A DNA stretch of 64,000 bases from Pedobacter sp. HDW13 (GTDB lineage Bacteria; Bacteroidota; Bacteroidia; Sphingobacteriales; Sphingobacteriaceae): positions 186,001 to 250,000 of the forward strand of contig NZ_CP049868.1 of assembly GCF_011303555.1 (NCBI RefSeq), read 5' to 3'. The translations under genes and the position numbers were made by a program. A model generated the notes under the pieces. It worked only from the letters and a program-made list of their open reading frames with translations. It did not search any database and was not told the origin of the DNA. This document shows positions 1 through 64,000 of the stretch, in pieces; within the stretch, counting starts at the first letter, position 1, and every line of letters begins with the position of its first letter.

Positions 1-66
1 TTCTTCAGTGGTTGCAGTTCCCTCGGATACTTTGGCGGCAATCTCTATAATTTCTTTTTTCTGCAT
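1..66 (-). CDS. FecR-type anti-sigma factor, N-terminus only (cut by window edge)
   Basis: Only the first 22 codons are inside the window, starting at the ATG whose complement ends at 66. The peptide begins MQKKEIIEIAAKVSEGTAT, followed by TEE. This lysine/glutamate-rich opening with a GTAT(x)EE turn is typical of Bacteroidota FecR-like anti-sigma factors. It lies 97 bp downstream of an ECF sigma factor on the same strand, the usual order for these pairs, in which an inner-membrane FecR protein senses signal from a TonB-dependent outer-membrane receptor and controls the sigma factor. The assignment rests on position and a short N-terminus, so it is an inference. Confidence 0.6.
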   Translation of the reverse strand, partial: MQKKEIIEIAAKVSEGTATTEE

Positions 67-163
67 TACGCTAAGGTTAATATAGTGTAAAGCAATCCTC
101 AGGTAGGTTATCCCTTGCCTGCAAAAGAAATTTTCTTAAAAAAAACACACAAACACCTGGCTA

Positions 164-739
164 TCAGAAGAAAAAAAATAAAATAGGATTACCTTTTCCC
201 AGCTTTTCTTTCATTTTTTTGAGTGCCGCTGTGATGTGACCTTCCACAGTCTTTTCCGAAATATTCATTTTCTCGGCTATTTCCTTATTGGATAGCTGCT
301 CGAAGCGGCTCATTGAAAAAACTTCCCGGCAGCGTTCAGGCAGTTCTTCCGTAATTCTATGAATCAGCGATTCAAGCTGGCGGACTTCCATCAGCATGCT
401 CTCATCAATCGGTGCCCTATCTTTCTGGGAAATCCCAAGATAAAATTCATTCCTTGCTTTATTTGCCCGGATATAATTTGCCGTTTTGAACCTTACCGCC
501 GTAAGTAGATACCCTTTACAAGAAGTTAAATTCCATTGATCACGATGTTCCCAAAACCAGATAAAGATATCCTGTACGATGTCCTTACTACTGCTATGAT
601 CCCTGAGGATATTATAAGCCATGCCATATAAAGCACTCCAATGCCTGTTATATAATTCATCAAAGGCGGTATAATCCCCTTCTTTTACAAGAAGAATCAA
701 GTACTCCTCGCTTTCCGACTTTAGAGATTTAACAGACAT
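164..739 (-). CDS. ECF-type RNA polymerase sigma-70 factor
   Basis: Predicted 191-aa sigma factor of the extracytoplasmic-function class. Region 2 lies at about residues 20-85 (AFDELYNRHW, then DIVQDIFIWFWEHR) and region 4 at about 125-180 (LPERCREVF, then LSNKEIAEKMNISEKTVEGH, a helix-turn-helix that reads the -35 element). The reading frame opens further upstream with TTG near 781, but the ATG at 739 is preceded by a GGAAAGGA ribosome-binding site and is preferred. The C-terminus ends in a run of phenylalanines encoded by a poly-A tract on the plus strand, so the exact stop could be affected by a homopolymer error. A FecR-like gene follows, suggesting cell-surface signalling tied to a TonB-dependent transporter beyond the window. 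Confidence 0.88.
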   Translation of the reverse strand: MSVKSLKSESEEYLILLVKEGDYTAFDELYNRHWSALYGMAYNILRDHSSSKDIVQDIFIWFWEHRDQWNLTSCKGYLLTAVRFKTANYIRANKARNEFYLGISQKDRAPIDESMLMEVRQLESLIHRITEELPERCREVFSMSRFEQLSNKEIAEKMNISEKTVEGHITAALKKMKEKLGKGNPILFFFF

Positions 740-1202
740 GCAATCCTTTCCAAAATATAATTTATGGCTTTTTAAGCGCAATGTTACTTAATTTCCTGAA
801 TACAACAATAAGATAGTCAATATTGAGTTTTGATTTCGCTCAATAGTTAGTTTGGTTCTCAATGACAAAATAAGAATAGTAAAAAAAACGGACACTATCC
901 TAAAACAGTGCCCGATTAAATTAACGCTCTCAATAACTAAGTTATATAAATTCCATACGTTATCAAATAAAATTATCGATGAGTTTTTTGATCAGGGTTA
1001 TTTGAAATTCATAGTACAACAGACTCATTTATTGAATAATTCAACTATGGACAGCATCAGCCAGACAATAAAACGTGGTAATCTTTATCAGATGAAATGA
1101 TACCATTAACTACAAACTACCTGAAGACTTAATCCTATTCAGGTATGATGAAGATCACCATTGCCTAAATACCAAATCTATGGGACACGATAACAGCACA
1201 AA
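740..1202. other. Intergenic stretch without a convincing gene
   Basis: About 460 AT-rich bases between two minus-strand genes. The only open frame of note runs from 852 to 1100 on the plus strand (82 codons); its product has no recognisable motif and there is no good ribosome-binding site, so it is not called. The promoter of the sigma factor should lie here; I could not pick a clear TAnnTTTG box. Confidence 0.4.
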
Positions 1203-1230
1203 AACCGCATGTCCCTACGGACATGCGGTT
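1203..1230 (-). terminator. Rho-independent terminator of the alpha/beta hydrolase gene
   Basis: A perfect 12-bp stem (AACCGCATGTCC with GGACATGCGGTT) closes a 4-base loop. Read on the minus strand it is followed by TTTTTGTG, a T-rich tract, and it starts 20 bases past the stop codon of the hydrolase gene that ends at 1250. Confidence 0.8.
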
Positions 1231-1249
1231 CAAATAAAAGCAATTAAAA

Positions 1250-1951
1250 TTAAACTTCTGATACTTTTTCAGCGGCTTCAATAATCACATTTGCAACTAT
1301 TTCAGGCTGCGACATGAAGATGACATGGCTTCCTTTAACTTCAGTTACCCTGGTATCAGAGCGGCGGTACATGTTTCTTTGTATTTCCGGATCAATGCTT
1401 TTATCCTCAGTTGCTACCAGCCCGTAAGCAGGTTTATGTCTCCAGGCCGCGTCGGTAATCGGGCTCACAAATCCTTTGGCATAAAAGGCACCTTGTGAAG
1501 CATACATAAATTCAGCTTCTTCGGCGTCAATATCTGCGCAGAAACCAGCGTGATATTTATCTTTGGCGTAGTATACAATGCCTTTCTCATCCGGAGGAAG
1601 CACGCCATTCTCAGGTGCAGGCGGCACGGTTTGTAACCATTGCAAGGCCGATTCACCAGTGTCTGGCTGAAATGCTGCAATATAAACCAGGGCAGCTACA
1701 TTTGGATGGTTTCCCGCTTCTGTAATTACTGCCCCTCCCCAGGAGTGTCCCGCAAGAATTGCAGGGCCACCAATCCTTTCCAAAGCAACATGAGTTGCCA
1801 GAACATCATCTTCCAATGAAGTTAAAGGGTTTTGTACTACCGAAACATTATAGCCTTTTTTTGTCAGTTCGTTATAAAGTGCTTTAAAGCCAGAACCATC
1901 GGCAAATGCGCCATGAACTAATACCACATTTTTTACATTTAGATTTTCCAT
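1250..1951 (-). CDS. Alpha/beta hydrolase, cytoplasmic copy
   Basis: A 233-aa alpha/beta-hydrolase of the small esterase type (methyl-esterase/hydroxynitrile-lyase-like fold). Visible features are the oxyanion-side motif LVHGAFADGSG (residues about 11-21), the nucleophile elbow GHSWGG with Ser70, a probable acid region near ATEDKSIDPE and the catalytic His209 in KGSHV. There is no signal peptide, so it should act in the cytoplasm. It is closely similar along its whole length to the gene ending at 2865, which does carry a signal peptide. Substrate is not evident; esterase or lactonase activity on a small molecule is the family expectation. A strong terminator follows. Confidence 0.85.
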   Translation of the reverse strand: MENLNVKNVVLVHGAFADGSGFKALYNELTKKGYNVSVVQNPLTSLEDDVLATHVALERIGGPAILAGHSWGGAVITEAGNHPNVAALVYIAAFQPDTGESALQWLQTVPPAPENGVLPPDEKGIVYYAKDKYHAGFCADIDAEEAEFMYASQGAFYAKGFVSPITDAAWRHKPAYGLVATEDKSIDPEIQRNMYRRSDTRVTEVKGSHVIFMSQPEIVANVIIEAAEKVSEV

Positions 1952-2227
1952 TGTTTTATTGATTTAAAAGTTTATAAATAATTGAACAATACAAAGATGC
2001 GTCGAATATCAAGGCACCTTATTAGAGTGATTTCCCGTCTATTTGTAATTATTTCCCTTTCTGATCAAGATCACCCATACAGTTAGAGAAATTTTGGTTT
2101 TTCTATGGCGGACAGCTTACATAATTCAGTATAAACTGTACATTTTGTAACTTTACACCATACATTGATATGGTATATGAAAGTTCGGAAATTAAATTCT
2201 AAATAAAGTTACGGTATCCGTCAACTT

Positions 2228-2686
2228 ATGGAAAACGAAGCCAGTCTTTATAAATCCATGCGGTTGGAGGCAATCCAAACTGAGCCAGCCATGTTCAGGT
2301 GTACCACTCCTGCGGAAGCTGACCTTACTGATATTCAGTGGCTGGAGCGGGTAAAAGATCCGAGAGCCGTTTTTGGCCTTTTTGCAAATGATGAGTTTGT
2401 AGGCATGACCAGTATTTTGCTAATAAATGAAGAGGAAGGGTATATGGGCCAGTCCTATATCCAAAAAGAACACAGAGGAAACGGGCTATCTGCACTTTTT
2501 TATAAAACAAGGATGGCATGGGCATTGGACCATCAGTTAAAACGTTTATGTGTAAGCCACCGTGAGAGCAACCTCATTTCCAAAGCCGCCAATCAGCGTT
2601 TTGGTTTTCGCTATAGTCATCGGGAACCCTGCAGCTGGCTTGACGGCACTACCGAAGATGTGCTCTATTATGTACTGAACTTATAA
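2228..2686 (+). CDS. GNAT family N-acetyltransferase
   Basis: A 152-aa acyl-CoA N-acyltransferase. The acetyl-CoA pyrophosphate-binding motif A is seen as HRGNGLS at residues 82-88, preceded by the strand YMGQSYI, and the C-terminal strand ends in a typical GFRYSHRE segment. The N-terminus reads MENEASLYKSMRLEAIQTEP, matching the usual first helix but lacking the first beta strand. Seven codons upstream are open (SYGIRQL, ending just before the ATG), with a stop before them, and IRQL resembles the missing strand; either a non-standard start is used or the start was lost. Substrate unknown. It stands alone, opposite in strand to its neighbours. Confidence 0.8.
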   Translation: MENEASLYKSMRLEAIQTEPAMFRCTTPAEADLTDIQWLERVKDPRAVFGLFANDEFVGMTSILLINEEEGYMGQSYIQKEHRGNGLSALFYKTRMAWALDHQLKRLCVSHRESNLISKAANQRFGFRYSHREPCSWLDGTTEDVLYYVLNL

Positions 2687-2801
2687 ACTGTAAAAACTAG
2701 ATAATGACTGGAAGGAATCAGGAATATAATAACTATAAAATATCTGTTTCGCAGACTACGAAGATGTTTTTTTCCTGTTTTTATTTTCAGAATAAAAAAA
2801 G

Positions 2802-2842
2802 TCAATCATCCTTGATATCTTAAAAAGATAAAGGATGATCGA
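2802..2842 (-). terminator. Rho-independent terminator after the exported hydrolase gene
   Basis: A 12-bp stem with one mismatch (TCAATCATCCTT against AAGGATGATCGA) followed on the minus strand by the T-tract ACTTTTTTTATT. It lies just downstream of the hydrolase gene that ends at 2865. Confidence 0.75.
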
Positions 2843-2864
2843 CGGTCAGTAATAAAAGGTGCAA

Positions 2865-3656
2865 TTATTTTTTTGATACTTCTTTGGCAGCTTGAATAAT
2901 GACAGCAGCTACTTTCTCCGGTTGCGAGCTATAAACGGCATGACTGCCTTTGATCTCGGTAACTTTGGTATTGGAACGTTTGTACATATTGCGCTGAATT
3001 TCAGGATTGATGCTTTTATCCTCTGTAGCTACAATACCAAATGTTGGTTTAACTCTCCATGCAGCATCTGTAATGTTGTTTACAAAACATTTGGCATAAA
3101 ATGCACCTTGAGATGCGTACATGAACGCTGCTTCTTCTTTACTCAGGTCTGCGCAGAAACCAGCATGGAACTTTGCTTTGTCGTAGTAGACAATCCCTTT
3201 ATCATTAGGTGGCAGAACGCCGTTTTCAGCAGCTGGCTGGGCGGTCTGGAACCATTTCAGTGCTGATTCGCCATTGTCCGGCTGAAAGGCGGCAATGTAT
3301 ACCAGTCCTGCAACTTTAGGGTGGTTACCAGCCTGTGTAATTACGGCCCCTCCCCATGAGTGACCTGCGAGAATAGCGGAGCCATCCTGTGCATCAAGCG
3401 CAAGTTTTGTTGCCGCTACATCGTCTTCAAGTGAGGTCAATGGGTTTTGAACAACGGTTACGTGATAGCCCCGTTTGGTAAGGGCTTCATAAACACCTTT
3501 GTAGCCAGAGCCATCTGCAAATGCACCATGTACCAATACTACATTCTTTACTTCCTGGGCGTTTGCTTCATTAACAGAACCTGCGATGGTAGCCAATACT
3601 ACTGCTGTGGCTAAAACCACACTTTTAATTCTGTTTTTTAGATTTAGAGTTTTCAT
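2865..3656 (-). CDS. Alpha/beta hydrolase, exported copy
   Basis: A 263-aa hydrolase with a Sec signal peptide of about 33 residues (MKTLNLKNRIKSVV, hydrophobic core, cleavage after the A-N-A before QEVKN). The mature part repeats the cytoplasmic paralogue that ends at 1250: LVHGAFADGSG, nucleophile elbow GHSWGG (Ser100) and a C-terminal KGSHA histidine at about 239. It should act in the periplasm or outside. An AraC regulator gene lies 87 bp upstream on the same strand and may control or be co-transcribed with it. A hairpin terminator follows. The substrate cannot be told from sequence. Confidence 0.87.
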   Translation of the reverse strand: MKTLNLKNRIKSVVLATAVVLATIAGSVNEANAQEVKNVVLVHGAFADGSGYKGVYEALTKRGYHVTVVQNPLTSLEDDVAATKLALDAQDGSAILAGHSWGGAVITQAGNHPKVAGLVYIAAFQPDNGESALKWFQTAQPAAENGVLPPNDKGIVYYDKAKFHAGFCADLSKEEAAFMYASQGAFYAKCFVNNITDAAWRVKPTFGIVATEDKSINPEIQRNMYKRSNTKVTEIKGSHAVYSSQPEKVAAVIIQAAKEVSKK

Positions 3657-3742
3657 TTTCTTTGCAGTTGATGTTTTATGTTTGAATCAACACTACAAAG
3701 TTGCACTGAAAAGCTACGCCGGATAATTAGCAGATTTCCCGA

Positions 3743-4615
3743 TTAGTTGTGATTATTTCCCATCTTTAATCCAATCGGTGCATTTCTGAAATCCGAAGGC
3801 GACTGGCCCGCATTTTTTTTAAAGAAATTCGAAAAGTAAGCTACATCCTCAAACCCCAGATCATAAGTTATATTTTTTACAGATTTGTCAGTATAAAACA
3901 AAAGTCGTTTAGCTTCAGCCATAATCCTTTCCTGGATGATTTGTGAGGGAGTTTTCTGTGCGAAAATTGCAAAAAGATTTGATAGGGTCTTAGGTGACTT
4001 ACAAAGTGCATCAGCATAAAAACTAACTGAATGCTCTGATTTGAAATTAGCCTCCACCAGGAGATTGAATTTCCGAATGATATGGAACCTTTCATCCTGA
4101 AGTTTTTTGACAGGAATATATCCCGATTTTGCCAAACGGGTCGTATAAATAATCAGACGTTTTAATAACACGAGCAGCATTTCATTCTGGATATTATCCG
4201 AGGTTTCAAACTCCTGAATAAAAACGTCCAATAGCAATTGCAGCTTTTGTCTTGAAAGCACATCCAATTCAATGAATAAATGATCAGTACTGCTGAACAA
4301 AAATCCTACACAACTTACTTCGTTATCGTGATCGATGATACAATAAAATTCGCGATTAAACTGCCAGGCAACAATACAAGCAGAATTTTCAAAACCAAAA
4401 GACTGATTAAATAAAAGCGTGACCAAAGAATTGGCTGGAAAGTCGAATTCCGCCCCATCAATGGTAATTCGTTGGCTATTTTGGGTAGGGTTCCAGGCAA
4501 TGGTAAAATATTTATCAAAGCGATCCCTGGTCAACGGTAACCTGTCAAAACCTGGTTCCTCTTTAAAAAGCAGCAATTCACCGCCCGTATTCTCTTCCTT
4601 TAGTTTAAGCCTCAT
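3743..4615 (-). CDS. AraC family transcriptional regulator
   Basis: A 290-aa regulator with an N-terminal sensing region and a C-terminal double helix-turn-helix (HTH_18) at about residues 180-280. The diagnostic part is ERIMAEAKRLLFYTDKSVK then YDLGFEDVAYFSNFFKK and SPSDFR. It lies directly upstream of the exported hydrolase gene on the same strand, with 87 bp between, so control of that gene is plausible. Two further AraC proteins of the same subfamily occur in this window (ending at 4901 and starting at 25792). The inducer is unknown. Confidence 0.9.
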   Translation of the reverse strand: MRLKLKEENTGGELLLFKEEPGFDRLPLTRDRFDKYFTIAWNPTQNSQRITIDGAEFDFPANSLVTLLFNQSFGFENSACIVAWQFNREFYCIIDHDNEVSCVGFLFSSTDHLFIELDVLSRQKLQLLLDVFIQEFETSDNIQNEMLLVLLKRLIIYTTRLAKSGYIPVKKLQDERFHIIRKFNLLVEANFKSEHSVSFYADALCKSPKTLSNLFAIFAQKTPSQIIQERIMAEAKRLLFYTDKSVKNITYDLGFEDVAYFSNFFKKNAGQSPSDFRNAPIGLKMGNNHN

Positions 4616-4900
4616 GATAGCTCATATTAAGTGTACAATATATCGAATCGGCTTTCAAAATCCAAAAGAAGAACAAGTGTAATGAGTCCCCATATGTTTG
4701 CTGATCCTCTTCGAAGGTCCAACCGCATGTATTAAGTGTTGCTTTTCATTCCAGAATAGGGTAACGTTTCGATTCACCTAATCTTTTAGCTTTGTATTTC
4801 ATTTCAATAGAATTCTCCTCATTTTCTTGACGATGTGGTTGCAACATCATACAACGGGCATAGCTATAACCTTGCAGATTTCCGGTGGTTATTAAAAAAA

Positions 4901-5782
4901 TTATCCTTTTTCCCGGAATTCGGTCGGTGAGATCCCGGTCTGGCTTTTGAAAAAATTGGAGAAATAGGCATGATCTATAAAACCAAGCTCGAAAGCAATT
5001 TCTTTAATAGATAGACCGGTAGTTTGCAAGAGTCTTTTAGCCTCCGTTCCTACCCGCTGCTGTATCAGTTGGGTTGCGGATATTTTTAAATGTTTCTGGC
5101 AAAGAATATTCAGGTAATTGGCAGAAATATTCAGTTTATCAGCATAGAACCTGGTTAGTTTCACTTCTTTAAAATATTCATCTATCAGCATATTGAAGGT
5201 AGCCAATCGTTTATTGGATTGATAGACCTTAAACTCAGTAAAAGCAAGCTCCGCTTCCCTGCTAACAATCGCCGCAATGACCGCAGCACGTGCACTGATC
5301 AAATGCACCAGGGAATCCTCACGTTCCAACTCATTTTTGATGGCATCAAATTCATAAAGCAATAGACTGAAAGCATTGCCTGTTAATTGTATTACCGGGT
5401 GATTCTGATAGTTGGTAAATGAAAAGCGGAAGTATGGGGCAAATTTCTCAAAAAAAGCACGTTCGACCATGAGTTGGTAACCAATAGTGCCTTCACTGAT
5501 ATTCCATTTATGTACTTGTCCTGGAAACAATACGTGCACTTGGTGATTGCTGATTGTGTGGTCGATGGAATCGATTGTGTGAACCCCCTTAGCGTTATCA
5601 AAGAGGTTGATGATAAAAAAATCGTGTGCATGGGCTTTTTCTATGATCCTTTTGCCGTGCAGTTCATTGAATAAAATCTCCTCCCGGCCTGCCAACTGCC
5701 CTTCCCGAAATCCCTGAATACTGATCATCGATATAGAATTCGCTTTTTTCATTCCAGTTAAGGCTCTAATTGAAGTTTTCAT
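4901..5782 (-). CDS. AraC family transcriptional regulator
   Basis: A 293-aa regulator with a cupin-like N-terminal half (HAHDFFIINLF and LFPGQVHKW are typical of the AraC binding cup) and a C-terminal HTH_18 domain at about residues 190-290 (QRVGTEAKRLLQTTGLSIK, then FELGFIDHAYFSNFFKS and SPTEFREKG). No obvious target gene is adjacent; it may act on nearby hydrolase genes or elsewhere. The frame starts at the ATG whose complement ends at 5782, with a second possible ATG a dozen codons in. Confidence 0.9.
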   Translation of the reverse strand: MKTSIRALTGMKKANSISMISIQGFREGQLAGREEILFNELHGKRIIEKAHAHDFFIINLFDNAKGVHTIDSIDHTISNHQVHVLFPGQVHKWNISEGTIGYQLMVERAFFEKFAPYFRFSFTNYQNHPVIQLTGNAFSLLLYEFDAIKNELEREDSLVHLISARAAVIAAIVSREAELAFTEFKVYQSNKRLATFNMLIDEYFKEVKLTRFYADKLNISANYLNILCQKHLKISATQLIQQRVGTEAKRLLQTTGLSIKEIAFELGFIDHAYFSNFFKSQTGISPTEFREKG

Positions 5783-5862
5783 CCATCAATATAAACAGTT
5801 AAAACATTAAACGAAAGAAATTCCATCCATCGGCTTTAACTGGTTGTGGAATTTATAAAAAA

Positions 5863-5899
5863 ATCCGGACCAATCAGCTAAATATTGATTAATCCGGAT
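5863..5899 (-). terminator. Terminator after the DUF4822 lipoprotein gene
   Basis: Stem ATCCGGA/TCCGGAT with a continuing inner helix (AATCA/TGATT) followed on the minus strand by TTTTTTTATAAA. It sits 55 bases past the stop of the gene ending at 5954. Confidence 0.75.
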
Positions 5900-5953
5900 C
5901 CGTTTCAAAAGCTACATTTAGCGCATAGCTAAATGATGGCGCTAACGTTTCAC

Positions 5954-6430
5954 TTAAGGTTCCTTATGTGTGGTTGGGGTATGGATAATATCGAAATAAA
6001 CGGCTTTATCACTATTGTTTGGATAAATTCTGTAGGTAAATTCCTGTTTGGTCAACACTGTGATATCCACTATTCTTGTAAATAGCGTGACGCCGGCATC
6101 ATTCTTTGCCACAATAGTCCGGGTTTTGCCATCAGCAGATACTGACCAGTCACCATGCATTTTCGGTGAGTTATCCAGGTTGTACATGGTAAAGGTACCG
6201 TTAGATTTAAAATACGCGAAGCCAACGAAATTAGAAACGTTAGCATCTGTCAATACCACATTTTCTCCTTTATTGTTTTTGGCATTTGTGGTTTCCCATG
6301 CTGTACTCGCCAGCACCTCACTTGGTGTCAATGGCTTCTCATCCACAATTTCATCTTTGCTGCAGCTAAAAAATGTTGTTGCGAGCAGTGCTAGAATAAG
6401 TGCGAATTTTAATTTTTTAAAATGTTTCAT
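5954..6430 (-). CDS. DUF4822 domain lipoprotein
   Basis: A 158-aa predicted lipoprotein. The first 22 residues form a signal peptide ending in a lipobox (TTFFSC, Cys23). The rest carries the pattern I associate with DUF4822: ASTAWETT near the start, YFKSNGTFTMYNLD, HGDWSVSADGKTRTIVAKND, then EFTYRIYP and YFDIIHTPT at the end, a lipocalin-like beta-rich fold. Function unknown; it should sit on the periplasmic side of a membrane. It is a single-gene unit with its own terminator. Confidence 0.75.
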   Translation of the reverse strand: MKHFKKLKFALILALLATTFFSCSKDEIVDEKPLTPSEVLASTAWETTNAKNNKGENVVLTDANVSNFVGFAYFKSNGTFTMYNLDNSPKMHGDWSVSADGKTRTIVAKNDAGVTLFTRIVDITVLTKQEFTYRIYPNNSDKAVYFDIIHTPTTHKEP

Positions 6431-7076
6431 TGCTATAAATTTTATAACAAAATTAAAACGTCTATACCCAAATCTCTTGCTGTATTCATCCTAAGACTTG
6501 AAAAATTTATAACAACATCTACTCCTTAAATAATTTTATGCTTTAGTTTATCCAAGATAAATATTAAACAAATGTTTTTGCCTTTAGTGGGGGGCGCTAA
6601 AAGTGGTTCTTCTCCACCTTTTGGTTGTCGACCAGTCTGCAGAAAAATGAGGTTAAAAAATGTTCCTTTAATCAAGCATTTTTAACTACCTTCTTTAGGA
6701 TTTCAGCATGAATTGTATTTTACCACCAAAAGTGGGAAGAACCTAAAAGTGTGCACTGATTCTCATGCCAAACCATACATCCCATTTTTTACCATCTAGT
6801 CTTGGTGGTTGCAAGTATAATTAGATCTTTCTTCAGAAAAATAGCCAACTGAGAGCACCAAAGAACCATCATTATGTTTTCAGTGTATTGAGCAACAATT
6901 CCCTGTCTATTAAAACGATAAAAATAAAATCCTTAGTTTTCCCAGCGTTTTTTTTTACTGATTTCTCCCTTTGTCTGAACTTCCAGATGTTTCCCAAATG
7001 GAAATTCCTTCCCATGCCTTAAAAAAACTATCCTCTTTTCATTAGCCAACAAAGAAAAGAATATCAACAGGCAGTA
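6431..7076. other. Long gene-free stretch holding a small transposable element
   Basis: About 650 bases without a credible gene on either strand. The part from 6597 to 6750 is a miniature inverted-repeat element, listed separately. The remaining 330 bases up to 7076 show no gene, RNA or strong hairpin that I can recognise. Confidence 0.5.
6605..6743. mobile_element. MITE, about 139 bp, with ISL3-like terminal inverted repeats
   Basis: The left end reads GGTTCTTCTCCACCTTTTGG; the right end, read in reverse complement, is GGTTCTTCCCACTTTTGGTG. The ends match over about 22 bases with two one-base gaps. The flanks carry the same 7-8 bases (CTAAAAGT at 6597-6604, and at 6743-6750 if the last C of the repeat is counted), the size of target duplication made by ISL3-family transposases. 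There is no coding capacity inside. The same end sequence begins the ISL3 transposase remnant at 60713, so that family probably mobilised it. Confidence 0.7.
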
Positions 7077-7274
7077 TTACCTGGCATTCTTTTTTTCACT
7101 CATGCCATTTCGCAGCAACTGAGCGGTGGTTTGGATCTGCTCCAATGCCTTGTTCAGCTTCTCTTCAGCCGCCTGGTTGCCTTCAAAGTACTTGGCTGCC
7201 TCAGCCTCAGCAATAGCCATCTGCTCTTTGAGCTCGCTCATTTTCTGTTGATTGTAACTATTGAAATTTCCCAT
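7077..7274 (-). CDS. Small histone H1/Hc1-like protein
   Basis: A 65-aa, fully helical, charged protein. The stretch MSELKEQMAIAEAEAAKYFEG, then NQAAEEKLNKALEQIQ and AQLLRNGMSEKKN follows the layout of small Bacteroidota histone H1-like (Hc1-type) proteins (ELK, E-A-D/E-A-x-K-F/Y, GN-x-AA, AQ-x-x-R, EKKN). It lacks the lysine-rich tail of true H1 homologues, so DNA binding is uncertain. It stands as a single gene between gene-free stretches. Confidence 0.5.
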   Translation of the reverse strand: MGNFNSYNQQKMSELKEQMAIAEAEAAKYFEGNQAAEEKLNKALEQIQTTAQLLRNGMSEKKNAR

Positions 7275-7645
7275 TTTTAGTTTTGGTTAGTTAACGATAT
7301 GATTAGTTATAATAGTCAGTCAAACCTCTACAGAAATCTTCCAGAACCATAAAAACGTACTGGCCCTTCTACGTATTAGTGTTTTAACTTGCGGAGAACG
7401 CCGCTATACCAAATATAATCCTTATTCTTTTTTCTAGAAACCATATTTCGACATTATTGAGAAGATGAATAATATTCGACATCGTTTTCACCATTCACGA
7501 CAGGGATAACGAAAAGATGATGTATAAATAGGCTTATCTTGTTTTTAAATTGATGATGGACTAACGCTAAAATAAAAGGAGAAAACTGCTAAACATACGA
7601 AAACTATAGCGTTTCTAGAAAGATGGATTCATGATATACTAGTGT
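7275..7645. other. Divergent promoter region, nothing specific recognised
   Basis: About 370 AT-rich bases between the minus-strand H1-like gene and the plus-strand AtpZ-like gene. It must carry both promoters. I see no clear TAnnTTTG box, no terminator and no small gene. Confidence 0.4.
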
Positions 7646-7918
7646 ATGAAAGACAACCCAAATCAAAGAAAAACAAACAAAAGTTTATTCAGAAAAAAAA
7701 CAAGTTCCGATGCCCCACACGGCCTTCCTGGTTATGATTATGCAAAATATAGTGATCTAGGCATCCAGATGCTTGTTATCATAGGTGGGTTCTCCTACGG
7801 TGGTTATGAAATTGACAGTTATTTTCATCATGGTACACAGTGGGTTACTTGCCTATTGGCATTGATTGGCGTTGCTATAGCGGTCTATCTGGTTATTCGA
7901 TCTGTGAGCCGCCCTTAA
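7646..7918 (+). CDS. AtpZ/AtpI-like small membrane protein
   Basis: A 90-aa protein with a polar N-terminus (residues 1-33) and two transmembrane helices (about 40-57 and 66-85). The segment YAKYSDLGIQMLVIIGGFSY, the following GYEIDSYF and the end GVAIAVYLVIRSV match the AtpZ/AtpI-like family, small partners of F-type ATP synthase assembly or of divalent-cation transport. In Bacteroidota the family gene is usually beside atpB; here it is isolated, so this may be a stress-related paralogue. The start is an ATG after GTGT. Confidence 0.7.
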   Translation: MKDNPNQRKTNKSLFRKKTSSDAPHGLPGYDYAKYSDLGIQMLVIIGGFSYGGYEIDSYFHHGTQWVTCLLALIGVAIAVYLVIRSVSRP

Positions 7919-8151
7919 TCGACTACCTATAAAAAACTAGTCCTCATAAAATCGATTAAGTTTAACTGTTTTTAACAAAGTTACCTTTTTGGGAAACGCC
8001 AAACGGTTTTACAGGTTGTTGAAATACTGATGAAACTTAAGCTAAGCAATGCCCTGGCTTTACCCCTATACTCCAAGACAGAACACCCGTTCTAAAAACG
8101 GCTGACCCGGTAATATCAACGACCTAGATACCACCAATCTACATAAAAATA

Positions 8152-8178
8152 CCCGTACTGACAGGCATTTTAGTCGGG
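8152..8178 (-). terminator. Probable terminator after the PA2169-type gene
   Basis: An imperfect stem (CCCGTACTG paired with TAGTCGGG) followed on the minus strand by TATTTTTATG. It begins 19 bases past the stop of the gene ending at 8197. Confidence 0.45.
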
Positions 8179-8196
8179 CGACAGTCTTTTCCCGTT

Positions 8197-8667
8197 TTAC
8201 AGGGACGCCTTTAAAGTGGCTAATTCTTCCAGGGCTATGTAGATGCTATCTCTCTGCTTAACCAGCAAACCCAAATGATCCACATGATGCGGGTAATCAG
8301 CAATACAGGTATCAAACACCGATAGGGCATTGCTTTCAACCTTGATGATTTCATCAAACAGCTCTGAATCACTGTGGCCGGTAAACACCGCTTTGATAGA
8401 TACCCAGGAGTCATGTATTTTTTCTATCAGTCCATCTTCCTTCTTGTCCGCCTTGCCACCGTGCACCGCAATGTGCGCACTCAACTCTTCAGCATAGCCC
8501 TCGCGTTGACGCTCCTGTTTGATGAAAAATCTATAAAAGTGCGGGTTTTTGGTTAGTTCAGAAGCATGCTTATAATCTTCCTTGCTGTTATTGACCAATT
8601 GCAAAAGCTTTTTTAGGTCGCTGATGATTAGCTTATTTCTTTCTGGATATTGACTTGAATTTTCCAT
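8197..8667 (-). CDS. PA2169-type four-helix-bundle protein (DUF2383)
   Basis: A 156-aa all-helical protein. The N-terminal half (LKKLLQLVNNSKEDYKHASE, then FYRFFIKQERQREGYAEEL) and the second half (FDEIIKVESNALSVFDTCI, then HHVDHLGLLVKQRDSIYIAL) fit the ferritin-like PA2169/DUF2383 family. Members are common in stress-response and biofilm gene sets; a ferritin-like fold is predicted, but metal binding is not proven. Several other stress-type genes lie nearby. A probable terminator follows. Confidence 0.8.
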   Translation of the reverse strand: MENSSQYPERNKLIISDLKKLLQLVNNSKEDYKHASELTKNPHFYRFFIKQERQREGYAEELSAHIAVHGGKADKKEDGLIEKIHDSWVSIKAVFTGHSDSELFDEIIKVESNALSVFDTCIADYPHHVDHLGLLVKQRDSIYIALEELATLKASL

Positions 8668-8931
8668 AATTTCGAATTATTGAGAGCCATGTGCGATAAC
8701 TTTTGCAAACCCCAATATATGATCCGGGGCTTAGACATAGCTTTATCAACATCAAGGCTGGTTATAGAACAATAATAAAGATTAATAACCTGAAAAGCTT
8801 GGCTAAATGCTATAGACATTATTGGTTTTCGTATCGGAAATCAATTCATTCCATCCCACCTTAGAAGTTATTCGATCCGGCGAAAGGACTGTCCATTTTC
8901 CTGGCTTTTCATCCCGACCTAGCCAAAACCG

Positions 8932-9108
8932 TCAGCCTTCAGAATCAAAAAACCAATCCTCTGCCTGATCTATTGCCTCCTTTATGGCATCAGATCTATC
9001 CATACCTTTTTCTGCTACCAGGGTTGCCGCTATCTCTAGAGCCTTCTCTTTTACTTCAGGGCTAAGGTCTTTTAGCTGAAGGTCAAAATCATGAAATTGA
9101 TTTTCCAT
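8932..9108 (-). CDS. Small conserved helical protein
   Basis: A 58-aa acidic protein starting at the ATG whose complement ends at 9108; the frame extends to a TTG at 9135 but MENQF is the better start. It reads FDLQLKDLSPEVKEKALEIA, then VAEKGMDRSDAIKEAIDQA and EDWFFDSEG. The pattern (K-D/N-LSPEV-x-x-KA-x-EIA-x-x-L, then AI-x-x-A-x-x-xAE-x-W) is shared with small stress-associated proteins found in Bacteroidota and proteobacteria. Function unknown. Confidence 0.6.
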   Translation of the reverse strand: MENQFHDFDLQLKDLSPEVKEKALEIAATLVAEKGMDRSDAIKEAIDQAEDWFFDSEG

Positions 9109-9312
9109 ATCTATATTGTTATTTATATTAGTCAATCATGAAAATAATTTTACCATAAGCAATAAAGCTTACTTTGTAGAGAGCAGATTCTATAGTTGAT
9201 TATAAAGTTTATTAGTCAGGGATTTAAAGCTGCATCTAAACCCGATCCCCACTTTCTCCAATCAGAAAGATATAAACCAAAATACCATTGATTAAGCTTT
9301 TCTTTAAGGAAG

Positions 9313-9765
9313 CTAAGTGTCGGGGTTTTCTCCACCTAAATCATGTTTTATTCTGGATGGGTCATAGTGCAGTCCCGGAGAAAGCCAATATAGCAAAACC
9401 AACCTTGAATAGCGATAATTAAATGGGGAACAAATCAATACGCCCGAGAAAATAACCAGGATGTAATAATAAAGGTTCTCATAGGACAGTTCCAGCCCAA
9501 AGACACTTGCCGCGACGCCAATTGAAATGATCTCGGCAACGCTCATTGCATAACTTACGAACATAGCGACGTAAAAGTAACCAGGCTCACGCTCAAACCT
9601 CAGGTCGCAAACCTTACAGACCTGGTTCATCTTTTGAATCTTAAAGCCATAAGCACTGCCAGTGAATACAGATCCCAAGCGGCAACGAGGGCATTTGGAA
9701 TGACAAAATGCATTCCACTCTGTGGGTGGAGAAACCCCCTGTTTTTTTTCTGTTATATTTCCCAT
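9313..9765 (-). CDS. DUF983 membrane protein
   Basis: A 150-aa protein. The N-terminal part has two zinc-ribbon half-sites, CPRC (residues 25-28) and CKVC (50-53), followed by the DUF983 signature LRFEREPGYFYVAMFVSYA. Two hydrophobic helices span about residues 66-90 and 98-120. Function in the family is not established; alpha-proteobacterial homologues are sometimes near cytochrome oxidase genes. The product is an inner-membrane protein with a cytoplasmic metal-binding head. Confidence 0.85.
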   Translation of the reverse strand: MGNITEKKQGVSPPTEWNAFCHSKCPRCRLGSVFTGSAYGFKIQKMNQVCKVCDLRFEREPGYFYVAMFVSYAMSVAEIISIGVAASVFGLELSYENLYYYILVIFSGVLICSPFNYRYSRLVLLYWLSPGLHYDPSRIKHDLGGENPDT

Positions 9766-9807
9766 AATTTATTTAATGTTATTTTTTCCTTAGGTAACGT
9801 CAAAAAT

Positions 9808-10038
9808 CTACAGCGGTTGGGAAATAAAGGCGGTCAATAATTTGCTGCCCCGTTCCGGGAACAATGAAAAATAACAAATGGGTATTTTACTAATACCGCC
9901 TCCTTCTTCCCGGAATATAGGACCAGCAGTTCCTGACCCGATCGATTTTCCCGCAATGTCCAACATACTGACTGTTCTCCTTCCACAAGTGGGTTTGGTT
10001 CTCGAGAATTTCCTTCCCCATATGGGCAGTTCAGTCAT
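9808..10038 (-). pseudogene. Possible remnant with a class IV aminotransferase-like end
   Basis: In the 376-bp gap between DUF983 and moaA, the minus strand has an open frame whose middle reads MLDIAGKSIGSGTAGPIF. This resembles the C-terminal (I-x-G-x-G-x-x-GPI) motif of class IV aminotransferases such as branched-chain or D-amino acid transaminases. Nothing upstream in the frame supports a whole enzyme. The rest of the gap shows no other feature. This is a weak call based on fewer than 20 residues. Confidence 0.2.
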
Positions 10039-10141
10039 TAAGCAGGTACATATTTCGCTCCAAACCTCTGATTTTAGGATGTTAGTCTTTGTAATCTGTT
10101 TATAAAAAATTGTTTGTCTTCTTCAATGCTTATCAAAACTG

Positions 10142-11122
10142 TTATCCTCCAATTTTAATCATACTTCTATTGTTGATTGCACCGGCATCAATCTTTTCGA
10201 AATTTGCAGCAAGCTGTCCACCTAGTTCTTTTTTCTTGCCCCAGATCGAAGATTTAATCAGTGGAGCAACATCTTCATTGTTTCTGAGCGCGGTCAGCAG
10301 ATCTGTTTCCCCGTCAGAAAAAAGGCAGTTTTTGAGTTTCCCATCTGCAGTCAGGCGCATCCGGTTGCAGGTGCCACAGAATGGTGCCGTCATGGTACTG
10401 ATAATAGCAAAAGAACCATCGTGCCCGGGAATCATAAAGCTTTTAGCGGTATGGTGAGGTGCAATTTTAACAGGCAGAACAGTAAAATCCTTTTCTATGG
10501 TAGCCAAGATTTCGTCCAAAGGAAACATTTTGTTGCTGGTCCATTTATTGCCAGTGAAAGGCATAAACTCAATAAACCGAATCTGAATGGGGTTGTGCCG
10601 GGTCCATTCAATAAAATCCTTTATCTCGCAATCGTTAAGGCCTTTCATTACAACCATATTGATTTTCACGGCAATTCTGTTCTGAAGAAGCAGCTCTATA
10701 TTGCCTCGCACTTGGTGAAACACATCCCTGCGGGTGATGAGCATAAATTTTTCAGGTTGCAATGTATCCAGGCTGATATTCATCGTTTTTATGCCTGCTT
10801 CTTTGAAAACGGGAAGCAATTCGGCAACGCGCGTACCATTTGTGGTAATCACAAGCTCTACAGGAAGTTTGCCAAGTGCGAGGATAATTTCTCCCACATC
10901 CTTGCGAACGAGCGGCTCGCCACCCGTGAGCCTTATTTTCCTGATGCCATGTTCAACAAAAATTCCGGCAAGGTCAATAATTTCGCTTTTCTGCATCAAT
11001 CTCGAGGCAGGGGTGAAATCATATTCTTCCTCTGGCATGCAGTAGAAGCAACGAAAATTGCAGTTATCCGTTAAGGAAATCCGCAGGTAATCATGTATTC
11101 TGTCAAAACTATCTATCAGCAT
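10142..11122 (-). CDS. moaA: GTP 3',8-cyclase MoaA
   Basis: Radical-SAM enzyme that converts GTP to 3',8-cyclo-GTP, the first step of molybdopterin synthesis. The N-terminal SAM cluster motif is CNFRCFYC (C21, C25, C28 with the start chosen), a second 4Fe-4S site is in FCGTCNRMRL and KNCLF near residues 247-265, and the protein ends in the conserved double glycine (KIGG). The frame opens up to 11200, but the family start is MLIDSFDRIHDYLRISLTDN, so the ATG at 11122 is used, giving 326 aa, the usual length. No other moa genes are in the window; a molybdopterin oxidoreductase and fdhD lie 3.6 kb away and are its probable clients. Confidence 0.93.
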   Translation of the reverse strand: MLIDSFDRIHDYLRISLTDNCNFRCFYCMPEEEYDFTPASRLMQKSEIIDLAGIFVEHGIRKIRLTGGEPLVRKDVGEIILALGKLPVELVITTNGTRVAELLPVFKEAGIKTMNISLDTLQPEKFMLITRRDVFHQVRGNIELLLQNRIAVKINMVVMKGLNDCEIKDFIEWTRHNPIQIRFIEFMPFTGNKWTSNKMFPLDEILATIEKDFTVLPVKIAPHHTAKSFMIPGHDGSFAIISTMTAPFCGTCNRMRLTADGKLKNCLFSDGETDLLTALRNNEDVAPLIKSSIWGKKKELGGQLAANFEKIDAGAINNRSMIKIGG

Positions 11123-11285
11123 AAGGAATGTATTAGCCATTTGACTATGTAGTAAACAATCATTTTCTTTTGATGAGCGATTTTGATTTGGCGACAACAT
11201 AATCGACGTTAAGCCAAAAAGAATTTATACAGATCGGCGTTGCCGGAGACACCGGTAAACTGCCTATTAAATATACCAAACCTCT

Positions 11286-11462
11286 TTATATTCTGCAAGC
11301 TTCATTGTTCTTAGTCGTGACCAGGATAACAGTGCCCCCGTCTGCACCTCCTAGGCTAATGAGCGCTTCAAAAAAACCAGTTGAGAATTGAACAAGCCCC
11401 TGTTTCATAAAGAGGCTCGCCAGCTCCCTACTGGCGAGTACCTCATTTATGCCGAGCGGCAC
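11286..11462 (-). other. Short open frame or gene remnant, GTG start
   Basis: A 58-codon frame from a GTG to TAA. It translates to VPLGINEVLASRELASLFMK followed by QGLVQFSTGFFEALISLGGA and a short tail. The composition looks like real protein, more than a chance frame, but I do not recognise the family. A strong hairpin (CTCGCCAG/CTGGCGAG) at about 11416-11438 is inside it. It may be the truncated end of a larger gene lost upstream. The rest of the 640-bp gap between moaA and the bestrophin gene shows nothing. Confidence 0.3.
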
Positions 11463-11761
11463 CAAACAAACATAAGCTTATACCAACAGATGAATGCACA
11501 TTTTAAAAAAGAGAAAAACATTCATTTATAGCTTAACATTTTATCTGCAAGATACTGAGTTGGTATTTATTTGAAAGCTTTTTTCCTTTCGAAAACAGTG
11601 TTAAAAGTGTTGAAATTGACGAAAAATATCTGGGGTTTCACCAAAAGCCTTTTATAGGTAAAAAGCTGAGAAGTACGAAGGACAGCAGGAATTAGGTCAA
11701 TTGCAAACTAACCACTTGTGAAGCCTTTTCTGGTCACCTGTATCTCCAACGGGCAAACATT

Positions 11762-12679
11762 TTAATCGATGGTCCCGCTTTTACGCACCTTGATCTCGGT
11801 AATTCGGTTTCCAGCCAACTCCAACAAGGTCCCCTCTATCATCAAGCACATTTCATTCAAGGCAAGATCATTGGACTCGGTACCGAAGGGCTGCTCAATC
11901 TCATCTGCTATTGCTTCAAAAGCCACAAAAGTATAGGCGATAAAGACTACAATAAAAGGTGTGAGCCATTGCAGGCTGTCCACCAGTCCAAAAGGAAGCA
12001 GAAAACAGTAAAGATACACGGTACGATGGAGCAGGACACGATAGCTATAGGGAATGGGTGTAGAGATGATACGTTCGCAGCCTCCAACAATCTCTGTGAG
12101 TTTATCAAGGTTTTCATCCATACGCATCTGCTGTATGTAATCTATCTTTTCGGCGCTACGTGCGCGAACAATCCAGTCCCCCATCAGCTTGGTGATCATA
12201 ATGGGTCTATACCTTGAAGCGCTTATGAAATTAAAATCATCTGAGCTGAGCCGTTCCCGCAGATCAGCTTCAGGGTCGGTAGAACGCAGCTGATGCTTTA
12301 ATGAATATGTACAGGCTATCAGTAGGCGGATTAAGGCGTTGGACTCCGTTTTTCCGCCTGAACTTCCATAAAGTGTAACTGCTTGCCTCGCGAGAGAGCG
12401 GGTAGTGTTAAGAAGCCCTCCCCAAAGCTTTCTTGCCTCCCAGAATCGGTCATAACTCACATTGTTGCGGAAGCCCAGAAATAAGGCAAGCACAAAACCA
12501 AAAAGGGTTAATGGCGTAGGGTTTAGCGGTACCTTGAAGGAAAGTATCCTGCCATGAAAAAACACAACGGCAACAGACAGTACAAAAAGCAGCGTAAGCC
12601 TTGGCAGCAGACGGGGAAGAACTGAGCCATGCCATACAAAAAGCATTTTAAACCAATTTTCTTTTTTTCTGATGATCAT
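11762..12679 (-). CDS. Bestrophin family (UPF0187) channel protein
   Basis: A 305-aa membrane protein of the bacterial bestrophin family, pentameric ion channels of the inner membrane. Key features are the N-terminal FKMLFVWHGS, hydrophobic helices at about residues 25-42 and 55-70, the family motif LALFLGFRNNVSYDRFWEAR with LWGGLLNTTRSLARQ after it, a second pair of helices near 210-250 and the C-terminal EIEQPFGTESNDLAL. Bacterial members studied conduct cations. The start lies one base after the stop of the upstream MFS gene, so the two are co-transcribed. Confidence 0.9.
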   Translation of the reverse strand: MIIRKKENWFKMLFVWHGSVLPRLLPRLTLLFVLSVAVVFFHGRILSFKVPLNPTPLTLFGFVLALFLGFRNNVSYDRFWEARKLWGGLLNTTRSLARQAVTLYGSSGGKTESNALIRLLIACTYSLKHQLRSTDPEADLRERLSSDDFNFISASRYRPIMITKLMGDWIVRARSAEKIDYIQQMRMDENLDKLTEIVGGCERIISTPIPYSYRVLLHRTVYLYCFLLPFGLVDSLQWLTPFIVVFIAYTFVAFEAIADEIEQPFGTESNDLALNEMCLMIEGTLLELAGNRITEIKVRKSGTID

Positions 12680-12680
12680 T

Positions 12681-13919
12681 TTATTTCTGGCTTCTTATCA
12701 TTTTTGCAATGGTAACTTTCATTGCCAAAGATACAATCAAAGCGACAACAAATAGCATAGAAAATACCTCCAGGGTCGTCACGAGCGAGCCTGTCGATTT
12801 CTTGACAAGATCGTAGATTGTTGGTCCGGCAATACCCGCCAAGCCCCATGCTGTCAATACCATTCCGTGAATTGCACCCAACTGCTTAGTTCCGAACAAG
12901 TCACCAAGAAAGGCCGGCAAGGTAGAAAAACCTCCCCCATACATGGTGATTACGGTAAAGAGTATAATCAGAAAAAATGTCTCGGTTTTAATCTCGGGCA
13001 AAAAGTAGAATGCCAGAATCTGAAACGCAAAAAAAATAATATAGATATTGGACCGGCCGATAAAATCAGATAGCCCCGACCAAAATATCCTGCCCAGGCC
13101 GTTAAAGACTCCGATCAGACCGACAATTCCCGCCGCCTGCATAGGACTGTATTTTAATTTCTCCTGGACAAGTGGGCTCGCCGCAGCGATAATGGCAATT
13201 CCACAGGTGATGTTGATGAACATCATGATCCAGATGTAGTAGAATCGGACTGTACGCAAAGCTGTATTAGCATCAATATTGGAGAAATCCACTTTGATCA
13301 CTTTACCTTCTCCAGCCTGAAATCCATCCGGGAGATAATTGGCAGGCGGCTTTTCGATATACTGGGCAGAGCATAGGATCAATATCAGATAGATAATGCC
13401 TAAAACGTAAAATGCATTTGCTACGCCGATTCCATCAAACAGCGTCTGCATCAATGGGCCAAAAATCAGTGCTGCAAAGCCAAAGCCCATAATGGCCATT
13501 CCGGTTGCCAGACCGCGTTTATCCGGGAACCATTTTACCAGGGTACTTACCGGTGTAATATAGCCGAGTCCCAAGCCTATCCCTCCAATTAACCCATAGC
13601 AAATATAAAACAACGACAATGAGCCTATCTGAACGGCAATTCCAGATCCCAGTATACCCATCCCATAAAACAGACCAGCAACCGTACCACTTACCCTGGG
13701 GCCAACTTTTTCAACCCACCTGCCCAAAAGCGCAGCGGAAAAGCCCAGCAGTAAAATCGCAATCTTAAAGGCCCATTTGATTACCCCTTCCTCGACACCA
13801 AAGATTTCACCGACGGGCTTGGTCATAACAGAATAGGCGTAGACAGAGCCAATGGAAATGTGGATACCCACTGCCGATGCGGCGATTATCCAGCGGTTCT
13901 TTAATTTTCTCGAACTCAT
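12681..13919 (-). CDS. OFA-family MFS transporter (oxalate/formate antiporter-like)
   Basis: A 412-aa, 12-helix major-facilitator protein. The opening RWIIAASAVGIHISIGSVYA with YSVMTKP after it, the segment GLIGGIGLGLGYITPVSTL and the following KWFPDKRGLATGMAIMGFG are characteristic of the oxalate:formate antiporter family (OxlT, YhjX). Substrates in the family are small carboxylates such as oxalate, formate, lactate or pyruvate. It is the first gene of a pair with the bestrophin gene (1-bp gap), and a formate-dehydrogenase-like enzyme lies 0.8 kb upstream on the same strand, which favours formate or a related acid as substrate. That link is an inference. Confidence 0.88.
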   Translation of the reverse strand: MSSRKLKNRWIIAASAVGIHISIGSVYAYSVMTKPVGEIFGVEEGVIKWAFKIAILLLGFSAALLGRWVEKVGPRVSGTVAGLFYGMGILGSGIAVQIGSLSLFYICYGLIGGIGLGLGYITPVSTLVKWFPDKRGLATGMAIMGFGFAALIFGPLMQTLFDGIGVANAFYVLGIIYLILILCSAQYIEKPPANYLPDGFQAGEGKVIKVDFSNIDANTALRTVRFYYIWIMMFINITCGIAIIAAASPLVQEKLKYSPMQAAGIVGLIGVFNGLGRIFWSGLSDFIGRSNIYIIFFAFQILAFYFLPEIKTETFFLIILFTVITMYGGGFSTLPAFLGDLFGTKQLGAIHGMVLTAWGLAGIAGPTIYDLVKKSTGSLVTTLEVFSMLFVVALIVSLAMKVTIAKMIRSQK

Positions 13920-14046
13920 TTTTTTTGAATTGGTTAGTTGATAAAAATATTAATGAAGTTGTCCTCTCGCACTGAAATCATATACGGTATTGCAATTCCT
14001 TAAATTAATCCTAATATATTTTCTTGTACATTTTGTTATGGCTTTC

Positions 14047-14568
14047 TCAAAATGCCACTCCAAACTGCAGGGCAAGTCCAATGCTTGTGGGCTTTTCGTT
14101 TCCGATACGTACTGGAGCCACTACTCTCATGAAGTAGCTCAGCGTCTTTCTGGTTACGATTGTTTTGCTTAGCACTGGCGTGAGTCCGTACTGTCCGATA
14201 GTTTCAAATGCCAAACGTGTGAGATACGAAAAGCCGTGTTTCAACGGAAAAATAACGCCCGGGTGAAATACCAGGTTACTGACCTCGCTGGCATTGTTTT
14301 CGAACTTTATGGCAGGTGCGAGTTCAAAGCTAAATCCGATTTTATCACTTTTATACAGATTGAGTCCTATTGGAAAACTGACTGAATAACTTTTGTCAAA
14401 ATTGAAACTATTTCCGTTCTTGTCCACTGTCAAAATCGGTTGAAGGACACTGATGTACCCCCTTAATTTTGGAAAAAGCTGCACTAGATGTAATTGCCTG
14501 GGCAATACCTCACAAGAAACAAAAATAAGGGTTACCAAAATGCAGTAGTTCTTTATAAACCGGCACAT
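14047..14568 (-). CDS. Predicted outer-membrane beta-barrel protein
   Basis: A 173-aa protein of unknown family. The first 20 or so residues form a signal peptide (CRFIKNYCILVTLIFVS). The rest consists of alternating amphipathic strands (SYSVSFPIGLNLYKSDKIGF, FSFELAPAIKF, FSYLTRLAFE, SIGLALQFGVAF) and ends in phenylalanine, as outer-membrane barrels do. It lies between the MFS transporter and the molybdopterin enzyme on the same strand. No function can be named. Confidence 0.5.
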   Translation of the reverse strand: MCRFIKNYCILVTLIFVSCEVLPRQLHLVQLFPKLRGYISVLQPILTVDKNGNSFNFDKSYSVSFPIGLNLYKSDKIGFSFELAPAIKFENNASEVSNLVFHPGVIFPLKHGFSYLTRLAFETIGQYGLTPVLSKTIVTRKTLSYFMRVVAPVRIGNEKPTSIGLALQFGVAF

Positions 14569-14747
14569 ATTTATTCAACTGAATATCAGACCACTTATTA
14601 AACACCTATAAAAAAAGAGAGGTAAGGTAAAACTGGTCTCCTGCTACACAATATTCCATAAAAGCCCCTTCGAGCAGCATGGGCATGGTATGCCGATTCG
14701 CTGCTCATTGCCTGCTTCGTCCATTTCCCGCATGGGAAACTTTAAGG

Positions 14748-17113
14748 TTATATCAGCCGGTAGTTTTCCTCTACCTGCTTTATTCTGTCATAAATGGTAG
14801 ACCTGTGTTTTTTTATTTTAATCTTCACATATTTGGAAGCCGGCATATTGCTTTCCGCCACGACATTGTTTACCGAAACCAGCACATTGGTTTCAGGGAA
14901 ATAGGTTACCGTATTGCGCTCTGGAATCTCATAAGGTACAATGATGAACAGCGGGGCAATCCGTTCGACGTTGTCATCGAAATTAAACAGATCTACTTTG
15001 TCTCCGGCCTTCATCCCCAGTTTTTCGATATCCCTCTTATTCATGAAGATCACGCGTCGTTCATTTTTGATGCCGCGATAACGGTCATCCAATCCATATA
15101 TGGTAGTATTGAACTGATCGTGTGTCCTGGTTGTGGCCATCATAAACTCATCTTCCCCAAGATCATTATTGGGAATTTCTGTAAGGGTGAAGGGTGCACG
15201 GTCGCCGAATTCCTTGGTAATAAACTTCCCGTCCCTGGCACTATTCGGCAGGTAAAACCCACCTTTTTGCCTAACCTTTTCATTATAGTTTTCAAAGCCG
15301 GGAATACAACATTCAATTGCATCCCTTACCGCATCATAACTATCGTGATAAAGCTGCCAGTCGACCACCGATCGCTCTCCCAAAGTTGCCATTGCCATTC
15401 TGCAGGCTATCTGCGTTTCATTAATCAAGTCCTTGGATACCGCATCCAGCATGCCCTTTGAAGCCTGTACAACCCCATAGAGTTTTCCGTAGAAATGATC
15501 TGTACCTCGCCATTTACGATGTCTTTATCACTGCGACCGTAAGTAGGTAGTATCAATGCCTCATTTCCATGAATAAGGTGACTTCGATTGAGCTTGGTGG
15601 ACACACAAACCAGTAGATCCAATTTTCGTACAGCATTTGCTGTATAAGTAGTATCCGGAGTCGCAGACAAAAAATTCCCGCCCATACAAAACATAAATTT
15701 GAGCTTTCCCTCGTGCATGGCCTTGATTGCGCGAACCACATCATAGCCATGTTCCCGCGGCATGCTAAAGCCATAGTAACTTTCAAGACGGTCGAGCTGT
15801 TCCTCTGTCGGCTTTTCGTCTATAAGCATAGTTCTGTTCCCCTGAACATTGCTGTGCCCACGGACCGGACATACACCTGCTCCAGGCTTTCCGATACTGC
15901 CCTTAAGTAACAGAATGTTGAGAATTTCACGGATCATCGCCACGCCGTTGGGCTGTTGCGTAAGTCCCATTCCCCAACAGAAGATAATTCTTTTTTTAAA
16001 GGCAATCATCTCCGCAGCCCTCAGGATATCTTCTTTGGAAACGCCAGATAGCTCAGATAAATGGTCAAGATTATAATCATCATGCTCAAACTGCTTCAAA
16101 AATGTCTCGTAGCCAGTTGTTTTATCTTTGATAAATTCCTGATCAAAAACCTGTCCCGGAAATTTCTTTTCGAAGTCGATCAGCAGAATTTCCAAGGCCT
16201 TAAGCAAGGCCATATCACCATTGATTTTTACAGGGAGATATAAATCTGCCAGCTTAACCCCGCCACCAATCATTCCCTTTATAGACTGTGGATCCTGAAA
16301 CCCAAGCAATCCCGCCTCAGGAAGAGGATTGATGGCTATGATCATGGCTCCATTTCTTTTTCCCTTAGACAGGGCACTCATCATCCTAGGTGCATTTGTA
16401 CCTGGATTATGGCCGATATCAATAATCACATCGGTTTCATAAAAATCCTCCAGCGTGACAGTCCCCTTGCCAATGCCAATAGTTGGACGTAGCGCAGAAC
16501 CGGAAGTTTCATGGCACATATTCGAACAGTCAGGCATATTGTTAGTACCAAATTCCTTGGCAAAGAGCTGATAGACAAACGATGCCTCGTTGCTGGTTCT
16601 TCCAGAGGTATAAAATGCTGCCTGGTGTGGTGACTCGAGTGCATTGAGGTGCTCTGCTATTTTCTTGAAAGCATTCTCCCAACTGATAGGCTCATAATGG
16701 GTTCCGCCTTTAGGCATATACATCGGCTCGGTAAGTCTTCCGAACTTACCAATCTGGTAATCATCCAGCTTGGCTAAGTCAAAGACTGAATTCTTTTTAA
16801 AAAACCTGGCTGTCACTCTTTTAGTTGTTGCTTCTTCAGCTAGAGCCTTAGCACCGTTTTCGCAGTATTCGCCAACAGGGGAACGTTCGTCATCAGGATC
16901 TGGCCATGCACAACTCGGACAATCGAATCCCTTGAACTGGTTCATGTTCAAAAGTGCGTGGTTCCCCCGGAAAAATGTCTTCTCCTCTATCAGATCCCCC
17001 ATGGCAGCCATTACCGCATGCATTCCCGCCGCTGATTTCTCTACAGGTGTCAGTTTCAGATCGAGCAGCTTATACGGATTTTCCGCAGAAGGCTCCTTTT
17101 TATCTTTTTCCAT
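14748..17113 (-). CDS. FdhF/YdeP-type molybdopterin oxidoreductase, split by a one-base frameshift
   Basis: Two adjoining minus-strand frames (15425-17113 and 14748-15452) make one protein of about 788 aa, the usual size for FdhF/YdeP-type formate-dehydrogenase-like enzymes binding bis-MGD and a 4Fe-4S cluster. The N-terminal signature GFDCPSCAWPDP has Cys65 and Cys68; molybdopterin segments include SGRTSNEASFVYQLFAKEFG and MCHETSG, and the C-terminal dinucleotide-binding domain is in the second frame. The break is at the C run 15473-15476 (G run in the gene): one more G restores SMG-VVQASKGMLDAV. YdeP-type proteins are linked to acid resistance, but their substrate is not settled. fdhD and a small conserved gene lie upstream in the same operon. 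Confidence 0.88.
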
Positions 17114-17116
17114 CGC

Positions 17117-17467
17117 TTAGCAGTTTATATTGGGATTGGGAAAATTATCACTCTGATCTTCTTCCACATTATCCAAACAGGTAAAATCTTTTTCAATGAG
17201 TAGGCCTACCGGGCCGGTCACATCGCTAAAACCTACCTTATCGGTATTGACTAGCTCCTCGACCATTTTTTCGGGCATATTCAGAACGATCCGATTTTCC
17301 AAAAAATCGGCAGTAAGTTGCCCCTCGCTAGTCGTCATGATAGCATATTCCAGCGTCTGGGTAGTAAAATGGGTACGTTCGGAAAGAAATCCAACCATTC
17401 CCAATGCCGCTACTTCGGATTTGGTCAAACGATATCTGATCGAATTGCCTTTTATTCTAATTTTCAT
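17117..17467 (-). CDS. Small conserved protein between fdhD and the molybdopterin enzyme
   Basis: A 116-aa protein opening MKIRIKGNSIRYRLTKSEVA and ending in DFTCLDN, then EEDQSDNFPNPNINC. I recognise this arrangement as a conserved Bacteroidota family (I believe DUF7009), regularly found beside fdhD and molybdopterin oxidoreductases. It overlaps fdhD by 11 bases upstream and stops 3 bases before the start of the oxidoreductase gene, so translation is probably coupled. Its two cysteines near the C-terminus could be functional. The role is unknown; a maturation or regulatory partner of the enzyme is a guess from context. Confidence 0.7.
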   Translation of the reverse strand: MKIRIKGNSIRYRLTKSEVAALGMVGFLSERTHFTTQTLEYAIMTTSEGQLTADFLENRIVLNMPEKMVEELVNTDKVGFSDVTGPVGLLIEKDFTCLDNVEEDQSDNFPNPNINC

Positions 17468-18335
17468 GTGATGTAGGAATTAAAATTCTGTCATTACTGG
17501 CATAAATGTTAAAACGGTCTTCCTTTAAGAAACCTAAAAGGGTGATACCAAATTCCGCAGCAAGTTCCACTGCAAGGCTGGATGGGGCACCGATAGCGGC
17601 GACAATTGCAATTCCCGCCATTGCTGCTTTCTGGATCAGCTCGAAACTTGCCCGCCCGCTCAACAGCAGTATGTACCTATCAAGGGGAAGCAGATCGCTT
17701 GCAAGCGCAGCGCCGATGAGTTTATCTAAGGCATTGTGACGGCCGACATCCTCCCTAACCATCAACGTTTCTCCCTCCATTGTAAAAAGGCCTGATGCAT
17801 GGATTCCACCCGTAGCAGAAAAATTGCTTTGCGCTAACCTCAGTTTGCGTGGCAGCTGGTAAAGAGTTTCAGGCGACAGGCGGAGTTCCTGCTCACAGCC
17901 CAAACCCGAATAAATACTTGAAGTCCTGATAGACTGTATTGATCCCTTGCCACAGACTCCACAACTGGAGGTGGTGTAAAAGTTACGCTCGGACTGCGAG
18001 AGATTAGGCATAAATCGATCACTGAATTCAACACAGACAATATTTTCCTTATCAAATTCACATGCCATTGCCAGGTGGGCAATAACAGTCACATCCTCCC
18101 TGGAAGATAAAATACCTTCAGTGAACAAAAAACCCAGTGCAAGCTCTAAATCATTCCCAGGTGTCCGCATGGTAACGGAGATATTTTTTTGGACTCGGGC
18201 ACCTGCAGGCCCGTATATTATCCGGATTTCTAGCGGTTCTTCCACAGAAAGAATGTCGAGCGCTGGGGAAGCAATAAATCCCGATACTTTTTTTACAGGC
18301 AAGTGTTTAATCGAAACCGATGGAATATCCCTCAT
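17457..18335 (-). CDS. fdhD: Formate dehydrogenase accessory sulfurtransferase FdhD
   Basis: FdhD hands sulfur from a cysteine desulfurase to the molybdenum cofactor of formate-dehydrogenase-type enzymes. The 292-aa protein has the essential loop SSCGVCGKGSI with Cys125 and Cys128, the segment ELALGFLFTEGI at about 63-74, and the later REDVGRHNALDKLIG and LSGRASFELIQKAAMAGI motifs that form the cofactor-binding face. It is the first gene of a three-gene operon: fdhD, the 116-aa protein (11-bp overlap) and the FdhF/YdeP-type oxidoreductase. That order strongly implies the oxidoreductase is its client. Confidence 0.95.
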   Translation of the reverse strand: MRDIPSVSIKHLPVKKVSGFIASPALDILSVEEPLEIRIIYGPAGARVQKNISVTMRTPGNDLELALGFLFTEGILSSREDVTVIAHLAMACEFDKENIVCVEFSDRFMPNLSQSERNFYTTSSCGVCGKGSIQSIRTSSIYSGLGCEQELRLSPETLYQLPRKLRLAQSNFSATGGIHASGLFTMEGETLMVREDVGRHNALDKLIGAALASDLLPLDRYILLLSGRASFELIQKAAMAGIAIVAAIGAPSSLAVELAAEFGITLLGFLKEDRFNIYASNDRILIPTSHEN

Positions 18336-18457
18336 AAAAATCGTTGCTAGTCAAAAATGAAATATAAATATACGGATTGAACAGAAAATTAGCTGCGCCC
18401 AACGTGCTTAATTTTCGCTGTTCTTACACAGCCCATAGCAGGTAGATATCGATCAAT

Positions 18458-18498
18458 AACATTGTTGAAATGGGAAGGAATCCCATTTCAACAATGTT
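18458..18498 (-). terminator. Hairpin downstream of dnaK, probable terminator
   Basis: A perfect 18-bp stem (AACATTGTTGAAATGGGA with its exact complement) around the loop AGGAA, placed 12 bases past the dnaK stop. The T-rich tract follows on the plus strand (ATTTTATTAATTTATTTT) and not on the minus strand, where dnaK reads; the stem alone may suffice or the hairpin may also block antisense transcription. Confidence 0.7.
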
Positions 18499-18509
18499 AT
18501 TTTATTAAT

Positions 18510-20399
18510 TTATTTTACGTCCTCAAAAGAAACGTCTGTCACATCATCCGGCCCCTCATTTACAGTTTGGCCTGCATTTTCAGTTCCCGGTGAAGGCTGA
18601 TCGGTTTTGTACATCTCCTCACTGGCACTGTTCCATGCTTTGGTCAGGTCTGTAAGTGAGGTATCGATAGCAGCAATATCCTGTTTCTCATGTGCATATT
18701 TCAGGGCAGCAAGTGCACCTTCAATAGCCTGCTTGTTATCTGCAGAAAGTTTTTCTCCGAACTCTTTCAATTGTTTTTCAGATTGGAAGATCTGGCTATC
18801 CGCGAGGTTAAGTTTATCCACCCGCTCCCTGGCCTCTTTGTCAGAAGCCTCGTTGGCCTTGGCGCTTTCCCTCATCTTTTCAACCTCTTCCTTACTCAGG
18901 CCGCTACCAGCCTCAATCCGTATTTTTTGCTCTTTATTGGTACCTTTGTCCTTTGCTGTCACATTAAGTATCCCATTGGAGTCGATATCGAACACGACCT
19001 CGATCTGGGGAATCCCCCTTGGTGCAGGTGGAAGTCCATCAAGGTTAAAGATGCCCAGGCTTTTATTATCCTTTGCCATGGTTCTGTCCCCTTGCAATAC
19101 ATGTACCTGAACACCCGGCTGGTTATCGGCTGCAGTAGAGAATACTTCTGATTTTTTTGCCGGTATGGTTGTATTCGCAGGAATTAAGGTTGTCATCACA
19201 CCGCCCATTGTCTCTATTCCCAATGAGAGCGGTGTCACATCCAGTAGCACCACATCCTTTACATCACCCGATAACACCGCACCCTGGATTGCAGCCCCCA
19301 ATGCAACCACCTCGTCAGGATTGACACCTTTACTAGGCTGTCTGCCAAAAAACTTCTCTACGATTTCCTGCACTTTGGGAATGCGGGTACTCCCACCTAC
19401 AAGGATAACCTCTTCGATATCTGCCGGTTTCAGCTTCGCATCTTTAAGGGCTGCCTCACAAGGTTTCAGACAGCGCGAAAATAAACTGTCCGATAGCTTT
19501 TCAAATTTTGCACGGGTCAATTTTTTTACTAGGTGCTTAGGAACTCCATCCACTGCTGTCACATAGGGCAGGTTGATTTCCGTTTCAGTAGCAGTTGAAA
19601 GTTCAACCTTGGCTTTCTCCGCTGCCTCCTTTAGACGCTGAAGTGCCATGGGATCCTTGCGCAGATCAATCCCCTCCTCTTTCTTGAATTCATCGGCCAT
19701 CCAGTCCATGATTACCTTATCGAAATCATCACCACCAAGGTGAGTATCACCATTGGTTGATTTAACCTCAAAAACACCATCACCAAGTTCAAGTACGGAA
19801 ATATCAAATGTTCCCCCTCCGAGATCGAAAACAGCTACTTTCTGGTTCTTATCTGCCTTTTGCAGGCCATAAGCCAACGCTGCTGCAGTTGGCTCATTTA
19901 CTATCCTTTTTACGTTGAGTCCCGCAATTTCACCTGCTTCCTTGGTTGCTTGTCTCTGGGCGTCATTAAAATATGCGGGAACGGTAATTACGGCATCTGT
20001 TATCTCCTGCCCTAGATAGTCCTCTGCGTTTTTCTTCATTTTCTGCAGGATGATAGCGGAGATCTCCTGTGGTGTATACAGCTTCCCGTCGATATCCACG
20101 CGGATGGTATCGTTGTCTCCGCGAACGACTTTATAGCTACAATGCTTTATTTCCTCTGTGACTTCATCGAAACGACGTCCCATAAAACGTTTGATGGACA
20201 TGATCGTATTTTGCGGATTGGTAATCGCCTGCCTTTTCGCTGGATCACCAACCTTACGTTCTCCATTTTTTAAAAAAGCCACAATTGAAGGAGTGGTTCT
20301 TTTTCCTTCATCGTTAGCGATCACTACCGGATCATTTCCTTCCATAACTGCCACGCAGCTATTGGTGGTTCCCAAGTCAATGCCTATAATTTTGCCCAT
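18510..20399 (-). CDS. dnaK: Chaperone protein DnaK (Hsp70)
   Basis: Full-length 629-aa Hsp70. The ATPase domain starts [20 protein letters not shown] and contains [13 protein letters not shown] and the phosphate loop [20 protein letters not shown]; the substrate-binding domain contains [19 protein letters not shown]; the C-terminus ends in the [12 protein letters not shown] type seen in the phylum. It folds and protects proteins with DnaJ and GrpE. It is monocistronic here with no grpE nearby; a CbpA-type DnaJ with CbpM lies 4 kb away, so this may be a second, stress-dedicated DnaK. I cannot tell from the window whether another dnaK exists. Confidence 0.96.
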
Positions 20400-21250
20400 A
20401 ATGTTAGATATAGTTTTAGTTAAAAATTTAATTATTTCAGATTAATACTTTCTTTCGCCAAAAACCCTGTCTATCGACATCATCTGTCTCCAAATAGCAG
20501 GTAATTACCTACTCCACAATACAAATCCCAATTCCTAATCCGTCTGGTGCCAAGGAAGCGTTCCGCATTCCTGATAACTATCAAATTTCATTGCATCAGT
20601 CAATACAATATTAGATAATAAAAAAACGGCATCTTGTGATATAACTATAGAATAGCATGAAAATAGTATCGTAAATTATCTATCTGAGATTTGCAAAAAA
20701 CGTCCAGACGTGCTGACCAACAAAAATAATCCTGCACCTTATGGCACAGCCAAGTAAGATTTTGGATAGCGTATAAAAAATAAATATTGGACCTGTGTAT
20801 TTTGGGTTACGGCTTGGATGAAGAGCGATTCGTTTAGGTTAAAAAAGCCATTAGGCAAAAGACAACCTGAAACATACCTTCGGCTTAGGTCCGAGCGACT
20901 GCTTGAAATAAAAAATATAAAAAAGAACATTCTGCCAATTGGCATTTTCCCGTTTAGGGCATCGGATAGCGACTAGGCTTTACTCAGTCAGGTATTATCA
21001 TAAACCCCTTAACTTCGGCCTGATTATTAAAATTAACATTTTTTTTCAATATCCCCATGAATTAGCAAGTAATATTAATAGGATCGAAGAAACACTCAGT
21101 ACAACCAAACTATAACCATCAAGTTGGGTATGCCACCAGCGGGCATAGATTTCCCCTTAGCCTGAAACAGCAACATTAAATGATACTGGCGAAATTAAGG
21201 TATGTTACGATCACAAAAAAATGATTAATCGATATCAATATAACTGCCTT
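20400..21250. other. Long intergenic stretch upstream of dnaK
   Basis: About 850 bases with no credible gene on either strand; a 68-codon minus-strand frame near 20739-20945 has no protein-like pattern. The dnaK promoter must lie near 20400-20600. I looked for CIRCE (inverted TTAGCACTC) and found none. A structured RNA could hide here, but I recognise no known family. Confidence 0.4.
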
Positions 21251-22065
21251 TTACGTCAATGGTATTTTTTCAAATTCAAAACGTTTCTTGAGATTGGCAA
21301 TCGCATCGCTCAACGCCTGTTGAAAATCTTCCTCGACCGAGAATCTGATCCAGAAGCTAACTTGAAAGCTACATACAGATCCCGATACTCCTGTGTAAAA
21401 AAAAGATGTCTTATGGTTGGAATATGGAGACCCAGTTTGCCAATTTCATCGAGCGCTATTTCCTTAATTTTATCAAGATCGCTTTGCAAGGGGACTGCCC
21501 AGGTAAAACTCACCTGCCTTGTCCCAAATACGCTATAATTGGTAAAGGTATTGTTATAGATAATCTGGTTGGGTACGAATACCTTCTGCCCCGTGATATT
21601 TGCTATTGCCGTGGTGAGCCAGGATATTTCAAGTACGGTGCCGTATGCATTATCTAACTCTACCCAGTCCCCGACCCTTATAGGCCTTTCCAGACTGAGC
21701 AGCAGGCCAGCAAAAGCATTTGATGCGATATCTTTGAACGCAAAGCCAGCAACAATACCAATGACGCCTGCACCCGCAAGCAATTTAGTCAGAATCTGTT
21801 CCAGTCCAAGTATTTCAAGAGAAATGAATAGCCCCAAACATATGACAAGGAAATAGATGCACGCGGCTATAAACTTTGCCACATCTAAATTGAATTTGAC
21901 GATTTTGGAATAAAAACGCAGGCTAATTTTTTTTGCTCCCCTCGCCAAAAGGATAAAAAGCATCAATGTTCCCAGTGCCAGTATGATCCGGGGAAGAAAA
22001 TTCACCAATGCCATTTCCCAAACTCTCCAATCCAGATTAGATCCTATGAGCTTTTCCATGACCAA
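21251..22065 (-). CDS. MscS-type mechanosensitive ion channel, frameshifted near the C-terminus
   Basis: Small-conductance mechanosensitive channel that releases solutes under osmotic downshock. Three transmembrane helices (about residues 20-40, 60-85, 90-110) are followed by the pore-lining helix and MscS beta domain: LAGAGVIGIVAGFAFKDIAS, NAFAGLLLSLERPIRVGDWV and FVPNQIIYNNTFTNYS. The frame as read stops at 21310 in nonsense, but one extra A in the run 21365-21367 (T in the gene) restores FQVSFWIRFSVEEDFQQALS and a proper end KKRFEFEKIPLT at 21251, giving 271 aa. I annotate the restored gene. Confidence 0.88.
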
Positions 22066-22140
22066 ATACTCGGTTTTTTGTTAAGTTGAAATAAAATATA
22101 TACTAGATTAAATTCTTTAACGTCCTGATAAGATCGCGGT

Positions 22141-22574
22141 TTATGTTTTATCTGTTTTCTTTTCGAAGCTGATCATCCAGTTAATGCCAAACTGATCAAC
22201 AACCATCCCAAAATAAGCACCCCAGAACGTATCGGTTAGTGGACTAGAGATCTGTCCAAACTGAGCAAACCCGTTGAAAACCCGATCCGCCTCATTCCTA
22301 GTGTCAGCGGAAACAGAAACTGAAAAATTGTTCCCTTGCACCAATGAATCACTCCCGCACTGACATCACAGCCCATTAGACACGAGTTTCCTATTGGAAG
22401 GGAAATATGCAGAATGTGGTCACGCTGCGACTCCCCTACTTGAAAAATAAGATTCTGTGGCATCTGACTAAATCTGGACAACTGTCCAAATTCCCCACCA
22501 AAAATCGATTTGTAAAAATTGAATGCTTCCTCACATGTTCCGTCGAAAGTCAAATAAGTGTCTGTGGTCGCCAT
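22141..22574 (-). CDS. VOC-family PhnB/glyoxalase-like protein, frameshifted
   Basis: The N-terminal frame (from 22574) reads TDTYLTFDGTCEEAFNFYKS, then IFGGEFGQLSRFSQMP, the opening of PhnB-like VOC proteins. The C-terminal half is in the next frame (ending 22141): NNFSVSVSADTRNEADRVFN, then LTDTFWGAYFGMVVDQFGIN and WMISFEKK. One additional base in the CCC at 22354-22356 joins them as a 144-aa protein, a normal length. Members of this branch are metal-binding-fold proteins with mostly unknown substrates. It lies 75 bp upstream of the MscS gene on the same strand. Confidence 0.85.
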
Positions 22575-23461
22575 TGTGAAATTAGTTTAATTGAACTGAA
22601 AAAGATTGTTTTTAAGTATAAGATGTTATCGATGCTTAAGCAGGATATTATTTTAAAACCTAAAAAAACCATGCAACCTTCACGCTTAGGCCATACACAA
22701 AACAGAGACAGCCCCGGACGCAAGGACAAAGACTGGCCGGGGATAATAGCTTCGGCGAGCCGCCGCCATGCGTTGCTTGTATTTCATAGGTAAATATTCC
22801 CCTCAGTTTAAAAAAGTTCTTCAAGCACTTTATCATGCTTTGTGTGGAATAAATTTTTATGTTTATATTTAGGCTTAACAATGCAGATTCAGATAGAAAT
22901 AAAAATATTTTAACGGCATAAACCGGGCATTCCGATCAAATTCATAACAGACCCATTCCCAGCATCCCAGGATTTTTCAAGCGCATTAAGGTAGCCTAAT
23001 TAGAACATTTTTTGATTCAATTCACCAATACAATGATAGCCAATGGCAAAGGATATTCTAGAAATTATAATTGTTGTATTTCGTGAAAATAATATCGAAT
23101 AATATGCATTTGAGGAAAATCTGAGCTGTATCACATTTACAACAGCTAAATTTGACTTATGCATTTTAAAATTCTATGCGTGAACAAGAAAAAAACATAT
23201 GCCTATAAACATAAAAAGCACAGAGCTTATTTGCATTAGAGCAAAGCACGAGTTCATTAATTTTTTGCTTTCTCTGTGAGAGTCTTGCATCACTCCGCCT
23301 ATTTTTTAGGTAGTTTTTATAATGGAAATCAGTGATGCAAGGGCTTCTTGCAGGCGAGATCAATTTTGATAATAATTGATTTGACGAAGTGCCTACTACA
23401 ACAACACCTATTACAACAAAAAGATCAGATAAAATTGATAACTACAAATAAACCGACAAGC
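22575..23461. other. Long non-coding stretch upstream of the peroxidase gene
   Basis: About 890 bases without a convincing gene. Near 22711-22744 is a GC-rich inverted pair (CCCCGG and CCGGGG) and at 23284-23341 an 11-bp inverted repeat, listed separately. Open frames on the minus strand (22660-22881 and 23166-23363) do not look like protein. The frame of the peroxidase extends back to a TTG at 23348, but those 38 codons look non-coding. Confidence 0.4.
23284..23341. repeat. 11-bp perfect inverted repeat upstream of the Dyp peroxidase
   Basis: CTTGCATCACT at 23284-23294 is mirrored by AGTGATGCAAG at 23331-23341, 36 bases apart, with a smaller CCTATTTTTTAGG fold between them. It lies about 120 bases before the peroxidase start. 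It could be an operator with two half-sites or part of an RNA hairpin; there is no further evidence. Confidence 0.35.
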
Positions 23462-24403
23462 GTGAATCAACCACAAAATGTAACAGACTATCCAAATAAC
23501 AACACCATTTTCACAGTCTGGAAATTCAAAGATGGTGCAGCCATCAGGCCAGCCTTTGAGAAATTATGTGCCTTGGTAGAAAACATAAATCGCTCCTATG
23601 CGATCCGTATTGTTAAGGGACGGACAAGTTGCGTCCTGGGTGTCGGACATGATGCCTGGAAAAAACTCGGACTACCCACCCCCCTCCCAAGAGAGCTAGC
23701 CGAATTCGAGCCCATTGTTGGAGATCGACACACCGCAGTGTCCACGCCAGGAGACCTACACCTACATTTACGGGCACTGGACATGGGTATATGTTTCGAC
23801 ATGGCCAGCGACATTACAGCGGTGCTCGAGTCCGTCGCCGAATGCACCCTGGAGATACATGGTTTCAGATACTGGGACGGCCGCTCTATACTGGGCTTTG
23901 TAGACGGCACAGAAAATCCCATAGGAGATGAAAGGCAACTTTTCGCCCTTGTCGGTGATGAAGATCCCGTTTACAAAGGTGGGAGTTACCTGTTTGTACA
24001 AAAGTATCTGCATGAGATGAAAAATTGGACAGCATTGTCTACCCAGGATCAGGAAAAGGTCATTGGCCGTTATAAAATGAGCGACATCGAAATGACTGAT
24101 GAGGTAAAGCCAAGCAATTCGCACAGTGCGCTGGCAGGAATAGAAGATTCCGCTGGGAACGACCTTAAGATCATCAGAGACAACATGCCTTTTGGACATC
24201 CGGCAAAAGGAGAAGTTGGCACCTACTTCATTGCCTATGCCAATACATTCAGCACCGTAAAAGAAATGCTAACCAGAATGTTTATTGGAAGTCCTCCAGG
24301 AAATTCTGACCGGATACTTGACTTCAGTACCGCTAAGACCGGTACACTTTATTTTGTGCCAACCATTACGATGCTTCAGAATTATTCGGCAACTTCCGAA
24401 TAA
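23462..24403 (+). CDS. Dyp-type heme peroxidase
   Basis: Dye-decolorising-type peroxidase that uses H2O2 with a b-type heme. The family motif GFVDGTENP carries the distal aspartate; the proximal heme histidine is expected in the KPSNSHSAL segment, and the distal arginine in IIRDNMPFG. The protein ends at residue 313 with the start chosen. The frame lacks an upstream ATG; the family start aligns with NQPQNVTDYPNNNTIF, so the GTG at 23462 is used. No signal peptide is seen, so it is cytoplasmic or carried as cargo. The neighbouring chaperone and catalase genes fit an oxidative-stress role. Confidence 0.88.
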   Translation: MNQPQNVTDYPNNNTIFTVWKFKDGAAIRPAFEKLCALVENINRSYAIRIVKGRTSCVLGVGHDAWKKLGLPTPLPRELAEFEPIVGDRHTAVSTPGDLHLHLRALDMGICFDMASDITAVLESVAECTLEIHGFRYWDGRSILGFVDGTENPIGDERQLFALVGDEDPVYKGGSYLFVQKYLHEMKNWTALSTQDQEKVIGRYKMSDIEMTDEVKPSNSHSALAGIEDSAGNDLKIIRDNMPFGHPAKGEVGTYFIAYANTFSTVKEMLTRMFIGSPPGNSDRILDFSTAKTGTLYFVPTITMLQNYSATSE

Positions 24404-24507
24404 TTTGATCAACGAAAATGAACAATTCTGCCTGCGAAGAAAAATGGCTCCATCCATTAAACCAAGATTCAAATTTAAGACAACTTATTTAAAGATAACC
24501 CAGCCAA

Positions 24508-25428
24508 ATGGATTACATTGATTATTACAAAGTTCTTGGTGTTGGCAAAAGTGCTACGCCCGATGAGATCAAGAAGGCATATCGCAAATTAGCCCGCCAG
24601 CATCATCCCGATCTGAACCCTAATGACCCCGCTGCGGGAAAACTTTTCCAGCAGATCAATGAAGCCAATGAAGTGCTCAGCGATCCAGAGAAAAGAAAAA
24701 AATATGATCAGTACGGAAAGGATTGGAAAAACGCAGAACAGTTTGAAGAGGCACGCAGGCAACAGCAGCAACAACAGTCTGCATACAGTGGAGGTAACCC
24801 TTTTGGAGGTCAGGGAGGGTATTATTCAAGCGATGATGATGGAGACTTTTCTGACTTTTTTGCTTCGATGTTCGGAAACCGCGGAGGCTCAAGGGGAGGC
24901 AGGCAGTCCCATTTTAAGGGGCAGGACCTTCGTGCCACACTCCAACTCAATCTATCAGATGCATACCATACCCATAAACAAACCTTTACCATAAATGGGA
25001 AAAATATCAGGATCACAATTCCAGCGGGCGTGGAAAACGGCCAGGAAATCAAAATTAACGGGTATGGCGCCGATGGCGTTAATGGGGGGCCAAAGGGTGA
25101 CCTGTATATCACCGTTGAAGTCAAAAACAATACCTCTTTCATACGCAAGGGAAATGATCTGCATTCAACCTTACCGTTAAATCTTTACAAAGCGATACTT
25201 GGAGGGGAGGAAATGATCGATACAATGAGCGGAAAAGTAAAGCTGAACATAATACCAGAAACACAGAACGGTAAAAAAGTCCGGTTAAAAGGCAAGGGTT
25301 TTCCTGTATACAAGAAGGAAGGCATCTTTGGAGACCTGTATGTGACCTTTGAGATACAGATGCCAAAGAACCTGACCGTACGGGAAAAAGAGCTGTTTGA
25401 ACAACTTGCAAAAGAATCCAAAAAATAA
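24508..25428 (+). CDS. cbpA: CbpA-type DnaJ co-chaperone
   Basis: A 306-aa type II J protein. The J domain covers residues 1-70 with the HPD tripeptide at 33-35; a Gly/Ser-rich linker covers about 90-130 ([22 protein letters not shown]); the C-terminal substrate-binding domains follow ([16 protein letters not shown], then [16 protein letters not shown] and GDLYITVEV). The zinc finger of classical DnaJ is absent. It stimulates the ATPase of DnaK and directs substrates to it. The next gene, 8 bases downstream, encodes the CbpM-type modulator, the standard cbpA-cbpM pair. Confidence 0.93.
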
Positions 25429-25436
25429 TAAAGCCG

Positions 25437-25751
25437 ATGGAAAATTTAACAAAGATTTCAGTAGAACTGTGCTGTATCTACTATAAAATTGAATTGTCTT
25501 TTATACAAAAACTGGATCAACATGGATTAATAAGCCTTATTTCCTCAGGTAAAGAGGCCTTCATTACCTATGAGCAGCTGAACGACCTGGAGAAATACAT
25601 TCATTTTCACTATGATCTGGAGATCAACATGGAAGGTATTGAAACGGTTGTGCACCTTCTAAACAGGATCAAAAAGCTCCAGCAAGAAGTAAAACTCCTT
25701 CGAAACTATGAACAAGAAGAACACTTCCCAGACCTTGATGCGGAAACCTAA
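25437..25751 (+). CDS. cbpM: CbpM-type chaperone modulator (MerR_2 fold)
   Basis: A 104-aa helical protein starting 8 bases after the J-protein stop. The segments FIQKLDQHGLISL and FITYEQLNDLEKYIHFHYDL, then LEINMEGIETVVHLLNRIKK match the CbpM family, which binds the J domain of CbpA and reduces its action on DnaK. It is translationally close to and surely co-transcribed with cbpA. The C-terminus is acidic (QEEHFPDLDAE). Confidence 0.85.
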   Translation: MENLTKISVELCCIYYKIELSFIQKLDQHGLISLISSGKEAFITYEQLNDLEKYIHFHYDLEINMEGIETVVHLLNRIKKLQQEVKLLRNYEQEEHFPDLDAET

Positions 25752-25791
25752 ACTAAATCAACATAACTCAAGCCACATTATTAATTGTTAA

Positions 25792-26643
25792 ATGTCTAAA
25801 ACAAAGAGCTACATTGGGCATCTTGGCAGTGATCCAAGTTCCGAGAACAAAGCTTTCGTAGAATATAAGTATTTTGATAACGCCAGCATGCTCACCGCTT
25901 CCCTTGACGGCGATTACTTCGCCCTGATACTATTTGAAAGCGGGACGGGAGAGCAAAGCATCGCTTCTCAAAAACAAATTATCAAGCCACAGCAAATCTG
26001 CATATGCTCACCCGGAGAGATTCCACAATGGAAGTTCCAGAATGAGCCAAAGGGTCAAATCCTGCTGATAAAGCGGCCATTGATTGAGACCTTTCCCGCA
26101 ATTTTGCAATTTTCGTTTTTGGGACATAATGAGCACTCCCTCCTGGATCTGGATACGGAAATGTACGAAAAAGTTTATGCAGAATTTTTGGCCATTGACA
26201 AGGAACTGTCTGCATCCACTGTTTTCAGTGAGCTGGTCAATGCAAGATGTCGTCTAATCGGCCTGATGATCACCCTATGGGTAGAGCATACTTTTGGCGA
26301 TCATTCGCCGCACCGGTCCAAATCCATAGCCTATAAATTCCAGGCCATGGTTGACAAGCATTTCAAAACCCAGAAGTCGGTTTCATTCTATGCTAGCCAC
26401 CTTTGCATCACATCCAATTATCTCGGGGTCCTATGCAAAAAACAGTATAAGATGTCTGCATTAGATTTTATTCAGGAACGTATTTTGCTCGAGGCAAAGA
26501 GATTGCTTCACAGCTCTGACCGATCCATCAAAGAAATTGCTTTTGATTTGGGTTTTAAGAGTCAGACATATTTCTGTTATTTCTTCAAAGTCAAAACAAG
26601 TCTAACACCGAGGGAATACAAGATAATTTTAGGAAAATCTTAA
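25792..26643 (+). CDS. AraC family transcriptional regulator
   Basis: A 283-aa regulator with a C-terminal HTH_18 domain at about residues 185-280 (ERILLEAKRLLHSSDRSIKE, then FDLGFKSQTYFCYFFKVKTS and LTPREYK). The N-terminal half is beta-rich, like other AraC sensing domains (PQQICICSPGEIPQWKF). It follows cbpM by 40 bases on the same strand and may belong to the same transcript. It is of the same subfamily as the two AraC genes at 3.7-5.8 kb. Effector unknown. Confidence 0.9.
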   Translation: MSKTKSYIGHLGSDPSSENKAFVEYKYFDNASMLTASLDGDYFALILFESGTGEQSIASQKQIIKPQQICICSPGEIPQWKFQNEPKGQILLIKRPLIETFPAILQFSFLGHNEHSLLDLDTEMYEKVYAEFLAIDKELSASTVFSELVNARCRLIGLMITLWVEHTFGDHSPHRSKSIAYKFQAMVDKHFKTQKSVSFYASHLCITSNYLGVLCKKQYKMSALDFIQERILLEAKRLLHSSDRSIKEIAFDLGFKSQTYFCYFFKVKTSLTPREYKIILGKS

Positions 26644-26744
26644 AAATTAAACATAAAAAAAAATCAACCTACTGACTTTAAATATATAAGCCTATAAAAA
26701 ACGAGCAAACTGAGATAAAAAAGTGAATTAATAAACAGTTCAAA

Positions 26745-26942
26745 ATGAGAAGAGGCAAAATCAAAAGTATATGTTTAACAAATCGTTCTGGAATCATCAT
26801 TGATGAAAACGAACAAACAATCAGCTTCAACCGGCTAGAGGATTTAGATTTGGAGTTGAATGAAGCCGTGTTCTTTGAGATAGAAATGAAGGAAAATGGA
26901 CTTGAGGCAGTAAACATTGCCAAAATGCAAATATCCCCGTAG
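26745..26942 (+). CDS. Small cold-shock-domain-like protein
   Basis: A 65-aa protein beginning MRRGKIKSICLTNRSGIIID, then FNRLEDLDLELNEAVFFEIE and GLEAVNIAK. The order (basic G-x-I/V-K start, G-I-I-x-D-E-N, hydrophobic LEL-N-E, FEIE, GLEAVNI) follows a cold-shock OB fold, but the RNP aromatic residues are mostly replaced, so nucleic-acid binding is uncertain. It starts about 100 bases after the AraC gene and precedes the DUF1003 gene. Confidence 0.6.
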   Translation: MRRGKIKSICLTNRSGIIIDENEQTISFNRLEDLDLELNEAVFFEIEMKENGLEAVNIAKMQISP

Positions 26943-27038
26943 TTAAAAACTATAGTGATGCTGAGATTGGGTCGTTGCATTAGTATTCCAATCACAAGCA
27001 ATAGTAATATTTATTTGTTTTAAAACCAAAAGACTGAA

Positions 27039-27455
27039 ATGATAAACAAGGGAAAAAATTGGTATCAAATCCATAAGGATGCGATGACCTTCGGACAAAA
27101 ATTGGCAGACAATGTAGCGACAGGGATGGGATCCTGGCGGTTTATTATTATCCAAACCATAATAGTTGGGCTATGGATGATACTAAATGTGATTGCTTTC
27201 ATCGCTCACTGGGATCCATATCCATACATCTTGCTTAATCTTTTGTTCTCAACTCAGGCCGCTTATGCGGCACCAATAATCATGATGGCTCAAAACCGCC
27301 AGAATGAACGAGATCGAGCTCAGGCAAATGAAGATTTCAAGACAAATGTGGAGGCAAAAAAAGAAATCGAACAATTACAGATTCGATTGAACTCTATTGA
27401 GGTGGATAAGCTAGATAAAATCCTGGCTCTATTGGAAAAACTAGATAAAAGTTAA
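27039..27455 (+). CDS. DUF1003 membrane protein
   Basis: A 138-aa protein of the DUF1003 family. After a short polar start the motif GMGSWRFIIIQTIIVGLWMI opens the first membrane helix; WDPYPYILLNLLFSTQAAYA and APIIMMAQNRQNERDR follow the second. The tail, about residues 95-138, is a charged coiled coil (EAKKEIEQLQIRLNSIEVDK). Family function unknown; members recur in stress-gene clusters. It ends a plus-strand run that starts with the peroxidase. Confidence 0.9.
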   Translation: MINKGKNWYQIHKDAMTFGQKLADNVATGMGSWRFIIIQTIIVGLWMILNVIAFIAHWDPYPYILLNLLFSTQAAYAAPIIMMAQNRQNERDRAQANEDFKTNVEAKKEIEQLQIRLNSIEVDKLDKILALLEKLDKS

Positions 27456-27599
27456 CAGTAATCATCCGGTAAGCAGGACATTATTAATAACAAGCGTTAC
27501 CAAAAGTACCCAGCTCCAATTGGCAATATTATTATATCAATTGATTTTTTGTTGTAGCCCCCCTTCTTTACCATGGAGCAAGCTGTCCAAAACAATAAG

Positions 27600-27626
27600 A
27601 AATCCGGAATTAAAAACTCCGGATTT
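27600..27626. terminator. Bidirectional terminator between DUF1003 and the fructan locus
   Basis: A perfect 9-bp stem (AAATCCGGA and TCCGGATTT) with a 9-base loop, placed between the convergent ends of the DUF1003 gene and the last gene of the fructan locus. A-rich flanks on both sides allow either direction; it lies 45 bases past the minus-strand stop. Confidence 0.65.
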
Positions 27627-27670
27627 CGCCGTACTTTGCAGTGAAATTTTCGGCATTAAGCATTTAAGTT

Positions 27671-29302
27671 TTAAGGATATTTTACCTGAATATTTTTGAA
27701 TGTAACATCACTATTATCTGTGAATATTCCCCAATTTGTATTTTGTGCTTTATAAATTCTACAGCTCAGTGCGACCTGATTGTTTATATAAACTACCACC
27801 GTCGAGTTTTCTATTACGATATCAATAGCATAATCTATATTAGCGGCAAGGGTTATGGGCACATCATTATCCGCCACCGTTGATGCAGTAATAGAACCGT
27901 GATTTGTTTTATCAAAACTGAACCGGTTTTGTGATGGTACAAACCTGAGACTATAAAAATCATTATAGCCGTCGCAGGCACCAATCATGAAACCAAAATC
28001 CTTTGCTGAACTTGAATAATTGACTGTAGCACTTATTTTAAATTTTTCTTTGGCAACAGGTTCATAAATAACATTGGCGATATCATTGCTCGCCGGACTT
28101 ATTATCCGGTAACTTTGCATACCAGGCACTGTGTTAGTTACGTTGCCCCACTGACTATTCACCGTAAGCGCGTAATTATTTGTTTCGAGATTCGCTTTTA
28201 GCGTATGAGGCATAGTAACGGCCAGATCGCCATTGGCCATGGCATAAATTTTATGCACAACCATATTTCCTCCCCAGCTCCATGCACCTGTATCCACATG
28301 GCCCGCCAGTATATTGTTCCACCCAAAAACATAGTTGTCACCGTATTGATCTGTTACAATTTTTCCGGCGAAGAAACTTTTACCCTCAAACCGACTAGTT
28401 CCAGCTGGCAAGCTCCAGGTGCCCGTCAGCGATGTGGCTTTACGGTAGTACATATACTTATTGATCTGATCGGAGTATACCAGGTAATAGGTACTGCCCA
28501 GTTTTATCACTTGAGGGCATTCCATCATAAAATAATTAGTACTGCCACCATCATAGAGAACCCCTTGGTAGCTCCAGTTTGTTAAATCAGTTGAGGTATA
28601 CCTTACAATAACGCCGCGCCAGGTACCGGATACATTTTTGCGGGCTGCTACAACCATGTTCCAGATTGTACCATCCAGAAAAACATAAGGATCCCTGAAA
28701 TTATCATTTTCATCAAATCCCTGCCCGGTAGGTACTGTCATTGTTGGGAACGCAGTATCTTTCGTAAATGCTGAGGTTGGATTGCTTGATGAGGCCCTTA
28801 CGATACCTTCAAGTTTTGATCCGCAACTGACATAGTTGTTATTGCGCCCGGAATAAAAGAAATAATAGGTTGACCCGCTTTTGACCACACTTCCCGCTCC
28901 TACTGCATTATCCTGGGCACAGGTTGCAGCGCTGGAACCGATGATTTGGCCAATTTCCGTGTAATTGTAAAAATTTGTTGTCGTAAACGCATACATCGGG
29001 TGACGGGTATTGGTGGGATCATCCCAGATATCTTTAAGGTAATAAACAACAAATTTGTTACTAGCAGCATCAAAAAAGGGTGCCATATCGCCTACCCGGT
29101 AACCATCGCTGGTCATCTTGTAAATGGTATAATCCGTCTGCTCGGTTTGCTGGCTACATTGTAACCCTGCAAGAGAGTTCAAATTAGCTTTGCTGCTCTT
29201 TTTCAAAGTGGCCCCCAAAGGCAATTCCATTTCCTGTTTACAGGAGTACATCATTAGGCACAGCAAAGCTGCTATACCTATTTTTAAATAGGATAGTTTC
29301 AT
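27671..29302 (-). CDS. GH32-like surface lipoprotein with C-terminal DUF4975 domain
   Basis: A 543-aa lipoprotein (lipobox at MMYSC, Cys21). The beta-propeller has family GH32 catalytic positions in altered context: the nucleophile aspartate is in YRVGDMAPFF in place of WMNDPNG, the transition-state aspartate in NFRDPYVF and the acid glutamate in MECPQV. The C-terminal 170 residues are a beta-sandwich of the DUF4975 kind. It is predicted to cut levan or another fructan at the cell surface, probably endo-acting as in the Bacteroides levan locus; that specificity is an inference. It is the last gene of the operon and a paralogue of the gene ending at 32857. A terminator follows. Confidence 0.8.
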   Translation of the reverse strand: MKLSYLKIGIAALLCLMMYSCKQEMELPLGATLKKSSKANLNSLAGLQCSQQTEQTDYTIYKMTSDGYRVGDMAPFFDAASNKFVVYYLKDIWDDPTNTRHPMYAFTTTNFYNYTEIGQIIGSSAATCAQDNAVGAGSVVKSGSTYYFFYSGRNNNYVSCGSKLEGIVRASSSNPTSAFTKDTAFPTMTVPTGQGFDENDNFRDPYVFLDGTIWNMVVAARKNVSGTWRGVIVRYTSTDLTNWSYQGVLYDGGSTNYFMMECPQVIKLGSTYYLVYSDQINKYMYYRKATSLTGTWSLPAGTSRFEGKSFFAGKIVTDQYGDNYVFGWNNILAGHVDTGAWSWGGNMVVHKIYAMANGDLAVTMPHTLKANLETNNYALTVNSQWGNVTNTVPGMQSYRIISPASNDIANVIYEPVAKEKFKISATVNYSSSAKDFGFMIGACDGYNDFYSLRFVPSQNRFSFDKTNHGSITASTVADNDVPITLAANIDYAIDIVIENSTVVVYINNQVALSCRIYKAQNTNWGIFTDNSDVTFKNIQVKYP

Positions 29303-29334
29303 AATTAAGGTTTATTATTTGGTTAGGTTATTGA

Positions 29335-30852
29335 TTACAGGCTTTTAATGCCTGCATATTTAAGATTTTGAATTAACAGTGGCTTAGTTGATTTTATATG
29401 GAGCTGCGTTAAAGGGCTATGCGCAAAGAATGTATTGGTCATCACTGTCAAACCATTATCTGCAAATACTTCCGCCGAGGTAACATCCAATATTAATTTT
29501 AATTGAATGTGGTTATCTTTTGAAATACGGGGAGCAGTTGTTACCCTTGGAAAGCTCTTTTCGAAATCAACCTGTCCTGATTTAGTACGGTCTGTATAAA
29601 AAGTATTGTTCTTCGCATCATATCCAAGAACAAGTTCATCTCCATTGTCGTTTGTTAAACGCAAAGAAAAGCTTTGCTTTTGCGCTGTCGTCAGCTCAAG
29701 CTGATACTTACCCTTAAATGAGGTTACCTTGGTAGAAAGGTCATAGTCTGTCTTGGCAGCACTGTATTTGAGCTGGGCAGCTTTATCCAAAATCAGGTTA
29801 AACTCTTTTACCGGGGCTGCACTGAGGTAAACCTCGTTTCCTACTTTTTTCAATTGAAGTTCTCTTGCAATTGTGGTAGCACCCCTAAACCCCTGCTCTG
29901 GTATCTGATTGGCGTAGGTCCAGTTATTCATCCAACCCATAAATATTTTCCTGTTGCCTGTGTTTGACCAGGTAACGCCAGCATAATTATCTGCCCCATA
30001 ATCCAGCCAACGAATGTCTGTATGATCTGCAGAAAATATCCCCTCTTTAAAGTCCCCTACAAAATACTGGGTTCCAGATCCGCCGGCGGGTCCTCCAGGG
30101 TTAATGCTAACCAGCAAGACCCACTTTTGAATCCCGTTCACAGATAAAGGAAACAGGTCAGGGCATTCCCAAACTCCTCCATGGGCACCTGACTTTTCCC
30201 CAAATTCACTTTCTTTCGTCCAATTTTTTAAGTTTGGCGATGAATAGAAGGTAATCCTATCCTTGGTTGCCAGGGTCATAATCCATTTCTTGCTTTGGGT
30301 ATGCCACATTACTTTTGGGTCCCTAAAATCCCAGATACCTGGGTTGGGCAGCACAGGATTACCTTCATATTTTGTCCATGTTTTCCCCTCGTCGATGCTA
30401 TAGGCAATACTTTGATATTGATGTAACCCCGTTTTAGCTTCTTCTATTTTGTGGTTGTGGTGTGTAAATATGGCAACCAGGGCATTCTTACCAAAACCAG
30501 CTGTGTTATTTACATCTACGACTGCGCTTCCGGAAAATATGGTTCCTAAACTGTCGGGATATAAAGCGATAGGCTGATGATCCCAATGATCCAAATCGGT
30601 ACTTGTTGCGTGCCCCCAATGCATTGGTCCCCAAACAGACGAGTTTGGATTATGCTGATAAAAGAGATGATACTTTCCATTTAAGTACACCATTCCGTTG
30701 GGATCATTCATCCAATGGCTCTTTGGTGTAAAATGAAATGCAGGGCGGTATTGATCGCTTTCGTTTTTCTGTTGGGCTATAGCTGTATTTTGGCCCAAGC
30801 CGCACGCAACCAGCATACAGAAATAAGTTATTTTTAAAATTTTATGTTTCAT
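29335..30852 (-). CDS. Glycoside hydrolase family 32, exo-fructosidase type
   Basis: A 505-aa enzyme with all GH32 hallmarks: nucleophile in WMNDPNG (Asp50), GPMHWGHATSTDLDHW, stabilising aspartate in FRDPKV and general acid in WECPDLF. The five-bladed propeller is followed by the C-terminal beta-sandwich. It should release fructose from levan, inulin or sucrose-type ends in the periplasm. The N-terminal signal has LVAC at residues 14-17, a possible lipobox, and also a signal-peptidase I site near AIAQ; either is possible. It sits between two other GH32 genes in the operon. Confidence 0.93.
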   Translation of the reverse strand: MKHKILKITYFCMLVACGLGQNTAIAQQKNESDQYRPAFHFTPKSHWMNDPNGMVYLNGKYHLFYQHNPNSSVWGPMHWGHATSTDLDHWDHQPIALYPDSLGTIFSGSAVVDVNNTAGFGKNALVAIFTHHNHKIEEAKTGLHQYQSIAYSIDEGKTWTKYEGNPVLPNPGIWDFRDPKVMWHTQSKKWIMTLATKDRITFYSSPNLKNWTKESEFGEKSGAHGGVWECPDLFPLSVNGIQKWVLLVSINPGGPAGGSGTQYFVGDFKEGIFSADHTDIRWLDYGADNYAGVTWSNTGNRKIFMGWMNNWTYANQIPEQGFRGATTIARELQLKKVGNEVYLSAAPVKEFNLILDKAAQLKYSAAKTDYDLSTKVTSFKGKYQLELTTAQKQSFSLRLTNDNGDELVLGYDAKNNTFYTDRTKSGQVDFEKSFPRVTTAPRISKDNHIQLKLILDVTSAEVFADNGLTVMTNTFFAHSPLTQLHIKSTKPLLIQNLKYAGIKSL

Positions 30853-30891
30853 TGGTTTATCTTTTTACGGTTATTTTTTAATTATTTGTAT

Positions 30892-32847
30892 TTACTTCCA
30901 TATACTCTCTAATTGCCAGGCTTTAAGATCCAAAAGTGTTGTTCCGTTTTCGGAAACGGCCTGAACCCCGAGTTGTTTATCAGAAGGAAACGTACTTGCG
31001 CTACATACCATTTCCCCATCATTGGCGAATATTTCTATAGAAGACCGGTCAATGAAAATATGAAGGTTGAGCCTGCCATCTTTTAGCGTTAATGGAACAG
31101 TGTATTTCTTAGCAAAAACCTGGGTAAAACTTTCATCAGTATTAAAATCAGTACAATTGGTCCTGTCAATGGTAAGATCGCCCAGTGCGGGATTATATCG
31201 GATGCTTAACTTCCTACCTTCCCCAACCAGCAAATTAAATCCAAAGACATTTGCAGAAACAGGCGTAAAGGCAACTTCCATTTCATAAGTATTTCGCTCA
31301 GGCTTAAACCCTTTTATTTCCTGAATATCTCTGATTTTTAGGTTTTGGGCTGAAAAACCATTTCTCCGCAAACTTTGCAATTGGCTAATGGGTTGCTGTA
31401 CTACCCGAAGTCCAGTCAGTGTTTTCCTTAGCGACATTACCCTGGGAATAGAATGAAACCCCTTGCCCCATGTGGTAGGGACTTTGCGGGCATAATCCCA
31501 ATTCCCCATCCACCCAATAGCAATTACAGTATCTTTTAAGCTATCATGTTCATCGTAATTTCGCCAGGTTCTGGTGGCATAATAATCTGGGCCATAGTCA
31601 AGCCACAAGGCATGCTCCAATTGCTGATTGGTTAGTTGATTGGAAAACATAATATGGTCAACAGCAATAAATCCTTTGGTACTGTCAGTGCTTTGGTCTA
31701 CAATTTCCAAATGTGCTTTTTTCCCAATAAGAGAACTCACATCCCAACCGTTCCATTTAAAAACCTTACAATTATCTCCGGTTGTACTTCGAACAATTTC
31801 ACCTTCAACAACCAGGTTTATACAAGTTGTATCGGGATGATTGCCACCTGCGATCAAAAAATTTATGGCTTTGTGATTAATGGTAAATGGCACTGATATT
31901 AAGTTTCCTTTAGCATTTTTCACCGAAGGAGATGAAGCATATCCTTTGCCAAGGTAATCAGCCATTTCTTTATTCTCCGCAAAAGCCAATCCTTCGTTCT
32001 TCCATTTTGGATAGGCTGGATTTTCAAAATCATCGAACACAACACCTGCTATTCCCTTCCCACTTTGAAGATAATCAATCATGGTCTGATCGGAATGAAA
32101 TGATTTTCCATCAAAATCACCAACAAAATACTGCACCCGGTTTGGACCTCTTCCGATAAGCAAAACCCATTTTTTCTCCTTTGTTCCTTCAATGGACAAT
32201 TCAAACAAATCAGGGCACTCCCAGAATGAATTTTTGGCACCCAAAGCTTTAAAGCTGCTACAATACTTCCAGTTTTTAAGATCAGGAGACTGGTAAAACT
32301 GAATTTCCTGAACGTCAGGACGGGAAACCACCATTTTCCATAGCTTGTCTTTTTTATGCCAAAAAACCTGCGGATCGCGAAAAAAAAATTTATTGATGCT
32401 GAGTACCGGATTTTCTTTATAATACTCAAAGCTCATTCCCTGATCACCGCTTACGGATATAGCCTGCGCTTCGGGCAAACTATCGCCAGCAAAGTGTTTG
32501 GTATAGATAGCAATCATGCTATTCTTTCCAAAACCACTGGTGTTCGCTTTATCAATGGCAACCGAGCCGCTAAAATAAGAGAACCCCATTCCTTCTTTCA
32601 TCGGCCTGGACAACTCCTGCCAATGCACTAAATCGGTAGAGGTTGCATGTCCCCACCAAAATAAATGGTACTTTCCATCGTGTTTAACCAAACCATCAGG
32701 ATCTCCAATCCACCCTTTTAACGGACTAAAATGATAAAGCGGGCGGTAAGCCTGCACTTCCCGATCTGCCTGTTGGGCAAAGCTGCTTACCGACAGAAAA
32801 ATTGTCGATAAGCAGGCCATTACTAATGGATTTTTCATTCTTCCCAT
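30892..32847 (-). CDS. Glycoside hydrolase family 32 with an inserted beta-sandwich module
   Basis: A 651-aa GH32 enzyme with a signal peptide (LSVSSFAQQ). The nucleophile motif is WIGDPDG (Asp49) and the next strand reads KYHLFWWGHATSTDLVHW, lacking the usual loop (QYNP to GPMH) of about 14 residues. FRDPQV and WECPDLF carry the other catalytic acids. Between propeller blades, at about residues 265-410, a module is inserted (DFENPAYPKWKNEGLAFAEN, then KWNGWDVSSLIGKKAHLEIV and AVDHIMFSN), of a type otherwise known next to levanase domains and probably sugar-binding. It should act on fructan oligomers in the periplasm. Confidence 0.88.
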   Translation of the reverse strand: MGRMKNPLVMACLSTIFLSVSSFAQQADREVQAYRPLYHFSPLKGWIGDPDGLVKHDGKYHLFWWGHATSTDLVHWQELSRPMKEGMGFSYFSGSVAIDKANTSGFGKNSMIAIYTKHFAGDSLPEAQAISVSGDQGMSFEYYKENPVLSINKFFFRDPQVFWHKKDKLWKMVVSRPDVQEIQFYQSPDLKNWKYCSSFKALGAKNSFWECPDLFELSIEGTKEKKWVLLIGRGPNRVQYFVGDFDGKSFHSDQTMIDYLQSGKGIAGVVFDDFENPAYPKWKNEGLAFAENKEMADYLGKGYASSPSVKNAKGNLISVPFTINHKAINFLIAGGNHPDTTCINLVVEGEIVRSTTGDNCKVFKWNGWDVSSLIGKKAHLEIVDQSTDSTKGFIAVDHIMFSNQLTNQQLEHALWLDYGPDYYATRTWRNYDEHDSLKDTVIAIGWMGNWDYARKVPTTWGKGFHSIPRVMSLRKTLTGLRVVQQPISQLQSLRRNGFSAQNLKIRDIQEIKGFKPERNTYEMEVAFTPVSANVFGFNLLVGEGRKLSIRYNPALGDLTIDRTNCTDFNTDESFTQVFAKKYTVPLTLKDGRLNLHIFIDRSSIEIFANDGEMVCSASTFPSDKQLGVQAVSENGTTLLDLKAWQLESIWK

Positions 32848-32856
32848 AGTCTAAAA

Positions 32857-34422
32857 CTAATGCGATGAAACTTTCAAGTTATTTACCTTTATATCTAATT
32901 TATCTGCACTAATCATCCATTGATTAGCATTTGCGGAGTAAATCCTATTGGTTAAGGCTATTTGATCATTTAAGTACAACACCACAACAGAACCATCAAC
33001 TACGATACTAAAATTGTAATTCTTATCTGCCTCAAATGTAAAGGGCACACGGGTAATTTCCTGACCATTTTTGTAAGCTGCTATGCGTTTTGAACCAGGT
33101 TCAAGTTTAATTATATATGAGGCGGTATTATCACTCTTTGTATTGAAACCAAAACTTGCTGTACCGGTTAAGTTATTAATAGAAAGGTTACCTGTTAGCA
33201 TGGTGGTACCATTTATTGCATTAAACCTGTACGCTGCAAGGGCTGTTGAACCATTTAATACATAATTGGCCGAAACATTGCTAACTGTTCCGGATTGCCC
33301 TGCAATCAACGGGGTAGCCTCTTTGGTAAAATAACTTTTAACCGCAACCGGAGCTTTTACAGCCAGCTTATCACTGCCTACCTTAATTAATTGTTGGGTA
33401 ATTAAATTCCCGCCCCAGGTCCTTGTCCCATTGTCATTTTCAGGATTACGGCGATGTGCCCAGCCAAAAACATAACGTTCAGTACCATTACTTGCTGAAC
33501 GACCTGCATAAAACTGATGACCATCAAACATATCCATTCCATCGGCAGGTTTTAACCATGGCCCGGCAGAAGATGCGGCAACCCTGTAGTGTGTACCCGG
33601 CGTACTGGTCCAATCTTCGGCAAAAAGCATAAAATACTTATCATCAATTTTAAATACATCCGCACATTCTAACATCAAATAATCGCCTTCTACAGTTAGC
33701 GGGCCTTTTAAATCCCATTTATCGCTTGCCGGATCCGCTGTGGTGTAAACCAGAATCGCCCCTTTTCCACCTTTTTGAGCGCTCACCATCATCCAATATT
33801 GCCCGAACTCCTGATTGTAAAAAACAAAAGGATCTCTAAAATCGTTGCTTGAATAACCTGCAGGTGCCCTAAGGGCAAAACCGGCTTTTTTAGACCAGCC
33901 CGATAGCGTACTACTTTTCGCGTACATAATGGCCTCAAGGGGATTGGCGGTTGTAAATGCAGGATTAGCATTTTGAAGCCAGCTGCCACTACCGTTATGC
34001 CCTGTATAATAAAAGTAGTTTGTGTTGGCGGCTTTTACCATAGATCCGGTCCCTACTAAAAAATCTTGCGTTGTTTGGCTACCATAAGGAATCATTTCGC
34101 CATCGTAACTAAAATCGAGCAGGTTTTTAGAGGTAAATTTATGAATTGGGTGTTGCCCCGGACTACTTTGTTTTATCCGATCGGACGCATCATGCAGGAA
34201 AAAAATCTCAAATTGACCATTAGCGTAATACGGCATTACATCGCCAACCCAGCCAGTATATTGTCCTGAGCTTGCCGTTGCAGAAAGTTGCGGCTTTGGA
34301 AAAATATTGAATTTTTCCTCGGCAAAAGGTTCAGCAGGAGCATAAGTCTTTTCTTTGGTGCAGGCAAGCGTCACTGATAAAAGCGTAGCTGCCATTAGAA
34401 TTCTTTTTAAGACCATCATCAT
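32857..34422 (-). CDS. GH32-like surface lipoprotein with C-terminal DUF4975 domain, second copy
   Basis: A 521-aa lipoprotein (SVTLAC, Cys21). As in the 543-aa paralogue, the GH32 propeller carries its nucleophile in an unusual context (GWVGDVMPYY), with the RDP motif in NDFRDPFVF and the acid glutamate in MLECADVF. The C-terminal domain is a DUF4975-type beta-sandwich (FGFNTKSDNTASYIIKLEPG). The start gives three methionines in a row; any may be used. It is the first enzyme after the surface-binding protein in the operon, the position of the endo-levanase in the B. thetaiotaomicron levan locus, which suggests surface endo-cleavage of levan. Confidence 0.82.
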   Translation of the reverse strand: MMMVLKRILMAATLLSVTLACTKEKTYAPAEPFAEEKFNIFPKPQLSATASSGQYTGWVGDVMPYYANGQFEIFFLHDASDRIKQSSPGQHPIHKFTSKNLLDFSYDGEMIPYGSQTTQDFLVGTGSMVKAANTNYFYYTGHNGSGSWLQNANPAFTTANPLEAIMYAKSSTLSGWSKKAGFALRAPAGYSSNDFRDPFVFYNQEFGQYWMMVSAQKGGKGAILVYTTADPASDKWDLKGPLTVEGDYLMLECADVFKIDDKYFMLFAEDWTSTPGTHYRVAASSAGPWLKPADGMDMFDGHQFYAGRSASNGTERYVFGWAHRRNPENDNGTRTWGGNLITQQLIKVGSDKLAVKAPVAVKSYFTKEATPLIAGQSGTVSNVSANYVLNGSTALAAYRFNAINGTTMLTGNLSINNLTGTASFGFNTKSDNTASYIIKLEPGSKRIAAYKNGQEITRVPFTFEADKNYNFSIVVDGSVVVLYLNDQIALTNRIYSANANQWMISADKLDIKVNNLKVSSH

Positions 34423-34448
34423 TGTGCTTATATTTTGAATTTATATTT

Positions 34449-35828
34449 CTATTTTTTTAGATAATCTATCGCATTCTTAGTCAACCTGCGAATGTTATTA
34501 ATGTAGTTATTGGTAGTTGGAGCACCATTTTGCGGCTCAGAATACCAATCGTAAGCACCGAATGTTATGACTACTACATTACCAGCACCGTTTGTTTGCG
34601 GCCATTCTGCTATACCTACTCTTCCATCAAGCTGATCGTCCCAAGCTTCAGAAGCAAGGTTTATTCCGCCGGTTTGCTGGCGCCATCCAGTTCCATTACT
34701 ATAGCCACCCCAATCGGGTAAAAACCACCAGGCGGTGTGGTTAAGCCTGAACGTACCTTTTTGTAATAAATTTGCCTTACCTGGTGCATAAGTATCCAAG
34801 CCTTGAAATATTGGATGGGATTCTTTGCCTTTGAAAGAAATTCCCCAATCGCTGTTATTTTCAATAAATCCATTTGGTAAAAAGTCCCCAAAAACATTAT
34901 TTGGACCTTTACCAGCTGGCACAACACCTAAAGCCTCTACGTATCGGCCTGCAAATGAAGAAAGCAGAAGAGAGCCGCCGGCTGTCCTATATGCTTTTAA
35001 AGCATTAACCGCTCCTGCTGCCGTAGCCTGAGCCGGAAGCGCCTGGTCTGAATCAAAATGCCACCAAATTACCTTATAATTTGAAAGTCGCTGCCCCGTA
35101 GCTACAGAACCGAAAGAGATATAATCGGCCGTTGGATAAGTAGTAAAAAACCAATCACTAGCTGCTTTTTCATCTGGATTTGTGATTGCTGATCTTGAGC
35201 CAGCAGTGCCGATAAATGCATATTGACTTATCGAATTACTAATCAGATTGACCTGGTAGGTAGTACTCACCGTTCCTTTGGTAAAGGTATAGGTAACCGG
35301 CTGAGTGAAATCCTGGGCAACACCACTTGCCGGGCTAACCTGAATACCTGCCGGGCTTTCGATAATTGGAGCCACTCCGTTTAAATTAGTTCCATCGGGT
35401 AACACCAAAGTAACATTTCTTCCCTCATTATCAATAGTTGCTTTAACACCGTTTACTGAAAGACTGGTTAAGGGAGAAATAATTTTTACGGTTACCGAAT
35501 AGTCTTTAAACAAATTTCCATTCACAACCCTAAAAGCTACTGCCCCGGTAAAATTTAGCGGCTTGGCATTTATGATATTTGCCGTTGCACCCTCAGGCAA
35601 TTCCATTGCAGGTGAAAGATTGGTTAAATCCGTTCCAAATGGAAGATTTACCGTTACAGCGCCCGTTAACTGGTTAATTGAGGCAACTGTACCGTTAATG
35701 GAGAAAGATGATAACTGAACCTGGGTATCCAGTTTAAAATCGTCATTTTTGCTCTTTTTACATCCTGCGAGCACCAATATTATGGCAACTAGCAGAAAAA
35801 CGGGCGCAAATATATTTTTAAGTTTCAT
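34449..35828 (-). CDS. SusE-position surface glycan-binding lipoprotein (DUF4960)
   Basis: A 459-aa lipoprotein (VLAGC, Cys23). After the signal come two Ig-like repeats (about 35-120 and 120-205: FSINGTVASINQLTGAVTVN, then LSVNGVKATIDNEGRNVTLV), and then a GATase-like alpha/beta domain of the DUF4960 type (SNYKVIWWHFDSDQALP, AYRTAGGSLLLSSFAGRYVE). In the levan locus of B. thetaiotaomicron a DUF4960 protein occupies the same place after SusD and binds levan at the cell surface. It lies 21 bases after the SusD stop. Binding of levan here is inferred by that analogy. Confidence 0.85.
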   Translation of the reverse strand: MKLKNIFAPVFLLVAIILVLAGCKKSKNDDFKLDTQVQLSSFSINGTVASINQLTGAVTVNLPFGTDLTNLSPAMELPEGATANIINAKPLNFTGAVAFRVVNGNLFKDYSVTVKIISPLTSLSVNGVKATIDNEGRNVTLVLPDGTNLNGVAPIIESPAGIQVSPASGVAQDFTQPVTYTFTKGTVSTTYQVNLISNSISQYAFIGTAGSRSAITNPDEKAASDWFFTTYPTADYISFGSVATGQRLSNYKVIWWHFDSDQALPAQATAAGAVNALKAYRTAGGSLLLSSFAGRYVEALGVVPAGKGPNNVFGDFLPNGFIENNSDWGISFKGKESHPIFQGLDTYAPGKANLLQKGTFRLNHTAWWFLPDWGGYSNGTGWRQQTGGINLASEAWDDQLDGRVGIAEWPQTNGAGNVVVITFGAYDWYSEPQNGAPTTNNYINNIRRLTKNAIDYLKK

Positions 35829-35849
35829 GTTCTTAATTTTAGTTTTCCA

Positions 35850-37547
35850 TTAATAAAGTGGATTTTGTACATACCGGTTTTCGCTCCAGAAAATCTGGTT
35901 TTGTGGAATTGGTAAAAATTCATCTCTTCCTTTGGTAAATTTGGCCCCCTGAAAAATACTGCGGGTTCCTTTCTCAGTATCAAAGTAAGCATTGATTACC
36001 TGATCGGTTATTCCCCAACGCATCAGGTCAAAGAACCGTTCACCCTCTAAAGCCATTTCTAAACGGCGTTCAAAACGAAGTGCTTTTCGGGCATTATCCT
36101 GGTCCCAAACAATATTGGTTCCGGGCACATATTGCTGCACATTATACTTTGAGGTTGGTTGTCCGTTAGCCATAACCAGTTTTGACGTACTTTTAGATGC
36201 ACGATCCCTGATGGCATTTATAAGAGGCAAAGCCTCTCCCTGCCTGCCAAGTTCTATAAGCGCCTCTGCCTTAAACAACATTACATCGGCAAGCCTGATC
36301 ATGATCCTGGCTTTGGTATTTCCAAAAAATGGCGGAAGCTTAATAAAGCAATCGCAATCTGGCGAAACGTTCTCTTTCATAGAATTATAAGTTCCATAAA
36401 TAGGGATACTGCGGCTCCAACTTTCGGTTACCACTCTTGTGGGATCGTATTTCCACGGTGCACCTGGTCGTGAAATCGTATGATCAACACGTGGGTCAAC
36501 TGTGTTTACTGAAAAATCTACGTTTTGTTGATTGAAAGTATCAAAAAGTGGAATACCTGCTGCAGTTGTTCTAAAAGCATTCATTAAAGTTTGCGAGGGT
36601 TTTTGAAAATCGCAGCAACCAATGCCTTGTGGTACGGTAAGCATATCACCAAAATTTACCCTCCCTCTACCTGCCCCGTCATTGCTGGAAAACTGAACCG
36701 ACATAATGGCTTCTACACCATTCTCAAAAGTCCCTGAAGTAAAGTTATTGGCAAAATCTGCCTGAAGCTTATAGCTTGAGGCCATCACCTGATCAGCCGC
36801 AGCAATAACTTGTTGCAAGCGGTTAGCATCAATTGATGTTACCGCATGGTTTGCATTTTGCATGTAAGCCTGAAACAACCTTGTTTTAGCTAAAAAAGCA
36901 TAGGCAGCGTATTTATTGGCTCGACCTATTTGCGGTTGTGCCACTGGAAGTGCATCTGCCGCAGCCTGAAAATCAGCTGCTATTTTATCCAATATCTGAT
37001 CTCTGGTAAAAACGTTGTTTTTAATAAACTTATAATCATCCGATGGTACTGCATCGTCTATATAAGGGATATTTTTGAACAGGTTTTCCAGCATCAAATA
37101 CCAGTAACCACGCAAGAAACGTAATTCGGCAACCCTGGTTTTTACGAGCGGATATTCAGCCTCGCTAAATTTACTTAGCACACGGATGCCCTCGTTGGCA
37201 CGCCTGATACCGACATAAATATTAAACCATATTCCGTCATAATTCCATTGATCGGGACGTGATGATACAAAGGTTTCCATTGCATGGAATACATCACCAT
37301 CGTTAATACCGCCACCGCCTTTATAAGCATCATCAGCACGGATATTTCCGTATTGGTACATGCTAAAGGCGCGGTTAATTTCATCATTGCCTAATTGTGA
37401 GTAAGCTGCCGTTACAAAACCTTCGGCTTGTGATGGTGTTGCCACCTGATTTTCGTTAAGTGAACCTCTTGGCCCTACTTCGAGTGCTTTTTTGCAGGAT
37501 GTAATCAATATTACTGATACTGCAAGTAAGAATATATATTTTTTCAT
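35850..37547 (-). CDS. SusD-like outer-membrane glycan-binding lipoprotein
   Basis: A 565-aa RagB/SusD family lipoprotein (ILITSC, Cys18). The N-terminal TPR-like part has the family opening GPRGSLNENQVATPSQAEGF, then VTAAYSQLG; the C-terminal part has ALRFERRLEMALEGERFFDL, then MRWG and the end GRDEFLPIPQNQIF. It caps the SusC pore and hands over oligosaccharide. It starts 14 bases after the SusC stop. In this locus the ligand should be a fructan. Confidence 0.95.
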   Translation of the reverse strand: MKKYIFLLAVSVILITSCKKALEVGPRGSLNENQVATPSQAEGFVTAAYSQLGNDEINRAFSMYQYGNIRADDAYKGGGGINDGDVFHAMETFVSSRPDQWNYDGIWFNIYVGIRRANEGIRVLSKFSEAEYPLVKTRVAELRFLRGYWYLMLENLFKNIPYIDDAVPSDDYKFIKNNVFTRDQILDKIAADFQAAADALPVAQPQIGRANKYAAYAFLAKTRLFQAYMQNANHAVTSIDANRLQQVIAAADQVMASSYKLQADFANNFTSGTFENGVEAIMSVQFSSNDGAGRGRVNFGDMLTVPQGIGCCDFQKPSQTLMNAFRTTAAGIPLFDTFNQQNVDFSVNTVDPRVDHTISRPGAPWKYDPTRVVTESWSRSIPIYGTYNSMKENVSPDCDCFIKLPPFFGNTKARIMIRLADVMLFKAEALIELGRQGEALPLINAIRDRASKSTSKLVMANGQPTSKYNVQQYVPGTNIVWDQDNARKALRFERRLEMALEGERFFDLMRWGITDQVINAYFDTEKGTRSIFQGAKFTKGRDEFLPIPQNQIFWSENRYVQNPLY

Positions 37548-37561
37548 GACTAGTTCGCTAT

Positions 37562-40500
37562 TTAAAACTTTACATTAATTCCTGCGGTAATGACCAAAGG
37601 GTTTGGATAACCAAAGCCTGGGCTCTCAGGATCAAGTCCGGTAAAGGACTTTGATTTCATCAAAATGGCCAGATTATCGCCACCAACATAAAACCTTAAA
37701 CTCTGCATCTTTAATTTTGAGATTAGTTTTTTATCAAAGCTGTAGCCTATTTGCGCATTTCTAAGTTTTAGATAGGAGCCGTTTTCAATAAAATAAGTAG
37801 AAAGTCGTGCTTCAAAATTATCATCGGTTAAGGCAACTGCTGGAATATCGGTGTTAGGGTTCGACGGCGACCAGGCATTCAGCAATCTGGCACCTTTGTT
37901 AGATGAAGATTCTACAGCGCTCCAAAAATCGGTATAAGATTTGGCCTCATTTCTAACTTCGACAGAACCAATACCTTGCAACAAGAAAGAAAAATCGAAG
38001 TTTTTATAGTTTATCGCTGCGTTTAAACCATAAGTATATTTTGGTAATGGATTACCAATCCAGGTACGGTCATTATCATTAATTACCCCATCGTTGTTCA
38101 AATCTTTATATCTGATGCGCCCAAGCCCTTTGCCTGGTTGTGCTGCATATGAATCAACTTCTGCCTGTGTTCTAAAAAGTCCATCGGCAACGTAGCCAAA
38201 GAAAGACCCTAAGGTTCTACCTAAAATATTCTGCCCTTTCCCATCTCCACCATAAGCATTTACTACCTCTGCAGGTAAATGTGTAACTTTATTGCGCACC
38301 ATATCAAAGTTACCATTAAGTTCAAGGCTCAAATCATTAGTCAGTTTACTTTTATGTCCCAAACTAAGTTCAAAACCTTTATTTTCCATTGATGCACCAT
38401 TTATATAAGTGTTTCCGCCTTCACCCAAAACACCTATATAAGGAGGGAGTAAAAGTATTCCGCTTGTTTTTTTGATGTAGTAGCCAACGCTTCCGTAAAG
38501 CTTTTGTTTCCATAGTGAAAAGTCTAAGGCTGCATTTGTCATTTCAGTAGCCTCCCATTTCAGGTTTGGATTGGCGTTTTGTGAAAGATAAAATCCGGAT
38601 GGTAAAACACCGCTTTTATTTCCGTTAATATCGTACGAGGTAATATTGTAGTTAGTCAGGTAGATATTGTATATCGCGTTATTATTAATTTCCTGGTTTC
38701 CGGTTTTTCCCCAGCCTGCATGTAATTTCAGATCGTCGAATATGCTGGTATTATTTTTAACGAAAGATTCTTCACTGATGCGCCAAGCACCGGAAAATGC
38801 AGGAAAAGTTCCATATTTATTGTTGGCACCAAACCTTGATGACCCATCACGTCTTATCGTGGCAGAAAACAGGTAACGGTCCATAAAAGAATAGTTCGCC
38901 CTTGCGATATATGATAAAAGCACATTCTTCGCACCGCTTCCACTATTGTCTTTAATACCTGTGCCTGCATCAAGGTACATATAATCAGGATCTTCCAGCA
39001 CATAACCTTCTCTTGAAGCCATAAATGTATTGGAGTTTTCTACAAAATGTTCAGTACCTGCAAAAGCATTTAACCTGTGATTACCTTTTTCAAGGTTATA
39101 ATTTACAGTATTCGTCCAGGTGGTTTTTACATTGTGTGTTTGGCTTTCAATAACTTTGGTAACATCATTCACTAAATATCCACTCACATATTTCTTTTGC
39201 CAGTTCCTGCTGGTGTAATTCCCGTAATCAATACCAAAATTAGATTTAAACACCAAGCCTTTCGTAATTTTTACATCGGCAAAGAAATTTCCAAAGAGCC
39301 TCATATAATCGTACCCATTCTGTTTATTATCTTCAAGTACACGTACCGGATTTTGGCGGTCGTTCATACCCGCCACAGGGCCTCCCCAACCTATGCCATC
39401 TACGGTATGTACCGGAATGATAGGAAGTGCTTGTAAGGCCGAGTTGATAATATTAGCCGAAACCTCTTTTGTTTTTGTTAAACTCAGGTTTTGCCCAATG
39501 GTCAATGCACCATTGAATAACTTATAATCTGAATTGATCCTTGCTGAAATTCTATTGAACCCGGTTGTCCTCACAATCCCTTTATTATCAAAGTAGCCCA
39601 AAGAAAGCAGATAATGTCCATTGTCAGTGCCACTAGAAACCTGTGCATCATAATTTTGTATTACACCAAGCTGAGAAATTTCATCAAACCAATTGGTATT
39701 GGCTGTTCTAAGGGTTTGTGCCGGATTAAGAAACTCAGGTAACATCACTTTATTTAGTACCGGTTGGTTTGTAGTGGGATTAACTGACCAATCAAACTGA
39801 TACTGCAATCCACTTGTATTGGGATTAATGTTTTTATTGGTATAAGCCTGCCACAAAATTTTACCGTAGCCTTCTGCATCCAGCATTTCGAGTTTGTTTA
39901 CATAAGTTGATAAAGAAGTATAGGCATTCCCATTCAGTTGCGTGCTTCCACTTTTACCTTTTTTGGTCGTAATTACAATTACTCCATTTCCTGCTCTTGC
40001 CCCATATATACTGGCTGAAGAAGCATCTTTAAGTATCTGCATCGATTCGATATCTGCCTGGTTAAGTTCATGCATCCCAGCCTTTGTTGGTACCCCATCT
40101 ATGATGAAAAGCGGGTCATTGTTGTTTAGTGTACCAATTCCCCTAATACGGATGGTTGCCGGTGAACTTGGTGCGCCGTTACCGGTAATATAAACGCCGG
40201 CTACCTGGCCTTGTAAAGCTTTCATTGGATTGGCGACAGACTGTTTTTTCAGCTCATCTACATCAACAATGGCTACATCTCCCGTTAGGTCTTTTTTACG
40301 CTCGGTCTGATAACCTGTTACCACTACCTCATCGAGATTTTTGGTATCCGCCTCAAGCACAATATCAATTTTCGTGCGGCCGTTAACCGGAACTTCTTTG
40401 CTCAAAAAGCCCATGTAAGAAATGACCAATACAGGATTATTTCCTGAAATACTGAGCGTAAATCCCCCTTTGCTGTCGGTGCTAGTTCCGGTCTTTGTAC

Positions 40501-40642
40501 CTTTGAGCATTACGCCAACGCCAATTAATGTTTCTCCTTTGTTATCTGTTACTTTTCCAGTTATGGTTAGAGGGTTTTGGGCCATCGTCTTCCCATAAAC
40601 AAGACAAGCAATTAGAAGGATTAGAAAATATTTTATTTTCAT
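37562..40642 (-). CDS. SusC-like TonB-dependent outer-membrane transporter
   Basis: A 1026-aa SusC/RagA transporter. Signal peptide to about residue 21 (TMAQ), carboxypeptidase-regulatory-like domain at 25-100 (ITGKVTDNKGETLIGVGVML), TonB box region (LDEVVVTGYQTERKKDLTG), plug domain with PATIRIRGIGTLNNNDPLFI, then IDGVPT, and a long barrel with typical SusC segments such as GRIRYKDLNNDGVINDNDRT and a C-terminal aromatic (INVKF). It imports oligosaccharides together with the adjacent SusD. It lies downstream of fructokinase after a 171-bp gap that may hold its own promoter. Confidence 0.96.
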   Translation of the reverse strand: MKIKYFLILLIACLVYGKTMAQNPLTITGKVTDNKGETLIGVGVMLKGTKTGTSTDSKGGFTLSISGNNPVLVISYMGFLSKEVPVNGRTKIDIVLEADTKNLDEVVVTGYQTERKKDLTGDVAIVDVDELKKQSVANPMKALQGQVAGVYITGNGAPSSPATIRIRGIGTLNNNDPLFIIDGVPTKAGMHELNQADIESMQILKDASSASIYGARAGNGVIVITTKKGKSGSTQLNGNAYTSLSTYVNKLEMLDAEGYGKILWQAYTNKNINPNTSGLQYQFDWSVNPTTNQPVLNKVMLPEFLNPAQTLRTANTNWFDEISQLGVIQNYDAQVSSGTDNGHYLLSLGYFDNKGIVRTTGFNRISARINSDYKLFNGALTIGQNLSLTKTKEVSANIINSALQALPIIPVHTVDGIGWGGPVAGMNDRQNPVRVLEDNKQNGYDYMRLFGNFFADVKITKGLVFKSNFGIDYGNYTSRNWQKKYVSGYLVNDVTKVIESQTHNVKTTWTNTVNYNLEKGNHRLNAFAGTEHFVENSNTFMASREGYVLEDPDYMYLDAGTGIKDNSGSGAKNVLLSYIARANYSFMDRYLFSATIRRDGSSRFGANNKYGTFPAFSGAWRISEESFVKNNTSIFDDLKLHAGWGKTGNQEINNNAIYNIYLTNYNITSYDINGNKSGVLPSGFYLSQNANPNLKWEATEMTNAALDFSLWKQKLYGSVGYYIKKTSGILLLPPYIGVLGEGGNTYINGASMENKGFELSLGHKSKLTNDLSLELNGNFDMVRNKVTHLPAEVVNAYGGDGKGQNILGRTLGSFFGYVADGLFRTQAEVDSYAAQPGKGLGRIRYKDLNNDGVINDNDRTWIGNPLPKYTYGLNAAINYKNFDFSFLLQGIGSVEVRNEAKSYTDFWSAVESSSNKGARLLNAWSPSNPNTDIPAVALTDDNFEARLSTYFIENGSYLKLRNAQIGYSFDKKLISKLKMQSLRFYVGGDNLAILMKSKSFTGLDPESPGFGYPNPLVITAGINVKF

Positions 40643-40813
40643 CGCCTGGTTATATTTAAATAGTGAATGTTTGGAATTGCCATATGTTATTAAAAAGATG
40701 GCATCCTTAAATTTGGTTAGTATTAAAAATGTGATTTTCCCCTTTCCTCAGGGAGATGAAGTAGTTTTTTTATTCATAATGGTTCGTTTTATTGGTTTTA
40801 TTTGGTTTTTAAA

Positions 40814-41739
40814 TTATAGTGTTTTACTGTCGCTTATACCCCATTTTCTTTTCCAGATAAACCTGTCGAAATCAAATTTGGAATAACTGGGGCAAGCACC
40901 CGTTTGTGAGGTAATAAAGGCCCCCATTGCCACTGCGTAATCAAGGGTCAGTTCTAATGTTTCGCCTGATAATTTCATCGCCAAAAAAGCAGCAAGAAAA
41001 GAATCCCCACTTCCTATTGTATCCGAAACGCTGATGTTGTAAGCAGGGAAATTATAACTCAGGTCCTTGTTATAATAAGTTGCCCCATCCGCCCTTTTGT
41101 AATGAGGATTTCACTCATCCCAAATTTTTCAAAAATAGCCTCTACGCAGTCTAGTTCCCTTGAGGGATCAATATTATTCCATTGTGCTATAAGCGATAAT
41201 TCTGCAGCATTGATTTTGACCATATCTGCTTTCTTCAACAAACCGGTTATCAGCTCAGGAGTGTAATGCGGGGCGCGAAGGTTTACATCGAAAACTTTAT
41301 AGCTTGCATTGTCCAACAGATTTAACAGCGTAGCCCTGGATACCTCATTTCTTGAGCAAAGGCTTCCAAAAACAAAGCCATCAGACTTTTTAACCAGTTC
41401 TTCAAGGCCACTTTCATTTCGAATATAATCCCAGGCAACCGGAGCGACAATATCATAACTTACCTCATGTTCTGCATTAATTTTGGCTACTACCTGGCTG
41501 GTTTGACGTTCACGGTTTATCTGAACCCATTCTTTTTCTACACCTATGCTATCCAAAAAACCCAGCAATTCAGCTCCTGGTTCATCATTGCCAATACTGC
41601 TAATCAAATAACTGGTTAAACCTAGTTTATGCAGGTGATAGGCCACATTCATAGGTGCCCCTCCTGGCCTTTTACTTCCAGTAGGTAAATTATCCCAAAG
41701 GATCTCCCCAAAACACACAATCGATTTATTTTTCGACAT
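40814..41739 (-). CDS. Fructokinase, PfkB family, frameshifted
   Basis: Carbohydrate kinase that phosphorylates fructose. The frame from 41739 opens VCFGEILWDNLPTGSKRPGG, then APMNVAYHLHKLG, the PfkB substrate motif. The frame stops early at 41059; one additional C in the run 41092-41094 (G in the gene) restores KGADGATYYNKDL and the catalytic anion-hole motif SVSDTIGSGDSFLAAFL, where GSGD holds the catalytic base, to a stop at 40814. The restored protein is 308 aa, the normal length. It lies between the sugar transporter (16 bases upstream) and SusC, the arrangement of known fructan loci. Confidence 0.9.
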
Positions 41740-41754
41740 AATCTTATTTTTTTC

Positions 41755-43085
41755 TTAATGTAATACGATATGCTCACCAATCTGCTCCAATGATTTGCCT
41801 TTGGTTTCCGGCATTAGTTTCCATACAAAAATTAATTGTAGTACCATCATCCCTCCAAAAAAGAAGAATGTAGTTGCCCCGCCAAATGTCTCAGTGAGGT
41901 AAGGAAAATAAAAAGCTATAATAGCAGCCATCACCCAGTGGGTAGAGCTCCCCAGTGTTTGACCTTTAGCGCGTACCTGATTGGGAAATATCTCAGAAAT
42001 GAAAACCCAGATTACCGCCCCCTGAGAAAAGGCAAAAAAAGCAATAAACAGCATGATATATATTGGTATTGCTATCCCCCAAACGATTCGGTATAAAAGG
42101 TATAACCAACCAGAAAAAGTGAGGCAATCAACCCTAATGACCCAATAAGCATCAGTACTCTTCTGCCTACCTTATCAATAAAATTTAAGGCGAGTAAAGT
42201 AAAGATAAAATTGATAATACCGATTCCAACTGTTGAAAGCAATGAGCCATGCGCACCAAGTCCGGCCATTTCAAAAATCCGGGGTGAATAATAAATGATC
42301 GCATTAATTCCGGAAACCTGGTTGAAAAAAGCAAACAACACGGCAAGTACAACCGGTTTGTTGTATTTCCCAGAAAACAAGCCCTCTCCAGATTTTTTTT
42401 CGCCTTCCGTTTCTTTTGAATTTTGGATAGCTGTAAGTTCCTGATCGCAATTAAGGGGGTTGATAATCCTGAGGATTTCCAATGCTTTTTCATTCGCACC
42501 CTTTTTCAGGATCAACCAGCGTGGACTCTCCGGGATTAAAATAATCAGCAAAAAGAATATCAATGAAGGGAAAGCCTGTACGCCAAGCATCCACCGCCAT
42601 GAAGCTTCACCTCCCTGGCTAATAAGATAATTGGAAAGATAAGAAATTAAAATACCTAGTACCACATTAAACTGGAAAAGGCCTACGAGTCTGCCTCTAC
42701 GATCGGCTGGAGATATTTCGGATATATAGATTGGAGCAGTTACTGATGAAATACCGACTCCTAAACCTCCCAGAAAACGAAAAGTAAGGAACACATACCA
42801 ATCATGTGCAAGTGCAGTACCTAATGAAGAAAATAGGTATAGGGCGGCAACAAAATATAGTGTATTTTTTCTTCCAAAGCGATCAGAAGGTTTCGAACCT
42901 AAAAGTGATCCGATTACAGTGCCAATAAGTGCAATAGAGATCGTTAGTCCGTGTTCGAACACAGAGAGTTTCCAGAATTGCTGGATTGCTTTTTCGGCAC
43001 CTGAAATAACTGCCGTGTCAAAGCCAAATAAAAAGCCTCCTAAGGCTACAACCGCGGACCAGGCCAGAACGGAATTCTTTTTCAT
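41755..43085 (-). CDS. MFS sugar transporter (fructose uptake), frameshifted
   Basis: A sugar-porter family MFS protein with 12 helices. Motifs: GGFLFGFDTAVISGAEKAI near the start, GSKPSDRFGRKNTLYF, RFLGGLGVGISS, ISPADRRGRLVGLFQ, PESPRWLI, and PETKGKSLEQIGEH at the end. The frame breaks at the C run 42076-42080; one more base joins ESFG-GIAIPIYI to MLFIAFFAFSQGAVIWVFIS, giving 443 aa. I start at the ATG at 43085 (MKKNSVLAW) and not at 43118. It should bring fructose released by the periplasmic GH32 enzymes through the inner membrane to the fructokinase. It heads the minus-strand fructan operon. Confidence 0.9.
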
Positions 43086-43340
43086 GAAGATTGGTTTATA
43101 AATGGTTAATGGGTGCAAATTACCACAAAACAGAAAGTCGGGTTATTAAAATCCTATCAAAAAGCTTAAAAAAACAAATTAAACCAACCGTTTAATTATC
43201 AAATACTTACAAAACAAAAACAGGCTACTAAAAACAGACTTTAATTTTAATAACACTTTTCTTTAAACCATGTTACATGGATAGCGTAACCAAACAATCA
43301 GCCATTTTAAATTGCCACATGTAATCTTTAGCTTTAGGTT

Positions 43341-46127
43341 ATGATTAGCCAAATATTTAGCAACAATGGGATTATAGGTAAAGCACGGATAAGGTTTTTT
43401 ATTGGTTTGTTAGTTGGCATAATTTGCATTTCTGCTTGTAGAGAACAATCCAGAAAAGAAGCATTTACAATTGGATTTTCTCAATGTGTAGGTTCAGACC
43501 TATGGCGGCGCACGATGCTCGAAGAAATTAAAATGGAGCTTTCGCTCCGGCCGGAAACCCAGCTAATATATGCTGATGCCAATAACAATAGTACCAAACA
43601 GATCGAGCAGGTACGGGAAATGCTGGATAAGGGCATCGATCTATTGATCATCTCTCCCAACGAAGCACGCCCACTAACTGGAATTGTAGAAGAACTATAC
43701 AGTAAAGGTATTCCTGTTATCGTTATTGATAGAAAGACAGCCTCTGCCCAATATACGGCTTATGTAGGTGCGGAGAATTATCAGATCGGAAAAATGGCCG
43801 GCGCTTATATCAATACGCTCCTTGGCGGCAAAGGGAATATTATTGAAATTATGGGCCTTCCAGGTTCCTCTCCTGCTATTGAAAGAGCAAAAGGCTTTAG
43901 TGATGAGCTAAAAAAACATACTGGTATCAAAATCATTTCGCAACTCTACGGGAATTGGCTAGCATCCAGTACTGCATCCCAACTGGAAGACCAAAAAGAT
44001 AATCTTTATGCCGCTGATGCTATTTTTGCCCATAATGATGTAATGGCGGCGAGTGCAAAAGCCTTCTTAAAAAAACATAATATTGTTAAAAACATCAAAA
44101 TCGTAGGCGTTGATGCATTACCAGGGCCAGGTGGTGGACTGCAAATGATTAGTGACAAGAAAATTACAGCAAGTGTACTATATCCTACAGGAGGCAAAGA
44201 AGCCATAAATATTGCCCTTAGAATACTAAATAAAGAATCATTTGGCAAAGAAAACCTATTACAAAGCCTTGTTATCGATAGTACTTCAGTACAGTTGATG
44301 AAACTACAATGGGCACGGATATCAGGACAGCAAAAAGACATTGAACGGCAACAAACACTTTTGGAAGACCAGATACGGGTTTACGACAGCCAGCGGTTGG
44401 TGCTTAATATTATTGTTATCATGTTGGTTTTAACAGTTATTTTCGGGGGATTGGCATTTTTTTCATTGCTGGAGAATAGGAAAATAAACAAAAGTCTTGA
44501 ACAAAAGAATGATGAAATCCTTAGCCAGCGTAATCAGCTTGTTGAAGCATCTGCGCGGATTGAAGCTGCTACTGAAGAGAAACTAAACTTCTTTACCAAT
44601 ATTTCCCATGAATTTAGGACACCGTTGACCTTAATCCTCTCCCCATTAGAAGATCTTTTAAAACAGGAAAAAACGGGAACAAGAACAGCCAAAGACCTGG
44701 GATTAATTAAAAGAAATGTTTACCGGCTGCTTAAACTGGTTAATGAGCTTATTGATTACAGAAAAATCGAACACCAGAAATTCAAGGTGTACCCTACAAA
44801 TAATAACGTTACCAATTTTTTGAGTGAGATTATCGACAGTTTTCAATACGGGGCGAACAAAAAGAACATTGCACTCAACCTAATTTCAGCTGAAAAGAAC
44901 TTTTATGCCTGGTTTGACATTAATATACTAGATAAAATCATCTTCAACCTTTTAAGTAATGCCCTCAAATTTACAGGGCCTAATGGCAGAATTACCGTAG
45001 CAGTGGAGCACTTAGAAGATACCTTTTTTATCACCGTTACCGATAACGGGCAAGGTATGACCGAAGAAGAACTAGATCACGTCTGGGACCAATTTTACCA
45101 ATCCGATACCATGGAATCCAAAGGATCAGGACTAGGGCTTTCGCTGTCACGTGAACTTATCCACTTGCACGGTGGATCAATAGGTGTGGAGAGTAAAAAA
45201 TGGCAGGGGAGTACATTCAAGTTGATTTTGCCAATCGGATCTCCGCCTGTTACAGCACCATCATTTAATAAATTGAGAGTGGATTTTGCAGAGCAAATTA
45301 ATATTTATGCTAACGCTGAGGATACTATAAAGCAAACGATCAATGAAACGGCTTTTGATTATATAAAAGATCAGTCGATATTAATTATTGAAGACAATTT
45401 GGAACTTTTGAACTATTTAAGCGATAAATTTTCAGCAAATTACGAAGTATTTTCTGCGTCCTCTGGGAACGATGGCCTAAATCAGGCCTACGAAAAAATT
45501 CCTGATCTGATTATCTCCGATGTAATTATCCCTGGGATGTCAGGTAGGGAATTGGCTAAAAAACTCAAAACAGACCTGAGGACCTCACATATTCCTATTA
45601 TATTGCTAACAGCTCAAGGTAGTCCCGAACAACAGATAGAAGGAATACAAAGCATGGCCGACCTCTATATGACCAAACCTTTCCATTTTGATTATCTCAT
45701 TGCCAATGTTGAAAATTTAATTAGAAACCGTATTATTCTTAAAGAACATTATATAAGTGATATTAGTTCTGGTGCAACAAAAAAGGCCGTTATAAATGCC
45801 TTGGATAAAAAATTCCTGAATGATTTTGCGGGTTTTGTTGAGCATCACATCGGTAATGAAAATCTAAGTGTGGATGACATTGCCCAGGCTATCGGAATAT
45901 CGAGAATCCAGCTCTACAGGAAGGTTAAAGCTTTATTAAACTCAAGTATAACAGATTATATTCTCTACCGAAGGTTAAAAAAAGCAAAATACATGTTATT
46001 GAATGAGGACTATTCTATCTCAGAAATTAGTTTCATGGTTGGTATTTCATCAGCCACCTATTTTTCAACGCTATTTAAAAACAAATATGGCATGAGCCCG
46101 AGTGAATTTAAAAAGAAACCTATTTGA
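43341..46127 (+). CDS. Hybrid two-component regulator with periplasmic fructose-type sensor
   Basis: A 928-aa all-in-one sensor/regulator. Domains: signal/anchor about 16-32, periplasmic LacI/RbsB-type sugar-binding domain about 42-325 (IGFSQCVGSDLWRRTMLEEI, then VIVIDRKTASAQYTAYVGAE), membrane helix 353-376, HisKA with phospho-acceptor His423 in ISHEFRTPLT, HATPase (DNGQGMTEEELDHVW, GSGLGLSLS), receiver about 680-795 (LIISDVIIPGMSG) and a C-terminal AraC HTH (ISFMVGISSATYFSTLFKNK). It stands divergent from the fructan operon. In B. thetaiotaomicron the equivalent protein (BT1754) senses fructose directly; the same role is inferred here because of the shared architecture. Confidence 0.94.
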   Translation: MISQIFSNNGIIGKARIRFFIGLLVGIICISACREQSRKEAFTIGFSQCVGSDLWRRTMLEEIKMELSLRPETQLIYADANNNSTKQIEQVREMLDKGIDLLIISPNEARPLTGIVEELYSKGIPVIVIDRKTASAQYTAYVGAENYQIGKMAGAYINTLLGGKGNIIEIMGLPGSSPAIERAKGFSDELKKHTGIKIISQLYGNWLASSTASQLEDQKDNLYAADAIFAHNDVMAASAKAFLKKHNIVKNIKIVGVDALPGPGGGLQMISDKKITASVLYPTGGKEAINIALRILNKESFGKENLLQSLVIDSTSVQLMKLQWARISGQQKDIERQQTLLEDQIRVYDSQRLVLNIIVIMLVLTVIFGGLAFFSLLENRKINKSLEQKNDEILSQRNQLVEASARIEAATEEKLNFFTNISHEFRTPLTLILSPLEDLLKQEKTGTRTAKDLGLIKRNVYRLLKLVNELIDYRKIEHQKFKVYPTNNNVTNFLSEIIDSFQYGANKKNIALNLISAEKNFYAWFDINILDKIIFNLLSNALKFTGPNGRITVAVEHLEDTFFITVTDNGQGMTEEELDHVWDQFYQSDTMESKGSGLGLSLSRELIHLHGGSIGVESKKWQGSTFKLILPIGSPPVTAPSFNKLRVDFAEQINIYANAEDTIKQTINETAFDYIKDQSILIIEDNLELLNYLSDKFSANYEVFSASSGNDGLNQAYEKIPDLIISDVIIPGMSGRELAKKLKTDLRTSHIPIILLTAQGSPEQQIEGIQSMADLYMTKPFHFDYLIANVENLIRNRIILKEHYISDISSGATKKAVINALDKKFLNDFAGFVEHHIGNENLSVDDIAQAIGISRIQLYRKVKALLNSSITDYILYRRLKKAKYMLLNEDYSISEISFMVGISSATYFSTLFKNKYGMSPSEFKKKPI

Positions 46128-46200
46128 CGGTTCAACGTAATCATTTGCACCATAAAGAATCTTTTGCAAAACTTTTATCGAACTCCGTAGTTCTATAGGA

Positions 46201-46695
46201 ATGGAAAACATCGACTTAATTACCATCCCTGCTGCCCGTAAGGGTGAGCTTGAAGTATTAAAAGAACTGATCAAACGAGGTGCTGACCTGGAACATCGCG
46301 ATGAGAAAGGCTATACACCATTGATTATTGCCTGCTACAACAATCAGTTTGAGGCTGCCAAATTACTCATTGAAGGGGGAGCTAAAATTGATGCGGCAGA
46401 TTATGGCGGAAATACTGCCCTTATGGGAGTGGCTTTTAAGGGATATGTAGATATTGCCAGGCTTCTTATCGACAATGGTGCATCTGTTGATATTAAACAC
46501 GGAAATGGTGGCACCGCGCTGATGTTTGCAGCCATGTTCGGAAGAAACGAAGTACTATCTTTACTTATAGAGAATGGAGCAGATTTAACATTGGCTGACT
46601 TGCGTGGCCAAACTGCTTTGGACTATGCAGCCCTGCAAGGGAATGAAATAGGTGGAAAAATACTTACGGCGACTAACGGTGCGCTAATCCGCTAA
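46201..46695 (+). CDS. Ankyrin-repeat protein
   Basis: A 164-aa protein made of four to five ankyrin repeats (ELIKRGADLEHRDEKGYTPL, IEGGAKIDAADYGGNTALMG, IDNGASVDIKHGNGGTALMF, IENGADLTLADLRGQTALDY). There is no signal peptide. Its 3' end overlaps that of the convergent gene ending at 46684 by 12 bases. It lies next to a katE cluster; in Pseudomonas aeruginosa the ankyrin protein AnkB is encoded beside katB and supports its activity, so a catalase link is possible but unproven here. Confidence 0.92.
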   Translation: MENIDLITIPAARKGELEVLKELIKRGADLEHRDEKGYTPLIIACYNNQFEAAKLLIEGGAKIDAADYGGNTALMGVAFKGYVDIARLLIDNGASVDIKHGNGGTALMFAAMFGRNEVLSLLIENGADLTLADLRGQTALDYAALQGNEIGGKILTATNGALIR

Positions 46696-47292
46696 AAAAG
46701 CTTTGATCAGAATTTTCCACTGGGGATAGGACAAACCCAGCTTTGCAGCAATGCCGACCGCAAAGTTCCTTCCCTTGTCTAGCAGCCTTTGAGCATCTGT
46801 ATTGGCCACCTCATTACGGCCATGTTCTTCAGCAAAAACTTCATTTCCACTTCGCCGGATTATAAAAGTAGAGGTGGCAATGTCTTTTAAGAAATGTGCA
46901 ATTTCCGTGCTGCCTGATACGGGGTGCGCTGAAGGCCTTACAGTCATCGCCAACCCCTGATCATCTTCTCTCTCAAAGCTTTTAATTTGTTCAATTTTTA
47001 CCCAGTCGTAGCCCATACCTGCCATCGTCCCTGGACCAGGAAGATCGATGCGGATATAATCCCCCTGCTTAGCATCTCTTTCTATCCTAATACCCAAAGG
47101 GGAAATAAGCTGAAAGTCAGATACTCCAGCCAAGCTGCCCCATCTGTTTACATTCAGCAACCGCTCACAGCCAAGGTGATATACCCTAATCGCTTCTTCA
47201 ACATTCTGGCTGCTGCGCCTTTGCTCAGCATCCATCCTACTGCCCTGATATTGATCTGGGATAAGGCTGTCAATATTTTCTTCAACTTTCAT
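46684..47292 (-). CDS. Conserved protein of unknown function, downstream of katE
   Basis: A 202-aa protein I do not recognise by family name. Strong-looking segments are AIRVYHLGCERLLNVNRWGS, GDYIRIDLPGPGTMAGMGYD, WVKIEQIKSF and SAHPVSGSTEIAHFLKDIAT. The late segment EVFAEEHGRNEVAN is followed by a helical tail ending FLAD. No signal peptide or membrane helix is visible, so it is cytoplasmic. It lies 56 bases downstream of katE on the same strand, separated by a hairpin, suggesting a linked but weakly coupled role. Confidence 0.75.
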   Translation of the reverse strand: MKVEENIDSLIPDQYQGSRMDAEQRRSSQNVEEAIRVYHLGCERLLNVNRWGSLAGVSDFQLISPLGIRIERDAKQGDYIRIDLPGPGTMAGMGYDWVKIEQIKSFEREDDQGLAMTVRPSAHPVSGSTEIAHFLKDIATSTFIIRRSGNEVFAEEHGRNEVANTDAQRLLDKGRNFAVGIAAKLGLSYPQWKILIKAFLAD

Positions 47293-47310
47293 AACATTTT
47301 CAGTTTAAGT

Positions 47311-47336
47311 TGATGGGGAAACGAACATCCCCATCA
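47311..47336 (-). terminator. Hairpin between katE and the following gene
   Basis: A perfect 9-bp stem (TGATGGGGA/TCCCCATCA) with an 8-base loop, 12 bases past the katE stop. The T-tract on the minus strand is poor (ACTTAAAC), so it may act as a weak terminator or a 3' end stabiliser. Confidence 0.5.
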
Positions 47337-47348
47337 GTATATTTTAAA

Positions 47349-49541
47349 CTAGGCTGGAATTTTTCTTGGTTTTTCCCGATCCCAGAACCTGTGAAGCGCA
47401 ATCATCTTCTTAAATAAGTCAATCAACTTTGCTGTATCGGCAGAAACTACAACCCCTTCCCTCAACACCATTTCTTTAGCATATTCAGCGGGTAATTTCT
47501 TATAAAAATAAGTGGCTTCAAGCACCTGTAACGCCTGCTCATCCGCTGCAATAGCTTTACAATGCTTAAATGCTTCATTCAAAAAATGTATCGCATTAGC
47601 CTCAGCCTCTAATGTGGCTACCGAATTGGTTCCACCCGGAAGGTAAACTGCATCGTACAAAACTGAAGCAGCTGTAAGCAAACTCTCATCAGGAGTAATC
47701 TTCATATCCTCTTTTGAAATCAACTCACCTAGTTTAGGGGCAATAATATGTACCACTGCCCCTTCTGCAACCAGCGCGTCTTTCACTTTGCTTAGCGATT
47801 CCCCATCAACCCCTTCAGCAGCCAGTATAGCCACTTTACGCGTCTTAATGGTATTCCTTATCGTTCCTGCCATACTAAGGGCCTCTGATTTGACCAAGCT
47901 TCCTTTAGGATTCATAGAGGCGTAATCTGCTTTTTTTCCGTCAGCGGGAATACTTTTATTTAGCTCGTCTAAAGGAATTTCGGGAATATGCAGCCCAAGT
48001 GCAAAAGCGACCTCACCTGCAAGTCCCTTGTCAATCTGGGAAAGTATGGCAAGCATCCGCTCACGCACTGCTACAGTTTTCACCTTACCTAACTCAAAAC
48101 TAAGGGCATCGATGATATGGTTTTTCTCTGGGTCGCTCTGGGAATTAAAGAACAAACGTGCCTGGGAAAAATGATCAAAAAAACTCCTGCTCCTCGCCCT
48201 GATCTTTTTGGCATCGATACGCTCGTTGTAACTCGTAAACCCGCCTTCAGCAGCTTTCACCTGCTGGGGATCATTACCTGCTATCCCGTTAGGACCATAA
48301 CTGGTCTTCCCCCTGTTGATAGTTTGGCGCATATAACCATCACGCTGGTTATTATGCACTGCAACAACGGGTCTATTGATCGGAATCTCATGAAAATTAG
48401 GGCCGCCCAAGCGGATTAATTGGGTATCGGTATAGGAAAATAATCTTCCCTGAAGAAGCGGATCATTGGTAAAGTCAATTCCAGGAACAATATGCCCAAC
48501 GTGAAAAGCCACCTGTTCGGTCTCCGCAAAAAAGTTATCCGGATTCCTGTTCAGGGTCATCTTGCCAATGCGCTGTACCGGTACAAGTTCCTCCGGGATC
48601 AGCTTGGTAGGATCAAGGATATCGAAATCAAATTTGAATTCATCCTTTTCCGGCACGATCTGTAAGCCTAGCTCCCACTCCGGAAATGCACCGGCTTCAA
48701 TTGCATCCCAAAGGTCCCTTCTATGGAAATCTGGATCCTTGCCGGATATATTTTGTGCCTCGTCCCAGGCCACTGAATGTACGCCCAACAAAGGCTTCCA
48801 ATGGAACTTAACAAAGTTAGACTCCCCACGTGCGTTTACCAAACGGAATGTATGTACCCCAAAACCCTCCATCATACGATAACTGCGGGGTAAAGCGCGA
48901 TCACTCATCGCCCACATAACCATATGCGCCGATTCCGGCAACTGGGAAATAAAATCCCAAAAAGTATCGTGTGCTGAGGCCGCCTGAGGCATCTCATTAT
49001 CTGGCTCAGGCTTTACCGCATGGATCAGGTCGGGGAATTTAATGGCATCCTGGATAAAAAATACGGGCATGTTATTACCAACCAGGTCAAAGTTTCCCTC
49101 CTGGGTATAGAACTTAACGGCAAACCCGCGTACATCACGCGCCAGATCTGTCGACCCCCTGGATCCAGCAACAGTAGAAAAGCGGACAAAAACCGGTGTT
49201 TCAGCTCCTGGATCACATAGGAAGGCAGCCCGTGTAATCGCCGATAAATCCTCATATACTTTGAATACGCCGTGGGCCGCAGATCCCCTGGCATGTACAA
49301 TCCGTTCAGGTATTCGCTCGTGGTCAAAATGAGTGATTTTTTCTCGCAGGATAAAATCTTCCAGAAGTGTTGCGCCCCTATCTCCCACCTTTAGTGAATT
49401 CTGATCATCATTTATGCTCAGGCCATGGTTTGTGGTCATGGGCTGACCTGTGGCAGCTGTTATAAAGGTCTCTAGTTGATCGCTCTTAACATTTTGCTGC
49501 TTTATAGCTACAGGTTTTGATTTTAGGTTTTGTTTTGCCAT
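47349..49541 (-). CDS. katE: Large-subunit heme catalase KatE (HPII type)
   Basis: A 730-aa monofunctional catalase that disproportionates H2O2. The active-site histidine is His83 in ERIVHARGSAAHG; the distal asparagine region is NFDLVGNNMPVFFIQD; the proximal heme tyrosine is in RLFSYTDTQLIRLGG. Beyond the core a flavodoxin/GATase1-like domain extends from about residue 580 to the end (RKVAILAAEGVDGESLSKVK, then DAVYLPGGTNSVATLEAEAN), marking the HPII large-subunit class. It follows a DUF892 gene by 11 bases, so both are one transcript. Stationary-phase or general-stress control would fit but no promoter was identified. Confidence 0.96.
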   Translation of the reverse strand: MAKQNLKSKPVAIKQQNVKSDQLETFITAATGQPMTTNHGLSINDDQNSLKVGDRGATLLEDFILREKITHFDHERIPERIVHARGSAAHGVFKVYEDLSAITRAAFLCDPGAETPVFVRFSTVAGSRGSTDLARDVRGFAVKFYTQEGNFDLVGNNMPVFFIQDAIKFPDLIHAVKPEPDNEMPQAASAHDTFWDFISQLPESAHMVMWAMSDRALPRSYRMMEGFGVHTFRLVNARGESNFVKFHWKPLLGVHSVAWDEAQNISGKDPDFHRRDLWDAIEAGAFPEWELGLQIVPEKDEFKFDFDILDPTKLIPEELVPVQRIGKMTLNRNPDNFFAETEQVAFHVGHIVPGIDFTNDPLLQGRLFSYTDTQLIRLGGPNFHEIPINRPVVAVHNNQRDGYMRQTINRGKTSYGPNGIAGNDPQQVKAAEGGFTSYNERIDAKKIRARSRSFFDHFSQARLFFNSQSDPEKNHIIDALSFELGKVKTVAVRERMLAILSQIDKGLAGEVAFALGLHIPEIPLDELNKSIPADGKKADYASMNPKGSLVKSEALSMAGTIRNTIKTRKVAILAAEGVDGESLSKVKDALVAEGAVVHIIAPKLGELISKEDMKITPDESLLTAASVLYDAVYLPGGTNSVATLEAEANAIHFLNEAFKHCKAIAADEQALQVLEATYFYKKLPAEYAKEMVLREGVVVSADTAKLIDLFKKMIALHRFWDREKPRKIPA

Positions 49542-49552
49542 GTTTTCTGAAT

Positions 49553-50107
49553 TTAAGCCTCCTGGGACGCTTTGTAGTTAATATCCTTTTCTGCCACTTC
49601 GGTAAGTTTTTGATCTGCTTTTTTCTCCTCTTCCAGCGTCTGCTCTAAAATTTCCGCAACCTCCTCTAGACCGAGTGTAAGAGCCAATTGATGCAGCCCA
49701 CCGTAACTTGCTATCTCGTAATGCTCCACCTTCTGGCAGGCCAGGATGATGCCTACATCCCTTGTTGCCGTTCCTGCCGGCGTTTCTTCTACAATCCCCT
49801 CCGCCTCTTTGCTAAGCCCTTCCATCGCATCACACTTTTTCGCTATCGCCTTCTCTCCCAACAGCTCAAAGATCTGCTCAAGTCTGGACACATGTACCTG
49901 GGTTTCCTTCAAGTGTGATTCAATTGCCTTTTTTAACCCAGCGGAAGTTGCAACGGACATCATTTTAGGCAAGGCTTTCACCAAATGGTTTTCTGCCCAA
50001 TACAAATCTGAGATGGAATCCTTGAATAACTCTTTAAGTGCGGGCGACTGCTGCACTGAAGTTTGGGCAGCAAATTTTGGACTGCTGCCAGTTTCATTTT
50101 TCGTCAT
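49553..50107 (-). CDS. DUF892 ferritin-like protein (YciE/YciF type)
   Basis: A 184-aa helical protein. The core is LKELFKDSISDLYWAENHLV, then KALPKMMSVATSAGLKKAIE and THE-type helices (HLKETQVHVSRLEQIFELLG, ACQKVEHYEIASYGGLHQLA), the pattern of YciE/YciF stress proteins with a ferritin-like dinuclear fold. The ATG at 50107 (MTKNETG) is preferred over the frame start at 50197, whose first 30 residues look non-coding. It leads a two-gene unit with katE (11 bases apart). Confidence 0.9.
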   Translation of the reverse strand: MTKNETGSSPKFAAQTSVQQSPALKELFKDSISDLYWAENHLVKALPKMMSVATSAGLKKAIESHLKETQVHVSRLEQIFELLGEKAIAKKCDAMEGLSKEAEGIVEETPAGTATRDVGIILACQKVEHYEIASYGGLHQLALTLGLEEVAEILEQTLEEEKKADQKLTEVAEKDINYKASQEA

Positions 50108-50473
50108 GGTATGTTCTGTTAAGGTATTGTGTTGATAGAACCTTGGATTTGACGATAAAGTTTTGTCATTTTTTAAGCTAAAAGTGCACAAAATCAAACA
50201 AGAACAGGATTGTGGTCAATCATCTAGAGCCATTTCTCTTTATTTAGAAACAAAATTCCCGTGCTTTGTTTAATTTCATAAAAAATTAAATTCTTGATGA
50301 CCATTTATACTTATATGGTTTAGACCATATCAAAATTTTATTTTGAAGTCTTTTTCGCTTTTCAAGATGCTTTTGATTAAACGATCAGGAGATCAATCCC
50401 GAAAGAGCATACTAACCCAAGAATTTATTTCCCATTCCGATAATAAAACATTAAAAACCAAGCATACTCCTGA
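50108..50473. other. Upstream region of the DUF892-katE unit
   Basis: About 365 AT-rich bases between two minus-strand genes, containing the promoter of the DUF892-katE unit and the palindrome at 50313-50330. No gene is visible on either strand. Confidence 0.4.
50313..50330. promoter_or_regulatory. Palindrome ATATGGT-N4-ACCATAT, possible operator
   Basis: A perfect 7-bp inverted repeat with a 4-base spacer, about 205 bases upstream of the DUF892-katE start and between it and an HTH regulator gene. The size suits a dimeric repressor. It could equally be chance in AT-rich DNA; no second copy was found nearby. Confidence 0.3.
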
Positions 50474-50893
50474 CTAATACCAAAGTGCCTCAGCCCTTTT
50501 AACGCTTATAGGAAATTCCTTACTAGGAGGATCCGCATCTGATAGTGCTTCTCTTGCTAATAAGGTATTGTATTTTTCCAATAACTGTATATATTTATTC
50601 ATCCAAAAAAATACTGTATCACGACCAAGATCGTCCTTTTTATCCAGATTGGTGACTCCGAGGATATCCCCAGAATTGTACTTAGAGTAGTGTTCGGGAA
50701 ACGATGAAGATAAGTCGCGTCCAAGCAAATCTCCGATTCGCCAGATAATTTCGCTATCAATCCGGTCTTGCTGAAACCAATTGTAAATTGTTCTACGGCT
50801 AACTTTAAGCCTCCTTGAGAATTCACTGATTCCGATGCGGTCTTTACGTACCAGGCGCTCGAGAATTTCGCCTTGTTTTAGAGCTGTTGTCAT
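50474..50893 (-). CDS. HTH DNA-binding protein (XRE-like)
   Basis: A 139-aa protein with an N-terminal helix-turn-helix at about residues 18-60 (GISEFSRRLKVSRRTIYNWF, then IIWRIGDLLGRDLSSSFPEH). The C-terminal half is mostly helical (FFWMNKYIQLLEKYNTLLAR) and of unknown role. Bacteroidota carry many such short XRE-type proteins, often in mobile DNA. It lies upstream of the DUF892-katE unit on the same strand with a 366-bp gap. Confidence 0.75.
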   Translation of the reverse strand: MTTALKQGEILERLVRKDRIGISEFSRRLKVSRRTIYNWFQQDRIDSEIIWRIGDLLGRDLSSSFPEHYSKYNSGDILGVTNLDKKDDLGRDTVFFWMNKYIQLLEKYNTLLAREALSDADPPSKEFPISVKRAEALWY

Positions 50894-51332
50894 TGAGATA
50901 ATTAATTTTTAGCTTAAAAAATAATTAAATCAGTAATGGGAACGATTTGATTTGTTTAAATTAAGAATAAGATTATGCAATGCTAGACAAAAAAATGTCA
51001 CTTTATTGATATACATATCAGTTTGTTAATGATTTAGGCTAGAGCAAAAGTATAAAAGGCTTATTTTAGTGTTGATTAAAAGGTAAGATCAAAAAATCAA
51101 GGTCAAGGATATTTATTATGTCAAAACTTTACTCCGCACAAAAAGATATTAACCCCGCTTTCTCTAATTTCTACTTGCTTGAGCTCATCATGAATGATTA
51201 GTCAGAGAACCAATCCTGAAACATGATTCCGATCCAAAAAGATTACTCTACTTTTGTTTTTACGTAACAAAAGTATTACATTTATAACCCCTTGGTTAAT
51301 TTTACAGGGAATTATAAACTAACTATGAGTCT
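50894..51332. other. Divergent intergenic region, nothing recognised
   Basis: About 440 AT-rich bases between the minus-strand HTH gene and the plus-strand Crp/Fnr gene. Promoters for both are expected. No open frame, RNA or strong hairpin stands out. Confidence 0.4.
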
Positions 51333-52001
51333 ATGAGCCAAAATTTACCGCAGCCAGATCTATCTCCCCTATTTAATTATCTCGAGCAATACTATCCGCT
51401 ATCAGAAAAATATTGCGAAGCTTATTACAAAATTGCCTACCCTATAAAAATTAAAAAGAATAAATACCTGCTCTCACCGATTGATCGCAACGCCTGTCTC
51501 TACTTTCTTGTCAAAGGGACTATCAGAGGATTTGTACGTGAAAACAGTATAGATATAACCACTTGGTTTTGCTTTGGAAATGAAATAATCGGAGCTATTC
51601 GTCATCCTGAGGATCAAGGCAGGAATTCCATTGAATTTCTTCAGGCACTGGAAGATTCGGAACTCATCTGCATCCCCTATATTCTGATCGAGGAACTTTA
51701 CCGGAATTTTGCAGAAGCTAATATTATAGGAAGAAGAATACTTGCTTTGCAATTTCATGCAGCTTCTGAACGTTCGATGCTTGCTAGAATCCCTAAAGCT
51801 ACTGAAAGATACAGACGGTTCATGGAAAAAATGCCGAAAGAAGTTATTCAGAATATGCCACTAAGGTATTTAGCTAGCTATCTAGGAATGCGACTGGAAA
51901 CACTTTGCAGGATAAGATGTGCGGGAGCGGATGGAACATGGAAACGGAAGAACACTGCCTCTATTCAGTCGATCCTGTCAAACAACCTCGCATTCCTTTA
52001 A
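51333..52001 (+). CDS. Crp/Fnr family transcriptional regulator
   Basis: A 222-aa regulator. The N-terminal cNMP-binding-like beta roll covers about residues 25-125 (KIKKNKYLLSPIDRNACLYF, then LVKGTIRGFVREN); the dimerisation helix follows and the C-terminal HTH is at about 165-205 (LRYLASYLGMRLETLCRIRC). The cyclic-nucleotide phosphate loop is not conserved and there are no Fnr-type cysteines, as is common in Bacteroidota members. The end after CRIRC is longer than usual and looks unrelated to the family, possibly from a late frameshift. Confidence 0.85.
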   Translation: MSQNLPQPDLSPLFNYLEQYYPLSEKYCEAYYKIAYPIKIKKNKYLLSPIDRNACLYFLVKGTIRGFVRENSIDITTWFCFGNEIIGAIRHPEDQGRNSIEFLQALEDSELICIPYILIEELYRNFAEANIIGRRILALQFHAASERSMLARIPKATERYRRFMEKMPKEVIQNMPLRYLASYLGMRLETLCRIRCAGADGTWKRKNTASIQSILSNNLAFL

Positions 52002-52192
52002 ATAAATCAGTAAATTAAACGAACTCGTAGATATCCTAAATACGAAAAATTACTTATCTTTAACATTAAGAATTTGCATAAAAAATAGAGGTGAGCTTTT
52101 GATTGCCAAAGCTTAAAAACGATTTCAAAATACTAATATACAAGCGATTGCAGAGAAGGTTCGCCCCCTAATGTAACTACCGAACTTTCCAA

Positions 52193-53401
52193 ATGGAAAA
52201 AGGTGGAAATATTAAAAAATCGGATTTTGTCGGGATTGGCTTTAGAGATGGTATGCCAGAAAGTGTTGGCGCTTCTATTAAAGGCAAGGTATGGAGCCCT
52301 GCGCGCATTGGAGATGTTTTACAGTGGAAAGGCTGGTGCCAGAAGATGGGTAGTCTGATTACTGCTGATTCAATAGATGCCAATCAGCTTTTGAAAGATT
52401 CCGCAGAAAAGGTTCAACTTGAAGTTTTTCCAGAATCTATTATTGTACTGGCAACCGACTGGAATGAGGAACTTTATACCAAAATCCATAAGCTGTCAAT
52501 GGAGGGGCCTCAGATTTCGGGTGTTATGTTATCGGAGTGCATCCTTCGTAGTATTTCTGTAGCTGGGAAGAAAGCTAATTTTGTGCTAAATATGTTGGAA
52601 AAAGAATTTGATTTTTCAATTACCTTAGGTGGCGATAACGGACATATCGTGGAAGGACTAGATATTAGTAAAGTACACGTTGTCGGATTAAAAAGCGATC
52701 TTTTGCCGCTAAAAAAATTCTTTGAAGAAAATCCACCTACGCTATTTATTATGGGTGGTTCAACCATCGCAGGATCGATTCAAACTAGATTTAATCTTGG
52801 GGATAGTGCTATAATACAGATACCAAATGATAGGATCAAAAAGCTTTCATGGGAAGAGGTGGTTTTTACAACGGAATCAATGTATAAAAAAGGAATAGCA
52901 AGGCCCTATTCAGTCCAAGAATACATCATGAAGAATATGGTTGACCGCGGCGCCGTAATCGCTTTTAACGATGACAATTCTGGTGAATCCGCTGATGTTG
53001 TAGCTATTTTTGAGGAGGATAATGTGGTCCGATTTGAACTCATACATTGCAAATATTCGAAAGCAAAAGCTGGAGCCAGGCTTGATGATCTCTATGAGGT
53101 ATGTGGCCAGGCTGTCGTTTCTTTGCGCTACAAATGGAAACCTGAAGAACTTTTAAAACATATGGATAGACGGAACGGCACTGGTGTACTAAAGGGTAAA
53201 AGATATTTTCACGGCAGTAGCCGCGATACAGAATATATTAAAAAAGCGATTAGATATAAAGAAGCGGAATTTGAGTTCGCTATTGCCCAGCCGGGGGTAG
53301 AGATCAACGCCATCACAACCGACATGATGAATTTTTTGGGATCAATATATTCAACAGTGGTGGAAATGACTGAAACTAAATTGAGATATTATTTTAGTTA
53401 A
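52193..53401 (+). CDS. Free-standing C-terminal part of a large helicase-nuclease-like protein
   Basis: A 402-aa protein whose sequence, from RDGMPESVGASIKGKVWSPA through IGDVLQWKGWCQKMG to GQAVVSLRYKWKPEELLKHM, resembles the C-terminal region of very large DEAD/DEAH-box proteins seen in defence islands. Near residues 285-310, ESADVVAIFEEDNVVRFELI is followed by HCKYSKAKAGARLDDLYEVC: an aspartate on one strand and HCK on the next, like a PD-(D/E)xK nuclease core with an altered second motif. No helicase motif is present and the 190 bases upstream do not encode it. It may be a truncated gene or a stand-alone effector. The match is from memory of the family and needs a search. Confidence 0.5.
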   Translation: MEKGGNIKKSDFVGIGFRDGMPESVGASIKGKVWSPARIGDVLQWKGWCQKMGSLITADSIDANQLLKDSAEKVQLEVFPESIIVLATDWNEELYTKIHKLSMEGPQISGVMLSECILRSISVAGKKANFVLNMLEKEFDFSITLGGDNGHIVEGLDISKVHVVGLKSDLLPLKKFFEENPPTLFIMGGSTIAGSIQTRFNLGDSAIIQIPNDRIKKLSWEEVVFTTESMYKKGIARPYSVQEYIMKNMVDRGAVIAFNDDNSGESADVVAIFEEDNVVRFELIHCKYSKAKAGARLDDLYEVCGQAVVSLRYKWKPEELLKHMDRRNGTGVLKGKRYFHGSSRDTEYIKKAIRYKEAEFEFAIAQPGVEINAITTDMMNFLGSIYSTVVEMTETKLRYYFS

Positions 53402-53518
53402 ACATACTTGCCTTATCCTTACTAATATGCTTATCGGTTCATTATTGCAACATATTAAACACGCTGGGTATTTCACAAAAAAATGGATCTACAGCTATTT
53501 TTGTCAGTGCATAATATC

Positions 53519-54172
53519 TTAGTCAATACTTCTTGATCGTATTAATTGGCTGTACATTTTGGGCAAATACCGTTTAAACCATTCTGGCAACTCTGAATCG
53601 CTTAATGGAGAATAGCAATCTTCACCGTGAATGCTAAAGATCGGTAGCATTTTACCTGTTGTATCAATAATTTCAATGGTATGAAAAATGGGGTAATAAT
53701 CATCAAGCATCTGCATATTCCCATAGAAGTTATTTTCGATATCCAATGGGCTAACATGGAACCCGTTTTTCTTGACGCGCATATCTACCCTTTTTACCGA
53801 TGATGGGACATGATCAAGCCCACAGAAAACAAGATTTATTTCAAAACCAGCTTCTTTAAATCGTTTGGGAGTTTTCCAAGCACCATGACCAGTAAAATGG
53901 CCTTCATAAGCAAAGTGTTTATGGTTTTTAATGTGGTCGTCCACTAATTCCAAAAAGTGCTCTTCTAGTGCTTCGTTTGCTAATTTTCTGGCTTCCTTAC
54001 TGACTTTAAATTGTTGATAGAATTCAGTCTGCTTTTTTGCGAAAAAAATGTCTCCATCAAATATTTGTAATTGATCAAACTCGACTGGGAGCAATGCCTG
54101 CTTCAAGGTTGATTTACCAGCACCATTGCTTCCGGTGATAATAAATAGTTGTGGTTTATTTAAGGATGGCAT
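53519..54172 (-). CDS. Zeta-toxin family ATPase/kinase
   Basis: A 217-aa P-loop protein. Walker A is GSNGAGKST at about residues 13-21; the next helix and the acidic motif IFDGDIFF fit the zeta-toxin fold, as do the later segments HFAYEGHFTGHGAW and VDMRVKKNGFHV (arginine/lysine finger region). Zeta toxins phosphorylate UDP-N-acetyl sugars and block wall synthesis, but some relatives serve other roles. The preceding gene overlaps its start by 17 bases and is the presumed antitoxin. Confidence 0.82.
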   Translation of the reverse strand: MPSLNKPQLFIITGSNGAGKSTLKQALLPVEFDQLQIFDGDIFFAKKQTEFYQQFKVSKEARKLANEALEEHFLELVDDHIKNHKHFAYEGHFTGHGAWKTPKRFKEAGFEINLVFCGLDHVPSSVKRVDMRVKKNGFHVSPLDIENNFYGNMQMLDDYYPIFHTIEIIDTTGKMLPIFSIHGEDCYSPLSDSELPEWFKRYLPKMYSQLIRSRSID

Positions 54173-54386
54173 GTTTTCGCTTAACCAACTCGCTTTCGCG
54201 CTTATTAAGTACCTTTAACACGACCCTTGGTAGTTCGATATTTTTTAGGTTAACCTGTTCAATTTTAATACTTCCATCAGGATATAAGTAATAAGCCTCA
54301 TCCTCCAAAAGTTCCCGATCAGTTACCATGAAACAATAACCCCTACTCAAATCTTCTTCTCTAAGTTTTTGAATGACTGATTCCAT
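54156..54386 (-). CDS. Small partner of the zeta toxin, probable antitoxin
   Basis: A 76-aa protein, MESVIQKLREEDLSRGYCFM at the start and a basic end (ESELVKRKHAILK). It overlaps the toxin gene by 17 bases on the same strand, the usual antitoxin-first order. The middle reads LEDEAYYLYPDGSIKIEQVN, a short beta hairpin. I do not know a family name; the antitoxin role is inferred from size, order and overlap. Confidence 0.65.
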   Translation of the reverse strand: MESVIQKLREEDLSRGYCFMVTDRELLEDEAYYLYPDGSIKIEQVNLKNIELPRVVLKVLNKRESELVKRKHAILK

Positions 54387-54511
54387 TGCGCTAATTTTAC
54401 TAGCATAAAGGTTTTGAAAGTAGCTTCCCCCCTAGCAATCTGGTTTGAATGCTCATTTGTGAACGGAAACATTTCTACCTGAAATCTGTCTTTCGCAATT
54501 TTCTTGGCCAT
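54347..54511 (-). CDS. 54-aa small protein overlapping the antitoxin gene
   Basis: An open frame of 54 codons from ATG (complement at 54511) to TGA. It reads MAKKIAKDRFQVEMFPFTNE, HSNQIARGEATFKTFMLVKL, then AQWNQSFKNLEKKI. It overlaps the first 40 bases of the antitoxin gene in another frame. A TAATTTTG box lies 5-12 bases before its ATG. The protein-like composition and its place at the head of the toxin-antitoxin unit make it credible, though no family is known to me. Confidence 0.45.
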   Translation of the reverse strand: MAKKIAKDRFQVEMFPFTNEHSNQIARGEATFKTFMLVKLAQWNQSFKNLEKKI

Positions 54512-54515
54512 ATCA

Positions 54516-54523
54516 CAAAATTA
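54516..54523 (-). promoter_or_regulatory. Possible Bacteroidota -7 box (TAATTTTG)
   Basis: On the minus strand the sequence TAATTTTG fits the TAnnTTTG consensus exactly, with a TGTTG about 20 bases further upstream as a partial -33 element. It would start transcription at or next to the ATG of the 54-aa gene (complement 54511), making it nearly leaderless, and drive the toxin-antitoxin pair. Confidence 0.3.
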
Positions 54524-54654
54524 TAGATTTATTATTAACAACATAACGTTTTTTTTCTTAATAAATTTTTCCAGTATGATTTTTATCTTCTTAAGGCAAT
54601 TAAATTAATTGGCTTTGTTTATGCTTTTAATGACAAGCTATAGCAGGACGAGAC

Positions 54655-55118
54655 TACATTAGCTATCGGGGATGGAAGTTCAATTACTTCATGAAATATA
54701 GCATACTCAAAACGCTTGGTCGTAAGCAAAAAAGAACCGTCGGACAAATACTTGAGAAGTATAGAGATGGAACGGATGTGGTCATCCCCTACAGGGATAA
54801 CAAAGGCAACGGGAAACAAAGAGTGTGGTATAATGGCGGTTTCAAATGTAAACGCTTTACAGATATTTACGAGGATAATCAATACGATAAAACACCTAAC
54901 ACCATGTATCTTCCAGCCCCGCACTTGTGGAAAGGTTAAAAGAGAAAAAGTATGAACTGTGCGGTGTAATGGGAGGCCTCGTGATGCATCACGTACGTAA
55001 CATCAATCAGCTTAAAGCTGACACCAGATGGAATGCAGTGATGATCAAACGCCATCGTAAAACGCTCGCAGTCTGTCAATATTTCGATGCATTAATCCAC
55101 AAAAGCTATGATAAGTAA
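54655..55118 (+). pseudogene. C-terminal remnant of a group II intron maturase/endonuclease
   Basis: The first part (from GWKFNYFMKYSILKTLGRKQ to VWYNGGFKCK) matches the X/maturase end of LtrA-type intron proteins. After a frameshift at the C run 54917-54920, the second part reads ALVERLKEKKYELCGVMGGL, then HHVRNINQLKADTRWNAVMI and KRHRKTLAVCQ, the DNA-binding/HNH endonuclease domain. Two zinc ligands are lost (Y for C in YELC; YFD for the second CxxCH). The reverse transcriptase itself is missing. The intron's own domains V and VI follow directly. Confidence 0.8.
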
Positions 55119-55136
55119 GGTTATGTTGACAATGGA

Positions 55137-55211
55137 GAGCCGTATACATGGAGACATGTACGTACGGTTCGGGGCGGGTTAGCAGAGACTTACCACCGCA
55201 AGGTGGCAAAG
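55137..55211 (+). ncRNA. Group II intron domains V and VI (3' end of the intron)
   Basis: Positions 55137-55170 are a canonical 34-base domain V: lower stem GAGCCGTA with TACGGTTC, the AGC catalytic triad at 55138-55140, a two-base bulge and an upper stem capped by a GAGA (GNRA) tetraloop. At 55189-55211 is domain VI, CCACC-GCAA-GGTGG on a CTT/AAG base with unpaired adenines that could be the branch point. The 5' half of the intron RNA is absent, so it cannot splice in cis. Confidence 0.85.
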
Positions 55212-55229
55212 CGCTGTTGGCCTAGCCCA

Positions 55230-55346
55230 CTGAAAGAAATCGCAGATATATGCGGTATCAAAATACCTCTTTCCTACCATATTGCCCGCCATACCTTTGC
55301 TACCACAATCACCCTCCAGAACGGAGTACCTATCGAAACCGTAAGT
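55230..55346 (+). pseudogene. Tyrosine-integrase fragment
   Basis: The frame reads LKEIADICGIKIPLSYHIAR, then HTFATTITLQNGVPIETVS, the box II region of Bacteroidota tyrosine recombinases with the H-x-x-R-H catalytic group (HIARH). It breaks off before the nucleophile tyrosine. It starts just after the group II intron end and may be the 3' exon of an integrase gene that the intron had entered; no 5' exon is found upstream. Confidence 0.8.
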
Positions 55347-55527
55347 AGTCCCAGTACAAAGGCTCAATCTGCCATACGTCTAGTCGGTGTTTGATAACAT
55401 TTTTTATGTATTTTATTTTAGCATTCAAAATTAGTTAACTGTGCGGCGGCAGTTCTTAACCTAATTTAAGAAATGAACGGTGAAAAAAAATTATAATGCC
55501 CTGTTTAGTGGTAATAATGCTAATAAG

Positions 55528-55680
55528 GCAATAGTTTATTCCGATATAATTATCATAGCTATGCAAGGTAGAAAATACCTGTCCAGGAAAGATACCAATC
55601 CCCTCTTTTAAGGCCCTTCTGGTAAGCTCCAATCCGTCAATTTTGGTGGGGAGTTCAATCCATAAGCTAAATCGCGGTGA
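55528..55680 (-). pseudogene. MocR/PdxR-type regulator fragment (aminotransferase end)
   Basis: The minus strand reads SPRFSLWIELPTKIDGLELT, then RRALKEGIGIFPGQVFSTLH and SYDNYIGINYC, the last part of the aminotransferase-like domain of GntR/MocR regulators. It is about 50 residues of a protein usually 450-480 long, with stops beyond both ends. It marks decay in this region. Confidence 0.65.
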
Positions 55681-56096
55681 TTCGTTTAATTATAGTTCTG
55701 TATTGGTGCAATTCCAATCTCCCGGGTATCGGGTTTAAAACTAAATCCACATGGGAATAGTTTAGGCCGAGAAAACTGATCAATTCTTACAACAGCATTA
55801 TCCCTTAAAATTATTTTAAAATAAATCTACTCCCTACTATATTAGTTAACCGTCATGTATTTAAATCGAGGTATTACAATATATTTCGTTCTAAACATGC
55901 GCCTAACCAATAAAACAAATACAAAACCAAACAGAGATCAAACTCATCTCTCCATCCGCTTTAACGACAAAGTAAAAGGTGATGCTTTTGGGCATCTCTC
56001 AAATATATTTAAGGGATTGTTAAGATCATTAGCCTGATCCTTAAATTGAATTGTCCATAATAAAAATTATATCAACCACCTAAATTTAATTTCTTA
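55681..56096. other. Intergenic stretch before the CBM14 operon
   Basis: About 415 AT-rich bases. A 60-codon frame at 55855-56037 lacks any pattern and is not called. The promoter of the following four-gene operon should lie near 56040-56090; no clear box was identified. Confidence 0.4.
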
Positions 56097-57191
56097 ATGA
56101 AAAAGCTCTCAACAGTAGCTACTCTATTTCTTGTATTTTTTCTTTTTTCCTGCAAGCAGCAACCTAAAAAAGAAACTTTTCTCCATAACCAATCCATCAC
56201 TGAAGGTTTTCAAACTGCTGTGTCAGAAAAAAAAGGTTTGATTTTAATTTCAAATAAGTCAGGCTGTACCATATGCGAGTCATTTGAAGTTGACCTGATG
56301 AAAGATAAAGACTATGCCGAAAGTATTTATCAAAATTTTGTCCTGCAACGTGTAGATGAAAACGCTGTCGGAAACAAATGGCTCGCGAGGCTTTTAAACA
56401 GAGGTAGTTTTCCTATTTTTTTATTCTTTAATAAGAAAATGCAATTAACGGGAATTGAAATGGGAGCCATTAATAAAAAAGAAATGGGAACCTATATTGC
56501 TCGTGTCTTAAAGGGTAAAAAATGGGTTGATCATTTCTACCAGCCCGGTGATGAGACAGGCATGTCTGCGGATAGATTGTTAACCTATGTTGAAAATGGC
56601 TATAACGCAGAATACTACTGGACTTTATACCAATCTAAACAAAATCCAGCTAAAATAGACCTGATGGAGCCTGCCCTAAAAAAGAGTATAAAGGCTTATT
56701 CAACTTTTTATAATAATTATTTACTGGCGAAATATTATGCTTTAAAAAAGGATAGTATACAAAGTAATGAAGCTGCAAAACTGGCATTATCGGTAAATGA
56801 TGGAACATCACTTTACTTTAATAATGGCCTTCGGACAGAGCTCAAAATGATTATCGACAGCAAATTTGACGCTTTTAAAGAGCCTTATGTTGGGATTTCG
56901 CAGACTGAGCAGAACTTCGGAAATGTAAAATTTGGAGAAAAAAAGATTGCAACTTTTAAGGTTACTAATTTGGGTAAAGCAAAACTGACGTTCAATAATA
57001 TTCTAAGCGACTGTAATTGTACGGTAGCCGATTATCCAAAAGAGGGTATTGAGCCTAAAAAGAGTGGAAATATCACCTTGACATTCTCATCAAACAAGCC
57101 TGGTGAATTCAGCCATATGGCGGAAATTGGATCAAACGCAGTCAATGCACCTATACAGTTAACCATAAAGGGTGTAGTATTGGGCGATTAA
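56097..57191 (+). CDS. Thioredoxin-like lipoprotein with C-terminal DUF1573 domain
   Basis: A 364-aa lipoprotein (LFSC, Cys19). A thioredoxin-like domain at about residues 35-140 has the redox pair in SGCTICESFEVDL (Cys57, Cys60), then a helical linker, and a C-terminal immunoglobulin-like DUF1573 domain from about 268 (TEQNFGNVKFGEKKIATFKV, then ILSDCNCTV and GNITLTFSS). It is the first gene of an operon with two small secreted proteins and an outer-membrane barrel. The CxxC motif suggests disulfide exchange on a periplasmic or surface partner, possibly the cysteine-rich peptide encoded next. Confidence 0.85.
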   Translation: MKKLSTVATLFLVFFLFSCKQQPKKETFLHNQSITEGFQTAVSEKKGLILISNKSGCTICESFEVDLMKDKDYAESIYQNFVLQRVDENAVGNKWLARLLNRGSFPIFLFFNKKMQLTGIEMGAINKKEMGTYIARVLKGKKWVDHFYQPGDETGMSADRLLTYVENGYNAEYYWTLYQSKQNPAKIDLMEPALKKSIKAYSTFYNNYLLAKYYALKKDSIQSNEAAKLALSVNDGTSLYFNNGLRTELKMIIDSKFDAFKEPYVGISQTEQNFGNVKFGEKKIATFKVTNLGKAKLTFNNILSDCNCTVADYPKEGIEPKKSGNITLTFSSNKPGEFSHMAEIGSNAVNAPIQLTIKGVVLGD

Positions 57192-57231
57192 TAAACAGAA
57201 TTCTTTATTCTTAAAACTTAAATAAAACATC

Positions 57232-57516
57232 ATGAAAAAAATGTTCTCAATTACGACGGCCGTGCTATTGTTAGCAGGCGTAACCATTACAAAAAGTCAG
57301 GTAGTCACCCCTGTGAAATGTGCTGATGACGAGCTTGGTAAATATTTTGCATCTACTACCGATTGCTCTGTATACTACCTATGTGCCGGTAGCTCATCAC
57401 CCTATTACTGGTACATAGGTAGTTGTCCTCCTGGATTGCATTTTAATGACGAGACCAGTACCTGCGATATTCCTAGCAAGATTACCCACACTTGTGGATG
57501 TAATGAACAACCCTAG
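57232..57516 (+). CDS. Secreted peritrophin-A (CBM14) chitin-binding peptide
   Basis: A 94-aa protein with a signal peptide (about residues 1-22, TITKSQ). The mature part has the cysteine spacing of a peritrophin-A domain: C in VKCADD, DCSVYYLC, then SCPPGLHFNDETSTCDIPS and THTCGC. The aromatic YYWY stretch between cysteines 3 and 4 is where such domains contact chitin. The family is abundant in insects and other animals, and rare in bacteria. It lies 40 bases after the thioredoxin/DUF1573 gene. Chitin binding is inferred from the fold only. Confidence 0.82.
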   Translation: MKKMFSITTAVLLLAGVTITKSQVVTPVKCADDELGKYFASTTDCSVYYLCAGSSSPYYWYIGSCPPGLHFNDETSTCDIPSKITHTCGCNEQP

Positions 57517-57561
57517 TATCGATAATTAACAAGATAAGTAGACTCTTAATTTTTGTAAAAC

Positions 57562-58014
57562 ATGAGAAAAGCAATTTGGATTACGTTTTTTTTAGCTTTA
57601 GGTTTCGTGCGAGTTAAAGCACAATCTGAAGTAGCAAGAGATATTGAAAGGGCCCGAATGCGCTCCGGAGGGATCGGGTCTGCTAAAAGCAACAAAATTT
57701 ATAAAAAAGTAGTGCAACTCCTCGATGTGAGCACAAATGCACCTGTTGCAAACCACTATTTTAACGTTTACAAGAGTGGCACACTTGTTTTCCCAAGTCA
57801 AACCAATGATAAGGGTTACGGAATGATCATTATGCGAAACGATACTTATTATGGCAAAGTAGAATTAGACCTCAACCCTCCAGCTCAAGATCCAGGTGCT
57901 TTAACCAAGCGCAATACGGAAAGCTACAAATTGGTAGAAGCAGGTAATATCTCCTTTCTATCCAAAAAAGAATTGATAGATACCGTAAAAGTATATGTTA
58001 AAAAAATGAACTAA
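57562..58014 (+). CDS. Small secreted protein of unknown function
   Basis: A 150-aa protein with a signal peptide (to about VKAQ at residue 21). The mature part begins with a charged helix (ARDIERARMRSG), then beta-rich stretches (KKVVQLLDVSTNAPVANHYF, NVYKSGTLVF, GYGMIIMRNDTYYGKVELDL). It resembles no family I know. It is third in the operon, 45 bases after the CBM14 gene and 10 bases before the barrel gene. An accessory of the barrel is plausible. Confidence 0.7.
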   Translation: MRKAIWITFFLALGFVRVKAQSEVARDIERARMRSGGIGSAKSNKIYKKVVQLLDVSTNAPVANHYFNVYKSGTLVFPSQTNDKGYGMIIMRNDTYYGKVELDLNPPAQDPGALTKRNTESYKLVEAGNISFLSKKELIDTVKVYVKKMN

Positions 58015-58024
58015 TCTTTAGGCT

Positions 58025-60157
58025 TTGGATTACATACAAAAAGGAGTTCTTGTTCTTATTTCCATTGTATTTATTCATTTGAATAGTTATGCCCAGGAAA
58101 AAAAGCCTATAGAGCTTAAGGATGTAACTATCAAGGGGAGCAATAAACCCCTAAGAGAAACGGCAAAGGGGGTAATTTTGGACATTAGTAAAATTGCTGA
58201 TGCTAAATTACTCACCCTTGCCGAAATCTTAAAAACCATACCGGGTATAGAAGTTGACGACAAGGGGAAAGTCAGCTACATGGGAAAAGAATTAACAGTA
58301 TTACGCGATGGTGTAAACGTTGCGGGTTTTTCCAATCAGCTAACCAATAGCTTAAATAGCAGCAATACCGGTAACAGTTATAAAAAAATCGAGTTGAATC
58401 TTTATGACCTCAAAACCGAAGGGCCAACACTAAGTTTTGTAGCCACTAAGTATGAGCAGGGTTATTTTGGGAGTGTGATTGCAAATGCGGGCAGCAATTC
58501 GTCTATGGCAATGGGCAATATGTCCTTGAGTAAAAACAAGTACTTGCTTAACTTTAGCACCTCAGGTAATTTGCAATATGCCCCATCGTCAGAAAACTAT
58601 GTTAAAACCTTTTTCGATCAAACCCTCGCCCAGGAAAACCGGGATTTAAAAGTCAGCGGAATTAATATCCAAAACTATCAATTTAGCGTTGCCAATAGTT
58701 ATTTTATCAATCCCAAAAGCACTTTAAATGCATCTGTAAGCTACGGTTCTTCCCTAACCAAATACGGTATTGCCAACCGAATGCAGCAGTATCAGAACGG
58801 TGCATTAAATAATGAGAGTATTACCGCTCTCGATATGCGCAATCCGATGGGTAAAAACCCAAATCTTGGCGCTAAGCTAAGCTATATATACAAAATCAAG
58901 AAAAGCGAAGCGGTAAGCCAAAGATTTGATATCGCCTTGGAATACGATAATAACCATACTTTAAGTGAAACTTCTGTAAATACCCAATCTCTGTTAAACG
59001 TATTTTTACCAAACAGTAACTACAACAGCGATAATACCACGAAAATGAATAATATTTTCGGTTTACTAGGCTATGAATTTAACCATGAGGGGCTTGGGGA
59101 TTTTGAATTTGTAGCCCGTTATTTCAACCGCAAAAATTATCAGCGCTACGATTATACTTACCAAACCGATTTAGCGGGTAACCTTGTCAATCTTTTTCAA
59201 GATAACAATATTGCCTATAACTATGGGGCGCTACTTGCTAGCTGGAGCAAGAGTTTTAAGGGGCTATCCCTGCGAACTGTTCTAAAACAGGATTACAGCA
59301 GCGATCACATCTCTAACCTTAAAGGAAGGGATAAATTTACATTTTCTACTTTTTCCCCTTATTTATCATTACAACGGAGCTTAAAAAACGGCAGCATACG
59401 CCTTGAAGCACAATACAGTCAATCCAGGCCAAATTTAAACAACCTGACCAATATCATAAACTATGGGGCACAGTACGATACTGATAACCAGGTTATCATT
59501 GGCAACCCTTATTTAAAGCCTTCGAAATCGCTATATTTCTCAGGAATATACAATACCAATGTAAAAAGTATCAATCTTGTCTTTACGGGAAATTATAAGC
59601 ATACAACGGATGCGATTTCAACTTTTGATACAACAGATGTAAGCAACGTACGTATCCGGACTTATCGCAATCTAGCCAGCCGAAACGATTATAACGGCAA
59701 CCTATCTATAAATTTCTACCTTTTGCCGCGCTTTACTGTTCAGTTATTCACAAACCACATTTTTGGAGCATTCAAGGTTAGCGAAAAAGAATCAACAAAT
59801 GCTTACCGCTGGTCAAATGGGCTCACTCTGGGTTTTACACCCGTGCCGAATATTAGATTAGGCGCAAACTCGAGTATCAGCGGGGGTTCAAGTTTTCAAT
59901 CCAAAACAAAAGCACAAATTAACACCGGTTTATCCGCTACTTACATTAAAAGCAAACTAAATTTCAGCCTATCCATTAATAACTTTCACCAACCTTATTT
60001 TAATAACTATAACTGGATATACGGATATGGTTACCAAACTTCCAGCCAAAGCAGGAGCAGGAGAATAGCGGGTAATTTAAGCATCAATTATAGCTTTGGT
60101 AAGCCAGCTAAAACAACGGGCGCCAATGGGAAGGAAATCAAAAAAGATGATATGTAA
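58025..60157 (+). CDS. TonB-dependent-receptor-like outer-membrane beta-barrel protein
   Basis: A 710-aa protein of the outer membrane beta-barrel family (OMP_b-brl_3). A signal peptide to about residue 23 (LNSYAQ) is followed by a plug-like part, LKDVTIKGSNKPLRETAKGV, then LAEILKTIPGIEVDDKGKVS and YMGKELTVLRDGV, without the carboxypeptidase-like domain of SusC. The rest is a barrel with repeated aromatic strands; the end is polar (TTGANGKEIKKDDM). The start is a TTG 10 bases after the previous stop, as no ATG lies near. Substrate unknown; it may export or import a peptide or bind with its operon partners. Confidence 0.8.
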   Translation: MDYIQKGVLVLISIVFIHLNSYAQEKKPIELKDVTIKGSNKPLRETAKGVILDISKIADAKLLTLAEILKTIPGIEVDDKGKVSYMGKELTVLRDGVNVAGFSNQLTNSLNSSNTGNSYKKIELNLYDLKTEGPTLSFVATKYEQGYFGSVIANAGSNSSMAMGNMSLSKNKYLLNFSTSGNLQYAPSSENYVKTFFDQTLAQENRDLKVSGINIQNYQFSVANSYFINPKSTLNASVSYGSSLTKYGIANRMQQYQNGALNNESITALDMRNPMGKNPNLGAKLSYIYKIKKSEAVSQRFDIALEYDNNHTLSETSVNTQSLLNVFLPNSNYNSDNTTKMNNIFGLLGYEFNHEGLGDFEFVARYFNRKNYQRYDYTYQTDLAGNLVNLFQDNNIAYNYGALLASWSKSFKGLSLRTVLKQDYSSDHISNLKGRDKFTFSTFSPYLSLQRSLKNGSIRLEAQYSQSRPNLNNLTNIINYGAQYDTDNQVIIGNPYLKPSKSLYFSGIYNTNVKSINLVFTGNYKHTTDAISTFDTTDVSNVRIRTYRNLASRNDYNGNLSINFYLLPRFTVQLFTNHIFGAFKVSEKESTNAYRWSNGLTLGFTPVPNIRLGANSSISGGSSFQSKTKAQINTGLSATYIKSKLNFSLSINNFHQPYFNNYNWIYGYGYQTSSQSRSRRIAGNLSINYSFGKPAKTTGANGKEIKKDDM

Positions 60158-60611
60158 ATTCCTGGTTAAATCGCTTTATCCAGATCACAGGCAACCTTAA
60201 ATTTAGTCCTAGCATTATCCAACCGTGATAAAAATATCTACTTCAGCATTTTCCCCATCTTGGGTTTGTCCTGGGTAAACTTCCAAATCATAAGTATATC
60301 ATACCCGTCATTCTTAAAAGCCTATCGCTACATCTGTAACCCACTAACTCAAGGAATACTGATGAGAACGAAAAAAGAAAGACTTACCATTTTATTTGGT
60401 ATTCAATTAATTCCATGTAATAAAATTGGCGGCCCCAATTTGGCTATAAATACCGCGAACGTATCATCCTAGCTTATGCGTGCGTGTTCTAATCTTCGCA
60501 ACAGAGATAGCATTGGACATCTAACCGGCGATTAAAGCCATCGGACGTATGAGCGGATAGCCCGGCAGTTGCCCTTCACTAAATAAATTCAAAAACCTAT
60601 AAAAGCAAAAA
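60158..60611. other. Intergenic stretch after the CBM14 operon
   Basis: About 450 bases with no credible gene; a 70-codon frame at 60260-60472 lacks protein-like pattern. It ends with the terminator-type hairpin at 60612-60633. Confidence 0.4.
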
Positions 60612-60633
60612 GCCACTGATGTTTACCAGTGGC
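60612..60633 (+). terminator. Terminator-like hairpin after the CBM14 operon
   Basis: Stem GCCACTG/CAGTGGC with an 8-base loop, preceded by AAAAGCAAAAA and followed by CTTATTTCT. The flanks allow either direction. It lies 450 bases past the barrel gene and just before the ISL3 remnant. Confidence 0.5.
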
Positions 60634-60712
60634 CTTATTTCTCAAAACAATTTTCTTTTTATTTTGCGCTATTTTTCTTTTCTGTAACCTCTGTGGGGAT
60701 TTCGGTAATAGT

Positions 60713-61200
60713 GGTTCTTCCCAAATTTTGGTGGTTTTCCATGATAAGTCTGGTTGTTATTCGTTAAGAAATAATGAATCTTACCAAACTGATTTTCTCA
60801 TCAATCAATCCCTTTAAAGTAGTTTCAGTAGATAACCATGGCAACTTTGTTAATATCTTTGTACAGAGCAGGCAAAAGATCTGCCGTTGCCCGAACGGCC
60901 TAAGTCCTTCAAAGAAGCTAAATAGCTATTATTTAAGAAAGTTCCGTGACCTGCCTACGTTTGGGAAGTCATGTAATATATACCTGCAGTCTAGAAAATA
61001 CCGATATATTAAAACGTTCTGTAAAGATGAGATCTTCACAGAACGTTTTGATGACCATTTCGAACCATGTAAGCGACAGACAAAAAGATTGGATGAGAAA
61101 TTATTAACCACCGCCTTAAATGGGTGGAGGACCCGTTGAGTGTATTTGCAATACATTATCCATGCCCGTGAGTGATTTACTTGTCGTTTGTTTCAATTAA
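60713..61200 (+). mobile_element. ISL3-family insertion sequence remnant
   Basis: The left terminal repeat starts at 60713 (GGTTCTTCCCAAATTTTGGT then GG). From 60774 the transposase N-terminus is open: CPNGLSPSKKLNSYYLRKFR, DLPTFGKSCNIYLQSRKYRY and FTERFDDHFEPC match the zinc-ribbon region of ISL3 transposases. After RLDEKLLTTALNG the frame shifts to GGGPVECICNTLSMPVSDL and then ends. The catalytic DDE part and the right end are absent. The repeat matches the MITE at 6605. Confidence 0.8.
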
Positions 61201-61471
61201 AAAATACAAATTACTATTCAGAAGTCGAGATGGCATGGTACCAATGTATCAGCAGCTGTAAAGAAAATAATTACTGTTGAAAAAACAGACGATAAGTTTA
61301 AATGTGGAACGCGCGGCCATTTTGCCGAAATACCCAAATAAAAGCATGATGTAAAGTTTTTATTTACAAAGTTTACATTTTTATTTACAATCAAAAGTAT
61401 GCCCCCTAAAGATATCATAGTATTTTCGCTAAGTCAAATTCTTTATCTTCATAAATCTGAAATTTACTATT

Positions 61472-62410
61472 ATGATAAAATCGCTTTTATTTACGTTATT
61501 AGTTTTCTTAAGTCTTTTTACATTTTCACAAACTGCCTTACCCGAAAAGAACTTCAAAGGTCACAAAGAAGCCATATACGTTACAGCACAATCATCAAAT
61601 GGAAAATGGTTGCTTTCTGGTAGTGCTGATGACACAGCCATATTGTGGAATGAAAATGGTGAGATAGTTAAACAAATTACTGGTCATCTAAGAAGTGTAA
61701 ATGATGTCGCATTTTCACCAGATAATAAAAGATTTATCACTGCAGGAAGCGATGAAACTTTTGTCATATGGAATATTAATGGTAAGAAAATTAAAGTAGT
61801 AAAAGCCGACAAGATTTATGTAAAAACTGTGACCTATTCAAATAATGGAAGATACATATTAAGTGGAGGGGGAGATAATACAGCTAAGTTATGGACTTCG
61901 GACGGGAGACTTATTAGGACATTTAAAGGGCATGATTGTACGATATATCAGGCAAGCTTCTCGCCTGATGACAAAAAAATCGTGATTGCCAGTTGCGATA
62001 ATTCCGTTTCTATTTGGGATTTAACAGGAAAAAAATTAAAGACCTTAAATTACCACTCAAGCGGTGTTACTTCGGCAAGCTTTTCGCCTGATGGACAACA
62101 GATATTGACGGCTAGTTTTGATAAACAAGTTGCATTATGGAGTATAAAAGGTAAGTTGCTTAAATCTTTTAAAGCCCATGACGATGAAATTAATCAAGCT
62201 CAATTTTCTAAAAATGGCAAATATATTCTTACGGGAGGTGAAGATGGCATTGCAAAATTGTGGCGATCAAATGGACAGCTTGTAAGAACTTTTGGTGACA
62301 TCAATACTGTTGAATATACCAGTGCAATTTTTTCAGAGGATCAGAAATTCGCGATAGTATCCTCTAAAAATAATAGCATAAACTTTTATAGATTACCTGA
62401 GCTTAAATGA
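61472..62410 (+). CDS. Exported WD40-repeat protein
   Basis: A 312-aa protein with a signal peptide (about 1-20, FTFSQ). Seven WD40 repeats of about 41 residues fill the mature part, a complete propeller; examples are GSADDTAILWNENGEIVKQI, AGSDETFVIWNINGKKI, GGGDNTAKLWTSDGRLIRTF, ASCDNSVSIWDLTGKKLKTL, ASFDKQVALWSIKGKLLKSF and GGEDGIAKLWRSNGQLVRTF. It is probably a periplasmic or surface scaffold or binding protein. It stands alone between the ISL3 remnant and a gene-free stretch. Confidence 0.9.
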   Translation: MIKSLLFTLLVFLSLFTFSQTALPEKNFKGHKEAIYVTAQSSNGKWLLSGSADDTAILWNENGEIVKQITGHLRSVNDVAFSPDNKRFITAGSDETFVIWNINGKKIKVVKADKIYVKTVTYSNNGRYILSGGGDNTAKLWTSDGRLIRTFKGHDCTIYQASFSPDDKKIVIASCDNSVSIWDLTGKKLKTLNYHSSGVTSASFSPDGQQILTASFDKQVALWSIKGKLLKSFKAHDDEINQAQFSKNGKYILTGGEDGIAKLWRSNGQLVRTFGDINTVEYTSAIFSEDQKFAIVSSKNNSINFYRLPELK

Positions 62411-63047
62411 TTTTCATTTGCTGTGATTGTTCCAATTAAATATAAATCTACAAAATAAAACATTTTTAAGAAGGCAATAATTTGGGTTACAAATTATGAC
62501 AAACCACGGCATTTTGATTTTTTTGATAACTGAGTATCTCTAAACGTCCCTCTTTTACCTATTCAATGAAAGTGGATTGCAGCAAATAAACTATTTTCAT
62601 GTAGGCCTTTATTATTTCGGCTCTTACTGTACTTTTATTTCTTTTGTCAGCTTTTACATTCTCATTTATTTTTGTTCATTTAACTTTAGCAAAAAGAGGG
62701 TGTTACTTTGGTTTTTGGTATTTAGTGGCTTTTTTGACCAAATAACACATATGCGAGGTGCCTCAAAAGGTGTCTCAGATTTTCCGGAACACCGATACAC
62801 CTCTTTAGAACTTAAAAATATGACTATCAACTAGTTTACATCAAAAATATTGACTTTTTTGACTGTAATCTTAACTTTATTTCACCTTTAAGATTACTTT
62901 TATGAAAAGAAATTTCAGTCTTATCTTCTTTTTGAAGAAAAAAACACAGACCAAGAGGAATATACGCTTATTGTAATCACATTCAAAACCTGCAGCTCTT
63001 TTCAGTAAAACAGGTTAATTATATGGCTGGCTTTAAATTTTAAAAGA
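62411..63047. other. Gene-free stretch before ppsA
   Basis: About 640 bases. A hydrophobic 85-codon plus-strand frame at 62577-62834 starts with TTG, has no ribosome-binding site and no family match, and is not called. Near 62986-63015 is a weak hairpin (AACCTG/CAGGTT) that could terminate ppsA. Confidence 0.4.
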
Positions 63048-64000
63048 TCAGGCCACACCTCGCGGAGCGACAACGGTTGTTAGCTTATCTTCTATTTCTT
63101 TAACAGCCATTACGGTTTTCATAAAAGAATCAGGCGTTACAGAAATAGAATCAATTCCGTTTTCGACTAAGAATTGTGCAAAATCCGGATAATCTGAAGG
63201 TCCCTGTCCGCAAATACCTACTTTTACGTGCATCTTTTTAGCCGATTTGATCAAATTCGAAATCATTATTTTTACGGCATCGTTACGTTCATTGTACAGG
63301 TTAGCCACAAGTGATGAATCGCGGTCCAATCCCAATACCAATTGCGTTAAATCATTCGATCCAATAGAAAAGCCATCGATGTGTTTTGCAAATTGCTCGG
63401 CAAGGATAACGTTTGAGGGCACTTCAGCCATTAAATAAATCTCCAGACCATTTTCGCCACGGGTAAGGCCAAATTCGCTCATGGTACTCTGAACCAGTAA
63501 AAGTTCATCTACAGTACGGCAAAACGGAATCATCACCACTACATTGTCCAATCCCATCACTTCGCGCACCTTTTTAATCGCTTTGCATTCCATTCCAAAT
63601 GCTTCTTTATAGGCGTCGGCATAGTACCTCGAAGCACCCCGCCAGCCAATCATCGGATTTTCTTCTCCAGGCTCAAAGTATTTGCCTCCCGGCATGTTGT
63701 AGTATTCATTGGTTTTAAAATCTGAAAAACGAACAATTACCTGATTTGGATAATAAGCCGCGGCAATTTTTGCGATACCAAACGAAAGTTTTTCGATAAA
63801 GTAGTTTTCTTCATCCTCGTAACCCGCAATAGCGGCCTGCACGTGGCTGCTGAGCGCGGCATCATTTAAACTCCGGTGCTTAAGGAGTGCCATGGGGTGA
63901 ATTTTAATGTAGTTGTTGATGATAAATTCTTCGCGGGCCAAACCAACTCCTTTTGCCGGATAACTGGCGTACTGAAATGCAATATCCGGCGATCCGATAT
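63048..64000 (-). CDS. ppsA: Phosphoenolpyruvate synthase, C-terminal part (cut by window edge)
   Basis: The enzyme makes PEP from pyruvate and ATP for gluconeogenesis. About 317 C-terminal residues are in the window, covering the PEP/pyruvate-binding TIM barrel: SYPAKGVGLAREEFIINNYI just inside the edge, FSDFKTNEYYNMPGG, NPMIGWRGASRY, SIGSNDLTQLVLGLDRD and the catalytic cysteine motif KVGICGQGPSDYPDF. It ends VAPRGVA. The reading frame continues past 64000 and the start is not seen. Confidence 0.95.
   Translation of the reverse strand, partial: IGSPDIAFQYASYPAKGVGLAREEFIINNYIKIHPMALLKHRSLNDAALSSHVQAAIAGYEDEENYFIEKLSFGIAKIAAAYYPNQVIVRFSDFKTNEYYNMPGGKYFEPGEENPMIGWRGASRYYADAYKEAFGMECKAIKKVREVMGLDNVVVMIPFCRTVDELLLVQSTMSEFGLTRGENGLEIYLMAEVPSNVILAEQFAKHIDGFSIGSNDLTQLVLGLDRDSSLVANLYNERNDAVKIMISNLIKSAKKMHVKVGICGQGPSDYPDFAQFLVENGIDSISVTPDSFMKTVMAVKEIEDKLTTVVAPRGVA

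Follow-up and report, generated by a model that had tools for sequence, protein, structure and literature searches.

A CBM14 peptide operon with a redox lipoprotein in Pedobacter, and sister loci that carry CBM1

CBM14 and CBM1 are generally regarded as eukaryotic modules. A small cysteine-rich secreted peptide encoded with its own thiol-disulfide oxidoreductases is known from the sublancin operon, which includes BdbA and BdbB. The Pedobacter operon described here resembles the sublancin operon in that a redox partner is dedicated to a cysteine-rich secreted peptide, a comparison by function that claims no membership, but sublancin is a Gram-positive glycocin with ABC export and an antimicrobial cargo, whereas the cargo here is a predicted carbohydrate-binding module. 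Like the Sus-like loci of Bacteroidota, the operon places a predicted polysaccharide-binding component close to an outer-membrane barrel, yet it has no glycoside hydrolases, its barrel is of the OMP_b-brl_3 family, its binding component is a small disulfide-rich peptide and, with no SusD in or beside it, it falls outside the SusC/SusD definition. The peptide is like known CBM14 proteins (tachycitin, the chitotriosidase domain and fungal Avr4) in profile fold family, cysteine pattern and small secreted form, but it is bacterial, its gene neighbours include those of a redox lipoprotein and a barrel, and two ligand-contact aromatics are replaced. Likewise, the CBM1 sequences of sister loci share the conserved cysteines and the aromatic face of fungal CBM1 (e.g. 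that of cellobiohydrolase I), but are bacterial and either stand alone as secreted peptides or are joined to domains other than cellulases. In the literature searched we found no published description of bacterial CBM14 or CBM1 systems of this kind; we would rate the pairing of a redox partner with a cysteine-rich secreted peptide as a known kind, and the swappable cargo as the unexpected part.

The window, that is, the whole stretch of 64,000 nucleotides that was analysed (G000:C1:186001-250000), belongs to a 6.4 Mb genome in one contig. Four codirectional genes on its + strand, separated by gaps of 40, 45 and 10 bases, encode a 364-aa redox lipoprotein (gene 1, 56097-57191; DUF1573, 82.4 bits in Pfam), a 94-aa secreted CBM14 peptide (gene 2, 57232-57516), a 150-aa secreted protein with a signal peptide and no Pfam family (gene 3, 57562-58014) and a 710-aa outer-membrane beta-barrel protein with a TTG start (gene 4, 58025-60157; OMP_b-brl_3, 74 bits in Pfam), so that the open reading frames bear out the gene order, coordinates and tight spacing of 10-45 bases given in an earlier note on this DNA. 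No Bacteroidota-type promoter (TAnnTTTG) was found upstream of the operon on the + strand, and sigma-70-type and terminator-like sites are roughly as frequent at the operon as in shuffled sequence. The region just ahead of it (54600-55400) apparently holds few genes and includes a short frame resembling the C-terminus of a tyrosine recombinase (55203-55394, +; Phage_integrase, 13 bits, under the Pfam cut-off), possibly the scar of a mobile element. Elsewhere in the window lie a Zeta-toxin-like kinase (53519-54172, -; 29.1 bits against a cut-off of 22.3) and what appears by eye to be a fructan-utilisation locus with a SusC/SusD-like pair and several glycosidase-like lipoproteins (27671-40642, -).

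The gene 1 product has the lipobox LFSC (Cys19), a thioredoxin-like domain with a CTIC motif (Cys57/Cys60, alignment numbering) and an 'SFP' cis-proline motif, a helical linker and a C-terminal Ig-like DUF1573 domain with a CNC motif (Cys306/Cys308). Its Thioredoxin_2 score of 26.1 bits lies slightly under the Pfam cut-off of 27, and profile searches of the PDB matched the lipoprotein to a putative disulphide isomerase, DsbD and DsbC. In an alignment of 11 lipoproteins the CxxC motif is present in 10, the cis-proline in all 11 and the DUF1573 CxC in 10; the copy at locus L029, from which both cysteine motifs are absent, is the sole aligned copy without an adjacent CBM peptide. An IS3-type transposase adjoins the L029 lipoprotein. 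The lipoprotein of L064, aligned separately, has both motifs, and all intact full-length lipoproteins with a CBM peptide partner retain CxxC and CxC. A redox role of the DUF1573 CxC is supported by the existence of DUF1573 selenoproteins with a UGC motif (PMC9312934). Lipoproteins destined for surface exposure carry an export signal, C-X-K-(D/E)2 or a similar acidic motif, after the lipidated cysteine (PMC5080379); this signal is absent from window gene 1, which reads CKQQPKK at the lipidation site, and the protein is therefore predicted to face the periplasm. We infer that gene 1 encodes an outer-membrane lipoprotein whose domains lie in the periplasm.

Gene 2 encodes a peptide with a Sec-type signal peptide, no lipobox and cysteines at positions 30, 45, 51, 65, 78, 88 and 90. 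Its proposed assignment to CBM14 holds, with a Pfam score of 43.5 bits against a cut-off of 22.1 and a match spanning positions 1-50 of the 53 in the CBM_14 profile (PF01607), and a profile of the bacterial peptides retrieved solved CBM14 proteins from the PDB, namely the squid beak protein, chitotriosidase, tachycitin and fungal Avr4. The presence of Avr4 among the solved chains (6bn0; PMC6128652) means that the fold is not exclusively animal-type, as the earlier note had it. The AlphaFold model of the peptide, built from only three sequences, was too poor for fold searches (pLDDT 49.9), so that the fold assignment depends on the profile matches. Residues P66, L69 and D79 are the counterparts of CHIT1 Pro451, CHIT1 Leu454 and Avr4 Asp102, and Thr and Ile occupy the positions of the ligand-contact aromatics Avr4 Trp100 and Tyr103; because of these two replacements the affinity for chitin is uncertain, and chitin is a tentative candidate ligand. 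Queried with the peptide, neither a scan of genome contigs nor a plasmid search returned relatives.

CBM14 is rare in these bacteria: the window genome has a single copy, and the module is present in 8 of 301 genomes of the family and 2 of 335 drawn from the phylum (the window genome counted in both), as well as in 11 of 400 drawn from the order. Matches in genomes G170 and G020 were set aside as short or broken and lying inside long unrelated frames. A second Pedobacter, the metagenome-assembled sp. MAG A84_bin7_2 (L039), repeats the four-gene order in full (363, 90, 148 and 706 aa), and variants occur in three other genera, one of them from another family. At L042 and L044 an HTH regulator precedes the lipoprotein, the CBM14 peptide, a 238-aa secreted protein and a barrel of about 900 aa, which at L042 has a CarboxypepD_reg domain at its N-terminus; L025 and L026 (genus g16) combine the lipoprotein with CBM14; and L055, in the other family, has a 154-aa lipoprotein with a thioredoxin domain only, the 238-aa protein, CBM14 and a barrel. 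The arrangement thus exceeds chance, the same order recurring in L039 and variants in several genera, and the search for conserved neighbourhoods that the earlier note had called for came out in its favour. Its notion of one four-gene set survives in part: the lipoprotein and the peptide do form one unit, but a separate unit, often present beside the first and missing at the loci with CBM1, consists of the barrel and either gene 3 or a different secreted protein. The 238-aa protein, which by eye had looked CBM9-like, matched nothing in profile or PDB searches. Upstream of the CBM14 genes in L030, L033, L039 and L044, genes for a TlpA-type thioredoxin and a retropepsin-like aspartyl protease recur, and a Trx7 protein is also encoded upstream of the operon in three of these four. 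Four similar tandem genes, each for a secreted protein of 211-224 aa, follow the CBM14 gene at L026 (7647-10328, +). Downstream of the barrel of the CBM14 operon at L044 lies a gene for a 92-aa peptide (5571-5849, -), a double-glycine leader followed by CPEGLCWNANTQTCDF; this sequence resembles half of a CBM14 module, marginally so (16.1 bits, under the cut-off), and the peptide is perhaps a version of the CBM14-like peptide that takes a bacteriocin route.

In three loci, L028, L030 and L031, both the lipoprotein and the CBM14 gene have suffered damage or loss: in L028 a deletion fuses the lipoprotein start, out of frame, to a CBM14 sequence without signal peptide; in L030 the lipoprotein is left as two ends only and a break close to the 3' end disrupts the CBM14 frame; and in L031 both are gone save for the last CBM14 codons. 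The barrel frame stays open in each of these loci, and so does that of gene 3 where the gene is present, at two of them. The L031 remnant adjoins a relaxase and MobC pair.

We ran a lipoprotein profile over all 145 genomes of the genus. It placed full-length lipoproteins next to CBM14 in G000, G328, G355 and G356, and near secreted proteins with a module of a second, fungal-type family, CBM1, in G197, G416 (two copies) and G284; a further lipoprotein beside CBM1, in G339, was found through the CBM1 search. The CBM1 assignment (PF00734) rests on scores of 35-46 bits against a cut-off of 20.6 in the four proteins scanned. Searched for directly, CBM1 appeared as five genes in 4 of the 145 genus genomes, each within 3 kb of a Trx-DUF1573 lipoprotein, and in none of 60 genomes drawn from the class. 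All told, a carbohydrate-binding peptide lies beside 12 of the 13 full-length lipoprotein relatives found, the window included (CBM14 in seven, CBM1 in five), and all eight genus genomes that have the lipoprotein also have CBM14 or CBM1. The probability of such agreement by chance is about 4e-11, a rough guide that assumes 11 CBM-bearing genomes among 145, ignores relatedness and comes from a set in which CBM14 was not searched in every genome; stronger evidence is that lipoprotein and peptide are adjacent, no more than about 0.1 kb apart at nearly all loci. In a tree of the lipoproteins the five CBM1 partners form one clade (support 100/99), and the CBM14 partners do not resolve as a single group. 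All five CBM1 sequences have an aromatic residue at Cel7A positions 5 and 32, and four of them also at position 31; these are aromatics known for their part in cellulose binding. A cassette of a thioredoxin, a CBM-beta fusion and a lipoprotein of about 160 aa occurs with CBM14 at L033 and with CBM1 at L058, the parts outside the CBM being homologous; the fusion and this small lipoprotein also occur with CBM14 at L027, and are broken at L032. The earlier note had suggested that redox lipoprotein and cysteine-rich peptide are specifically linked; this is supported by their co-occurrence, by their shared decay and by the loss of the redox motifs only where the peptide is absent, and the note's carbohydrate-binding reading gains because the same kind of lipoprotein also sits beside CBM1.

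Gene 3 weakly matched a collagen adhesin (E 0.0012) and, locally in hhalign (80% over 40 columns), the N-terminal domains of related barrels; its AlphaFold model was too poor for fold searches (pLDDT 41). Gene 4 has, besides OMP_b-brl_3, a weak TonB plug match, and its alignment to the L028 barrel starts at residue 31 against residue 119 there, so the window barrel is without the N-terminal beta domain of its relatives. Gene 3 probably encodes a carboxypeptidase-regulatory-like beta-sandwich, a detached version of the domain that is fused to the barrel elsewhere. Since the barrel is without this domain and gene 3 lies just upstream, gene 3 and the barrel likely arose by a split of one ancestral protein, a proposal in which we have moderate confidence. 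Both are 75-78% identical to their counterparts in G029, of another genus, and 40-58% to copies from the same genus; we weighed a horizontal transfer of the operon from one genus to another but do not claim it, since the genes flanking these in G029 are also 61-85% identical to window genes.

The reading that we favour, and hold to be reasonably probable, is that a dedicated redox lipoprotein folds interchangeable disulfide-rich polysaccharide-binding peptides, which the barrel unit might hold or carry. The core would be a two-gene unit of a periplasm-facing redox lipoprotein (thioredoxin CxxC plus DUF1573 CxC) and a Sec-exported carbohydrate-binding peptide, whose disulfides the lipoprotein would form or reshuffle. 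The mature peptide, judging from its family, would bind an insoluble polysaccharide outside the cell, for instance chitin, and the barrel with the detached beta-sandwich might carry or hold it at the outer membrane, by passage of the peptide through the barrel or docking on it; this is the weakest step. In sister lineages CBM1, of the cellulose type, takes the place of CBM14, and the unit would therefore work as a holder for swappable wall-binding tips, which could attach the cell, or released products, to fungal, arthropod, oomycete or plant material. Against this reading, there is no chitinase or SusD beside the window operon (GH18 genes lie elsewhere in the genome), the CBM1 loci are without the barrel, and the CBM14 protein of L027 has no thioredoxin gene next to it.

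Fulvocin C-related (NF033852) and transglutaminase-like proteins are encoded near the CBM1 peptides at L056 (4940-6313, -) and L064 (9207-10491, +), the former with matches of 65 and 89 bits (one protein scanned per locus). The fulvocin C-related genes, named after a bacteriocin, lend some weight to an alternative that we consider unlikely, in which the peptides are secreted antimicrobials of tachycitin or bacteriocin kind, the lipoprotein matures their disulfides and the barrel is an exporter, receptor or immunity factor. Tachycitin is both a CBM14 protein and an antimicrobial (PMC6128652), the L044 peptide joins a double-glycine leader to a CBM14-like half, and the patchy presence of the genes, with joint loss of peptide and lipoprotein while the barrel is kept, resembles the loss of a toxin with its immunity retained. 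'Fulvocin C-related' is, however, a name given by similarity, and an antimicrobial role fits poorly with one slot filled by two unrelated polysaccharide-binding families, the CBM1 copies keeping their cellulose-binding aromatics, or with the CBM-beta fusions of L033, L027 and L058; nor did any of the four operon proteins match a PADLOC anti-phage defence model. Still less probable is polysaccharide uptake, in which the CBM peptide would concentrate chitin fragments for a TonB-like barrel in a Sus-like manner without SusD. The plug match of the barrel family and four GH18 matches in the window genome are compatible with uptake, but SusD, glycoside hydrolases and inner-membrane transporters are absent from the operon and its direct neighbours in the loci read, the CBM1 loci have no barrel, and a dedicated redox lipoprotein would be left unexplained. 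That the four genes are neighbours without joint function, CBM14 being a chance acquisition, might be argued from its rarity and the recombinase-like fragment upstream, but is highly improbable and largely refuted by the conserved neighbourhoods in a second Pedobacter and three other genera, by the exchange of CBM14 and CBM1 beside the same lipoprotein and by the coupled loss.

Returning to interchangeable binding peptides folded by a dedicated lipoprotein, we tentatively propose, at somewhat short of even confidence, that Bacteroidota possess a modular system of swappable, disulfide-rich and otherwise eukaryote-type CBM14 or CBM1 peptides, built by a redox lipoprotein with two motifs, which are displayed at the outer membrane or released from it and target fungal, arthropod, oomycete or plant walls. 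The occupation of one bacterial slot by CBM14 and CBM1, served by one redox lipoprotein, would offer a test of how disulfide-rich binding peptides are made, and of how bacteria recognise chitin or cellulose surfaces. It suggests a function for the otherwise uncharacterised family of Trx-DUF1573 lipoproteins, and the peptides themselves may suggest small, secretable chitin- and cellulose-binding tags.
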